64,000 nucleotides of DNA, taken from contig JBBELK010000666.1 of the NCBI GenBank assembly GCA_037783545.1, positions 1,285,001 through 1,349,000 of the forward strand. The letters are read 5' to 3'. A model generated the notes under the pieces. The model searched no databases, had not been told where the DNA came from, and worked only from the letters and a program-made list of their open reading frames with translations. Position 1 is the stretch's first letter, and each line of letters starts with the position of its first letter. Origin of the DNA: Henricia sp. BOLD:AAB3569. Taxonomy: Eukaryota; Echinodermata; Asteroidea; Spinulosida; Echinasteridae. The position numbers were made by a program, and so were the translations under genes. Below, piece after piece: positions 1 to 64,000 of the stretch.

Positions 1-42
1 GGACTTGCGCAATTGCGTGAAGTTTCGTGAAATCGGCTGCTG
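1..42. repeat. Partial CAGCAG-family palindromic MITE, cut by the window edge
   Basis: This is the right half of a short palindromic element ending in 'cgtgaaatcggctgctg'. Complete copies are at 10849-10971 and 19355-19477, and a nested relative is at 28836-29002. It sits inside the A-type unit exactly where the complete copies sit in the other A-type units, so it is an old resident of that unit. Confidence 0.7.
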
Positions 43-1519
43 TATACACTAATCCGGTAACTAATATCTCCTCCCTGCATATCCGCCATAGCTGGGGGTT
101 GATAGCTTGCACCGTTTTGAGATATGAATTGTTGAAATAATAACCTTTGAAATCTTGTAATGTGACACCTGTGACGACATCATGACGTCACAATTTTGTG
201 CACAAATTGTTGAACAATATGTTGAACATCAAGTTCTTAAATGTGGCGAAGGAATCATACCAATATCTGTTGTAGTTTTCAAGATACAGCATTTTAAAAC
301 ATCTCAGCTCCAAATTTGCGTGATTTGACACCACATTACGTAACCACCGTCCATGTAATGACGTCACCAATGGTATAGTCAAAAGGTCCACATGTGTGGA
401 AACATTTCGTTCCGTAGAAATATGGTCAAATTCACTACCACTTTGAATCTATTTGCATTCAAAATGCTAAAAAATTGCACATTTTCGAACAACTTCCGGT
501 TTGGACCGGAAGTAGGCGTCACACAGGGGTCATGACATCGTATGATTTGTTCAGTTCATTTAGACTTATCATGTTGTGAAAGAATTGTTCAAGTATCTAT
601 TACGGTTTTTGAGATATGAATTTTGAAAATAATAACCTTTGAATTTTTGTAATTTGACACCTGATGACGTCATTATTACGTCACACTTGATGCCATCATG
701 ATACTATACATGCTGGTGAAAGTCTGCCGTAGGGCCTATGTCTGTATCTAATTTACTAACGATTCAGCTTGGTTTGATGGGCATTGTTACTGGTAAGTGT
801 AAAAACTGAGATTTCCGTTTTCGTTGAACTTTGACCTCCAATTGACCCCAGAAGGAAGGGTCAGATGAAAATGCCCACACAAAGAAAGTTGTAGCACAGA
901 ATGTCATCTATAAACCTGCCAAATACGAAGATCCTGGGTCACGTGGTTTTCGAGACGGAAGCATTTTAAAATATGCATATTTTGGTTTTTTGGGAGGTGT
1001 AATTTGATACTTGATGACGTCACGATGACGTCACGCTTGATGCCATCATAATATTAAACACGCTGGTGAAAGTCTGCTATAGGACCTATGCCTGTACTTA
1101 GTTTCTTAAAGATTCAGCTTGGTTTGATGGGCATTGTTGCTCAATAAGTGCAAAAATTGAGATTTTCGTTTTCGTTGAACTTTGACCTCAGATTGACCCC
1201 AGAAGGAAGGGTCAGATGAAAATGCCCACACGAAGAAAATTGTAGGCCATGATCTGATATATAAGCCTGTCAAATACGAAGATCATGGGTCACGTGGTTT
1301 TCCAGACGGAAGCATTTTAAAACATGCATATTTTGGTCATTTTTGGTTTGTAATTTGATACCTAATGACGTCACAATGACGTCACACTTGTATGCACATC
1401 TTCACATTGGGGTTGATGTTCCTACCAAGTTTTAAGTTGATAGCTTGAACCGTTTTGAAGAAAACCTCTGGAAACGTTTGAGTGGAAAAAGAAAAAGAAA
1501 AAAAAAAAAAAAAAAAAAA
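1..1519 (+). mobile_element. A-type non-coding repeat unit (left end outside window)
   Basis: The unit matches 10929-14341 and, inverted, 17390-19587. It consists of diverged internal sub-repeats. One of roughly 500 bp carries the inverted motif 'ccggtttggaccgg'. Two of about 350 bp each begin with 'gtaatttga' followed by TGACGTCA sites and contain 'ttgaactttgacctc'. It ends in 'ttgatagcttgaaccgtttt' and an A-rich run at about 1490-1519. No coding capacity is visible; open frames here are accidental and shift between copies. The family is unknown. A Helitron/Helentron-like origin is possible because the units join head-to-tail, have a subterminal hairpin at the head, and are followed by hairpins at some tails. 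Confidence 0.75.
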
Positions 1520-4500
1520 CTAGAGCTTCGCGTTTGTGTTTTTTACAAACGCAAGGTGATCGGGTGACATAAACATTGAAATGATGATGACGACACAGTT
1601 TTGAGATTGTTTGAAAACTTGAGTTGTTTGTTGTTGAAAAAAGTATTGGAATTCTCAAGACATAATGACTCTGACTATTCAACGCTAAAATTGTACTACT
1701 AGGTTTTCAGGTCAAAATGTATTCCTTGCCCCAAACACCCAAACTATATAATAAATGAAAGTTCTTGATGACAGAAATACAATGCTCTTTAAATGAAGAA
1801 AATCGGACAAGTACTTTTTGAGATATCCTGTTATATGTATTAAAATATTTATCAATCGATGAAGCCCGACCATACATTCCTTGCGTATACCCCACAATGG
1901 CCCCAAAACGACATAATTTGAATAATTTTAGTTACATAAATCAGTATAACCTGCTATAATTGAAGTATTCTCATAAAACTTTCTGCATAAGGTAATGTGG
2001 TATGGTCTTTCAGAAAAAGTATAAATTATTTTAATAAAATTAATGGTTGCCATGGAAACAAGCATTTTATTTTAATCAAATTAATGGTTGCCATGGAAAC
2101 AAGCACATTTTCTCCAAAGAAAACAATATAATTTGACGTCTCCACAAACTTCAGATGAAATAACAGTTACTGGCAATGATATAGCTGAACAAGTGATAAA
2201 TAAAGGCCAGTAACATTATTTGAGGTATTGTATTACTCATCTTCAAGGTCAAAAGTCAATTTAAAGAAGTGGAGGATGCGGATGCTAGTGTGATACTCCG
2301 AGGTGGAGGGTTTTCTTCTGGCTCGGCCATAGTCTTTAATCTTGATACTGGAAGTAGAGACAACAGGATAGTTTATTAAGTAGAGACAACAGGATATTTT
2401 ATTATACCATGCCCTCACTTAAGATTTAGTTAACTTTCTCCTTTTTTTTTCCTTTTCTTTTTTTAATGACCTGACTGAAACAATTAGGGCGGCTGTGAGT
2501 ATGACTTTTAAAAACTTGTAAGTTGTAGGCATATTCTCTTTAATACTTAAAGTTTGGTTTGTATTTATTGTTTTAATTGTATTTACAGCTGATATAGTGA
2601 ACAAAATAAAACATATCAATTCGACAACCAAAACAAAAAATTCAATTTGAATTTTGATTACTTAGATCTGCCCCTCCAGGAATGCGGAAAAACATACCTC
2701 TAGTAATAATGGTATCGCCCAAAAAAGGCATTGTGCATCCTATGTACGAACTACGATTGTACCCTTTTTTTTAAATATGGGGAGGGTTATACCTTCCTTT
2801 CAACATTTAACGGACACGAGGCCTAAAAAATTCGGCTAATTGTAATTCTGACGTCCCTAGAAATATATCTGGCATATATGTGAGATGTGTATTTTGTTAT
2901 AAAATTACCAAAACAGCATGATTTTAAGACTTAGTGGTTGACACAACCAGATTCCAACGACCGGGGTCACGCCATGCATCACGCCGTCCTTTTACGGGCG
3001 AGTGCCCCATTCAATAGGCCAACACACACACGTACAGTGTGGCGTTCGTGTCTATCAAAAGAGCTTTTGAAAGGGTATAGAAAATACGCTCTCCGTAAAA
3101 AAATAAACACATTTAACATTCCAAACTCGCACAAATAATTGTTAAGACATGTAAAATTCATTCAGTGAAACCTCCTACCTTTCAAAATGAAGATTTCACC
3201 TCAAGAAATTGAGTTTACTTTTCCCTTTTTCGTAACTTCGGTTGTAGACCACCTACCGATAACAAGGACGCAATGACGTGTACAGTACCCCTTCAGCTAT
3301 TCAGGGAAACCCTTTTCATGTACGTCACAAGTATTCGGATCCGCGGAAAGCACCCGAAGTGCATGCGCGCCCAGCCGAGCGGCAATTTTTATGGGCCGAA
3401 TACTCGCGATCGCAACGCTTTGGGAAAAGCTGGTCGGGGCGAGAGTAGTTCATTCATAAAAGCCTGGGCTGTCGGTCATACCTCCGACGGCTGTTTTATG
3501 TACGTTAGTGAATGACTGAAACTCTAAGCTTTCTAATGAACTGTTGCTCGTTAGATTTGGACAGGTAAAAGTGGATGAATTGTTGAGATGAAAAATAGTA
3601 AGATTTTGGTGCGGGCTGTGCGCTGTGTGTGCAGAGGGCTTCAGTCTCGTACAATCGAACTGAAAAACTGATGACGTCATAATTGTCAATCTCATCATAA
3701 CGTTACTATTGTGTGCACAGATTGTTAAAGTATCTACTGAAGAACAAGTTTTGACATGTAGGCCTAGGCCTATATGTGGTGAAAGAATCTTTACAATATC
3801 TATTACAGTTCTAAAGATTTTGTCATTTGAGATCATATTACTGTAGTATATCGCCGTGTGGGGAGTTGGGGTTCAATTGCATCTAGAATAAACTGACGCT
3901 CCAGTCAACTTGAGTTGCGGTCCACCATGTCCATTTTATTTCCAACACAGCAACGATTTCCAGCATGTCACATTCACAGTTTTCGGGGAGAAGACATATT
4001 TACTCTGGTCCGCCGACTAAGGCTAGCCGTACATAATTACACCCAAGATACAACAGCTAAGTCACCAAAAGTAAATGCCCTTGTGCTATCTAGTGTTTAT
4101 TCAACTTTCATGGCGATGATGCCACGGCAACGAGCAGTTTTACATCTTCAAAAGTCAAATTTTCTGGGTTGTAAATCAAGCCCTGCTTATTATGTCTCGT
4201 CTGTCTGACGTATTCACTACTAAAAGATACATTATGACCTCTGACCCGAGACAGGCGCCTAGATACAAGTTCTATTATTAGAAGTCGAGCACTATATATG
4301 GGCGCAAATCGTCAGATTAGTGGAGGCTTGGCATAGCGCCCTCAAACGACTGAGTTAGCTTAATTATCAAGGGACCCAACAAATGATTTCTCCACATTAC
4401 GTAACCACTGTGCACGTGATGACGTCATCAGTGGTATATATGTAGTCATAAAGTCAACATGTGAGGGAACATTTCGTTCCGTAGAAAAATGGTCAAATTC

Positions 4501-6068
4501 CCTACCACTTTGGCTCTATTTGCATTCAAAGTGCTAAAAAAGTGTACATTTTCGAACCTCTTCCGGTTTGGACCGGAGGTTTGGGTCACACAGGGGTCAT
4601 GCCATTGTATGATTTGTTCAGTTCATTGCGACCTATCATGCTGTGAAAGAATTTTTCAAGTATCTATTACGATTCTTGAGATATGAATTTTTGAAATAAT
4701 AACCATTTAATTTTTGTAATTTGACACCTGTGACGATATCATGACGTCACAATGTTGTGCACAAATTGTTCAACAATTTGATAAACATCAAGTTCTTAAA
4801 TGTGGCGAAAGAATCATGCAAATATCTGTTGTAGTTCTCAAGATACAGCATTTTTAAACAATTCAGCTCCAAATTTGCGTATTTTGACACCACATTACGT
4901 AACTACCGTCCATGTGATGACGTCACCAATGGTATAGTAAAAAAGTCCACATGTGTGGAAACATTTCGTTCCGTAGAAATATGGTCAAATTCACTACCAC
5001 TTTGAATCTATTTGCATTCAAAACGCTTTAAAAAATGCACATTTTCGAACAACTTCCGGTTTGGACCGGAAGTAGGCGTCACACAGGGGTCATGACATTG
5101 TATGATTTGTTCAGTTCATTTAGACTTATCATGTTGTGAAAGAATTGTTCAAGTATCTATTACGGTTCTTGAGATATGAATTTTGGAAATAATAACCTTT
5201 GAATTTTTGTAATTTGACACCGGATGACGTCATGATTACGTCACACTTGATGCCATCATGATACTATACATTCTGGTGAAAGTCTGCCGTAGGGCCTATG
5301 TCTGTATCTAATTTACTAACGATTCAGCTTGGTTTGATAGGCATTGTTGCTGGTAAGTGTAAAAACTGAGATTCTCAGTTTCGTTGAACTTTGACCTCCA
5401 ATTGACCCCAGAAGGAAGGGTCAGATGAAAATGCCCACACAAAGAAAATTGTAGCATAGAATGTCATCTATAAACCTGCCAAATACGAAGATCCTGGGTC
5501 ACGTGGTTTTCAAGACGGAAGCATTTTAAAATATGCATATTTTGGTTTTTTGGGGGGTGTAATTTGATACTTGATGACGTCACGATGACGTCACGCTTGA
5601 TGCCATCATAATATTATACACGCTGGTGAAACTCTGCCATAGGACCTATGCCTGTACCTAGTTACTTAAAGATTCAGCTTGGTTTGATGGGCATTGTTGC
5701 TCAATAAGTGCAAAAATTGAGATTTTCGTTTTCGTTGAACTTTGACCTCAGATTGACCCCAGAAGGAAGGGTCAGATGAAAATGCCCACACAAAGAAAAT
5801 TGTAGGCCATGATCCTATCTATAAGCCTGCTAAATACGAAAATCATGGGTCAAGTGGTTTTCCAGACGGAAGCATTTTAAAACATGCATATTTTAGTCAT
5901 TTTTGGGTTGTAATTTGACACCCGATGACGTCACAATGACGTCACACTTGTATGCACACCTTCACATTGGGGTTGATGTTCCTACAAAGTTTCAAGTTGA
6001 TAGCTTGAACCGTTTTGAAGAAAAGCTCTGGAAACATTTGAGTGGAAAAAGAAGAAAAAAAAAAAAAA
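1520..6068 (+). mobile_element. B-type repeat unit, tandem copy 1
   Basis: The head is 'ctagagcttcgcgtttgt' with the short hairpin gcgtttgt...acaaacgc, followed by 'aggtgatcggg'. About 2.7 kb of low-copy sequence (1690-4390) follows, then the same internal sub-repeats as the A-type units, ending in a poly-A run. The next unit starts immediately at 6069, so the period is about 4.55 kb. Equivalent positions include 2938/7496, 3915/8471 and 4489/9045. At least eight TGACGTCA palindromes lie between 4415 and 5945. Confidence 0.8.
1690..4390. other. Low-copy cargo of B-type unit (second copy about 6240-8945)
   Basis: This segment is absent from A-type units and mostly deleted from the inverted B unit, which keeps only the part equivalent to about 3660-4390, at 16500-17220. 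It has an AT-rich half and a CpG-richer patch near 3340-3450. Short open frames recur in both tandem copies: a minus frame at 2233-2418 gains three codons in frame in the second copy, and a plus frame at 3915-4208 keeps its length. None resembles a family I recognise. The segment could be captured host sequence or decayed transposon sequence. Confidence 0.4.
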
Positions 6069-9000
6069 CTAGAGCTTCGCGTTTGTGTTTTTTACAAACG
6101 CAAGGTGATCGGGTGACATAAACATTGAAATGATGATGACGACACAGTTTTGAGATTGTTTGAAAACTTGAGTTGTTTGATGTTGAAAAAGTATTGGAAT
6201 TCTCAAGACATGACTCTGACTATTCAACGCTAAAATTGTACTACTAGGTTTTCAGGCCAAAATTTTTTCCTTGCCCCAAACACCCAAACTGTATATCAAA
6301 TGAAAGGTCTTGATGACAGAAATACAATGCTCTTTAAATGAATAAAATCGGACAAGTACTTTTTGAGATATCCTGTTATATGTATTAAAATATCTATCAT
6401 TCGATGAAGCCCGACCATACATTCACTGCGTATACCCCACAATGGCCCCAAAACGACATAATTTGAATGATTTTAGTAACATAAATCAGTATAACCTCTG
6501 CTATAATTGAAGTATTCTCATAAAACTTTCTGCATAAGGGTAATGTGGTATGGTCTTTCAGAAAAAGTATAAATTATTTTAATAAAATGAATGGTTGCCA
6601 TGGAAACAAGCATTTTATTTTAATAAAATGAATGGTTGCCATGGAAACAAGCACATTTTCTCCAAAGAAAACAATATAATTTGACGTCTCCACAAACTTC
6701 AGATGAAATAACAGTTACTGGCAATGATATAGCTGAACAAGTGATAAATAAAGGCCAGTAACATTATTTGAGGTATTGTATTACTCATCTTCAAGGTCAA
6801 AAGTCAATTTAAAGAAGTGGAGGATGAGGATGCTAGTGTGATACTCCGAGGTGGAGGGTTTTCCTGGTTTTCTTCTGGCTCGGCCATAGTCTTTAATCTT
6901 GATACTGGAAGTAGAGACAACAGGATAGTTTATTAAGTAGAGACAACAGGATAGTTTATTATACCATGCCCTCACTTAAGATTTAGTTAACTTTCTCCTT
7001 TTTTTTCCCTTTTCTTTTTTTAATGACCTGACTGAAACAATTAGGGCGGCTATGAGTATGACTTTTAAAAACTTGTAAGTTGTAGGCCTATTCTCTTTAA
7101 TACTTAAAGTTTGGTTTGTATTTATTGTTTTAATTGTATTTACAGCTGATATAGTGAACAAAATAAAACATATCAATTCGACAACCAAAAAAAAAAATTC
7201 AATTTGAATTCTGATTACTTAGATCTGCCCCTCCAGGAATGCGCAAAAAAACATACCTCTAGTAATAATGGTATCGCCCAAAAAAAGGCATTGCATCCCT
7301 ATGTACGAACTACGATTGTACCATTTGTTTTAAATATGGGAGAGTTATACCTTCCTTTCAAAATTTAACGGACAGGAGGCCTAACAAATTCGTCTAATTG
7401 TAATTCTGACGTCCCTAGAAATATATCCTGCATATATGTGAGATGTGTATTTTGTTATAAAATTACCAAAACAGCATGATTTTAAGACTTAGTGGTTGAC
7501 ACAACCAGATTCCAACGACCGGGGTCACGCCATGCATCACGCCGTGCTTTCACGGGCGAGTGCCCCATTCAATAGGCCAACACACACACCTACACCGTGG
7601 CGTTCGTTTCTATCAAAAGAGCTTTTGAAAGGGTATAGAAATTACGCTCTCCATAAAAAAATAAACACATTTAACATTCCAAACTCGCACAAATAATTGT
7701 TAAGACATGTAAAATTCATTCAGTGAAACCTCCTACCTTTCAAAATGAAGATTTCACCTCAAGAAATTGAGTTTACTTTTCCCTTTTTCGTAACTTCGGT
7801 TGTAGACCACCTACCGATAACGAGGACGCAATGACGTGTACAGTACCCATTCGGCTATTCAGGGAAACCATTTTCATGTACGTCACAAGTATCAGATCCG
7901 CGGAAATCACCCGAAGTGCATGCGCGCCCAGCCGAGCGGCAATTTTTATGGGCCGAATACTCGCGATCCCAACGCTTCGGGAAAAGCTGGTCGGGGCGAG
8001 AGTAGTTCATTCATAAAAGCCTGGGCTGTCGATCATACCTCCGACGGCTGTTTTATGTACGTTAGTGAATGACAAATTCTAAGCTTTCTAATCAACTGTT
8101 GCTCGTTAGATTTGGACAGGTAAAAGTGGGTGAATTTTTGAGATTGAAAAATAGTAAGATTTTGGTGCGGGCTGTGCGCTGTGTGTGCAGAGGGCTTCAG
8201 TCTCGTACAATCGAACTGAAAAACTGATGACGTCATAATTGTCAATCTCATCATAACGTTACTATTGTGTGCACAGATTGTTAAAGTATCTACTGAAGAA
8301 CAAGTTTTGACATGTAGGCCTAGGCCTATATGTGGTGAAAGAATCTTTACAATATCTATTACAGTTCTGAAGATTTTGTCATTTGAGATCATATTACTGT
8401 AGTATATCGCCGTGTGGGGAGTTGGGGTTCAATTGCATCTAGAATAAACTGACGCTCCAGTCAACTTGAGTTGCGGTCCACCATGTCCATTTTATTTCCA
8501 ACACAGCAACGATTTCCAGCATGTCACATTCACAGTTTTCGGGGAGAAGACATATTTAATCTGGTCCGCCGACTAAGGCTAGCCGTACATAATTACACCC
8601 AAGATACAACAGCTAAGTCACCAAAAGTAAATGCCCTTGTGCTATCTAGTGTTTATTCAACTTTCATGGCGATGATGCCACGGAAACTAGCAGTTTTACA
8701 TATTCAAAAGTCAAATTTTCTGGGTTGTAAATCAAGCCCTGCTTATTATGTCTCGTCTGTCTGATTTATTCACTACTAAAAGATACATTATGACCTCTGA
8801 CCCGAGACAGGCGCCTAGATACAAGTTCTATTATTAGAAGTCGAGCACTATATATGGGCGCAAATCGTCAGATTAGTGGAGGCTTGGCATAGCGCCCTCA
8901 AACGACTGAGTTAGCTTAATTATCAAGGGACCCAACAAATAATTTCTCCACATTACGTAACCACCGTGCACGTGATGACGTCATCAGTGGTATATATGTA

Positions 9001-10622
9001 GTCATAAAGTCCACATGTGAGGGAACATTTCGTTTCGTAGAACTATGGTCAAATTCCCTACCACTCTATTTGCATTCAAAGTGCTAAAAAAGTGTACATT
9101 TTCGAACCTCTTCCGGTTTGGACCGGAGGTTTGGGTCACACAGGGGTCATGCCATTGTATGATTTGTTCAGTTCATTGCGACCTATCATGCTGTGAAAGA
9201 ATTGTTCAAGTATCTATTACGATTCTTGAGATATGAATTTTTGAAATAATAACCATTTAATTTTTGTAATTTGACACCTGTGACGATATCATGACGTCAC
9301 AATGTTGTGCACAAATTGTTCAACAATTTGATAAACATCAAGTTCTTAAATGTGGCGAAAGAATCACGCAAATATCTGCTGTAGTTCTCAAGATACAGCA
9401 TTTTTAAACAATTCAGCTCCATATTTGCGTATTTTGACACCACATTACGTAACTACCGTCCATGTGATGACGTCACCAATGGTATAGTCAAAAAGTCCAC
9501 ATGTGTGGAAACATTTCGTTCCGTAGAAATATGGTCAAATTCACTACCACTTTGAATCTATTTGCATTCAAAACGCTTAAAAAAATGCACATTTTCGAAC
9601 AACTTCCGGTTTGGACCGGAAGTAGGCGTCACACAGGGGTCATGACATTGTATGATTTGTTCAGTTCATTTAGACTGATCATGTTGTGAAAGAATTGTTC
9701 AAGTATCTATTACGGTTCTTGAGATATGAATTTTGGAAATAATAACCTTTGATTTTTTTGTAATTTGACACCTGATGACGTCATGATTACGTCACACTTG
9801 ATGCCATCATGATACTATGCATTCTGGTGAAAGTCTGCCGTAGGGCCTTTGTCTGTATCTAATTTACTAACGATTCAGCTTGGTTTGATAGGCATTGTTG
9901 CTGGTAAGTGTAAAAACTGAGATTCTCAGTTTCGTTGAACTTTGACCTCCAATTGACCCCAGAAGGAAGGGTCAGACAAAAATGCCCACACAAAGAAAAT
10001 TGTAGCACTGAATGTCATCTATAAACCTGCCAAATACGAAGATCCTGGGTCACGTGGTTTTCAAGACGGAAGCATTTTAAAATATGCATATTTTGGTTTT
10101 TTGGGGGGTGTAATTTGATACTTGATGACGTCACGATGACGTCACGCTTGATGCCATCATAATATTATACACGCTGGTGAAAGTCTGCAATAGGACCTAT
10201 GCCTGTACCTAGTTACTTAAAGATTCAGCTTGGTTTGATGGGCATTGTTGCTCAATAAGTGCAAAAATTGAGATTTTCGTTTTCGTTGAACTTTGACCTC
10301 AGATTGACCCCAGAAGGAAGGGTCAGATGAAAATGCCCACACGAAAAAAATTGTAGGCCATGATCTGATATATAAGCCTGTCAAATACGAAGATCATGGG
10401 TCACGTGGTTTTCTAGACGGAAGCATTTTAAAACATGCATATTTTAGTCATTTTTGGGTTGTAATTTGATACCCGATGACGTCACAATGACGTCACACTT
10501 CAGTGCACACCTTCACATTGGGATTGATGTTCCTACCAAGTTTCAAGTTGATAGCTTGAACCGTTTTGAAGAAAAGCTCTGGAAACGTTTGAGTGGAAAA
10601 AGAAGAAAAAAAAAAAAAAAAA
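6069..10622 (+). mobile_element. B-type repeat unit, tandem copy 2
   Basis: This is a direct head-to-tail copy of 1520-6068 with scattered substitutions and small indels. The head abuts the poly-A of the preceding unit with no spacer. The tail is a long A run ending near 10622, followed by two hairpin repeats and then the head of an A-type unit. Confidence 0.8.
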
Positions 10623-10738
10623 CTAAAGAAATCGTACAATAGTAATAGGTGATCGGAATGAGTTCCGATCACCTAAAAAAAGACAAAGAAATCGTACAAT
10701 ATCAATAGGTGATCGGGTTGAGCCCGATCACCTAATAA
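10623..10738 (+). repeat. Two tandem ~60-bp hairpin repeats at unit junction
   Basis: Each repeat carries 'aaagaaatcgtac' and then a near-perfect hairpin of the form aggtgatcgg...ccgatcacct, at 10647-10674 and 10707-10733. The stem sequence also occurs near the head of every unit. The loop differs between the two repeats while the stem is kept. Confidence 0.8.
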
Positions 10739-10848
10739 CTAGAGGTATGACGTTTGTTGTTACAAACGCCAGGTGATCGGGGTAAATGAACATTTTGTGA
10801 TGAATTTCAGACGTTGTTATCACCTGTGGAATGGCAAAAATGGAAGTT

Positions 10849-10971
10849 CAGCAGCCGATTTCACGAAACTTTACTCAATTGCGCAAGTCCACTTACGCCA
10901 TTACTTGCGCAATAACTTATGGCGTAGGTGGACTTGCGCAATTGCGTAAAGTTTCGTGAAATCGGCTGCTG
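10849..10971. mobile_element. CAGCAG-family palindromic MITE
   Basis: The ends are perfect inverted repeats beginning 'cagcagccgatttcacgaaa'. The interior continues the palindrome with 'gcgcaagtccacttacgcca'. It is 123 bp long and non-coding. The other copies are at 19355-19477, 28836-29002 and 1-42. Confidence 0.8.
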
Positions 10972-11530
10972 TATACACTAATCCGGTAACTAATATCTCC
11001 TCCCTGCATATCCGCCATAGCTGGGGGGTTGATAGCTTGCACCGTTTTGAGATATGAATTGTTGAAATAATAATCTTTGAAATCTTGTAATGTGACACCT
11101 GTGACGACATCATGACGTCACAATTTTGTGCACAAATTGTTGAACAATATGTTAAACATCAAGTTCTTAAATGTGGCGAAGGAATCATACCAATATCTGT
11201 TGTAGTTTTCAAGATACAGCATTTTAAAACATCTCAGCTCCAAATTTGCGTAATTTGACACCACATTACGTAACCACCGTCCATGTCATGACGTCACCAA
11301 TGGTATAGTCAAAAGGTCCACATGTGTGGAAACATTTCGTTCCGTAGAAATATGGTCAAATTCACTACCACTTTGAATCTATTTGCATTAAAAATGCTAA
11401 AAATTTGCACATTTTCGAAGAACTTCCGGTTTGGACCGGAAGTAGGCGTCACACAGGGGTCATGACATCGTATGATTTGTTCAGTTCATTTAGACTTATC
11501 ATGTTGTGAAAGAATTGTTCAAGTATCTAT

Positions 11531-13449
11531 AATTATAATTTAGGCAGTTTCAACCCTTTTATTTTAAAGCCCACATCGATTTAAAATCAGTGTCAATTGA
11601 AAGAGTGGTTATTGACTAGAAGAAATCTGTTTATTTTTTTCAAATCGGATTTTGCATTGCGAAGCTACAGTCGGTTTGGATAATTGAAAACAGGGTAAAA
11701 ATTCATCGGCAGGTCAAAGGTTATCCTATGTTTTTCTTTATTTCTAATTTGGCACCGACAATGGTCACTGTGGCTTATACTTTTGGTTATATATCTTTGC
11801 TCAACTCTATCCTGGATGGCCCAAAGTTGGTACAAACAACAGTTATTAATATATGTACAAGGACAGATAATTAATTTATATTTTAAATACCTCATTTGCA
11901 TAATAAATTAATAATTTATGCAAAAACGATCAATTTTCAAGGGAAAACTCATTTTTCTCAAATTTATCTTAAGCAGGTTTGATTATTACAATGCATCTTG
12001 CATCATTTAATTAAAGTATTTACTTTAATTAAATGATGCAAGACATTGTAATAATCAAACCTGCTTAACTACAGATAATTAGTTTATATTGAAATCCCAT
12101 AATTTGCATAATTTATGCAAAAATGTTGATTGTTAAGGGAACCTTATTTTTCCCCAATTAATGTTGAAAAATAGATTGATAAGAGATACTGATATAATCA
12201 AATCTGTCTATTGTCAAGATTGGGACTTGCATCAATAATTTAATTGACATAATCAATCACTGTATGTGTTAATTACCAAGCCAATACTATTTTGGAGAGG
12301 TGTGGATTGAGGGCAGCAAAAAAGAATGACAGGAAGCGCATCCACACACAAACTGTACAACTTTCCAAATTGCTTACAAAGTTACATTAAATACAAAACA
12401 GAGAAGAGAATGACGTATTATTCTTCAGAGATAAATAATTTATGTTTTGATCAAAACAAACGGATGTGGAGCCTAGAGGTTATATTTAAATCTTTACAAA
12501 TAATAGTAATTACAGATGTTACTACGGGCAGGAGGCTCAACTATGGATGACGATTCTGCATCATCAAGGGACTCGTACTACCCTTTTTCATCTTCAGGCT
12601 CACTGGTGGTATGTCACAGGACGAGGACCACAGAAAAGCTGCAAAAATAATTGACAAAGAATAATATTACTCAACAAATTATTTGCCTTCATTTGTTAAG
12701 TAACAACTAAATATCTTTAATTGGTGTATCTGATATCACGTATTGTCTTTGAATGTTAATAAATTCAATATCAGTTACAAAATTGGCACACAATTTTGCA
12801 CAGATTGACGTAAAACGCAGGTTTTCTAACGCTGCATCATTGCTTGTTTCACGGGAATTACGAGATCATCGCGTATGCAGTGGGCACACCACCGCCGTAC
12901 GTCCCGGCCCTACACACGGCGTGGAACTCGGTCGTACGTCGGTGTGGACATTGCACGCGAGCGAAGTCTTGGATTCCTGCTCAACATGCCCTCCTAAAAG
13001 TACATTTTTGCGACAAATGGTAGGCCTTACGGACTTTTTGTCAGTATGGTAGGATTGTTTAATGTCTACTTTTGTATACATACCTTGTCGCTTGGTGATT
13101 CACGTTGATTATGGATCGCTTTATGGACGAGAAAAAATGTTTTTGATCGCAAAAGTTGCAACCCGCGGTCGATTTTGTACGCGAATGGACCCCAGGCTAG
13201 CTGGAAGCATACTCTTTTCCGATGATGACGTTTCTAAGCCAACCGGCCAATCAGAACGCGCAAATCTTTACCCGAAGTGTTCCGATCTTATTTAGCCCGA
13301 TTCGTTTTAGCGTTGAAGTGTGTACCACTGACACGAACTCGCCGGAAGTTGTGTGTGCCCATAGGAATGTGCAGTAACCACGGGCGCTGTGTGTGGAGTA
13401 TATGGGGCTCTCTGTTTACGATAACAGAAGTAGTCCGTCTGTGGAACAG
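11531..13449. other. Unrelated 1.9-kb insert within the A-type unit
   Basis: Element sequence 'caagtatctat' stops at 11530, and 'tattacggttcttgag' resumes at 13450. The shared 'tat' could be a 3-bp target duplication or chance. The left part is AT-rich, with ~100-bp direct repeats (about 11867-11968 and 12070-12170) flanking a palindrome. The right part (about 12800-13446) has higher GC and several short open frames without recognisable domains. I see no terminal inverted repeat and no gene. Confidence 0.5.
11969..12068. repeat. 100-bp palindrome
   Basis: The arms start and end 'ttaagcaggtttgattatta' and its complement, and meet at 'aaagtatttacttt'. There is only a small indel between the arms. 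It would extrude a long hairpin and may be a small foldback MITE. Confidence 0.8.
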
Positions 13450-14341
13450 TATTACGGTTCTTGAGATATGAATTTTGAAAATAATAACCTTTGAATTTTT
13501 GTAATTTGACACCTGATGACGTCATGATACTATACATGCTGGTGAAAGTCTGCCGTAGGGCCTATGTCTGTATCTAATTTACTAACGATTCAGCTTGGTT
13601 TGATGGGCATTGTTACTGGTATATAAGTGTAAAAACTGAGATTTCCGTTTTCGTTGAACTTTGACCTCCAATTGACCCCAGAAGGAAGGGTCAGATGAAA
13701 ATGCCCACACAAAGAAAGTTGTAGCACAGAATGTCATCTATAAACCTGCCAAATACGAAGATCCTGGATCACGTGGTTTTCGAGATGGAAGCATTTTAAA
13801 ATATGCATATTTTGGTTTTTTGGGAGGTGTAATTTGATACTTAATGACGTCACGATGACGTCACGCTTGATGCCATCATAATATTAAACACGCTGGTGAA
13901 AGTCTGCTATAGGACCTATGCCTGTACTTAGTTTCTTAAAGATTCAGCTTGGTTTGATGGGCATTGTTGCTCAATAAGTGCAAAAATTGAGATTTTCGTT
14001 TTCGTTGAACTTTGACCTCAGATTGACCCCAGAAGAAAGGGTCAGATGAAAATGCCCACACGAACAAAATTGTAGGCCATGATCTGATATATAGGCCTGT
14101 CAAATACGAAGATCATGGGTCACGTGGTTTTCCAAACGGAAGCATTTTAAAACATGCATATTTTGGTCATTTTTGGTTTGTAATTTGATACCTAATGACG
14201 TCACAATGACGTCACACTTGTATGCACATCTTCACATTGGGGTTGATGTTCCTACCAAGTTTTAAGTTGATAGCTTGAACCGTTTTGAAGAAAACCTCTG
14301 GAAACGTTTGAGTGGAAAAAGAAAAAAAAAAAAAAAAAAAA

Positions 14342-14515
14342 TAAAGAAATCGTACGAGAGCAATAGGTGATCGGGCTGTTGGCCCGATCACCTAAAAATA
14401 AAGAAATCGTACGAGAGTAATAGGTGATCGGGCTGTTGGCCCGATCACCTAAAAAGACAAAGAAATCGTACGAGAGTAATAGGTGATCGGGCTGTTGGCC
14501 CGATCACCTAATTAA
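14342..14515 (+). repeat. Three tandem hairpin repeats at the tail of the left block
   Basis: Hairpins aggtgatcggg-ctgttgg-cccgatcacct lie at 14365-14393, 14422-14450 and 14481-14509. Each is preceded by 'aagaaatcgtacgagag' and spaced 57-59 bp apart. The three loops are identical, which implies recent amplification or homogenisation. Confidence 0.85.
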
Positions 14516-14713
14516 TAAAAATGGTAAATAGTCGAGTTCTATATACGCTTTACCAGCCGTTCACTATCGCGCGAGACTCACGATTTTGTCGCGAACGATT
14601 CGCTCTTCATTTGGCAGCTTTCTGTTTGCTTTGGATATCTCTCATTTTCTGCTGAATATTGCACTGGACATGGACAGCTTCCGTTTTCTGTGGAGGGGTT
14701 GACATTTATAGTT
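14516..14713. other. Spacer between converging element blocks; host sequence
   Basis: Positions 14516-14658 match 55995-56135 of the second duplication copy closely, so this is host sequence caught between two element blocks that point their tails at it. The remaining ~55 bp, up to the hairpin at 14714, has no counterpart in copy 2. Confidence 0.7.
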
Positions 14714-14830
14714 AGGTGATCGGGCCAACAGCCCGATCACCTATTACTCTCGTACGATTTCTTTGTCTTTTTTTTTAGGTGATCGGAACTTTTTCCGATC
14801 ACCTATTGATATTGTACGATTTCTTTGTCT
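14714..14830 (-). repeat. Two inverted hairpin repeats at the tail of the right block
   Basis: Hairpins at 14714-14742 and 14777-14804 use the same stem as the left arrays. They are followed by 'cgtacgatttctttgtcttt', the reverse complement of the linker there. The second loop differs in sequence (aacttttt). Confidence 0.8.
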
Positions 14831-17389
14831 TTTTTTTTTTTTTTTTCATTTTTTTTCTTTTTCCACTCAAACGTTTCCAGAGCTTTTCTTCAAAACGGTT
14901 CAAGCTATCAACTTGAAACTTGGTAGGAACATCAACCCCAATGTGAAGGTGTGCATACAAGTGTGACGTCATTGTGACGTCATCGGGTGTCAAATTACAA
15001 CCCAAAAATGACTAAAATATGCATGTTTTAAAATGCTTCCGTCTGGAAAACCACGTGACCCATGATTTTCGTATTTAGCAGGCTTATACATAAGATCATG
15101 GCCTACAATTTTCTTCGTGTGGGCATTTTCATCTGACCCTTCCTTCTGGGGTCAATTTGAGGTCAAAGTTCAACGAAAACGAAAATCCCAATTTGTGCAC
15201 TTAATGAGCAACAATGCCCATCAAACCAAGCTGAATCTTTAAGTAACTAAGTACAGGCATAGGTCCTATGGCAGACTTTCACCAGCATGTATAATATTAT
15301 GATGGCATCAAGCGTGACGTCATCGTGACGTCATCAAGTATCAAATAACACCCCCAAAAAAACTAAAATATGCATATTTTAAAATGCTTCCGTCTTGAAA
15401 ACCACGTGACCCAGGATCTTCGTATTTGGCAGGTTTATAGATGACATTCTGTGCTACAATTTTCTTTGTGTGGGCATTTTCATCTGACCCTTCCTTCTGG
15501 GGTCAATTGGAGGTCAAAGTTCAACGAAACTGAGAATCTCAGTTTTTACACTTACCAGCAACAATGCCCATCAAACCAAGCTGAATCGTTAGTAAATTAG
15601 ATACAGACATAGGCCCTACGGCAGACTTTCACCAGAATGTATAGTATCATGATGGCATCAAGTGTGACGTAATCATGACGTCATCAGGTGTCAAATTACA
15701 AAAATTCAAAGGTTATTATTTCAAAAATTCATATCTCAAGAACCGTAATAGATACTTGAACAATTCTTTCACAACATGATAAGTCTAAATGAACTGAACA
15801 AATCATACAATGTCATGACCCCTATGTGACGCCTACTTCCGGTCCAAACCGGAAGTTGTTCGAAAATGTGCATTTTGTTAAGCGTTTTGAATGCAAATAG
15901 ATTCAAAGTGGTAGTGAATTTGACCATATTTCTACGGAACGAAATGTTTCCACACATGTGGACTTTTTGACTATACCATTGGTGACGTCATCACATGGAC
16001 GGTAGTTACGTAATGTGGTGTCAAAATACGCAAATTTGGAGCTGAATTGTTTAAAAATGCTGTATCTTGAGAACTACAGCAGATATTTGCATGATTCTTT
16101 CGCCACATTTAAGAACTTGATGTTTATCAAATTGTTGAACAATTTGTGCACAACATTGTGACGTCATGATATCGTCACAGGTGTCAAATTACAAAAATTA
16201 AATGGTTATTATTTCAAAAATTCATATCTCAAGAATCGTAATAGATACTTGAACAATTCTTTCACAGCATGATAGGTCGTAATGAACTGAACAAATCATA
16301 CAACGGCATGACCCCTGTGTGACCCAAACCTCCAGGCCAAACCGGAAGAGGTTCGAAAATGTACACTTTTTTAGCACTTTGAATGCAAATAGAGCCAAAG
16401 TGGTAGGGAATTTGACCATAGTTCTACGGAACGAAATGTTCCCTCACATGTGGACCTATGACTACATATATACCACTGATGACGTCATCTCGTGCACGGT
16501 GGTTAAGTAATGTGGATAAATTATTTGTTGGGTCCCTTGATAATTAAGCTAACTCAGTCGTTTGAGGGCGCTATGCCAAGCCTCCACTAATCTGACGATT
16601 TGCGCCCATATATAGTGCTCGACTTCTAATAATAGAACTTGTATCTAGGCGGCCTGTCTCGGGTCAGAGGTCATAATGTGCGCGAGTAGTGAATAAGTCA
16701 GACAGACGAGACATAAGCAGGGCTTGATTTACAACCGAGAAAATTGGACTTTTGAAGATGTAAAACTGCTAGTTTCCGTGGCATTTATCGCCAGGAAAGT
16801 TGAATGAACACTAGATAGCACAAGGACATTTACGTTTGGTGACTTAGCTGTTGTATCTTGGGTGTAATTATGTACGGCTAGCCTTAGTCGGCGGACCAGA
16901 GTAAATATGTCTTCTCCCCGAAAACTGTGAATGTGACATGCTGGAAATCGTTGCTGTGTTCGAAATAAAATGGACATGGTGGACCGCAACTCAAGTTGAC
17001 TGGAGCGTCAGTTTATTCTAGATGCAATTGAACCCCAACTCCCCACACGGCGATATACTACAGCAATATGATCTCAAATGACAAAATCTTTAGAACTGTA
17101 ATACTATTGAAAAGATTCTTTCACCACATATAGGCATACATGTCAAAACTTGTTCTTCAGTAGATACTTGAACAAGTAACGTTATGATGAGATTGACGAT
17201 TATGACGTCATCAGATACACAATGTTAGCGTTGAATAGTCAGAGTCATGTCTTGAGAATTCCAATACTTTTTCAACATCAAACAACTCAAGTTTTCAAAC
17301 AATCTCAAAACTGTGTCGTCATCATCATTTCAATGTTTATGTCACCCGATCACCTTGCGTTTGTAAAAAACACAAACGCGAAGCTCTAG
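14831..17389 (-). mobile_element. Inverted B-type unit with internal deletion
   Basis: Read on the minus strand, this starts at the B head (17389, 'ctagagcttcgcg') and runs into the poly-A tail near 14831. At about 17220 it jumps directly from the head region into sequence equivalent to about 3660, so roughly 2 kb of cargo is missing compared with the two forward B units. Confidence 0.8.
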
Positions 17390-19587
17390 TTTTTTTTTTT
17401 TTTTTTTCTTTTTCTTTTTCCACTCAAACGTTTCCAGAGCTTTTCTTCAAAACGGTTCAAGCTATCAACTTGAAACTTTGTAGGAACATCAACCCCAATG
17501 TGAAGGTGTGCATACAAGGGTGACGTCATTGTGACGTCATTGGGTATCAAATTACAACCCAAAAATGACTAAAATATGCATGTTTTAAAATGCTTCCGTC
17601 TGGAAAACCACGTGACCCATGATTTTCGTATTTAGCAGGCTTATAGATAAGATCATGGCCTACGATTTTCTTCGTGTGGGCATTTTCATCTGACCCTTCC
17701 TTCTGGGGTCAATCTGAGGTCAAAGTTCAACGAAAACGAAAATCGCAATTTTTGCACTAATTGAGCAACAATGCCCATCAAACCAAGCTGAATCTTTAAG
17801 TAACTAAGTACAGGCATAGGTCCTATGGCAGACTTTCACCAGCGTGTATAATATTATGATGGCATCAAGCGTGACGTCATCGTGACGTCATCAAGTATCA
17901 AATTACACCCCCCAAAAAAACAAAATATGCATATTTTAAAATGCTTCCGTCTTGAAAACCACGTGACCCAGGATCTTCGTATTTGGCAGGTTTACAGATG
18001 ACATTCTGTGCTACAATTTTCTTTGTGTGGGCATTTTCATCTGACCCTTCTCTCTGGGGTCAATTGGAGGTCAAAGTTCAACGAAACTGAGAATCTCAGT
18101 TTTTACACTTACCAGCAACAATGCCTATCAAACCAAGCTGAATCGTTAGTAAATTAGATACAGACATAGGCCCTACGGCAGACTTTCACCAGAATGTATA
18201 GTATCACGATGGCATCAAGTGTGACGTAATCATGACGTCATCAGGTGTCAAATTACAAAAATTCAAAGGTTATTATTTCCAAAATTCATATCTCAAGAAC
18301 CGTAATAGATACTTGAACAATTCTTTCACAACATGATAAGTCTAAATGAACTGAACAAATCATACGATGTCATGACCCCTGTGTGACGCCTACTTCCGGT
18401 CCAAACCGGAAGTTGTTCGAAAATGTGCATTTTGTAAGCGTTTTGAATGCAAATAGATTCAAAGTGGTAGTGAATTTGACCATATTTCTACGGAACGAAA
18501 TGTTTCCACACATGTAGACTTTTTGACTATACCATTTGTGACGTCATCACATGGACGGTGGTTACGTAATGTGGCGTCAAAATACGCAAATTTGGAGCTG
18601 AATTGTTTTAAAATGCTGTATCTTGAGAACTACAGCAGATATTTGCATGATTCTTTCGCCACATTTAAGAACTTGATGTTTATCAAATTGTTGAACAATT
18701 TGTGCACAACATTGTGACGTCATGATATCGTCACAGGTGTCAAATTACAAAAATTCAAAGGTTATTATTTTCAAAATTCATATCTCAAGAACCGTAATAG
18801 ATACTTGAACAATTCTTTCACAACATGATAAGTCTAAATGAACTGAACAAATCATACGATGTCATGACCCCTGTGTGACGCCTACTTCCGGTCCAAACCG
18901 GAAGTTGTTCGAAAATGTGCAATTTTTTAGCATTTTGAATGCAAATAGATTCAAAGTGGTAGTGAATTTGACCATATTTCTACGGAACGAAATGTTTCCA
19001 CACATGTGGACCTTTTGACTATACCATTGGTGACGTCATTACATGGACGGTGGTTACGTAATGTGGTGTCAAATCACGCAAATTTGGAGCTGAGATGTTT
19101 TAAAATGCTGTATCTTGAGAACTACAGCAGATATTTGCATGATTCTTTCGCCACATTTAAGAACTTGATGTTTATCAAATTGTTGAACAATTTGTGCACA
19201 AAATTGTGACGTCATGATGTCGTCACAGGTGTCACATTACAAGATTTCAAAGGTTATTATTTCAACAATTCATATCTCAAAACGGTGCAAGCTATCAACC
19301 CCCAGCTATGGCGGATATGCAGGGAGGAGATATTAGTTACCGGATTAGTGTATACAGCAGCCGATTTCACGAAACTTTACGCAATTGCGCAAGTCCACTT
19401 ACGCCATACGTTATTGCGCAAGTAATGGCGTAAGTGGACTTGCGCAATTGCGTAAAGTTTCGTGAAATCGGCTGCTGAACTTCCATTTTTGCCATTCCAC
19501 AAGTGATAACAACGTCTGAAATTCATCACAAAATGTTCATTTAACCCGATCACCTGGCGTTTGTAACAACAAACGTCATACCTCTAG
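17390..19587 (-). mobile_element. Inverted A-type unit
   Basis: The minus-strand head 'ctagaggtatgacgtttgtt' is at 19587 and the poly-A tail near 17390 abuts the B head. It contains the CAGCAG MITE at the same internal position as the forward unit but has no counterpart of the 11531-13449 insert. It has fewer ~350-bp sub-repeats than B-type units. Confidence 0.8.
19355..19477. mobile_element. CAGCAG-family palindromic MITE
   Basis: Inverted counterpart of 10849-10971, with the same ends and length, inside the inverted A-type unit. Confidence 0.8.
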
Positions 19588-19785
19588 TTTAAGTTTGTCT
19601 TCACAAACGTTCAACTGTAGGTGTACAGACTAAAACACCTAATGACGAAACACATCCGGCGGTCTGGCTGCGCGAACCACAGCAGTGTATCGGTCTCAAC
19701 GTGTGTGTATTGTGGGGCTAAATGTCACATTGTCCGGTAGACTGTTCACGGTGGAACTCGCTTCGGTTCCTTGGACTTTCTGTGT
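19588..19785. other. Copy-1-specific sequence beside the element block
   Basis: This has no counterpart in duplication copy 2. It contains a short inverted motif ('taggtg'...'cacctaa') resembling the unit hairpin stem. No gene is seen. It is either flanking DNA brought in with the block or the remnant of another element. Confidence 0.4.
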
Positions 19786-19984
19786 TAAAATGTTTATGTT
19801 CAATTCTTCAGAGTTATGTCTAACTTTGTTTTTTATAACCTGAATAAAATAATACAGTAGTCTCTTTTGTCAAATACTCGAAAATATTTTGGGGAAAAAT
19901 AGAGCTGAATTTTATGCAGTACTGCAGTGGGCTACATGTAATAAACTCCCTACGGCTATACGGCTAGAAAAAACAAATAACTCC

Positions 19985-20040
19985 AAGGACACGTGATTTA
20001 TCTGAACCAGAAATCTGGTTCGGATAAATCACGTGACCTT
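19985..20040. repeat. 56-bp palindrome (copy 2 at 56345-56400)
   Basis: The arms 'aaggacacgtgatttat' and complement meet at 'gaaccagaaatctggttc'. Related arms flank a nested MITE at 28811-29033. It is probably a tiny foldback element present before the segmental duplication. Confidence 0.75.
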
Positions 20041-20193
20041 GATTTAAAAAAAAAAGGTTTAAGAACAGCCAAATTTGGTGGTTTCTTTTTAGGCTATCTT
20101 CAGTCTATTTCGGAAAGACTTTCATAATCATGTATGGGTCTATTTCGAGCCCAAAATAGCCCAACAAAGCCGGTATGTCCCTTTAATACCTTT

Positions 20194-20458
20194 TAAGCCC
20201 CGGTCACAACGAACCCACGACGCATTTGGGCAAATCGTGGGTCATCGGGGGTCGTCGCAAAACAGTCCTACGACATTTTGAGCGACATATCTTGTTTTCT
20301 GTCGCGTCCCCATCGCCAAACCATCTTTAATGTGTCGTAGCCCTTGTGACCACTTGAAATAGATTTCGGGCATGCATGTTGCAAGATCTGGCCACGACAA
20401 ATATTGTATGGGTCTACCACGACAACATTTCGTACGATCCGTTGTGACCGGGGCTTTA
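20194..20458. mobile_element. TIR element 'taagccccggtcacaacg', internally deleted
   Basis: The ends are 'taagccccggtcacaacg' and 'cgttgtgaccggggctta'-like. The same element in duplication copy 2 (56586-57190) is 605 bp, so this 265-bp copy lost about 340 internal bases after the duplication. No transposase is present. Confidence 0.75.
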
Positions 20459-20679
20459 GGGACACTCTGTACAGTGACCATCTGTCTTTGGTTCCGAATG
20501 GATTATGTATACATTGCTATATAACACAACTTTGTAATGTGACCACCTGCTTATAATGACCACCTTCCTGACCATTCTAAAGGGCTAACCACACAGGATG
20601 CGTATGCATAAATTTATATATTTATAATTTCTAAAACAACAATTTCAGAGGAAAAGGTGTGGGTGTACATACGGGTTGG

Positions 20680-20820
20680 TATAGAGCTTCTGCACCGGCG
20701 GCCATGAGAGGGGGCAGGTTTAAATGATGTAACAAAAGAACCATAAAGCACCTACTCATGCATGACACATGGTAACAATGTAATTTCTCCATGTCATGAC
20801 CGCCGTGCAAAGGCTCTATT
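20680..20820. mobile_element. TATAGAGC-family MITE
   Basis: The TIRs are 'tatagagcttctgcaccggc' and its partner around 'gccgtgcaaaggctcta'. It is about 140 bp and non-coding. Other copies are at 27916-28051, 54234-54372 and 57416-57556, with a degenerate one at about 36075-36216. Confidence 0.8.
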
Positions 20821-21195
20821 GCCCAACTTGACACACAAACAGTTAATGTGAAATAACCCAGGGGCGTAGGCTGGGGTGTCGCCAACAACAGAGGAATTCA
20901 GTCTTTCAATAAAAAGTTTTCCCGTGCGTGATGTAATTCGTTCACAAAAATCTCCATTGGTGTTCAGCCCCAACCGCAGCCCGATAACCCAACTTGGTGA
21001 TCTCAGATTTAGGAGGTGACGGCGTGTTTTTGTTTTTTACACCGCAGCGAGGGGTACACTCAAATTGTTCAACCCAAACAGAGTACAAGTTTTCAATGAC
21101 TGATACTTCTCAAGTGACAATCTTGGAAATAGTCACAACTCTTACTCTCACTATTAGAGAAAAAAGAAGAAACCAAAAATTTCGAAAACCCCAAA

Positions 21196-21265
21196 CAACA
21201 CTGAGATTTGAACCAGGGACCTTACGATTGCAAGTCGAGCTCTATTCTAACCAGACTACGAAGCT
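21196..21265 (-). repeat. tRNA-Ala-like SINE head or tRNA pseudogene (copy at 57927-57998)
   Basis: On the minus strand the sequence reads as a decayed tRNA. It has an A-box-like 'tagtctggttag', an anticodon-loop-like 'cttgcaa' as in tRNA-Ala(TGC), and a B box 'ggttcaaatc'. The cloverleaf stems are imperfect, so it is a derived repeat and not a working tRNA. No clear SINE body is recognised. Confidence 0.45.
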
Positions 21266-21927
21266 GGTTGCAAACCGATCGCATTTAAAACCCAAAATTC
21301 CTTTAAAATAACCAACCCTAAACCCTAACCTATTATATAGTCTCCTCTCAAGACGCTAAAAAGGTACAAAACCCCTCGTTTTCCCCTCGCAGTGGTGTAA
21401 AACAAAATACGCGTGCGGGCTTTACAAGGTACTGTCGGTACATGCATACATACTGCGTAATTAATTGAACGCCGCAACCCTGGTTTAGGTTTTATTTAAC
21501 AAAAGGAAAACCACTTTTCTTCTATATTTGTGTGTGCTTTGCGTGCAAAATATTAAACTCTGTCGGTTACCGATATCATTTTGCTATCTTCTTTTTTTCA
21601 TTTTGTTAATTTGATATTGTATGTATTAATCACTTTTAGACGACAGTATTTGGTTGTGAAAAAGACCATGTGGTCTATTTTAACATTCTCACCCCGTGTA
21701 ATAGAAATGCCATACTAAATATAATACTATAGATAGTATTTATAAATGTCAAAGACGAGTGTCAATTGCTATAAATGTTAAAGACATGCATTGGAAATTG
21801 ACAAAAGACACACTTGATGTGAAATAACATGACATGACGACTATACGAATAAGACAAAAATGGAGTGTAAATTGTGAGATGAGCTACACACGAGAAGCTC
21901 TAACTATGTGTGCGTTGTGTATTTTAG

Positions 21928-24900
21928 GATGCGAAGCCAGCGGACGGTTAACTGCTGAAGACTGGATCCTTGCCGGCGACAAATGCTACTATTATAATAA
22001 TCCAACGCGGTCACATATCTTTGACCATCTGTGGTATGTGGAGGCCGTGTACCAATGTAGAGACGTCGGTGCTCAGGTGCTCGTTCCACGTACTACGGAT
22101 GACATTGAAACCTTTAATGACCACGCGGGGAAGCCAAAGAATAGCTGGTTGTGGATCGGCTGTGAATATGAGATTCCACTAGGTTTGTACGCACCTGCTT
22201 TTCCAACATAATTCAACAATCATTTCTTAATAATGGATCCAGCGTTTCATACTTGCGCATTGATTGCTTTCGATGACGTAGAACATCCGGGAATGTGTGG
22301 TGGTCAACAGTCACGCGCGTACACGCGCGCGCCACTGGACGCACACGGACACGCGTAACAAATACTTACCAGCGTATTTTCATTCAAAGATGCCACACAC
22401 GTACTAGCCTTGTTCAAGGCTATGAAATTGTGTGAATCCGTGAAGAATTTGCCTGTATGCTATGCAGCGAAAGTGCGCCACCACGCGGTGAATTGTAACC
22501 AACTGTCAAATAGTCTGGTTAGTTACCGTAATATCTTGGTCTGAATCCTGACTTCACGCGCGAGGCTGGATCATCCAGCCTCGTCCGTGAAGTCAGGATT
22601 CAGACCAAGATATTACGGTAACCAGACTATTTGACAGTTGGTTACAATTCACTGCGTGGTGGCGCAATTTCGCTGCATAGCATACAGGCAAATTCGTCAC
22701 GGATTCACACAATTTCATAGCCTTGGACAAGGCCGGCTACACACGTACACGCGCGTTGTGATACGTTCAAAATATTGAGCATGCAGTCAGCTTGTAAACA
22801 CGAAAGTACTTCTACTTGATCGCGATTTTTAGCCTGAAGAAAGACATTTTTATCTTTATCGATACAACAGCCATGGCGCAACAACATAAAGCAAGGTTAA
22901 GCAACGGAGGTAAGTGCAACCAATTCGCTTTTCTTGCTCTGTTTGCCGGTTATTACTCGAGCCACGTGGGTCATAAAACATGCCCACCAAAATGGTGGAT
23001 GGAAGGCGTGACGTCACCGGAAAGCAATCAATTTGGGAAAACCCCCCAAAATAATTAAATTTTCTATTTACTTTGAAAAAAGCCGAGTCAATAAAAGTCA
23101 ATGTCGGAAAATAGAATTAAGTAACGGCACAGTCATGCTGAAGCACTTTTCGACTTGCACTCATCAGAGCAAAGCGCAAGAATGGGCGGTTGCACGTCTC
23201 TGTCTTAGACATTCAGAAATTGACTTTTGTAGCCTACCTATACCTCTGCATGGAACTACGTAAATCAACTGATTATTATAGACTCGAGGGTGTTAATCCG
23301 AAAATCAGTGTTGGCATGTCGACAAACTTGCAATTTAAGTGGTTTTAATTATAGGTTTCCTTAGACTAGTTCCCGTTCACATATTCCACATGGGAAAATA
23401 TTGATTGCTTTCCGGTGACGTCACCCCTTCCATCGACCATTTTGGTGGGCATTTTTCATGACCCACGTGGCTCGAGTGATAACCGGCAAAAAGAGCAAGA
23501 AAAGCGCATTGGTTGCACCTACCTCTGTTGCTTAACCTTGCTTTATGTTGTTGCGCCATAGCTGTTGTATCGAGAAAGATAAAAACGCATTTCTTCAGGC
23601 TAAACATCGCGTCAAGTAAAAGCACTTTCGTTTTTACAAGCCGAGTGCATGCTCAATAATTTGAACGTATCACAACGCCCGCGTGCGGCATCTTCGAATG
23701 AAAATACGCGGGTAAGTATTTTTTTTACGCGTGTTCATGTGCGTCTATTGGCGCGCGCGTGTACGCGCGTGACTGTTGACCACCACACATTCCCGGATGT
23801 TCTACGTCATCGAAAGCAATCAATAGGGACAGGTAGAGATAGACTGGTTCCCGCTCCACATATTCCACATACAACGACTGAATATGAGGACCGGCTACTG
23901 TAGTGTTTAATATAGCACTTTAAGCATTACGTCATGCATTTATTTTTAGGAGCACATAACCGTTAATTTTCAAAGCGCGCTGCGCGCTATATGGCATGAG
24001 TATACAACAATTTGAAAGGGGTTATTTCTTATTTGACCAATACAAATTTAATATATTAACCTTAAAATATTAAATATGCCCATTTTAATATACATGTAGG
24101 CTAGCATCAAAAAGAAAATTCAAACCTTGTCTGCATCACCCAGTAAGCTCCTACGGTTACCGTAACTATAGCCACTGCGTAGTTTTAAATCCGTGGCATC
24201 ACTATAAATACACACGCAGCGGCACGCGTACGTACGTGCACGCGATACATGCAATTCAAATTTTCGAAACAATGACGAATTGTACCCGACGATTAACGGT
24301 AACGTCCGGACGTGCATTCGGGTAACTTCGGGAACCTTCGGAAAAAGGAGGAATTCCTCCTGTTTCAAAATGGCGGAATTGGCGGCTGCCTGACCTTAAA
24401 TTCAGTCTAGTCAAAGAATTTTTGGTCCGGGTACCAGACTAAGGTAGAGAACGCTTTATCTTGATCTGTGATTGGTCGTCTTTGCGCGTGCGCATTTTGT
24501 GTTTTATATTGTAAAATTGGCGAAGCCCTTTGCATGCTTTAGGCAATGTAATGTACTTTGTTTACTTTTGGATATGTTCGACACACACGGCCGAGTTACA
24601 AATGTCGATGCAAAATATACGCACTTACTAACAAATAATAATAGGCCTAATAATAATAATAATAACCACGTGACCTGGCATAATTCTGCCCGTCATGGAT
24701 GCCCTTTACCGATCCCTATATATTTTTGTGCAATAAGCGATGGGATCGGGAACCAATCTAAGGTTTTTTCGCACAGTTTAAAACCCTTTTCTCTATTCAA
24801 ATTCATAGTCAGTTAACATAGTTGATAACATGTTGATTTTACCTAACTTTGGGGTACTGAATCCAAAAATGATTGTTACTATATTGAGCTGTATTTTGAA

Positions 24901-25833
24901 ATTAAAGAGATTTTTAGCAAAAAAATAGTATTAAAATACTAATTTTTGTGACAAAGTCTTATCAAATAGAACATTGTAACATGCAACACTCTTCTACTTA
25001 ATGTTGGGGTGCTGAATCTAAAAATAATGGTTAGCAGGCTATTTGTTCGTGGTGAAGGGTTATTTCGAGCCAAAAACGTGACAAAATGGCTTTAAAACGC
25101 CAGTTTGTGTACTAAAAAAAACCAGGTACAAATAAAACATAATAACATTTTGGTAACATATCGATTTTACCTTATTTTGGGGTGCTGAATAAAAAAAATG
25201 TTACCAAGCTGTACTTTAAGGGCAAAAGGGCTTTTTTGCAAAAAAAAATGGTTTAAAACATTAGTGTTTGGTTTTTAAAAATAGAGCATGGTAACATGCC
25301 ACTCTTAATTTTGGAGCGCTGAATCCAAAAATGACGGTTACCAAACTGTAGGACTACTTTTTTTTTTTTGCAAAAACATAAAAATGGTTTTAAAAACATT
25401 ATTTATTGTACAAAACCAGGTGACATGTTTACTGTGTCAGGTGACAAAATCTGGCCAATCACGGCAAGTGTTATTCAGGCCTGGTATTGGGTGACGTCAC
25501 GCACACTCTTCGGAGGATTTCATGAGAAGTTGAACAGTGGTTGGTGCGAAAAAAAACACGCAAAACCACTGCGTAGGATCAGTGTATGATTTTGGCTGCG
25601 CACAGACTTTAAAGTAATATTCACATTCTCATCCTACTCCAGGGAGATACATCTGTCAAGACGGTCTTCCCCCTCCCAAGGGTTTTTCCACGTACGGGGA
25701 TAACTGCAGAGACAACCAGGAGGAGAGCCTCGCGCTCGCCAGGTCAATTTTCGGCGACATTAATGAGGTGAAATCCAATACTGTAATGAGTTTTGTTTGC
25801 GTGAAACCTGCGACAAACTGCGGTGATCTGTGA
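21928..25833 (+). CDS. Secreted C-type-lectin-like protein, upstream partial copy (two exons)
   Basis: Two exons, 21928-22182 and 25643-25833, match exons 3 and 4 of the complete gene at 52815-60933. The first follows 'ttgtgtattttag' and ends at donor 'gtttgt'. The second follows 'ctactccag'. Both junctions are phase 1 and the join keeps the frame. The product has CYYY, the C..C spacing, 'WLWIGCEY' and 'FVCVKP' of a C-type lectin fold, but no EPN/QPD or WND calcium-sugar motif. No signal-peptide exon is found upstream inside the window. The gene may start beyond the left edge, behind 14 kb of mobile DNA, or be a 5'-truncated duplicate. It ends in NCGDL, a tail the downstream copy has lost. 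The 3.5-kb intron contains nested inverted-repeat elements. Confidence 0.7.
22259..23824. mobile_element. 1.57-kb inverted-repeat element
   Basis: Long arms (22259-23033, interrupted, and 23398-23824) are imperfect reverse complements. The ends are 'attgattgctttcgatgacg'. Each arm carries an inner copy of a similar motif, 'ggtgacgtcaccggaaagca' on the left and its inverse on the right. Both arms contain 'acagccatggcgcaacaac', or a near copy, followed about 35 bases later by a gta(a/g)gt-like donor on the left and a degraded one on the right. It is non-autonomous. The left arm is split by the palindrome at 22405-22739. Confidence 0.75.
22405..22739. mobile_element. Nested palindromic MITE with 9-bp target duplication (MULE-like)
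   Basis: Two ~150-bp arms form one long hairpin with a loop near 'gctggatcatccagc'. The ends are 'tagcc' and 'ggcta'. The 9-bp direct repeats 'cacacgtac' flank it at 22396-22404 and 22740-22748. A 9-bp target duplication is typical of Mutator-like elements. The uninterrupted opposite arm of the host element (about 23680-23700) shows the pre-insertion state. Confidence 0.8.
24197..24375 (+). promoter_or_regulatory. Promoter-like patch: TATA-like box and YY1-like ATG
   Basis: 'actataaatacac' resembles a TATA box near 24200. About 170 bp downstream, 'caaaatggcggaattggcgg' matches the YY1-type AAnATGGCGG start-site motif, but the open frame after that ATG ends after seven codons. Only duplication copy 1 has this patch, since copy 2 lost it in a 2.1-kb deletion. 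It may be a degenerate gene start or chance. Confidence 0.25.
24850..25365. repeat. Satellite-like ~150-bp monomers in lectin intron
   Basis: Several diverged monomers contain 'ggtgctgaatccaaaaatga', 'aagctgtattttaa' and 'tggtaacatgccactctta'. The same monomer family forms the inner arm ends of the foldback element at 30105-34982 and recurs at 59456-59885 and about 60410-60480. Confidence 0.75.
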
Positions 25834-26256
25834 CTCTCAATCCCAAACTAGAGTTTTCTGAACGAGATTCCTCTTTCTTGATGATTACTATTATCTACCC
25901 AGTACTTATTAACACTGCTAGTTAGTGCATTATATAAAGTATAATCCAGTGCTAGTATAAGTCGCTACATGTAGTCAACTCACCTCTCAGACTATTCACA
26001 ATTATGTTAAATTTTTATTTGATCCTTTCATTTAATTATGGATGTGAATTTGTCATTGACTCTACTCGTGACACGACATACTCATCTGACACGACGAATT
26101 ATTGTTCTAACATGAATATCAATGGTCTCCATGGCTCTACGTGAGTCAGAATTTTCTTTCACAAAAGGAAACTACTAGGGCTATTATAACATTTTGAATA
26201 ATTCACTATTCGAATAATATAATCAAATATTTCATTGAATATAGCAAATTCATGTT

Positions 26257-26395
26257 AAAGGCAGAGGCTCGTCAATGCGCGCGCGCGTGAGGCTAAATTC
26301 GTGCCACGATTTACGCAGCTCCATAGCAAAGGCATATAGCTGCGTATTTCGTGGCACGGATTTGGCCTCACGCGCGCATTGACAGTCTGTGCCTT
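26257..26395. mobile_element. GCGCGC-family MITE
   Basis: The element is near-palindromic with ends 'aaaggcagaggctcgtcaat' and inverse, and an interior 'gctccatagcaaaggcat'. Copies of the family lie at 26941-27073, 43172-43312, 61313-61451 and 62010-62144. Confidence 0.8.
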
Positions 26396-26940
26396 CTAGC
26401 TGCCTTGATTACAATGATGTGTATAAATTGAATATCAAATAATAATCACACTAAAGCTTTGATTCAGTAACGCTGGATCTGAATTGGTGGCTATTGCTGT
26501 TGCTTTGCTGTTGCTCCGGGCGGACAATGAAAGTCCAGCCACAGCCACAGCCAAAGCCATAATTTCGGATCCAGCCTAAATAAATGCTGTCGCTCCAGAA
26601 GGAAGTGATTCTTCTGAAAATGTTCACTTTGGATTAAACCACAGGAATCGTGCAAGTTAGGATTGTTTCGTCTTGCATTTATTATTTTCCCACTCGGAAG
26701 CTCAGACCACCTGAAATGAACCAAACCGACTTTTTTAAGTTCCTCAGATGACACCAAAACGCAATCATGATGTTCCAAGAAATAAAAACTGGCTCCAAAC
26801 CAAATATTCAAGATGGCGTTTTGTTGTTAAAATACCTTCAAAACAACACAACGGGCTTGCAATACAAAATACTGATAGGAAATCTGTGACATCATCGCCC
26901 GCGCATTGGGTACACTAATACCATTCGGTTTCACAACGCA

Positions 26941-27073
26941 TTTTTGCCGTCAGTAATGCGCGCGCGTCAAAATTTGTGCCACGAAATACGCAGCTCCATA
27001 GCAAAGGCATGGAGCTGCGTAATTCGTAGCACGAATTTGGGGCGTGCGAATTGCTGACGAGCCTGTGTCTTTA
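26941..27073. mobile_element. GCGCGC-family MITE
   Basis: Diverged member with 'gcagctccatagcaaaggca' in the centre and 'gctgacgagcctgtgt' at the right end. The counterpart in duplication copy 2 is 62010-62144. Confidence 0.7.
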
Positions 27074-27310
27074 ATCTTTTAAGGATCAAGGGGGATTTTC
27101 TAAATCTCGGCTTTGTCTCCGTCTCCGTCTCTGTCTGCTTATGGTTTACATGGAGCCGGAGCCTGAGCCTGAGCCCAAGTCGAAATTTGGAAAAAAAGCC
27201 AAGGTAGTTCAATGCATTTTTCTGAAATCCACCGGCAAATTCAGATATTTTAGCAGGAGCCTCGTCGTTTACCTCGGGAAGCTCATCATCGAACGCAATA
27301 GGCTAGGCAG

Positions 27311-27377
27311 CACTGGAGGTGGGGGAGGGGGGGGGGGGGGGAGCGGCGAGCGGCGAGCGGCGAGCGGCGAGCGTGCG
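27311..27377 (+). repeat. G-run and 7-bp microsatellite at the duplication edge
   Basis: A run of about 14 or more G is followed by about five 'gcgagcg' units. It lies exactly where homology to duplication copy 2 ends. The G run could form a quadruplex. Confidence 0.8.
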
Positions 27378-27403
27378 TAGGTTAACAAAAGGAAAGTGTT
27401 GAG

Positions 27404-27698
27404 CTATAGACCGTATCGAATAGCCGCCATTTCGTGGGGCAGTTTCTTTGTTCCTTGAGGACATGAATGGTTGCACATATTGTGCTTCCATTGTTGAACG
27501 GTACAAATGGTGCCCCACGAAATGGCTATTCGGTCTATAGGGGCGGTATAGACCGTATCAAATAGCCAGCCATTTCGTGGGGCACCTTTTGTTACTTAAA
27601 CCGTTCAACAATGGAAGCACAATATGTGCAACCATGCATGTCCTCAAGGAACAAAGAAACTGCCCCACGAAATGGCGGCTATTCGATACGGTCTATAG
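27404..27698. mobile_element. Two inverted MITEs forming a ~295-bp palindrome
   Basis: Element 1 (27404-27540) and element 2 (27546-27698) share ends 'ctatagaccgtatcgaatag' and the motif 'gccatttcgtggggca'. They lie in opposite orientation, separated by about 5 bp. Each also has its own terminal inverted repeats, so the whole forms nested hairpins. Confidence 0.8.
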
Positions 27699-27915
27699 GA
27701 ACAGACGAGCACAATAGACTGCCCAAGTGAATACGTCACCTTTTGTTGGTTGCCTATAGGCTATTGGCTCTACACTAAAAATCACTGAACCGTGTCCCTG
27801 TGCTTTTGCAATGGTACTTCTTCTGACGGCCTTGTTGTTCAGAGCCAATTGCCATGGCAACGCACGTCACACTTCGGCTGTCTATATGTGGGAAAGGGAC
27901 TCCTTTTAACGCCCC

Positions 27916-28051
27916 TATAGAGCTTCTGCACCGGCGGCCATGACAGGGGCATGTTTTCTTATTTCAATGATGTAACAATAGAACCACAAAGCACCAACCC
28001 ATGTAACAATGTGACTGCCCCCTGTCATGGCCGCCATGTAAAAGCTCTATA
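27916..28051. mobile_element. TATAGAGC-family MITE
   Basis: The left end 'tatagagcttctgcaccggc' mirrors the right end 'gccgccatgtaaaagctcta'. It is 136 bp and is the cleanest family member in the window. Confidence 0.85.
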
Positions 28052-28198
28052 CCTCAACAAACTCTTCCATTTTGTTAACGCACCAACACTTCTCTAAAAA
28101 CTTCAAGGAATTCCTCGGAAATTCCTTGAATGTTGGAAACACAATGCGGGAACAATGGTAGGGGGCGGGGGGCTTTTCCTCTCCCACAGACTGATCAC

Positions 28199-28325
28199 CT
28201 AATGCACCTTTCAATTGTTTACCCCACCCCTCCCCCGGGCTACCCCACCTAAGAGGTGGGGATTGTTACTTTTTGCGTGACCAAATCCCCACCCCTGGGG
28301 CAACATTTAGGTGCACTCTAAAAAG
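28199..28325. repeat. C-rich inverted repeat, related to 32690-32945
   Basis: The segment is bounded by 'ctaatgcacct' and 'aggtgcactcta'-like ends and contains 'caattgtttaccccacccct' and 'ggtggggattgttac'. The first motif recurs at about 32698. It is probably a short TIR element. Confidence 0.45.
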
Positions 28326-28329
28326 TCTC

Positions 28330-28575
28330 TGGTCAAAATTTTAACCCAACTGCAGGGTCAAAATAAATTGACCCAATTCTGGGTCAAATTTCCAACATGT
28401 CAGAATGACCCAACTTCTTAGGTCAGAATGACCAAAAGCCAGGTCAGAATGACCAAGAGCCGGGTCAGAAAGAATGACCCAATTTACGGGTCAAAAAATA
28501 TTTTGACCCAACTTTCTGGGTCATACTGAGTGACCCAACATTCCGGGTCATTCAAATATGACCCATTGCGGGTCA
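28330..28575. repeat. Array of TGACCC/GGGTCA motifs
   Basis: Many copies of 'gggtca' and its complement alternate irregularly ('aatgacccaa', 'ctgggtca'), giving a self-complementary tract. The pattern resembles the internally repetitive MITEs seen in other aquatic animals. The motif is also a nuclear-receptor half-site, but function here is unknown. Confidence 0.6.
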
Positions 28576-28810
28576 GATCTGCATAACGCACTCAGCTTTA
28601 GTGGGTGCAGCTTTATGTGGACGATACCTCGCTCATTTGCCGCCAGGATTTGGAGTTCCGCTGTTATGAAAAACGCAACCACACGGTATGGAGCTTCAAA
28701 AGTGGACATCTGCTTTTCTGCTATTGTAACACGGAAAATTTACACAATTAAATTTCATATCCTGAAAAGAAACCACGTAATTTTACCGTTTTTTAGCAAT
28801 TTTCAAAAAA

Positions 28811-29033
28811 CAGAGGTCACGTAACTTTTCGGAACCAGCAGCCGATTTCACGAAAGAGTGCGCAGCTTGCGCAACTTTTGCAAAATGGCGCAAGCCCCAT
28901 AGCTTGCTTGTAATTTTTACAGGAATGTTGCGCAGCCTACGCAATAAAATGTTGCGCAAGGGGACTTACGCAGTGCGTAAGGATTCGTGAAATCGGCTGC
29001 TGATTCTGGTTCCGAAAAGTCACATGGTCTTGC
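28811..29033. mobile_element. Palindromic MITE split by a nested CAGCAG MITE (28836-29002)
   Basis: The outer arms 'ggtcacgtaacttttcggaa' and 'ttccgaaaagtcacatggtc' are reverse complements and resemble the palindrome at 19985-20040. At the loop sits a 167-bp element with ends 'cagcagccgatttcacgaaa' and inverse, a diverged member of the family at 10849. Confidence 0.75.
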
Positions 29034-30104
29034 GGGTTAGTTTTGTGTCCAGTCTCATGAAAGTTTCTTACTGCAGAACTTCACTTACAAACAAATTCAA
29101 CTCTGATTTTCCCCCAATATTTATAAGTAATTGACAAAAGAGAGACTATTTATACAGGTATGAAACAAAGTAGAACATAAGAATGAAAATTTGAACATAA
29201 ATGTTTGTTTAGGAGCGTAGGATATTTGCCCCGTGCAGCACGGCAAATATCCGGCGAATGCACACACGGCCGGCCGGGTCGGTTGCTCCGGTGTACGTTG
29301 GTAAAGAGAAAAAAACATGATGCCAACTTCTTTAAAGAAACCGGAAATTCCTATTCGGTCTCATAAAGTGTATAACCCGTCATTTACTGTCTTTGTTCAT
29401 TTTGTTATTTTGTGTTTTCCGTTGAAAGTCCCATTGGTTTGTGCGTTGTGTGTCGCCATTTTGATGATAGCGTGTGAGGCATAGCAACAATATCCAAGGG
29501 GGCGAGGTTAATTGGGCAATTAACTATGCATTGTCGTTAACGGTGGGTTTGTCTTACGATTTTTCACTTGGGTTCTCAGTCCTCCACTTCTTCGCTTACG
29601 GGGATTCTGACGGATTACCTCGCAGGGAAGTTAGCGAGACCGTCTGGTTCAGCTAAAGACGTGTGTGGACGAAGTTGTAGAAGTTCCGAACGAGTGTAGC
29701 TCATTATCATTACGCCATTGCAATTGGTTGGGCATGTCTATACTGGAACCACACAAAGACAGGTCATCCGTAGGAGAAAACACCAAATTACGGCCATATA
29801 TATTTAGTCCAAACTTAACTTGCAATTGTTCCCGGCATTATGTAGCTAAATTTATTTAACTCACAATCACAAAAAACGGCCACGTTTACGATGAAAGACA
29901 TAAAAAACAATCACAATTTACAAGACAAACGCCAATAGTGGTCGCTGCAGCGCAGCGCCCTCATACTCTAATGTGAAGAAAATCCTCGAAAAGTAACCAT
30001 TATCATAATAAGGATTGATTACTCATCTTTCTTTTATAATTATTGTAAGCGAGTTTTTTTAGCTGAGTAGGGCATTTTCAAGTATTTTGTTTTTAGGTTC
30101 TTTC
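29034..30104. other. Intergenic; no gene recognised
   Basis: Short open frames occur on both strands (for example around 29474-29860) but carry no recognisable domain, splice context or repeat. There is a 'gcagcgcagcgccctc' motif near 29945. Nothing else is supported. Confidence 0.5.
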
Positions 30105-31415
30105 AAATCTGAAGAGTTAAGAGCGAGGAACTGTAAATATCAATATTTTTTTGGAAATGTTGGCCATGGCCAAAAAATGGATTTCATTTATACTTTTATA
30201 TTTGATGGACCTTTGCCCCAAACTAACAAATGTGGTAACAGTTTTGAAAAAATACCTTTGTTGCTATGGCAACAGCCAAATTTAGACTTTTGCCATTTTC
30301 TCACTTTTTTAAGAGTGAAATTTGCATATTTTCAAAACTGCGTCACCATTAAACAAGATATAGAAAATAATTTTCTTTAAAAGTTATTGATAGGTGGGTC
30401 CTTGGAGACTGCACTGTATGTATAAAAATAGTCATCAGGTATTTGGGTGGGTTATACCATTTATTTCAAATAGGGGTGTTTTGTTACTTTTTTAAAGTAT
30501 GAAATATACCATTTTTTGACAGCTCATAACCCATATGGTAGTGCTCCAATTTGAATATCGGCCACATATTGTTGAGATGAGACATTGGTCTTGTGGAATA
30601 TTAAAAGAATAGCTGGGGGAAACTATTTTATTTTTCGCAGTGTTGCCAGACATTTCCCCATTTTTTTCAAATGTTGGTGGAAGGCTAAGTAGAATAGGCG
30701 ACATTTCAAAAAGGTGGCAGAAAGAGGAATTTTTTAGTAGAAGGTTGTGACGTGTTGATCTAATATAATTTGGGGGTGCTGAATCCAAAATTGACAGTTA
30801 TAAAGTTGTATTTTAAGTTAAAGGGGTATTTGTGGCCCAAAAATGCCAGAAATTGGTAAAAAAACACGAGTTTTTGTGCAAAAAAAACCCCACTGTTTTC
30901 TCTAATAGAACATGGTTACATGCCATAACATGTAACTCTTTCTAAATCCATAAATGACAGTGTCCAAGCTGTATTTTGAGGGCAAAAGTGTTTCTTTGGG
31001 GTAAAACATAAAAATAAGTTTATAAACACTAGTTTTTGGTAAAAACAAAAAAGAGGAGAAAAGAGATATAGCCTAATTGACAAGAAGAGGATTTTTTTAG
31101 TAGAAGGTCGTTACTCGTTACTTTTACCTAATTTTAGAGTGCTGAATCCAAAAATGGTTGCCAAGCTGTATTTTAAGTTAAAGGGGACTTTTGGCAACAA
31201 ATACTGAATCTTTTTGAAAACGTTGAGTTTTTGGTTTTAAAAACAAACAAATATCTGCGTAGAATGCATGGTAACATGCCACTCTTACTTAATTTGGGGT
31301 GCTGAATCCACATGACTTTACCAGCAAGCTGTATTTTGATGGTCAAAGGTTGTTTTTTTGACAAAAAGCATAAAAGCAATTTTTTAATTCCTAAATCCAA
31401 ACAGTACTGGTACTA

Positions 31416-31648
31416 CACTGAGCAAAAATATAAACGCCCCATGTAAATTATTTATGTAACATGAAATGGGCGGCCCTAAATGAGCTGATATTGTCTGATA
31501 ATTGTACAAATTGGTTATTCTAACGGACAGTAATCTGTAGCATATTGAACAACAAAATGAATTTTGTATGATTTAATATATTTTGCAACCCCTAAGGCTA
31601 ATAAATGTTTCAAAGTGTCACGTGGGGCGTTTATAATTTTGTTCAGTG
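31416..31648. mobile_element. Tc1/mariner-type MITE with TA target duplication
   Basis: The ends 'cactgagcaaaaatataaac' and 'gtttataattttgttcagtg' are inverted repeats, continued by 'gccccatg' and 'cgtggggc'. TA flanks both ends (31414-31415 and 31649-31650). It is 233 bp and non-coding. Confidence 0.8.
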
Positions 31649-31747
31649 TATAAAGCTGTTCTTTGGTATCGAAGCGATCATATCACAACCACATAACATG
31701 GTTCAAAATGATTACACATGTAAACTCCTCAAAAAAGTTCGGAAAGT

Positions 31748-32171
31748 CAAGTTTGACTGACGATTTCTCTCTTGTTACTAAATAATTTACCTTTAATGTT
31801 GTATCATTGGAAAGTCCTGTTATTCCTCTTTACAGTGATGTGTCATTTGTCGATTAATCAATTGGGGGATGTGCAGCACAGCTGAATACGGGGGCGGGTG
31901 GAAAGTTAAGTGAAATGTCACAAAATGCATTGCTATTGTCAAAAAGTGCAGTGACACATTCCCATCCTCCAAGAAAAAGGGGAATGCGCTGCATGACAAT
32001 AGCAGTGAATTTTGTGACATTTCACTTTCCACCCACTCCTGTATTCCGCTATACTGCACATCCCCCAATTGATTAAGCATAACAAATGACACATCACTGT
32101 AAAGAGGAATGACAGGGCTTTCTAATGATACCAAATTCAAGTAACAAGAGAGAAATCGTCAGTCAAACTTG
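31748..32171. mobile_element. 424-bp inverted-repeat element
   Basis: Arms of about 190 bp begin 'caagtttgactgacgatttc' and end with the complement. They share 'cccccaattgatta' and 'aaatgtcacaaaat'. It lies in the loop of the foldback element. No open frame is convincing. Confidence 0.8.
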
Positions 32172-32689
32172 TGTAGTACAAAGCAGGTATTTCCATAATG
32201 AAATTTAACCACTGCATGAAAAGAAAATAATCTTATCATATCAGTTTTACAGTGGAATATGAATATATTGAACTTGAAGTGTGCAAAATACACATTACTA
32301 GGAGTGTTAAAATCTCTTTTGCTCCAGGTAATGTGAGACAACGGCCTATAATTTGAAAGTGGTAATAAGAGAAGGATGGGGGGAGGGAATTTAGTTGCAA
32401 ACCTGCATAATTAAAAGGTGAGAACATTTATTGGATTAGAGATGCTTGTTTTAGTACAAAACAAATATTTTAAAGATGAATCGGGAACATGCCAATCCTA
32501 CCTTTTCATCCATTTCGTCCTAAAACAAAGTGGTCGAAAATTATGTCTAGGCCTATGCTTGCAACTTTCTTATGTTTTTGGTTTGTTTGCTTTTTGTTTC
32601 TCGGATACACTTCTCCTTAAAACAAATACAAAAATTTGGTTGGATTCAGCTTGGACAAGACATTTGTCTGGTCACCAACACCACAATAA

Positions 32690-32945
32690 TGAACCTATCA
32701 ATTGTTTTCCCCGCCCCTCACCGCCCCACATAAGAGTGGGGATTGTCACTTTTCTTGCAAGACAAAATCCCCACGCTTGGGCCAAAATTTAGGTGACAAA
32801 AAACCCCACCGTCGGGTGCAAAAATGTACATCTTGCTATCGGATGCATAGAAATGTATATTTCAATGCGACAAAACCCCACCCTGGGGCATGAACAATTT
32901 GGCCAAATCCCCACATAGTGTGGGAGGGGGAGGGGCGAGAGGGGA
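32690..32945. repeat. C-rich repeat related to 28199-28325
   Basis: Contains 'caattgttttccccgcccct', 'gtggggattgtcactttt' and 'aaatccccac' in both orientations. It is probably two or more overlapping degenerate TIR elements. Confidence 0.4.
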
Positions 32946-33251
32946 ACGAATGATATGTGCATAATGGAAACCACCGGTCTCGAAGATATCTGTGCAACCA
33001 TCTTACGAAGACGTCACCCTCTCTTTGGCCACTTTGACTGCTACCATGCAGATGACATGCCAGCGCATGGCACCCCTAACTAAGCTGCGCATCAACATTG
33101 AAGGGGGACTGGGACTCCGTATTCTGACGTTGCCTGAATGAGACCCAGGTGCCGCCCAAGCACCACCTGGGTGTGCTACATGGAAGCTGACCACCGGACA
33201 CGAGTACAACAGCTGTGACAGTCTGCATCGTGTTTTATCTGGGCGGCTCTA

Positions 33252-33482
33252 CACTACAAAAACTGTGGTGTTAAATAACACCAGTGGGTGTTGTCTTATA
33301 TAGATACCAAGCCTGGTGTTAAATTTTAACATCACTAGTATTAGTTTTAACACTGAGGGTGTTAAAAATAATGCATTTATTCTAAGTGTGGTATTAAAAT
33401 TAACACCTATGTAGATACCAGGTTTGGTATCTATATAATACAACACCGCTGGTGTTAATTCAACACCACAGTTTTTGCAGTG
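33252..33482. mobile_element. TA-flanked MITE with TGGTGTTA repeats
   Basis: The ends 'cactacaaaaactgtggtgt' and 'acaccacagtttttgcagtg' are inverted repeats with TA on each side (33250-33251 and 33483-33484). The interior alternates 'ggtgtta' and 'taacacc'. Ends and target site suggest the Tc1/mariner superfamily. Confidence 0.8.
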
Positions 33483-33559
33483 TAAGTCCGCCATGATGGA
33501 TTAAGAGAACAACGATGATCATTGTATATTCGTTGTTGTTTTTACTGCAGGCTTTTAAA

Positions 33560-34330
33560 ATGTGTTTAATTATAACATCATTCAGATTTTGTTTCCCCCA
33601 AAGAACCTTTGCCCTCAAAATACATCTTGGACACCGCTCTTTTTGGATACACCACCCCAAATTAAGTAAGAGTGGCTTGTTATTACCATGTTTTGTTTCG
33701 GAAAACGGGGTTTTTCTGTACTAAAAACACTTAATTGTTTTTCAACAAATTGTTTGACTTTTTGCCGAAAATTCCCTTTAACTTAAAATACAGCTTCGTA
33801 ACAGTCATTTTTGGATTCACCACCCCAAATTGAGTAAGAGTGGCATGCTACCATGTTCTATTTGTGGAAAAGGGGTTTTTCTGTATAAAAAAACCTTGAT
33901 TTTCTACCAATATTTAAACTTGTATGCCGAAATTGCACCTTTAACTTAACATACAGCTTCGTAACAGTAATTTTTAGATTTACCACCCCAAAACAAGTAA
34001 AAGTGGCATGTTAACATGTTCTATTTGAGGAAAAGGGGGTTTTCTGTAAACAAAAACCACTTGTTTTTCATCAATTTTTTTAAAACTTTTTTGCCGAAAA
34101 TGCCCCTTTAACTTAACATACAGCTTCGTAACAGTCATTTTTGGATTCAACACCCCAAATTAAGTAAGAGTGGCATGTTACCATGTTCTATTTAAGGAAA
34201 GGGATTTTTCTGTACAAAAAAAGCCTTATTTTTCAACAAATGTTTATACTTTTTTTGCAAAAAATACCCCTTTAACGTAAAATACAGCTTCGTAACCATC
34301 ATTTTTGGATTCACCACCGCAAAATTAGGT
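33560..34330. repeat. Satellite-like ~150-bp monomers in right arm
   Basis: About five monomers in the orientation 'cagcttcgtaacagtcattt', 'ccaccccaaattaagtaaga', 'catgttaccatgttctattt'. The left arm holds the same monomers inverted at about 30780-31400. Confidence 0.8.
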
Positions 34331-34982
34331 CAAATCAACATGATACAACCTTCTACTAAAAAAAATCCTCTTTCTGCCACCTTTTTTGAAATGTCGCCTA
34401 TTCTACTTAGCCTTCCACCAACATTTGAAAAAATGGGGAAATGTCTGGTAACACTGCGAAAAATAAAATAGTTTCCCCCAGCTATTATTTTTATATTCCA
34501 CAAGACCAATGTCTCATCTCAACAATATGTGGCCGATATTCAAATTGGAGCACTACCATATGGGTTATGAGCTGTCAAAAAATGGTATATTTTCATACTT
34601 TGAAAAAGTAATAAAAAAAAAACCCTATTTGAAATAAATGGTATAACCCACCGACACACCTGGTGAGTATTTGTATACATCCAGTGCAGCCTCCAAGGAC
34701 CCACCTATTCATAACTGTTAAAGAAAATAATTGTCTATATCTTGTTTAATGGTGAAGCAGTTTTGAAAATATGCAAATTTTACTCTTCAAAAAGTGAAAA
34801 AACTAGCCTAAAATCGTAATTTGGCTGTTGCCATGGAAACAAAGTATTTATTTCAAAAATTTTACCAAATTTGTTAGTTTGGGGCAAAGGACCGTAAAAT
34901 ATGAAAGTATGAAAAAAATCTATTTTTGACCGTGGCCACCCGATTCTCGATATTCACAGTCCCTCACTCTTAATCTTTGCTA

Positions 34983-36561
34983 AAAAGTTTCGCGTACAGT
35001 GTTAGCTTTATTTATGCACAATGCACGATCGTCGGTCGCGTTTCTGCATGGGGACTTCCAGGCATGTCAGGAGGCTGTGTAACGTGACAGGTGTGTACCT
35101 CGAAATGATTATAGATCTCAAAGCAACAACTTTGATGATCAACAAGTTATCGAGTCTGCCACAATGGACCACTGGGTACCTAATGGTGTGACGTCAGTTG
35201 CAAGGGTAACTGGGTCTAAACTGAAGTTTTCTAGCTTGAGAGTAGACCCAGTAACACTGAAAACACAACAAGTGACGTGTTCACTTCAGTACTCTACGTC
35301 ATGTATTTTGCTGTGACTGAGGATATTTTGTTTTCTTTTCTGTACGTGCAGGGAAAGCATTTTTCACAATTTGCTAACAGAGTGAGGTTAAAGAAATTAA
35401 AGCACTTCGTGCAATAATTAAAAAATAACCCTAAAATCCTGAAAAACACAGTACAATTGTTATTATTGTTATTAAATATTTAATTAAACCAATCATTAAC
35501 GGTATATAAATAATTCCAACAGCAACATCAGCTACCAGAGGCTGAATTAAAAAGATCCATTATAAATAGCAAATGCGTTTGATTGACTACTTTTCCCGTC
35601 AAATCGTTTTCCTTATTTTGATCCGTTATGCTGGAGTGACATACGATTAATGCAATCCATAATATGGATGTAGTTTTAACCAAATAATCATATAAATTAC
35701 CTCCCAATACTATCTATGGGAAGAAAACAGGACATTTGCAATCTCCAATTTGGATGTGGAAGCAAAAAAAATGTAATTACTGCTGCACTGCTTAATGGAA
35801 CAAGATATATTAGTTTACAAAACTTTAGATTTTCACGATATCCTTAAAAATATACGGAATAAGAATGCCGAATTTCAGAATGGTAATGAGAAAATGACAA
35901 ATGTTATGGTATCAAAATCTCAACACCCGGGAGAAAAAAATGAGGACTTCAAAAATGTGATCTTCACGCGCTCTTTTAAACATTTTGCTCTACACATTTT
36001 GGTAAATTAAATTCACGTAACAAGATAAACCACTACAAAGTAAATGTAAACGAACTGCGATTGCACCACAGACCCTTCACACGGGCGGTCATAATAACTG
36101 GGGCAGTCACATTGTCACCGTACATGACAGTCATGTATGCACGAGTAGGCACTTTGTGGATCTATTGTCACCTCATTATATGAAAAACTGTCCCCTGTCA
36201 TGGCTGCCGATGCATACCTTAATATATACATGCAGAATATCACAGTGTGGTGTGATAATATACATTCCGCTGTAAAGCCTTAGTTCGGTAAAACAACACT
36301 ACTTAACATGGATGTAATATAAGTTAAGTCACAGGATTTTGAAATATATAGACAAGGATAAATATTATGCCAGGCTTTTGAAACGTGTGGTAGCAGCAAA
36401 CGAACCTGTCCTTTTCCATTGTTTTACCGTCACGTTTGAGCTAAAGTGCGCAAGCTCAATGTGACGTAGACAATAGAAAGGGACCGTTATTTTTGCTTCC
36501 ACCAAGCGTCTTAAATGTCTCCCATTCAAGATACTCAATAATACACTTGATGATGCCTAAG
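34983..36561. other. Intergenic; one degenerate MITE only
   Basis: No exon with convincing splice sites is seen. About 36075-36216 is a decayed TATAGAGC-family MITE (central 'ggcagtcacattgtcaccgt' and right end 'tgtcccctgtcatggctgcc'). The rest is AT-rich unassigned sequence. Confidence 0.5.
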
Positions 36562-36642
36562 TCAAGCATACAAATCTTGTTTAAACACAATTGCAATATC
36601 AGAAGACTGCACATTGAAGCGTATCTTGGAAACCCTTCTCCG
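36562..36642 (-). CDS. Candidate C-terminal exon of the minus-strand GPCR
   Basis: On the minus strand 'ctttcttttattcacag' is a good acceptor. It is followed by 26 codons starting RRRVSKIRF and a stop. A basic cytoplasmic tail would fit the GPCR exons upstream on this strand, and the phase (0) matches the end of the exon at 38754-38880. However, the conserved TM7-end segment that should lie between them was not found. The link is speculative. Confidence 0.2.
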   Translation of the reverse strand, partial: RRRVSKIRFNVQSSDIAIVFKQDLYA

Positions 36643-36980
36643 CTGTGAATAAAAGAAAGATATCAGAAACATTTGGAAACAAAGTGCGAAAGAATTTGAG
36701 TAGTTGCTCATGGCTTCAGACCTTATGTGCAAAACATTTGAGACAGGCTTAATTTGTATCACTTAAAAATTCAGGGTTTTCCATATAATCTGCTCTTACC
36801 GATGCTTGAGGAGTCATTTTAGAGAAACAATTATGATTAACTTCTCAACTCTTATTTGTATGGTTTTATAATCAACCATGCTGCGCTTGTCTTTAATTTG
36901 TCGTTAAAGTGACTTCTTACTTGATTCGTGTCTACGCCGTATTTTGTTCACAAGCCAAGTGGCCCATACGGTCAGTACTC

Positions 36981-37460
36981 ATCCCCGGTTTCCATCTGAT
37001 GCCAGTCCAACTAACCCGGTTAGTTGTGTTTCCCTAACAGGTTGTTAGTTATTTATGACATGGAGTGACTAGGAGCATTGCTACTGCCCCTGAATGGGAT
37101 GCCAGTCCATCGCAGGTTTACCCTCAGCAGTTAGTTGGGTTTCCGTAACAGGTCGTTAGTTTCGATGGCATTGAGTGAATAGGAGCAATGCTACTCCCCC
37201 TGAATGGGATGCCAGTCCATCGCAGGTTTACCCTCAGCAGTTAGTTGGGTTTCGCTAACAGGTCGTTAGTTTCGATGGCATTGAGTGAATAGGAGCAATG
37301 CTACTCCCCCTTAATGGGATGCCAGTCCATCGCAGGTTTACCCTCAGCAGTTAGTTGGGTTTCCCTAACAGGTCGTTAGTTTCGATGGCATTGAGTGAAT
37401 AGGAGCATTGCTACCCCCCCTGGATCGGATGCCAGCCCATCACAGGTTTCCCTCAACAGG
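36981..37460. repeat. 110-bp tandem repeat, about 4.4 copies
   Basis: Units starting 'tgaatgggatgccagtccat' lie at 37091 and 37201, with related starts at 37311 and 37421; a diverged partial unit precedes them. Each includes 'cgcaggtttaccctcagcag' and 'caggtcgttagtttcgatgg'. The inner units are almost identical. Confidence 0.9.
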
Positions 37461-37696
37461 TTACCTGTACCTATTAAAGAGGTATGTACATGTATATTTA
37501 AGGTGAACTGTCTGCAAACCTACCTTGACCCAAACCTTGCCTGCACGATCTGGAGGTATATTGATCCTTCTGACCTTAGTTGTTTTCACCCTGTTAAATG
37601 ACTGCCTCACCTAAAGCAGAACAACCATAAAGCAACGCGTTTACGACTCGTCTTAAGTCATCTTATTATCAGTGCTTGGCAGTGCACGTTGGTATT

Positions 37697-37914
37697 CAGG
37701 GCGTATCCAGGATTGTAAACAGGAGTGGGGCGTGAAATGTTTAAGCCTGAAATGGTGAAGACAATAAAATGGCAAACAGCGTTGGATTTAACCACTTTAA
37801 GCAGGCAAAAGTGTGATGTTATATGAGGCAGATACCCCAACAGAAAATGAGGGGGGGCGGGGGGGGGGGGCGTGTGCCCCTCCCCCCCCCCCCCCCCAAC
37901 TGGATTCTCCGCTG
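37697..37914. mobile_element. hAT-like MITE, degenerate, 5-bp target duplication
   Basis: The ends are 'cagggcgtatccagga' and 'ctggattctccgctg', related to the cleaner copies at 43811-43999 and 55071-55277. The 5-bp direct repeat 'gtatt' flanks it (37692-37696 and 37915-37919). The interior includes a G run facing a C run at 37851-37898 that can pair. Confidence 0.7.
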
Positions 37915-38753
37915 GTATTATGAGGGTATTATTTAAAATGGACGCTAATAATTTAATTGTACCCAAAGTGAGTTTCATTACATTTAAGCGACCGTAAAGA
38001 TGGTATTAAACGACATTGAAACACGCGCGCAGCTTTTTATGGAGTCTGACACATCCGTACCATTTTATTTTGTAAGCCACAACTGTAGTAAACTGTCTAA
38101 ACCAAAAACAGTCGACTTTATTAAACAGCTTCAAAACATCTTGATATAATACCTAAATACAACACATGAATTGTTTGGAAATATTGACTGCTCACCTCCT
38201 GGTCAAAGACGCACTGTGATACAAACATAAACACGCCCTGTAGATAAGAAAACGTAATGAATTATCCATATGCCAAACTGTCATACAATGTCAAAGGAGA
38301 AGGTTTATTAGCTTTTTGTGGTATGCCAAAAACAACAGAAGTACGTACACGCTAAGGTGTCAATTCAAAGTTAAATAGGAAACAATTGTCAGCACTTTTT
38401 TCCTCAATCCACCTCTTTAGCATAATCTCAAAATAGTTATACACCAATAGGCGGGTCATACTCCAATAGGGCTGCCATGATTAGCATTTATGAAACACAT
38501 GTAATGTGCAATCCAGTTATTTTTGATGTGTTGAAATGTGCTGTTTGGTTGGTTAAGAAATACTGAATTTAAAGTGCGATGTCTAATTGTAGCTCATAAG
38601 GCCAAGGGTTTGTCCGTAACAAGGGAAAGCAGAAGAATGTAACTAAACCATAAATATATATTCTCGCATAACTTAGAAAAATGACAGGCCTTAGGAAAGG
38701 CTTGATTTATAACGAAGTAGTGAAAATGAAGAATTGTGTGGTTGACTTTATAC

Positions 38754-38880
38754 CTGGAGCGTGTTGAGTACAACTGTAGCGTAAGCAAACATGATGGTAC
38801 CGGGACTGGTGAAGAAGATATTAAGAATCCACGACAGACCGAGGAGAGGTCCCATGACACAAATCAGCCGCAGTCCGGCT
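38754..38880 (-). CDS. Adhesion-type GPCR exon: TM6-TM7
   Basis: The exon codes for a segment with 'LICVMGPLLGLSWILNIFF', a loop, then 'IMFAYATVVLNTLQ'. This fits TM6 (xLLGLxWxxx) and TM7 (F...NxLQ) of adhesion/secretin-family receptors. The acceptor is 'ctgttatacag' and the donor 'gtataa', right after the Gln of the NxLQ(G) motif. The exon starts in phase 2, so it completes the AA left by the exon at 39395-39480 as Lys, and ends in phase 0. The conserved following 'GxFxFxxH' exon was not found downstream on this strand. The receptor would sit in the plasma membrane. The ligand is unknown. Confidence 0.7.
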
Positions 38881-39029
38881 CTGTATAACAGATTGAGTAA
38901 ACGTTGGATCAAACAAAACCTGGAATAATTAGCTTTAGTTTATTATTCAAGATGTGTCGCCCAGATGCACTTAGGCGTAAAGAGCCTTAGTTGCCGAAGA
39001 TGTCATAAAATTGAAAGAAGTGTGGTGGG

Positions 39030-39110
39030 GTTGGCGTAGTGGTTCTTTCCCCGCCTTTCGGCTCTGGTGTCCTGAGCGTGTATGTGGATTGGGTTTGCAA
39101 TCCTAGGGAT
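39030..39110 (+). repeat. tRNA-derived SINE-like fragment
   Basis: 'ttggcgtagtgg' matches an RNA polymerase III A box, and 'gggtttgcaatcc' about 50 bp later is a weak B box. No defined tail is seen. It lies in an intron of the minus-strand GPCR. Confidence 0.35.
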
Positions 39111-39394
39111 CCCCCTACCTCTAAGACTGCATCTCCTTCTTGATCATCTTGAGTCGATAAAGTAAAGTCAAACGTTACTACCGTAAAATTTATAACATAA
39201 ACGGCCTTAATAGTTTACCGAAGATGCCATCAAAGTAACAACAACAACAACGTTATCTACATTGGTCATGTTTGAATCCTTTGCTGAGAAGAAGTCATTT
39301 CAACCAGATACACGTATTTGGGTTGCCGCATACCGATGCTCCCAATCGTATTTTCGCATTGTGCTGTTGAACACACATCAGTAAAATAGCTTAC

Positions 39395-39480
39395 TTGAGT
39401 TTGAGTCTTTGTGATTTAGTCTTGATAGCCTTCAAGGAGAAGAATATGTAGATGAGTCGAATTATCACCATGGTGTTCAC
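39395..39480 (-). CDS. Adhesion-type GPCR exon: end of TM5 and third cytoplasmic loop
   Basis: Codes for VNTMVIIRLIYIFFSLKAI and then a basic loop ending KSQRLKL. The preceding exon ends in 'VLLIIA' at a GTAAGT donor, so the join gives 'IIAVNTMVII', a good TM5. The exon begins in phase 0 after 'tttggttaag' and ends with two bases of a Lys codon at donor 'gtaagc'. The neighbouring exon (38754-38880) completes that codon. Confidence 0.65.
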
Positions 39481-39889
39481 CTTAACCAAATCACAGGAAA
39501 AGGAAAAAAAACAAGATTTGTAATACTAAACAAAACATATATTTCATCCGATGCAAGTATAGAGTTATATGGAACGAAATACATGTAACGTCAATCCATG
39601 TTTATTTGTTGTTTTATTATTATTCATTCACTCAGTGTAACATGAACAATATTTTTCCAATTATGGAACTTAATTTTGTAAAGCGTATTTTAACAGAGGG
39701 TCAAGTGTACCATCCGCACATCCAACTTATAAGGCCCCGGTTCGAATCCCTTTCAGGCCAGTATGTAGGTTAGTTTTTCAGCCCTTTGATTGAAATGGTT
39801 TCCCTTTAAAGGCCTATACCTGTATTGTTCTCCCACTTTTGAATAGCATCTCAAACTTTTAAAAAAGCATTCAATGTATCGACTCTCTT

Positions 39890-40085
39890 CCTTTCACAGG
39901 CACACAATATTATACAGATGACCAGACTAAATTTGTGTTGCTATGTAACGTGACCGGGTGCACGTGACAAGAAAATAGTGTGAAGTACAGATTCAAAACC
40001 GTGTTCACTGTATGAGAAAATGGCTTAAAACAACCAGATTGTTGCTAGGCAATAACGTGCTACACGTGGCAACAATAACATAGTA
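39890..40085. repeat. Diverged repeat pair in GPCR introns (partner 42035-42215)
   Basis: Both segments share, in order, 'aagtacagattcaaaaccgt'-like sequence, a 'gttcactgta'-like block and 'ttgctaggca'. They appear in two introns of the same gene, in the same orientation. They are either an old internal duplication or two copies of an unidentified element. Confidence 0.5.
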
Positions 40086-40478
40086 TGTGGACGTTATAAA
40101 CAGCAGCTCCATTTTAAAGTGAGGAATTTCTGGTGCCAGCCATAATGCAAAGGTTAAACGCAAAAGTGATTGAAATATAGGTTTCCCGCCAATTTCAGCA
40201 AAGAAGCGGACAATTTGAACAAGTGTCATTCTATTTGCCGCGAAATCGAATGCTACATGTTCGCAATAAGGATTAAAATTATTTTAAAAAGTATGTAATT
40301 CCACTCTTGCGGCAAACGATTTAATAAAAATAAAAGTCCGATTTAACAACTGCATCGATCAGCATTTAGACTCGAAGGAGAGTTTCTAACCACACACATC
40401 ATTCGTATTCATCTATGGGCGGACATTTGTGGAATTGGTGCACTTTAATAAATTGCACTAATTTGTAATCTCTTTTCC

Positions 40479-40998
40479 AGTGCTAAATATCCAAGCACAA
40501 AGCCATTGCTAAATATCCAAGCACAAAGCCAGTGCTAAATATCCAAGCACAAAGCCAGTGCTAAATATCCAAGCACAAAGCCAGTGCTAAATATCCAAGC
40601 ACAAAGCCAGTGCTAAATATCCAAGCACAAAGTCAGTGCTAAATATCCAAGCACAAAGCCAGTGCTAAATATCCAAGCACAAAGCCAGTGCTAAATATCC
40701 AAGCACAAAGCCAGTGCTAAATATCCAAGCACAAAGCCAGTGCTAAATATCCAAGCACAAAGCCAGTGCTAAATATCCAAGCACAAAGCCAGTGCTAAAT
40801 ATCCAAGCACAAAGTCAGTGCTAAATATCCAAGCACAAAGCCAGTGCTAAATATCCAAGCACAAAGCCAGTGCTAAATATCCAAGCACAAAGTCAGTGCT
40901 AAATATCCAAGCACAAAGCCAGTGCTAAATATCCAAGCACAAAGCCAGTGCTAAATATCCAAGCACAAAGCCAGTGCTAAATATCCAAGCATAAAGCC
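40479..40998. repeat. 26-bp minisatellite, 20 copies
   Basis: The unit 'agtgctaaatatccaagcac' plus 'aaagcc' repeats without indels over 520 bp, exactly twenty times. The few variants are 'att' for 'agt' in unit 2, occasional 'aaagtc', and 'cataaagcc' in the last unit. It lies in a GPCR intron. Near-perfect units imply recent expansion. Confidence 0.95.
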
Positions 40999-41030
40999 AA
41001 AAAAATAAATAAATGAGTACAATATATGCC

Positions 41031-41187
41031 TAAAGCGGGCCTCCCACTGTGCGAATTTTGCCACGAATTTCCTACGAATTGGTACGATTTGGTACGATTA
41101 CCAGAGACTGTCTATAGGCTCTACACATAATCGTAGCTAGTCGTACCTAACTCGTGGCAAAAATCGCACAGTGGGAGGCCCGCTTTA
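41031..41187. mobile_element. GCGGGCC-family MITE
   Basis: The TIRs 'taaagcgggcctcccactgt' and inverse are followed by 'gcgaattttgccacgaattt' and inverse. It is 157 bp, with related copies at 53330-53496 and 53495-53659 and a decayed one at 44922-45030. Confidence 0.85.
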
Positions 41188-41810
41188 GACATTCCAAATA
41201 CTTTTTGTATACATAATTTAGTGCACCTATATGAGGTGTATAAAATGGATGACTAAGCGGTACGTAAGTCACTTTTTCGGTTTTTCCGATGACGAGAAGA
41301 AATACGTAGAAATGGCAGTTCGTGCCTGGTCGCTGTGCGAGAATATCGAATACTGATCGGCAGCGGTTGATCGATGCGTTTGAAGGGAATGAAGTGAATT
41401 ATTTTAGGGTTTAGGGATCAATGTTGCCACCTTTTTGGATAGTTGGAATTGTCAATTTTGTAAGCAGTTTTTATCCGTATATACTTATTTCGATTCCCAT
41501 TTTGGGAAGTTGGTTGCTCTTAGATGAAAACGAAAATGACAATTTTGGTTAAAATCGTCAGCGGCGGTTTGCTAAATTGGACGGCGACTGTGCAGCATTA
41601 AACTGACTGACAATGAGCTAAATTGAATAGCATGCCAAATAAATCCTTCCGCACAAAACCGAATTTGAATGCTTTATTTGGACATTTGAAATGTACTAAC
41701 TGCAGGGACTTAAAACTGATTTAATATTGCGGCATATAAATTCAATTGGCAGCTTATTTGCTGAAATTGGCCAGAAAAACCTACACTAAAATGTACATTA
41801 TTATACTTAC

Positions 41811-41877
41811 AGCTATGATGAGAAGTACGGGAGCCCCAAATGCCCATGTAAGGCCTTTAGCATACGACAGCCAGCAA
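41811..41877 (-). CDS. Adhesion-type GPCR exon: extracellular loop 2 and start of TM5
   Basis: Twenty-two codons read CWLSYAKGLTWAFGAPVLL and so on. The Cys-Trp-Leu-Ser motif is the conserved loop-2 site that forms the disulfide with TM3 in adhesion/secretin receptors. 'WAFGAPV' is a typical TM5 start. The acceptor is 'atttccaaatag' (phase 2) and the donor a perfect 'gtaagt'. The exon carrying TM3 and TM4, which should precede it, was not found between here and 42806. Confidence 0.7.
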
Positions 41878-42805
41878 CTATTTGGAAATGAAATGATTTA
41901 CAATGGTAACATATGGATACTCGGTAAATGTGTACAATATAAATGCACAATGACATACATATACCGCTATTCAAAAAGGTTCTGTCTAACATACAATTAG
42001 CCTTTTGTATATCGTCTGGTGTACTGACGTCTTCCCTTTCACATGCACTCAGTATCCACTTGATCAGACTAATGTTTTTTGCTATGTGATACACGCAGCA
42101 GGTGTGAAGTACAGAATCAATACCGTGTTCACCGTAGGAGAGAATGGTATAACGTAACCCGACTCTTGGTTGCTAGGCATTAATTCTTATAGGACAACAA
42201 TGACACAGTAGCACTTACAAGCTGGCTAACAAATATAAACAGTGCATTAATATTTCTAGCAGCGCATCAGATGTAATGTGATAAAGTATATTTGCATCTG
42301 ATGTAGTTGTCGCTACGAAAACTCACCATTTTTGTCTTTAGGTATAGCTTTATATAAGTGCTACTGTATCATTTTTTGTACAGCTGATCTACCATTTCAT
42401 AATTCTTATAACGCTCTATAAATTGTAACCGGCTTGTGGACATGTATTAAGAGAGATATACAATGTATGTAAACTTGAAAAACGTGTGGACGAAAGATCG
42501 ACTATGAGGAACACCAAGTAACATCATTGATATCAACTGACTCACCTATAATTCAAGTAAGAATAATCATAAAGTTTGTTTAGGGTCTTGTTTGTGTGTT
42601 TTACTTAACCGTTGTGCAGTGATGTAGAAGTATGGGCATTACTCCACAACAGGTTATGCATGTAAGCTGGGCACACCATATTCCAACTTGGTCATGTTTT
42701 ATATCAAACGCCAAAACGTCTTTGCAGTGTTTTCCCTCGGGCTGACTATTTTTCGAGGATTATTTCTGGGAGTACTTGGATTGAAAAGATGAAATACAAA
42801 TTGAC

Positions 42806-42934
42806 TTTAATAAGGCAATCACTTCATTCAAACATACGCTGTTTTGTGAATTTTCGATGAATAAGAACGTTATGTGCGATCCCAGCAGAGACAACACGAG
42901 GTTTGCATGTGTGATGATGCGGATACTCGTCAAT
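42806..42934 (-). CDS. Adhesion-type GPCR exon: TM2 region
   Basis: After acceptor 'cttactccgcag' the exon reads LTSIRIITHANLVLSLLGS, then a hydrophobic stretch, and later 'VCLNEVIALL'. This matches loop 1, TM2 and the Cys at the start of TM3 in adhesion receptors (R..i..NL..sL...C...a..L). It starts and ends in phase 2, and the next found exon (41811-41877) also starts in phase 2, so direct joining would keep the frame but omit TM3-TM4. The donor is weak (gtcaat). TM1 and the extracellular part were not found. Confidence 0.55.
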
Positions 42935-43171
42935 CTGCGGAGTAAGACATCCGTGTGAAAAAAAAGAAGGTAAAACTTAAGGCTATGCATGGTGGAAATC
43001 AAAGTGTGTATGGGTTTACGGTAGCACCATGTGAATCTCATTTGTATATGTGTGAATCTGAAAAGAACCGGTGAGTGTGAACTCAACGTTTCGAACAGCG
43101 TGCTCTGTTCGAAAAAAAAACATGTACATGTATATGTGCAGATAGAACATAAGCCAATAAGGTAATGGGCC

Positions 43172-43312
43172 TTAAATGCACATGCTTGTCAGCAATGCGC
43201 GCGCCAATTTCGTGCTACAAAATACGCAGCTCTGTGTAGCAAAGACATGGAGCTGCGTATTTCTTGGCACAAATTTGGCGCGCGCGCATTGCTGACGAGC
43301 CTGTGCCTTTAA
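43172..43312. mobile_element. GCGCGC-family MITE
   Basis: Ends 'ttaaatgcacatgcttgtca' and 'tgacgagcctgtgcctttaa'. The centre is 'ggagctgcgtatttc', as in the lectin-intron copies. Confidence 0.75.
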
Positions 43313-43499
43313 GCGAAAGGGGCTTTAGAGATTATTGTAAAGAGAAACGCGTCACTGCACTACAAAGCCCGGTCTGGAGATTTGCAAAGATCAGAATTTG
43401 GCGGAAATGTGGCTAAAATGGCGCCCCGCTTCGTCCTGTTTTTGAAGGATAATTTGTAGGTAAGGCGGCTGTCGCGTTCAGCAAACACACGCCCGAATC

Positions 43500-43810
43500 G
43501 TTTTGATGTAATGTAATCCATATGGTCATGTTATGCCGAAAAGAAACGATTTCATATACTTTCCAGAAATTGTATTGGGTTCTGTTCCTTACGACTGTCC
43601 CATTCCTACCAAAATTTCCGGCGACGATCTTATTTACTCCGCAGTTCTTCAAATTAATAACAGTGATACATGCTGACCAACGTGAATGGAACGGATTCCC
43701 CTGTATGCTTTAAATTGCAGCCAATCGCCGACGCGGACACGGCCAGCATTACCGAGTACATTGTGAATGCACAGTCTTTACAAACTGCGCGCGTTACATT
43801 AGACTGGTTC
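43500..43810. other. Unassigned segment with open frames on both strands
   Basis: A plus frame from an ATG near 43526 reads 'FPEIVLGSVPYDCPIPTKI' and stops after a Cys; a second plus frame starts at 43670. Minus frames over the same bases are also open and rich in N-glycosylation sequons. The composition looks coding, but no domain is recognised and the strand cannot be decided. It could be a decayed exon cluster. Confidence 0.25.
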
Positions 43811-43999
43811 CAGGGGCGGATCCAGGAATTTTTTCCAGGAGGGGGTTTTGCCACCAGGGAGGGGTTTTGCCCAACAGATTTTTATGTCTGCTTGTTTCGG
43901 ACAGGCGGACACGCAAAAAATGCATTACATTATATTTGTTGGTGTCGGAGCAGGGGGAGGGGTTTTGACCCCCCAAAACCCCCTCTGGGTCCGCGCCTG
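43811..43999. mobile_element. hAT-like MITE with 5-bp target duplication
   Basis: The ends 'caggggcggatccagg' and 'tgggtccgcgcctg' are inverted repeats. 'ggttc' flanks both sides (43806-43810 and 44000-44004). CAGGGG termini with a 5-bp duplication fit the hAT superfamily. The same family is at 55071-55277 and 37697-37914. Confidence 0.85.
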
Positions 44000-44185
44000 G
44001 GTTCCCTGTCCTCATATTTACTTCCCCTCCGTCGTATATGAGGACAGGTACACGCCGCAATGTTTGGCATAAATATCCAGGAATTCCTGGATGTTTATGT
44101 AAATTAAAAGGACTGTGTCACTGTTTGCGCAAGCGCCAAGCAGGCGCTCAGAATACAGCGTGTTGCACGCCTTCGTTCGATTGAA

Positions 44186-44375
44186 CAACGGCCGCACACC
44201 TGGTGATATTGATGTTTGGCGGCTTAAAAATACGGCAAACAGCGCCATTTCAAGTAAAAAGTAATGTATCAGGACAAACCTGTGCGTTGACGAGTACACC
44301 ACTGCCAAAATTACTAAAGAATTATAAGGGATGGCAAAGATTGAATAGGATATGCAAAACCCAGCGACAAAATAA
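44186..44375 (+). repeat. Partial copy of the 369-bp MITE at 49703-50071
   Basis: Shares 'ttgatgtttggcggcttaaa', 'actgccaaaattactaaaga' and 'ttataagggatggcaaagat' with the complete element. Both terminal inverted repeats are missing. Confidence 0.7.
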
Positions 44376-45371
44376 ACGATTGCAAATTCACTCGTTGTTG
44401 AGCAAACTCTAAAAATAGATCATGCATATATTTAATACAACGACCAATCACGCGTGGTAATACAACGGCCAATCACCCGTGGTTATTGCTCGGCGTGTGC
44501 CTGTCCTTGTATAGCGAGAGAAGCGTAGCGCACATGGACAGGGGACCAGTCTAGCGTTACATTTGAACGCATCAATGCACTGCCAAGCGTCCTGATTGGT
44601 CCAGAGAGGCGATAAGATTTTTGTCGCTTGTTCCTTAGTAATGCTTCAAAAAATTTGCTACAACGGCTTGATGTATATTTGAATTGTATCTTTATTGATA
44701 TTTGTGACTTGAGTAATTTGTATTAATAGATTTTTTTATAAATGTTTCAATATTTTTTGTTTTAGTTTATAAGACTCCTATCCGATACGAGTAAGGCTTA
44801 TTGGTTTTATGCAAGATGTGATCCATGGGAGATGATCATTGAGTTGTTTTCACTGAACGGATCACCCACTAGGGTAAACAAGAAACAAATAAATAAGTAG
44901 CGCATATGTAGCCTAAAGCCAAACTCCCACTGGTCGACTTTACTACGATTTACAAACGATCAGGTAAGATTTGTTGAGATTACCTAAGACAGTCTCAGGT
45001 AATCTTAACAAATCTTACCTAATCATGGGAATTCCCCAGCAGAAATTGCACTCGTACCGTTGAAACAATGAAAATCATGAATGTTTGAAACCATTTTAGC
45101 TCAGCAGGTTTATTTTTATTCTTTAAATTTTATTTTAATTATTTATTTATTTATTTATGCCGAGGACGGACGTGTTTCATTCGAGCTCCCGTGTAAGGCC
45201 AATTTTCCCGCGCTTTGACCTAGTAAGGTCCCTGATTTGTATTTAATCTTGTAACTTATTGTATATAGTTTCCCCCTAGACCAAGCCCACCGTGTAAATA
45301 TCTGTAATTTTCGTGTATGTTTGTGTATTTTTTATTTAGGTTTGTAGAGTTTCGTTGCCGGGCTGGCCGCC
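44376..45371. other. Intergenic; LINE 5' flank and a degenerate MITE
   Basis: About 44922-45030 is a decayed GCGGGCC-family palindrome ('aaactcccactggtcgactt', with 'aggtaatcttaacaaatctt' pairing with its inverse). The last ~250 bp, with 'ttatttatttatttatttat' and 'ttcgttgccgggctggccgc', is probably the 5' untranslated part of the LINE. No other gene is seen. Confidence 0.5.
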
Positions 45372-47219
45372 ATGGCCAGTCAGGCAGGCCCCTCGGGCGT
45401 CGCGGTGGGTCGGCCTGCCACGGTGGGTCGGCCAACCGTGACGCCTGTGGCTTTTAATTCTTGCCTGCTTGACGAGCCCTTTGTTGGCGTCACCAGGAAG
45501 AATGGCGTTTCGTTCTGTGTCGAAGACATTCCTACATACAAGATCTCAAGAAATGCATGTCCGATGTTCACATTCTTTCCGCTAGTAGGATTTCTAATGG
45601 CCGTATTGCTGTGTATCTGGGTTCCAGAGAGGAGGTGGCGGACGCCGTTTCCCAGGGTTTTACTCACGGTACCTTTCTGGAATTCAGACCACTTGTACAA
45701 CCCACCACTCGTCTCACTTTGTCTAACGTCTACCCCGAAATTCCCAACTACGTTCTTCTTCACAATATTTCAAGTTTTTGTAAGACTGTCTCCCCTATCA
45801 AGCCCATAGCCCTTGGATTTAGGGACCGGGAGCTATCCCACATCATGTCTTTTCGTCGTCATGTCCAAGTCCTTCTAAAACCCAACATAACCCTCCCCAA
45901 CCATATCAACTTCTCCCACTCTGGTGTCACATATCGAGTCTTCCTGTCCACGGAGTCGGTGCGATGTTTCAATTGTGGTGAGTTCGGTCACATCAGCCGC
46001 TCCTGCAAGAAGCCCCGCCCACCCTCCAACGACAAGAACGATGACAACGACAGTGATGACAGCGACGAACCACAGCAACCTTTCAACCCCCACCAGTCTT
46101 CGTCCATGGTAAGAACAAAAAGTCCGACCCCAAACACCCCCCTATAAGAAATCCAACCCTCCTGCCGCCCCGCCCTCTAAGACCGCTCCACCTACCGCAG
46201 GACCCTCCACGGCTACCCCATCTACAACAGGACCCCCAAAAACTGCCCCTCCCACTTCTAAGTCATACAGACCTCCTGTCGTCTACCCCAAACCCTGGCA
46301 GCGTGAATTCCAACGGGGGATTCCGCTGGGTCTGCGGCCCCTTCCGGCAAGTCGGTTGCGGCTTCGACCGCAATCGCAGTTTGGAGAAACCCAAGTCCCC
46401 TGCCCATGATAAACCCGTGTACATCTTTGGTACCCCCCTCCCCCCATCCCCTAACTAGACTGTTCACCGAGGCTGTGACCAAACGCAAACTTTCTCCACC
46501 CAAACCCCAAGATGATGGACCCCACCTGATCCCCCTCAAATCCCCACAGCCCCAACGAAAACAGAGAAAAAAAACTCAATCCCCCGAACCCACAACCCCA
46601 ACCCTCTCACAGGTTCTCGACGATGCTACCATGGGCGATGCTACACCAACACCAATGGACGCCACCGGCCAGTCTCTAACTCCTGCCACTGACCTCCCAC
46701 CTCCACCCACGCCTACTCCCCCGCCCCCTTTCAGTCCAAATCTACCGCCCCCACCCTCTCCCCTTCCCCCTCCCTCTCCCCTTCCCCCTCCCACTCCCCC
46801 GCCCCCTCCCCCTGCCCCGCCCCCTCCCACCCCCCCGTCCCTCCTCACTCCCCCCGTCCCTCCTCACTCCCACCCCCCTACCCTTCCAACCCCTACACCC
46901 GCGCCCCCTCCAACTCCCACCTCTAGCTCCGCTCCCAATGCCGCCACCACCACACCACTCTCCGCGGTTGGAACATCGGACACCGACTCCTCTATCTGGG
47001 ATGGTTCACAAGCCAGATAGCCCTTCCTGTCATTCCTGGTCACAAATGGTCGTTTTCCTGTCCAAGGTAAAGTCACAAAGGCACCCAAAATCAGTCGCCC
47101 TAGAGTTCACTCAGGATATTCCTGGTCTCTTTCGCCAGCTCAGGCCTCTAAGGAATAGCTACCTGGTCCCAAACAACTTGCAGCACAGGATCCGCAAGTT
47201 GGTGAAAAAACTCGAGTAA
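45372..47219 (+). pseudogene. LINE ORF1 (Tx1/L1-like, CCHC nucleic-acid-binding protein), frameshifted
   Basis: The frame opens MASQAGPSGVAVGRP and reads to about 45540, then continues one frame over as 'DVHILSASRISNGRIAVYL'. It then has 'PIALGFRDRELSHIMSFRR', typical of Tx1-like ORF1 proteins, and a zinc knuckle 'CFNCGEFGHISRSC' near 45965-46010. A long Pro/Ser/Thr-rich region follows with further frame changes (46148-47000). The conserved basic tail ('LQHRIRKLVKKLE') ends at 47219. ORF1 proteins bind the LINE RNA during retrotransposition. At least two frameshifts make this copy non-functional as read. ORF2 follows after about 50 bp. Confidence 0.8.
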
Positions 47220-47270
47220 TTTTTTCCCATCTCCAATGATGATCAGACTTATGCTCTTTTCCCCTTCATT

Positions 47271-49155
47271 ATGGCGCTCTCATTGATTACTCTTAATACT
47301 GGAGGTTGCGCTAATACTACCAAAAACGTTTCATTCCAAGAATATTGTTCCAAAATTTCACCCAAAACAGACATTATCCTACTGCAGGAAACGTACTCTC
47401 TGACTGACAAATGCCCGTGCTGTAGGGGTTGGCCCAATTATACGCCCCTCTGCGCTCCTGGGACCTCACCCGGCTCAGGAGTGACAATTTTACTGCGTAA
47501 CAATGTCAAAGTCGTTGCCTCCAGTGTTATTTTCGCTGGCCACTTAATCTTTGCTCAAGTTAAGCATAATGATGCCCTTTATAACATTTACAATTTCCTT
47601 GTTCCTCAAACCGACCACCTCGCTCTCACAATGTTTGAAAAATTCTATACACATTGTGGCCAGCTAAATGAGGGCGCTGTTTTCGTCGGAGGTGATTTTA
47701 ATTGTACCCTAGAACCCACACAAGACCGTGCGGATATGCCTACCGAGCACCGTCCCCGAATCGCATTGGCTCTCAAAAATATTATTACCAAAATAAATCT
47801 ATGTGATGTCTGGCGCAGACTCAATCCCACAACGAAACAATTCACCTGGATGAGAAAAAATCCTTTTAATCCCAACCGTCTTTCTCAAGCTAGACTGGAT
47901 CGTTTTTACATTCCTCCCGCTTTGTTATCTTCTTTTCGCACCTGTAAAATCTTTGCCTGCTCCCTGTCCGACCACTGTGCCTTATTACTCACTCTCAAAC
48001 CTCCATCCCCACAGCACAAAGGCAGTGCCTATTGGCACTTTAATAACTCACTCCTCGACGATCAAAATTACCGCGAAATAGTTCATCTTTTCTGGGCCCA
48101 ATGGCAAAGTGAAAAATCTCTATTTAATGATGTATGCAAGTGGTGGGACCTGGGAAAGGCTCAAATCAAAACCTTAACTCAAAATTACAGTTCTAAAATT
48201 GCGGGAAAAAAACGTTCAGCGTTCTCCCGCATAAACTCATATATTCAAGAACTTCAAACTGCGCCAGACATAGCACCAGAAACGCAACAGATTTTAAAGG
48301 AGCAACGAAATGAACTAAACCTTCTTCTTAAGAACCAAGCCAAGGGCGCCCTCGTCAGGTCTCGCTTCCAACATCTCAATGAAATAGATACTAGTTCTTC
48401 GTACTTTTTTAATCTCGAAAAATCACACTCTATTTCCAAAACTCTCTCTAGCATTCGCCTTCCGGATGGCACAGTTACAGAAAAACCAGATGAAATCAAA
48501 ACTCACTGTCGAAACTTCTATGAAAACCTCTACAGTCGCACTCCTGCTGACGAGAGCGCCCTCAAGCCTCTTTTGTTTAATTTATCGTTTTTGGATCCTC
48601 AGGACGCTGAGGACCTTGACGCTCCTCTGCGCCCTGAGGAATTAGATTGTGCCGTCAAGCAGCTTGGTAAAAATAAAACGCCCGGTTTTGACGGCCTTAC
48701 CTCTGATTTTTTTTGTTTATTTCTGGCCTCTTCTCAAGGACGATTTTCTTGATGTTCTTAATTTTGCGATGAATTCTGGTTCCCTCCCTCGCTCCTTTCT
48801 TAAAGCAGTTATCACTCTTATTCCTAAGAATGGAGACCTTGCTGATATTTCTAACTGGCGCCCTGTTTCTCTACTCAATACCGACTATACAATTTTTGCC
48901 AAGCTGCTTGCTAACAGATTGAAACAATATATTAGTAGTATTATAGAAGAAGACCAATCCTATTGCGTGCCAGGTCGCACCATATATGATAATCTTAATT
49001 TGATACGTGATGTTATTAATTACTGTAATATTAATGATTTACCTCTCGGCGTGGTCAACCTTGATCAACGCAAAGCTTTTGACAATGTTGACCACGCCTA
49101 CCTATCCAATACAATGAGAGCCATGGAGTTCGGGAACAATAATGAACGACAATGA
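47271..49155 (+). pseudogene. LINE ORF2 (APE endonuclease and partial reverse transcriptase), 3'-truncated
   Basis: Residues 1-240 form an apurinic-type endonuclease: N9 in 'LNTGG', E40 in 'LLQET', D142/N144 in 'GGDFN', 'RLDRF' at 208-212 and 'SDHC' at 233-236. A linker leads to the reverse transcriptase start ('NKTPGFDGL'). A run of eight T at 48707-48714 shifts the frame. The next frame continues with 'ITLIPKNGD', 'NWRPVSLLNTDYTIFAKLL' and 'LDQRKAFDNVDHAYL' and ends soon after 'AMEFG'. The YADD box and the C-terminal part are absent. Enzymatic motifs of the endonuclease are intact, but the element cannot make a full product. It belongs to the L1/Tx1 group by motif pattern. Confidence 0.85.
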
Positions 49156-49702
49156 TGAGTATGGCTTAAATAAAGTACAAACAAGCGTATAAACCCTTAC
49201 ACGATTAGGGGTCGAGCTATTTACGCATTTACCCCAGGCTGAAATAATGTGCAATTAAACCGCGTTTGGGGCTTGTTTCTCAACAATTTTGTCATTTTGT
49301 TTTGATCTGTGTAAATTTGTTTTGTATATTTTACAAAATTGCATCGCAAAAAACGCCACTGTGAGGGGCAAATGTCTTGAAGACGAGTTTTGATTTTGTT
49401 CATCGCGTATATCCAGTTCGATAGAAAACGCTGTGAGAGATTCCTGCCTTTCAGGTACAACAGTATTGTGCATATTGCAATATCAGCGTTGGTTGATTGA
49501 CAAAGTAAAAACAGCTGCAGAACAAACTTGCAACTTCACAAACAAAATGAAATGCCGACAAACAACCTACGTGTAACTCAACAGTCCACCTGCCAATCCT
49601 TGATAAAAGGAAAGATCCTAAACAAATGCTGAATCGTTTATTCTGAAGGACCCTTGCCATTCCAATTTGCACCAGTGAAACAGCATTATTGCTTGGCACA
49701 AG
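49156..49702. other. Intergenic after the LINE break; no gene recognised
   Basis: This is where the missing 3' part of the LINE should be. No reverse-transcriptase sequence, 3' tail repeat or target duplication is visible. Only short accidental frames occur. Confidence 0.5.
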
Positions 49703-50071
49703 CATCTTCCTGTCGCAAGGCTATTGCTCCACACACACCGAGTTCCACAAAACCCTTTTTAACGGCGACCACACACACGGTGATGTTGATGTTTGGCGGC
49801 TTAAAAATACGGCAAACAGTGCGATTCCAAGTAAAAAAGTAATGCATCAGGACATCCTGGACGTCGACAAGTACACAACTGCCAAAATTACTAAAGAATT
49901 ATAAGGGATGGCAAAGATTAGATAGGATATGCGAAACCTGGCGACAAAACTTGAAAAAGTTAGCCACTCTTTTTCAAGTTTTGCTGCGCATGCGCAAACC
50001 GTGACATAGCCCCTTTAAGCAAGGGTTTTGTGGAACTCGATGTGGAGCAATAGCCTTGCGACGGGAAGATG
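49703..50071. mobile_element. 369-bp TIR element
   Basis: The terminal inverted repeats of about 50 bp start 'catcttcctgtcgcaaggct' and end with the inverse; they also include 'ttccacaaaaccctt'. A short internal hairpin 'aacttgaaaaag'...'ctttttcaagtt' lies near 49950-49980. It is non-coding. Confidence 0.85.
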
Positions 50072-50532
50072 GGCGCAAGTTGCTCTTGAGTTTTGTGAGG
50101 TCACAATGAAGTGTTCGTGTTGGTAGCAAACAATCAAAAGATTTATAAATTAAAACAAAAATCAAAAGATATTTCAAAACCAGTTTTCTCGAAAACAAAA
50201 ACACCTTGTTATCCCATCATAACTTCAGCACAAGGTATTATATTGTGACAAAATTTGGTATCAATGGAAACATCGTGTTTTTTAATATTTTGTATGTATC
50301 TTAATGTATAGGTGTCGGTGTGGGGCATTCCTCATCTCGCCAATGTCCAACTTGCTGGAGTCACATCCTCCAAATGATTCGACTCTACTCGAGTCACAAT
50401 GTTCACTGACTCCTTAAAACACTGCAAAGATCACCGCAATTTCTCGAAGACAAAATAATTATTTAAACAATGAAATGCTCGGGAAAAAATTAAAAACCAA
50501 TTTAATGTGTGTCGTGGGAAAGTTAAGATGTT
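50072..50532. other. Intergenic; nothing recognised
   Basis: AT-rich with no TIR, splice-framed exon or tandem repeat. Confidence 0.5.
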
Positions 50533-51101
50533 AAACATCTTGTAGTGCGTGGGCCTAGCAAGGCCTACGTGGACTTAGTTTTACAGACAGCTAGATACAG
50601 TGGCAAGCAGGTGGTAGACTATAATTATCGTTTGTCGGCAAGTTTTACTCAAAATGTTTTGTTCTCCAGTCATTTGCACATTGCCTTTCTTTCAGTGTGT
50701 TGATCGTAATCGAAGGTTTGTAATAAGGTGATAATCCCACAAGCGCGAGTTTTTGCGCCAATGAGAGACATAATACAGAATGACGTCATTGTTTGTTTTC
50801 AAGCGCATTAATTATTGCTGTGGTTCTACAAACCGCCTACTTCCCCAGGACTCCCATCGAAATACACACATGTAAGCAACGTGTACACTCATTTAGCAGT
50901 GCTTTTCCCGCTTCAACCACTGCTAAACTTCGCCACGTATCCTGCAAAGCACGTGGGTGTGACGTCACCCAACATCTTGTAGCGCGTGGGCCTAGCAAGG
51001 CCTACGTGGACTTAGTTTTACAGACAGCTAGATGCGGCAGCAAACAGGTGGTACTATAATTATCGTTTGTCGGCAAGTTTTACTCAACTTGTTTTGTTCT
51101 C
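50533..51101. repeat. ~135-bp direct repeats flanking ~300 bp
   Basis: Copies at 50533-50667 and 50971-51101 share 'gcgtgggcctagcaaggcct' and 'attatcgtttgtcggcaagt'. They could be termini of a very small LTR-type element or a simple duplication. No primer-binding site is evident and no flanking target duplication was found. Confidence 0.6.
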
Positions 51102-51508
51102 GGAGCCTTGTTGAACCCCAGTCTATCTGCTTGATGTGACCTAAGCGATGTTTAGGGCAAGGATCATAAAAACGTTACCTTAGCTGTAGTCTCCTGCTCA
51201 GCAACATTTTAGTCAAATGTCTTGGGCCACTTTCCTTTTTGCTTTTGTCGTACAACTTACAAGAAAAAGTAAAAATGAAAAGTCCACCCGGACAGCAGAA
51301 CTCATATAACGCATGTCCAATACAAATAAATCCTGTTTGCACCCGAAAAGGATTTGTATAATAATAATGGTGGAATCTTATATAGCGCACATGCCTAATA
51401 AACAGGGTATACTCATTACCATTATTACCACTGCCATCAGGAATCACCAGAACATTTTGCTTTAACTATAAGCCGGCAGTCTGGCCATGGCGCACAGTCC
51501 AGTACTTA

Positions 51509-52280
51509 CAGTCGTGTCCAAGACCTTACATACACTAATTGCGTAGAAAACAGTCGACTTTTATTTAGACATCGTTTCTCCTGAATAATCATCGTTTTTT
51601 TTCTTTTAATTTCTTTAATAATTGCAGTCATTCCCCTTTTATCTACCAGAGATTTGTGCAACCTTTTCCATTTGGATAGTTTTATTCACAATTCCACTTA
51701 TGATCTTACAAAAGTAGTGGCTCAAAGGTTTACATACAGCACACTCTAATAATGTCTATAACAAGGTTTGCATTGTCTTTAACCTTTATAACTTCAGTCA
51801 GTATTGAGGAATAACCATCAATCAGCTTCTTACAATACTCTAAAGGGATCTTAACCCCTTCTTCCTGACAGTTTTAGTAAAGTTTAGTCAAGTGGGTTTC
51901 CTCGTGTGGACTCCTTTTTTCAATTCCATCCACAAATTCTCTATTAGATTTAAGTCCGGGCTTTGAGCTGGCCATTCTAAAATATCCATTTGTTCTGCTG
52001 AAGTCATCCAGCAACCAACTTTGAAGTAGGCCTACGCTTCGGGTTGTTGTCATGTTGGGAGGTCCAGTGACGCCCGAGGTTCAGCTTTCGAGCGGACTGC
52101 TTCAGGTTCCAGGTGGAAATGTGAATAAAGTTATCCCAATCTCTGGTAGATAACAGAATGGAACATTTGAAATTATTAAAGAAATGGAGAAAAAAAATGA
52201 TGATTCTTCAGGAGAAAAGATGTCTAAATAAAAGTCAACTGTTTTCTACGCAGGTGTATGTAAACTTTTCGGCACAGCTG
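51509..52280 (-). pseudogene. Tc1-like transposon remnant with decayed transposase
   Basis: The TIRs of roughly 180 bp are 'cagtcgtgtccaagacctta' on the left and the inverse of 'cagctgtgccgaaaagttta' on the right, both continuing 'catacac' and 'gcgtagaaaacag'. TA precedes the left end. On the minus strand the C-terminal part of a Tc1 transposase is readable. 'HWTSQHDNNPK' (52038-52065) holds the second catalytic Asp, and '[16 protein letters not shown]' (about 51925-51975) holds the catalytic Glu. Stops and frame changes separate these blocks, and the N-terminal DNA-binding part is deleted. Long TIRs fit the IR/DR type. The element is inactive. Confidence 0.85.
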
Positions 52281-52734
52281 AAGATTGTGGCATTCCCCTA
52301 ACAGCTCCCCGAATATCGCCTGGGTTAACGAGGCAATGGAGATTAAGTGTCTTGCCCACGGACACAAACACGTTGCCACAAGTGGGTTTCGAATCGATAA
52401 CGAGCACGACTCTCGAATTTTTTCAAAAGCAACTTTACAGATTGAAAAGAAAAGAAAGTTTTGAAGGGGACGTTATTGTTTACACATCTGGAAGACGCGT
52501 TTGTCTTCCCAAAAGCAACTTCCTTCCCCAAAGTTGAAACTAAAGCAATTAGCACATGGTGCTACATTGTTGAGTTAAAGGCGTGAGGTAGCACCGATAA
52601 GGCATGGGAAAATAACAGGTTGGTAATGGAGACAAGAATTGTTTGCAGAAAGTAAAGGGCCTATTTTAGAATCTGTCATCCAAATAAGAGTGACTGGAGA
52701 ATGGTATAACTGACGTTTGGCTTGCTCTCTAGGA
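52281..52734. other. 5' flank of the lectin gene; no gene recognised
   Basis: Contains 'agcgttgccac'-like and other unassigned sequence. Short frames at 52343-52555 lack any domain. It is likely upstream regulatory DNA of the gene starting at 52815. Confidence 0.4.
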
Positions 52735-52746
52735 ATGCATAAAGAT
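52735..52746 (+). promoter_or_regulatory. Possible TATA-like element of the lectin gene
   Basis: 'atgcataaagat' lies about 75 bp upstream of the start codon. A start site about 30 bp further on would give a short 5' leader of roughly 45 bases. Single weak motif; no other core element is clear. Confidence 0.3.
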
Positions 52747-52814
52747 CACCGCGGTGAGTGGTGCTTTACCATTTGAGCATTCTACCCAGACAGATCAACA
52801 CTAACTACACAACA

Positions 52815-55800
52815 ATGGCAATGCTTGGCCTTCTCTTGTGCGTGCTCGCTATCGGTAAGTTGGGCCTTTATTTCTGTTTTTCTTGCAGCCTTGGATGTTT
52901 TCCAAGTCGTAATTAACAACCAAATTTGACCCAAAAATCACTTTACGGTATAACTTAATCATGAGTGCAACGCTTCCCACTTGTACCGACGTCCCGTGGT
53001 ATATTGGTTGCTTACGTCGTGTTTTATCTGCTGTTTTCGTCTGTAAAATAGAAAAAAATAAAGTTTTTCTGTAAGAATTACTTTCTTTCAAGCGAGTTTG
53101 CATTGGGAATGCTGATATTTATATTTATCTTGATGACATTTTGGCCAGATTCGGTTTATATTTCAGACAAAATTACAGATGCATAATCTGTTTTTAGCGC
53201 TAAAAGAGGGTCCAGTCGTATTCCCTTAATCAGTTTTATGAACGACACACTGCAAGATACCAGTTCTATATAGCGAAATTCACACTTCATGTGCCAAATC
53301 GCCAAAGTAGGTCCGCTGACATTCACATCTTAAGCGGGCCTCCCACTGTGCGATTTTGGCCACGAATTTCCTACGAATTGATACGATTTGGTAAGATTAC
53401 CAGAGACTGTCTATAGACTCTACACACAATCGTACCAAATCGTATCCAATCGTAGGAGGTTCGTGGCAAAAATCACACAGTGGGAGGCCCGCTTTAAGCG
53501 GGCCTCCCACTATGCGATTTTGACAACGAATTAGATATGATTAGCTACGAATTGGTACGATAACCAGAGACTGTCATAGACTCTACACACAATCGTAGCA
53601 AATCGTAACCAATCGTACCTAATTCGTGGCAAAAATCGCACAGTGGGAGGCCCGCTTTCCACATCCCACAAAGCCCTGATGATGTGACCAGACAAGGCTT
53701 TGTCTCGAGAATTTCATCCATTTACAACCGGATTCATGGGATGTGTGATGTGTTTGGGGCGACGTCAGTAAAGTCTTTTTGAAGAGAGGTCTGTAAATTT
53801 CTCAGCACCATGCAACACTTCATTTTTCGGCGCTCTTTTAACTCCATTTAATTTAGTTTAAATAAATAAAAAGAAATTAAATAAATATGGCTACATCTTT
53901 GAATTGCTGTATTTTTTAAAAGCAAATATAAATTAATTGAAAGTTGTAAGCGATCTTTTCCAAAACGCGGCAGGTCTGACAACCCCGCTTGAATCTGTAT
54001 GCATGCTTGCCCACTGCCCAAAATATTGGTTGTTTTAATTGTTTTATTCTGTTTGTTTTTTAGGAGCCATCGTCGACGATACGGCAGCCTTACGTAAGTC
54101 CTTTTCTAATGGTATACATGTATACTACATAGGGCCTACAGCTGTTGGAACGGTACAAAATGCATGTATAGATATCATCCTTAAATCCATCATCGCATAA
54201 CAATACTCACAATAAGTTATGGATATAGAGCCTTTGCACGGCGGCCATGACAGGGGGCAGTCACATTGTCACCACGTGTCATGCATGAGTAGGTACACAT
54301 GTGGTTTGATTGTTACATCGTTTAAATAAGAAAACCTGACCCCTGTCATGGCCGCAGGTGCAGAAGCTCTATTGGTAGGCCTCTGTTGTAGGATGTAGTT
54401 TAATTCTGGATTTTATTTTTCAAACACTGTTTCCACCTCCTGTGACTCTTTATGAATACAAATACAGATATATTTAAAAACACAATTATTACCAACACAA
54501 ATTGCATATTTATTATCAACAAAAATTGCATGATTAGAAATTGACAATTTCAGTGACGGGTATTGCCACCGTTGGCGTTACTGTTTGGCAGCGACGCATC
54601 GTTCGCCTTATTAGCTGCATGATATTGTTCTGCATTAAAAACACTTGGGCCTATAGTCATTCCAGGAAGTGTATTCCACTCCTCCACAAGCGCTACACGC
54701 AGTTGTGGAGAAATGGATGGTTTGGGGGTGGATAGTCGATAATTGTCCCGGAGGTAGTTGACACGTTAGATCCCGAAACAAATGCAGAGGGAACTATTTT
54801 GTCAACTTCCAATAGCGAGGGGAGCTAATAAACCATGGCTGAAACTTCTGCAGCCATCTTTTCATTCAAATCATGTGGTATTTGGTTCTTGATTATTGAC
54901 TGAACATACAAGACAGTTGTGACATGTTTCCCGAAAAGTACATGTAGAAAATCATCTCCGTCCAGACGGTGCACGGGGTGATGAGGCAGGGATGATAAAG
55001 CAGACAGTATAGAGACATGAAACATACGAGACATGATGTTAGCTATGCATTAACAGGAATGATGTCCATCCAGGGGCGGATCCAGAATTTTTCCAGGAGG
55101 GGGTTTTGCCACCAGGGAGGGGTTTTGCCCATCAGATTTTTATATCAGCTTGTTTCGGACAGGCGGACACGCAAAAAATGCATTACATTATATTTGTTGG
55201 TGTCGGAGCAGGGGGGGAGGGGGGGGGGGGGGGGGGGGATTTTGACCCCCAAAAACCCCCCTCTGGATCCGCGCCTGCCATCGAGGGCACAGAACCTAGG
55301 TTGCCAAATAAGACGTCGTTTGAGAGTTTTACCGTGGCCGAGTGGTTTGGGTCACTGACTCGCAATCATAGGTGAAAACTTGGGGTTGCGGGTTCAAACC
55401 TGCCCCCGGCTGCGTTACCTGTGCCCTTGAGCAAGGCACCCAACCACACTTGTTCCATCCTTTGGAAGGGATGTAAAGCCGTTGGGCCAGTGTGCTAGGT
55501 AACGGTAACGCACTTTAAAGATCCCAGAGCATTCTTTCGTGAAGAGCAAGGGGATTCCCCAGTGTCTCTGGCCGATTCTAATTTCTAATTCTTCATGGGT
55601 TTCCTCACGCTTGCAAGTGACAGTGCGATGGGCACTAATGAGGAATTTTTGGTACGAATACCAGAAATAAATAGATAAAGAAATAAAAATAATACAATAA
55701 TGTGTATATAGACTCCTATAAATGTTGTTATTTCTGTCAATGTGTTCAGTCATCCATGGGAGTGACAAAATAAACCTAATAGGCTACATGTACTATTGGA

Positions 55801-58800
55801 TTGAGTGGATTACAACCTTTCCAAAGATATGTCTTTTTTTATTCTGAAATGTTCAGCACTATCGCCATAATTAAAAGTAATACCGACCACCTGTGTACAG
55901 AATTTAGTGATGTTGCATCCTTGTCAATAATTGTTTATGGTCCTCGTGAAAAAGGATCATCAAAATGTCCCGTAATTAACTACAAAATAAGCTTAAAATT
56001 AATATAAATGGTCAATAGTCGAGTTATACGCTTTACCAGCCGTTCACTATCGCGCGAGACTCACGATTTTGTCGCGAACCATTCGCTCTTCATTTGGCAG
56101 CTTTCTGTTTGCTTTGGATATCTCTCATTTTCTGTTAAAATGTTTATGTTCAAATCTTCAGAGTTATGTCTAACTTTGTTTTTTATAACCTGAATAAAAT
56201 AATACAGTAGTCTCCTTTGTCAAATATTCTAAAATATTTTGGGGTAAAATAGAGCTGAATTTTATGCAGTACTGCAGTACATGTAATAAACTCCCAGAAT
56301 TAACTATAAATTACGGCTATACGGCTAGAAAAAAAACTAACTCCAAGGACACGTGATTTATCCGAACCAGAAATCTGGTTCGAATAAATCACGTGACCTT
56401 GATTTAAAAAAAAAAGGTTTAAGAACAGCCAAATTTGGTGGTTTCTTTTAAGGCTTTATTTGGTGGTTTTTTTAATTTGGTGGTTTTATCTTCAGTCTAT
56501 TTCGGAAAGACTTTCATAATCATGTATGGGTCTATTTCGAGCCCAAAATAGCCCAACAAAGCCGGTATGTCCCTTTAATACCTTTTAAGCCCCGGTCACA
56601 ACGAACCCACGACACGACATAAAATTTGGGCAAATCGTGGGTCATCGGGGGTCGTCGCAAAACAGTCCTACGACATTTAGAGCATCCTGGCATCGACTTG
56701 CCGTCGTGAGGCAAAATTGGACATGCACCTTTTTTACTCGACGATTTTTTGTTGTATCTATATCTTGTGGCTGTCGTGAGTCTGTCCTACGACAGTCTTG
56801 TGACAGTCTTGCGTTATATAGTCGGGAGACGGACGCGCGAGCGTCCCACGAATGCCACGACTGTTGGGCGACAGTCTTGCGACAGTCGCACGATTGTCGC
56901 ACGCGCATCCCACGAGTGAACCACGACCTGATCAAGTGAAAAACAGCCCCCGACAATGCCCGACGACTCACGATGGTCCCACGACTGTCGCACGACTGAC
57001 TTGCGACACACCCACGACATATCTTGTTTTCTGTCGCGTCCCCATCGCCAAACCATCTTTAATGTGTCGTAGCCCTTGTGACCACTTGAAATAGATTTCG
57101 GGCATGCATGTTGCAAGATCTGGCCACGACAAATATTGTATGGGTCTACCACGACAACATTTCGTACGATCCGTTGTGCCCGGGGCTTTAGGGACACTCT
57201 GTACAGTGACCATCTGTCTTAGTTGGTTCCGAATGGATTGTGTATATAGTGCTATATAACACAACTTTGTAACGTGACCACCTGCTTATAATGACCACCT
57301 TCCTGACCATTCTAAAGGGCTAACCACGCAGGATGCGTATGCATAAATTTATATATTTCTATATTTCTAAAACAACCATTTTAGAGGAAAAGGTGTGGGT
57401 GTACATACGGGTTGGTATAGAGCTTCTGCACCGGCGGCCATGACAGGGGGCAGGTTTAAATGATGTAACAAAAGAACCATAAAGCACCTACTCATGCATG
57501 ACACATGGTAACAATGTAATTTCTCCATGTCATGACCGCCGTGCAAAGGCTCTATTGCCCAACTTGACACACAAACAGTTAATGTGAAATAACCCAGGGG
57601 CGTAGGCTGGGGTGTCGCCAACAACAGAGGAATTCAGTCTTTCAATAAAAAGTTTTCCCGTGCGTGATGTAATTCGTTCACAAAAATCTCCATTGGTGTT
57701 CAGCCCCAACCGCAGCCCGATAACCCAACTTGGTGATCTCAGCTTTAGGGGGTGACGGCGTGTTATTTTTACACCGCAGCGAGGGGTACACTCAAATTCT
57801 TCAACCCAAACAGAGTACAAGTTTCCAATGACTGATACTTCTCAAGTGACAATCTTGGAAATAGTCAAAACTCTTACTCTCACTATTAGAGAAAAAAGAA
57901 GAAACCAAAAATTTCGAAAACCCCAAACAACACTGAGATTTGAACCGGGGACCTTACGATTGCAAGTCGAGCTCTATTCTAACCAGACTACGAAGCTTGT
58001 TGCAAACCGATCGCATTTAAAACCCAAAATTCCTTTAAAATAACCAACCCTAAACCCTAACCTATTATATAGTCTCCTCTCAAGACGTTAAAAAGGTACA
58101 AAACCCCTCGTTTTCCCCTCGCAGTGGTGTAAAACAAAATACGCGTGCGGGCTTTACAAGGTACTGTCGGTACATGCATACATACTGCGTAATTAATTGA
58201 ACGCCGCAACCCTGGTTTAGGTTTTATTAAACAAAAGGAAAACCACTTTTCTTCTATATTTGTGTGTGCTTTGCGTGCAAAATATTAAACTCTGTCGGTT
58301 ACCGATATCATTTTGCTATCTTCTTTTTTTCATTTTGTTAATTTGATATTGTATGTATTAATTACTTTTAGACGACAGTATTTGGTTGTGAAATAGACCA
58401 TGTGGTCTATTTTAACATTCTCACCCCGTGTAATAGAAATGCCATACTAAATATAATACTATATATAGTATTTATAAATGTCAAAGACGAGTGTCAATTG
58501 CTATAAATGTTAAAGACATGCATTGGAAATTGACAAAAAACACACTTGATGTGAAATAACATGACATTACGACTATACAAATAAGACATAAATGGAGTGT
58601 AAATTGTGAGATGAGCTCTAATTATGTGTGCGTTGTGTATTTTAGGATGCGAAGCCAGCGGACGGTTAACTGCTGAAGACTGGATCCTTGCCGGCGACAA
58701 ATGCTACTATTATAATAATCCAACGCGGTCACATATCTTTGACCATCTGTGGTATGTGGAGGCCGTGTACATTTGTAGAGACGTCGGTGCTCAGGTGCTC

Positions 58801-60933
58801 GTTCCACGTACTACGGATGACATTGAAACCTTTAATGACCACGCGGGGAAGCCAAAGAATAGCTGGTTGTGGATCGGCTGTGAATATATACCTACAGAAG
58901 GTTTGTACGCACCTGCTTTTCCAACATAATTCAACAATCATTTCTTAATAATGGATCCAGCGTTTCATACTTGCGCATTGATTGCTTTCGATGACGTAGA
59001 ACATCCGGGAATGTGTGGTGGTCAACAGTCACGCGCGTACACGCGCGCGCCACTGGACGCACACGGACACGCGTAACAAATACTTACCAGCGTATTTTCA
59101 TTCAAAGATGCCACACACGTACTAGCCTTGTCCAAGGCTATGAAATTGTGTGAATCCGTGAAGAATTTGCCTGTATGCTATGCAGCGAAAGTGCGCCACC
59201 ACGCGGTGAATTGTAACCAACTGTCAAATAGTCTGGTTACCGTAATATCTTGGTCTGAATCCTGACTTCACGCGCGAAGCTGGATCATCCAGCCTCGTCC
59301 GTGAAGTCAGGATTCAGACCAAGATATTACGGTAACCAGACTATTTGACAGTTGGCTACAATTCACCGCGTGGTGGCGCACTTTCGCTGCATAGCATACA
59401 GGCAAATTCGTCACGGATTCACACAATTTCATAGCCTTGGACAAGGCCGGCTACACACTGAGCTGTATTTTGAAATTAAAGAGATTTTGGCAAAAAATAG
59501 TATTAAAATACTAATTTTTGTGACAAAGTCTTATCAAATAGAACATTGTAACATGCAACACTCTTCTACTTAATGTTGGGGTGCTGAATCTAAAAATGAT
59601 GGTTAGCAGGCTATTTGTTCGTGGTGAAGGGTTATTTCGAGCCAAAAACGTGACAAAATGGCTTTAAAACGCCAGTTTGTGTACTAAAAAAAAAACAGGT
59701 ACAAATAAAACATAATAACATTTTGGTAACATATCGAATTTACCTTATTTTGGGGTGCTGAATAAAAAAAAAATGTTACCAAGCTGTATATTAAGGGCAA
59801 AAGGTCCTTTTTGCACAAAAAATGGTTTACATAAACATTAGTGTTTGGTTTTTAAAAATAGAGCATGGTAACATGCCACTCTTAAAGGCCCAGTGGATCA
59901 TTTGCAATGACCCAAAAAAGTAATTGACGAGTTTACAGGGGAAAAGTTCTGAAAGTAAAGATTGAATTAATAGCAACTATCCAATGAAAGGTTTTCGCTT
60001 AAAATGATATAATTTTACCAGAAAATAATCCGTAAAGATGAAATTATTTAGATCGTTTGCAAACGATTTACTTATTTTTGGTTCGCATCTACGCGGTCCA
60101 ATATGCATGGGCGCTGTGTACTTCGTGTGCGTGTTCCAACGCAATGCATTTTTATGGATTGCGCGCACACGCAGTATGTGCGCCACAGAGTGCATGACGC
60201 AAGCCACATATAGTACCCGATCAACTGAGAACGAATATTTGAAACACCCCGACAAGACCAGGAAAATGCATATGGATTTTCATGTTTTTTTAAACGTGGT
60301 ACATTTGACAAAGCTGAAATTTCTTCGGATGAGTTTGTTGATGTCTTTCTTTTGATTTATAATGGTTTTATTCGCAGAATCGCTCAAAAACAGATCATCT
60401 ACCGGGCCTTTAATTTTGGAGCGCTGAATCCAAAAATGACGGTTACCAAACTGTAGGCCTACTTTGAAATGTTTTTTTGTTTGCAAAAACATAAAAATGG
60501 TTTTAAAAACATTATTTATTGTACAAAACCAGGTGACATGTTTACTGTGTCAGGTGACAAAATCTGGCCAATCTCGGCAAGTGTTATTCAGGCCTGGTAT
60601 TGGGTGACGTCACGCACACTCTTCGGAGGATTTCATGAGAAGTTGAACAGTGGTTGGTGCGAAAAAAACACGCAAAACCACTGCGTAGGATCAGTGTATG
60701 ATTTTGGCTGCGCACAGACTTTAAAGTAATATTCACATTCTCATCCTACTCCAGGGAGATACATCTGTCAAGACGGTCTTCCCCCTCCCAAGGGTTTTTC
60801 CACGTACGGGGATAACTGCAGAGACAACCAGGAGGAGAGCCTCGCGCTCGCCAGGTCAATTTTCGGCGACATTAATGAGGTGAAATCCAAAACTGTAATG
60901 AGTTTTGTTTGCGTGAAACCTGCGACAAACTGA
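52815..60933 (+). CDS. Secreted C-type-lectin-like protein, complete four-exon gene
   Basis: Exons 52815-52854, 54064-54093, 58646-58900 and 60755-60933 join in frame, all introns in phase 1, to 167 codons plus stop. Exon 1 codes a signal peptide (MAMLGLLLCVLAI) and ends at a perfect gtaagt. Exon 2 is a 30-base microexon (AIVDDTAAL) that could be skipped without changing frame. Exons 3-4 carry a compact lectin-like domain with W36, C43, C67, 'WLWIGCEY' (97-104), C113, C130 and 'FVCVKP' (159-164). EPN/QPD and WND motifs are absent, so calcium-dependent sugar binding is not predicted. Compared with copy 1, a 60-bp deletion ends the protein at KPATN. Secretion and a recognition role are inferred from the family. 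Introns contain MITEs, a SINE and a TTAA element. Confidence 0.8.
53330..53496. mobile_element. GCGGGCC-family MITE, first of a joined pair
   Basis: Ends 'taagcgggcctcccactgtg' and inverse, with 'gagactgtctatagactcta' in the centre. It lies in lectin intron 1 and directly abuts the next copy. Confidence 0.85.
53495..53659. mobile_element. GCGGGCC-family MITE, second of a joined pair
   Basis: Shares its left end 'ttaagcgggcc' with the right end of the preceding element, so the two overlap by a few bases in the junction 'cgctttaagcg'. The interior differs enough to show it is not a fresh tandem duplicate. Confidence 0.85.
54234..54372. mobile_element. TATAGAGC-family MITE
   Basis: Ends 'tatagagcctttgcacggcg' and 'ggtgcagaagctctatt', in lectin intron 2. 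Shares 'catgcatgagtaggt' with other members. Confidence 0.8.
55071..55277. mobile_element. hAT-like MITE with 5-bp target duplication
   Basis: Ends 'caggggcggatccaga' and 'ctggatccgcgcctg', flanked by 'ccatc' at 55066-55070 and 55278-55282. It contains a long interrupted G run near 55210-55240. Confidence 0.85.
55331..55560 (+). mobile_element. tRNA-derived SINE
   Basis: A box 'tggccgagtgg' at 55335-55345 and B box 'ggttcaaacc' at 55391-55400 form a Ser/Leu-type tRNA-like head. The body includes 'cccttgagcaaggcaccc', a motif shared by many deuterostome SINE/LINE tails, and 'gtaacgcactttaaagatcc'. Plus orientation, within lectin intron 2. Confidence 0.7.
56345..56400. repeat. 56-bp palindrome, counterpart of 19985-20040
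   Basis: Same palindrome with few substitutions, in duplication copy 2. Confidence 0.75.
56586..57190. mobile_element. 605-bp TIR element, longer form of 20194-20458
   Basis: Ends 'taagccccggtcacaacg' and inverse. The interior is rich in 'cgacagtc' and 'gtcgcacga' motifs in both orientations. It shows what the copy-1 element lost. No transposase frame is recognised. Confidence 0.8.
57416..57556. mobile_element. TATAGAGC-family MITE, counterpart of 20680-20820
   Basis: Almost identical to the copy in duplication 1, so the insertion predates the duplication. Confidence 0.8.
57927..57998 (-). repeat. tRNA-Ala-like SINE head, counterpart of 21196-21265
   Basis: Same minus-strand tRNA-like sequence with B box 'ggttcaaatc' and loop 'cttgcaa', with single-base differences from copy 1. 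Confidence 0.45.
58977..59459. mobile_element. Truncated inverted-repeat element and nested palindrome
   Basis: Only the outer left arm and the nested palindromic MITE (59123-59453) of the 22259-23824 element remain. The sequence then jumps from 'ggctacacac' to 'tgagctgtattttgaaatta', which in copy 1 lies 2.1 kb further on. A single deletion after duplication explains this. Confidence 0.8.
59456..59885. repeat. Satellite-like ~150-bp monomers (counterpart of 24885-25305)
   Basis: Same monomer motifs as in copy 1 ('ggggtgctgaatctaaaaat', 'acatgccactctta'). The array is interrupted at TTAA (59882-59885) by the next element. Confidence 0.75.
59886..60409. mobile_element. 524-bp element at a TTAA target (piggyBac-like)
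   Basis: It is flanked by TTAA on both sides (59882-59885 and 60410-60413). The ends are 'aggcccagtggatcatttg' and the inverse of 'aggcccggtagatgatc'. Duplication copy 1 has the empty site 'ccactcttaattttggagc' at about 25305 with one TTAA. No transposase is seen. Target and empty site support a piggyBac-type non-autonomous element inserted after the duplication. Confidence 0.8.
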
Positions 60934-61312
60934 TGATTACTATTATCTACCCAGTATTTATTAACACTGCTAGTTAGTGCATTATATAAAGTATAATCCA
61001 GTGCTAGTATAAGTCGCTACATGTAGTCAACTCACCTCTCAGACTATTCACAATTATGTTAAATTGTTATTTGATCCTTTCATTTAATTATGGATGTGAA
61101 TTTGTCATCGACTCTACTCGTGACACGACATACTCATCTGACACGACGAATTATTGTTCTAACATGAATATCAATGGTCTCCATGGCTCTACGTGAGAGT
61201 CAGAATTTTCTTTCACAAAAGGAAACTACTATAGGGCTATTATAACATTTTGAATAATTCACTATTCGAATAATATAATCAAATATTTCATTGAATATAT
61301 CAAATTCATGTT

Positions 61313-61451
61313 AAAGGCAGAGGCTCGTCAATGCGCGCGCGCGTAAGGCTAAATTCGTGCCACGATTTACGCAGCTCCATAGCAAAGGCATAGAGCTGCG
61401 TATTTCGTGGCACGGATTTGGCCTCACGCGCGCATTGACAGTCTGTGCCTT
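61313..61451. mobile_element. GCGCGC-family MITE, counterpart of 26257-26395
   Basis: Near-identical palindromic element at the equivalent position downstream of the lectin stop codon. Confidence 0.8.
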
Positions 61452-62009
61452 CTAGCTGCCTTGATTACAATGATGTGTATAAATTAAATATCAAATAATA
61501 ATCACACTAAAGCTTTGATTCAGTAAGGCTGGATCTGAATTAGTGGATATGGCTGTTGCTTTGCTGTTGCTCCGGGCGGACAATGAAAGTCCAGCCACAG
61601 CCACAGCCAAAGCCATAATTTCGGATCCAGCCTAAATAAATGCTGTCGCTCCAGAAGGAAGTGATTCTTCTGAAAATGTACACTTTGGATTAAACCACAG
61701 GAATCGTACAAGTTAGGATTGTTTCGTCTTGCATTTATTATTTTCCCACTCGGGAAGCCGAGACCACCTGAAATGAACCAAACCGACTTTTTCAGGTTCC
61801 TCAAATGACACTAAAACGTAATCATGATGTTCCAAGAAATACAAACTGGCTCCAAACCAAATTATATTCAAGATGGCGTCCAAGATGGCCACCAAAATAG
61901 TTTTGTTGTTAAAATACCTTTAGAACAACACAACGGGCTTGCAATAAAATGTGTGACATCATCGCCTGCGCATTGGGTACACTAATACCATTCGGTTTCA
62001 CAACACATT

Positions 62010-62144
62010 TTTGCCGTCAGTAATGCGCGCGCGCCAAAATTTGTGCCACGAAATACGCAGCTCCATAGCAAAGGCATGCATGGAGCTGCGTAATTCGTGG
62101 CACGAATTTGGGGCGCGCGCATTGCTGACGAGCCTGTGCCTTTA
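62010..62144. mobile_element. GCGCGC-family MITE, counterpart of 26941-27073
   Basis: Same position in duplication copy 2, with a cleaner right end ('gctgacgagcctgtgccttt') than copy 1. Confidence 0.8.
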
Positions 62145-62560
62145 ATCTGTTAAGGATCAAGGGGGCTTTTCTAAATCTCGGCTTAGTCTCCGTCTCCGTC
62201 TGCTTATAGTTTACATGGAGCCGGAGCCTGAGCCTGAGCCCAAGTCGGGATTTGGAAAAAAAGCCAAGGTAGTTCAATGCATTTTTCTGAAATCCACCGG
62301 CAAATTCAGATATTTTAGCAGGACCGTCGTCGTTTACCTCGGGAGGCTCATCATCGAACGTAATAGGCTAGGCAGCACTGTACAATGAAACGCAACTGGT
62401 CCAGTATCCCGACAGTCAAAACTAGACAAGATTTGTGATTTTAACTCGCATCGAATCTCTGAGTGACTATGGTGTTTGTTTAATAACTCACACAAACACG
62501 ACGAATAATCGCAAAAAAAAACGACACAAATCAAATTCAGTTCACAGAAAACGAAGTTCG

Positions 62561-62944
62561 TCCTAGTGGCTAGAATTAGTGGCTATGGCTGTTGCTCTGC
62601 TGTTGCTCCGGGCGGCAATGAAACTCCAGCCACAGCCACAGCCAAAGCCATAATTTCGGATCCAGCCTAAATAAATGCTGTCGCTCCAGAAGGAAGTGAT
62701 TCTTCTGCAAATGTTTACTTTGGATTAAACCACAGGAATCGTGCAAGTTAGGATTGTTCCGTCTTGCATTTATTATTTTCCCACTCGGAAGCTGAGACCA
62801 CCTGAAATGAACCAAACCGACTTTTTTAGGTTCCTCAGATGACACCAAAAACGCAATCATGATGTTCCAAGAAATAAAAACTGGCTCCAAACCAAATATT
62901 CAAGATGGCGTCCAAGATGGCCACCAAAATAGTTTTGTTGTTAA
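62561..62944. repeat. Third partial copy of the duplication's 3' part
   Basis: Matches 61535-61915 and 26487-26830 ('gtggctatggctgttgctct', 'cagaaggaagtgattcttct', 'tggcgtccaagatggccacc'). It is in direct orientation about 1 kb after copy 2 and stops abruptly at 'ttgttgttaaaatac'. The 62383-62560 gap before it holds nothing recognised. Confidence 0.85.
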
Positions 62945-64000
62945 AATACTGTGGCGGTTGCGACTTCAAGAGCGCCCTCTCTAAGACACTCAGGTCGCAC
63001 AACTTCCGACAAGTCGACCAAAGTTCGATGACCCGGAATCGACTCCACCTGATTAGGCGGCAGTGGCTAAACTCGGACCTAAGAAATTGCTACGAGCAGC
63101 CTCAAGGCCCAGGGAAATGGATTCGTTTTGGAGGAAATATACCGCCTGTTGTAGCTGATATCTTCCCCCGGGGTAGGGGAAGGGACTCGGTACTGCAAAT
63201 AATTCAAGAGTGGACACGTGTGTTCAGTGATTGAGAGTGATTGGTTTATTCACAATGACCTGCGACTTGTAATTAAATATACAAGTAGGAAAACCTGGGC
63301 GCCTTTATTTCCTCTCCCGTACTGGGGAGATATATACACAGTGTCTTTATACACTGACGGCAGTACTATTTACAGCAGTTATGGCAGGGTACACACCGCG
63401 CAATACACTCGCGATTACCCGGCGAATGTTTTACCCGTACACGCCCAACTCTATAAACTGAGTCGACAATGATACGCCGAGGCTGCACGGGAAGTTGTGA
63501 ACCCACTTGATTTGGTAGCTTGCAGGTTCAGGTACTGCGCCCCTGGCGTAAACCGAATTACAACATCCAACCAGACCTATAGCTCACAGTTACTCAACGC
63601 GCGACTAGTGCAAGATGTCCGACAATGCACCACCACACCGCGCTACGCTCACCGTGTGCCACGCTGTATAGTCCGCTGACCACAGCTAAACGTACGGTAG
63701 CCGTATTGCCAAACCACGAGGCAAGGCCACGCAAATCACCCATAATTCCCGGGCAAGCGACTCCGAATTCACTACCAAATTCACCGGCACAATCCGCAAT
63801 GTGTGGACACCCGACTGCTGTACTCTCGCCCTAAATTAAGGCCTAAACTTACTGCTTTATCTTCAGCAGAAACACGCCAAATCTCGTGGTATAACTGAGG
63901 TCTTTAGAACTCGACTTGCAAGTCCAAAGCTAATACCCCAGTCACAATTAGCTTGCGATGGGTTTGCGAGTAGTTTGCGACGGATTTCTAGGCATTTTCG
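62945..64000. other. Unassigned sequence, compositionally distinct
   Basis: Starts 'tgtggcggttgcgacttc' directly after the third duplication copy and is richer in CpG than the DNA to its left. It has a TATA-like 'taattaaatatacaag' near 63270. A retrotransposon long terminal repeat starting with TG is possible, but no second copy, primer-binding site or protein is visible in the window. Several short open frames lack recognisable domains. Confidence 0.3.

Follow-up and report, generated by a model that had tools for sequence, protein, structure and literature searches.

Two short in-frame patches account for the differences between the copies of a duplicated, putatively lectin-like exon

Results

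Two copies of an exon predicted to encode the first half of a C-type lectin-like domain lie 36,718 bases apart in a 64,000-nucleotide stretch of DNA (here called the window) and differ at 11 of 255 bases, comprising one codon (3 of 3 bases changed) and one 12-base block (8 of 12 changed). The codon patch occupies exon positions 126-128 (caa/att; QCRDV versus ICRDV), the block differences lie within exon positions 243-253 (gagattccacta/atacctacagaa; CEYEIPL versus CEYIPTE), and both patches preserve frame and length (Table 1). This two-cluster difference had been described in the initial annotation, and its coordinates, bases, and residues all proved correct on direct comparison. The patches look wholly replaced, which fits one-step block replacement rather than point mutation. 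As the origin of each patch we tentatively favor, with slightly less than even confidence, short-tract, non-allelic gene conversion whose donor would be a third and more diverged member of the family.

Table 1. Coordinates of the duplication, its exons, and the two variant patches, numbered from the first base of the window
Feature	Position	Strand	Remarks
Segmental duplication, copy 1	19783..27315	.	Collinear blocks interrupted by copy-specific stretches
Segmental duplication, copy 2	56133..62380	.	Collinear blocks interrupted by copy-specific stretches
First exon, copy 1	21928..22182	+	Predicted N-terminal half of C-type lectin-like domain; acceptor ...tattttag before, weak donor g|gtttgt after
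First exon, copy 2	58646..58900	+	
Variant codon, copy 1	22053..22055	+	CAA (Gln); residue before the cysteine aligning with the helix-1 cysteine
Variant codon, copy 2	58771..58773	+	ATT (Ile)
Variant block, copy 1	22170..22181	+	GAGATTCCACTA (EIPL); ends 1 base before exon end
Variant block, copy 2	58888..58899	+	ATACCTACAGAA (IPTE); Glu aligned to Glu of the DC-SIGNR EG pair
Second exon, copy 1	25643..25833	+	Predicted C-terminal half of domain; acceptor ...ctactccag to stop after ...VKPATNCGDL
Second exon, copy 2	60755..60933	+	Acceptor-like ...ctactccag before; stop immediately after ...VKPATN

In a 2.46-kb alignment of the copies, the substitutions in the flanks are all single-base changes, as originally described, but that description omitted small indels, which are also present (14 bp at 21882-21895, 4 bp at 22518-22521, and others). 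From 21904 to 22414 there are zero substitutions outside the two patches. The lack of any synonymous difference, which had been presented as part of the pattern, holds when the exons are read ungapped but carries little weight as an argument, with 0 such changes observed over the two exons and 1.84 expected (P = 0.16). In a gapped codon reading (EIPL-/-IPTE), the codons for the Ile-Pro common to both copies (att/ata and cca/cct) would themselves differ synonymously.

The first exon joins a second exon in frame in both copies, and across 178 shared bases the second-exon copies differ by a single substitution (N/K, Asn/Lys). The copies end differently because of a ∼60-base copy-specific indel at the stop codon (25821-25878 versus 60931-60933): copy 1 continues to CGDL, which includes a cysteine, before its stop, and copy 2 stops immediately after ATN. 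The first exon had been labeled "exon 3", but no convincing upstream exon backs the number 3. Under strict criteria, no upstream exon was found within ∼5 kb of either copy. One candidate obtained with looser criteria, starting at 21879 in copy 1, is weak, has a poor donor, and is without a copy 2 counterpart, and another at 5298-5352 (+ strand of the window) is distant, lies inside a repeat array, and was not accepted. The first-exon donor is itself weak when scored against a consensus (−0.41 and 1.05). Given this weak donor and the lack of a convincing upstream exon, both the number 3 and a complete working gene in either copy are putative, and each copy appears to be a gene or gene piece. 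Rfam at gathering thresholds and ARAGORN returned 0 hits each.

The joined product of the two exons reads as a degenerate C-type lectin-like domain in which the canonical EPN and WND motifs are missing. Pfam PF00059 (Lectin_C; cut-off, 22.6 bits) matched the joined exons over positions 5-107 of the 107 in the profile, at 22.9 bits for copy 2 (E = 1.4e-4) and 20.3 bits for copy 1 (E = 9.3e-4), the latter slightly below the cut-off. The first exon by itself also scored below it (13.8 and 14.2 bits). With the joined copy 2 product as sole query, the best solved relatives were DC-SIGNR-type domains, aligned end to end at E = 3.3e-6; the first exon alone gave E = 0.016. The joined copy 2 product matches the WxG, EG, DG, and outer cysteine positions of DC-SIGN/DC-SIGNR domains but differs from DC-SIGNR in having RDN for EPN, INE for WND, and extra cysteines, so that in this alignment copy 2 has neither an EPN or QPD motif nor a WND motif. 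A canonical C-type lectin-like domain has four cysteines in two disulfides. Copy 2 retains the outer pair (YICRDV and FVCVKP), whereas the inner pair of DC-SIGNR aligns with Leu and Ser. With EPN and WND replaced by RDN and INE, the domain is not predicted to bind sugar in the canonical way.

In copy 2, IPTEG is aligned with LNQEG of DC-SIGNR, which gives copy 2 a Glu at the EG position, and a Tyr occupies the position of the Asp; copy 1, read ungapped, has Leu where copy 2 has the EG-position Glu. The acidic ligands of Ca2+ site 1 in DC-SIGN are D320 and E324. The 12-base block falls in the loop that bears a Ca2+-site-1 ligand in DC-SIGN-type domains, with the copy 2 Glu aligned with such a ligand. 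The single variant codon is outside this loop and aligns immediately before the first-helix cysteine.

The copies are best read as two genes, or gene pieces, produced by a recent duplication in what looks like the genome of an animal. Six aligned segments of the duplication, counted without single-copy stretches and a few bases at segment ends, contain 110 substitutions in 5,276 columns. Of these substitutions, 12 fall in the 433 coding columns and 98 in the 4,843 noncoding columns, and noncoding substitution divergence between the copies is ∼2%. Copy-specific stretches include 2.1 kb at 22745-24884 and 524 bp at 59886-60409. The latter is an insertion in copy 2 with TTAA flanking both sides (25305-25308 in copy 1) and short inverted ends (aaggccc/gggcctt), and it resembles a piggyBac-type non-autonomous element. 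A false haplotype duplication is unlikely, given the ∼28.8 kb of other sequence between the duplication copies and their different insertions, which argue for a true duplication rather than one haplotype joined twice.

The intron after the first exon contains a long inverted repeat in both copies (22407-22733 and 59125-59447), self-complementary at ∼94% and 97%. The left flank of copy 2 (55997-56134) matches 14510-14651 at 95%, and the duplication may extend further left, in which case ∼5.1 kb of repeat-array sequence (14652-19782) would interrupt copy 1. Elsewhere in the window, positions 1-19396 form a large mosaic of direct and inverted repeats in which the longest pair of direct repeats has an offset of ∼4.55 kb and is 96% identical, a tandem array with a period of ∼26 bases and shifted self-matches ∼98% identical occupies 40477-40999, and a retrotransposon-like element at 45473-49152 carries zinc knuckle, endonuclease, and reverse transcriptase domains in several frames.

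As the initial annotation had argued, random point divergence is a poor explanation for the patches: among 20,000 uniform placements of an equal number of substitutions, the largest 12-base count always stayed below 8. Merging noncoding substitutions no more than 3 bases apart turned the 98 substitutions in 4,843 columns into 88 events, none larger than 2 bases. Clustered events of at least 3 bases account for 2 of 3 coding and 0 of 88 noncoding events (Fisher P = 0.0007), an enrichment that, like the other statistics given here, is post hoc and built on few events, the exon having been picked for showing this pattern. Likewise post hoc is the run of 509 bases around the patches that is free of any further substitution (with uniform placement, P about 0.008); the 254 noncoding bases within it give P = 0.01 for these alone.

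Replacement events are not in excess, with 3 observed against 6.2 expected (P of 3 or fewer = 0.13), and only event size is odd. Counting base by base, with 11 replacement-site changes and 0 synonymous, would suggest strong positive selection, an inference that event counts caution against and that we rejected because the synonymous expectation is just 1.84 and replacement events fall below their own expectation. The same counts give no support to focused diversification at a binding surface, another process suggested in the initial annotation, and neither the EPN nor the WND motif is conserved. Between the two 12-base blocks, 4 of 12 bases agree, which is the level of random strings (P of at least 4 = 0.30 under a codon null and 0.38 under a base null), and the block therefore looks replaced rather than drifting. 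Ile-Pro is common to both blocks in a shifted register (P about 0.025), a hint that the blocks represent variants that diverged within the family.

Short-tract conversion from a paralogue had also been suggested at the outset, and we favor it, but a donor tract was looked for in the window and none was found. Neither 12-base block, nor any of the 10- and 11-base pieces tested, recurs exactly on either strand of the window, and the exon has no further copy in the window beyond these two (22.3 bits and E = 0.12 for the next best tblastn match). Exact matches that include an entire patch (at least 8 bases for codons, at least 11 for blocks) were absent locally for both kinds of patch and absent window-wide for the blocks; the best window-wide matches for the codon patches, 11 bases for copy 1 and 10 bases for copy 2 (in 4 places), are taken as chance. 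For all four patches, a local template or donor was rejected, with 0 exact words of at least 8 bases covering at least 3 differing bases within 400 bases in direct or inverted orientation. Inexact 10-of-12 matches to the blocks, besides their own sites, numbered 2 for copy 1 and 7 for copy 2 (4.8 expected for each). One inexact match, at 25864, lies in a copy-1-only stretch just past the second exon, and its first 8 bases are those of the copy 1 block. The copy 2 first exon had no relative in viral_contigs (8 pattern matches) or genome_contigs (46), where an animal gene is not expected.

Discussion

Under gene conversion, each patch would have arisen in one step, in one copy, from an unseen paralogue. 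If exons alone remain similar enough to pair, conversion would be restricted to them, and the 12-base block does end 1 base from the exon edge, where such similarity would run out; conversion from a third paralogue best explains both features. Less securely, the rest of the exon may have been kept identical by copy-copy homogenization, purifying selection, or both, and the changed residues might have been tolerated or favored through altered surface properties. A conversion tract, however, normally brings neighboring differences with it, whereas the patches here are 3 and at most 12 bases, and two separate in-frame events would be needed within one exon. Conversion carrying multi-base replacement changes between paralogues is described for newt sodium channels (PMC8476164), and the red and green opsins, duplicates that undergo conversion, show peaks of divergence at sites under selection (PMC3924837).

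The patches could instead be multinucleotide mutations or complex indels, made without a donor by error-prone repair or template switching and kept at tolerant surface positions, an origin that is possible but that we consider doubtful. The number of coding events, which is not above the neutral expectation, agrees with such an origin, and a gapped alignment of the blocks (a 3-base gap, 1- and 2-base gaps opposite, and two mismatches) scores 36.4, compared to 34 ungapped. Compensating frameshifts inside the block are possible and would need three gaps plus two mismatches. Template switching gave up to five neighboring residue changes in yeast genes (PMC8604942), and within-codon double substitutions in primates and yeasts were judged a mutational bias rather than selection (PMC9500374). 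Nevertheless, none of the patches has a local template word, none of the 88 noncoding events in the same duplication clusters 3 or more bases, and the exon would have to undergo two separate in-frame events, as for conversion.

We regard as unlikely an assembly or polishing artifact, an origin for which the initial annotation had left room. In such a case one copy would have been built with reads of another haplotype or of a third paralogue similar in the exon, and one patch state would not truly belong to its locus. Mis-mapped reads of a paralogue with diverged introns could produce a short, in-frame, exon-only pattern, and near-identical repeats are abundant in the window. The loci are otherwise distinct, however, with scattered intron differences, copy-specific stretches, ∼28.8 kb between the duplication copies, and no N, and mis-polishing would be expected to affect more than 15 bases.

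Concerted evolution, in which copy-copy conversion homogenized the exon and selection held copy-specific residues at two sites, seems improbable. It predicts the peak-and-valley shape seen here, which is described for opsin genes ∼24 kb apart (PMC3924837), and it accords with the 509-bp valley and its noncoding half. By itself, however, it leaves the origin of the 8 changed bases among 12 unexplained, its tracts would have to stop within a few bases of each patch, and half of the valley could be explained by constraint on the exon alone. There is a similarly slim chance that the patches serve as cassette sites in a large, unseen family of lectin-like genes. Repeated micro-conversion or a targeted process would then effectively randomize a few defined codons on a constant backbone, leaving the rest of the exon and the introns untouched and giving germline receptor diversity.

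The pattern is real and tidy and probably represents a known kind of duplicate-gene evolution, and it is of interest mainly if further paralogues share the same hotspots. If real and common to further paralogues, it would provide a clean natural example of block-wise protein change in a recognition-type domain.

A narrow literature search returned no description of such a pattern in a C-type lectin pair. In the H-2K bm mutants of the mouse, an example of MHC class I microrecombination, clusters of a few changed bases are reportedly copied from other family members, with known donors. Exon 5 of the human red and green opsins resembles the lectin pair in combining neighboring similar duplicates, a peak of protein-changing divergence, and low divergence of the flanking introns (PMC3924837); the opsin sites are tied to color sensitivity, whereas the lectin-pair patches are just 3 and 12 bases. 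For sodium-channel genes of Taricha newts, non-allelic conversion is likewise proposed for multi-base replacement changes at functional-site regions, among tandem paralogues and duplicated exons (PMC8476164). There, both partners are known and several species are compared, whereas no partner with either block lies in the window for the lectin pair. The sea urchin 185/333 genes are also closely linked invertebrate genes, of an immune type, for which conversion, recombination, and mispairing have been proposed (PMC1988830). Their diversity lies in which elements each of the many genes has or lacks and is greater in the intron, in contrast to the two copies and exon-confined patches of the lectin pair.
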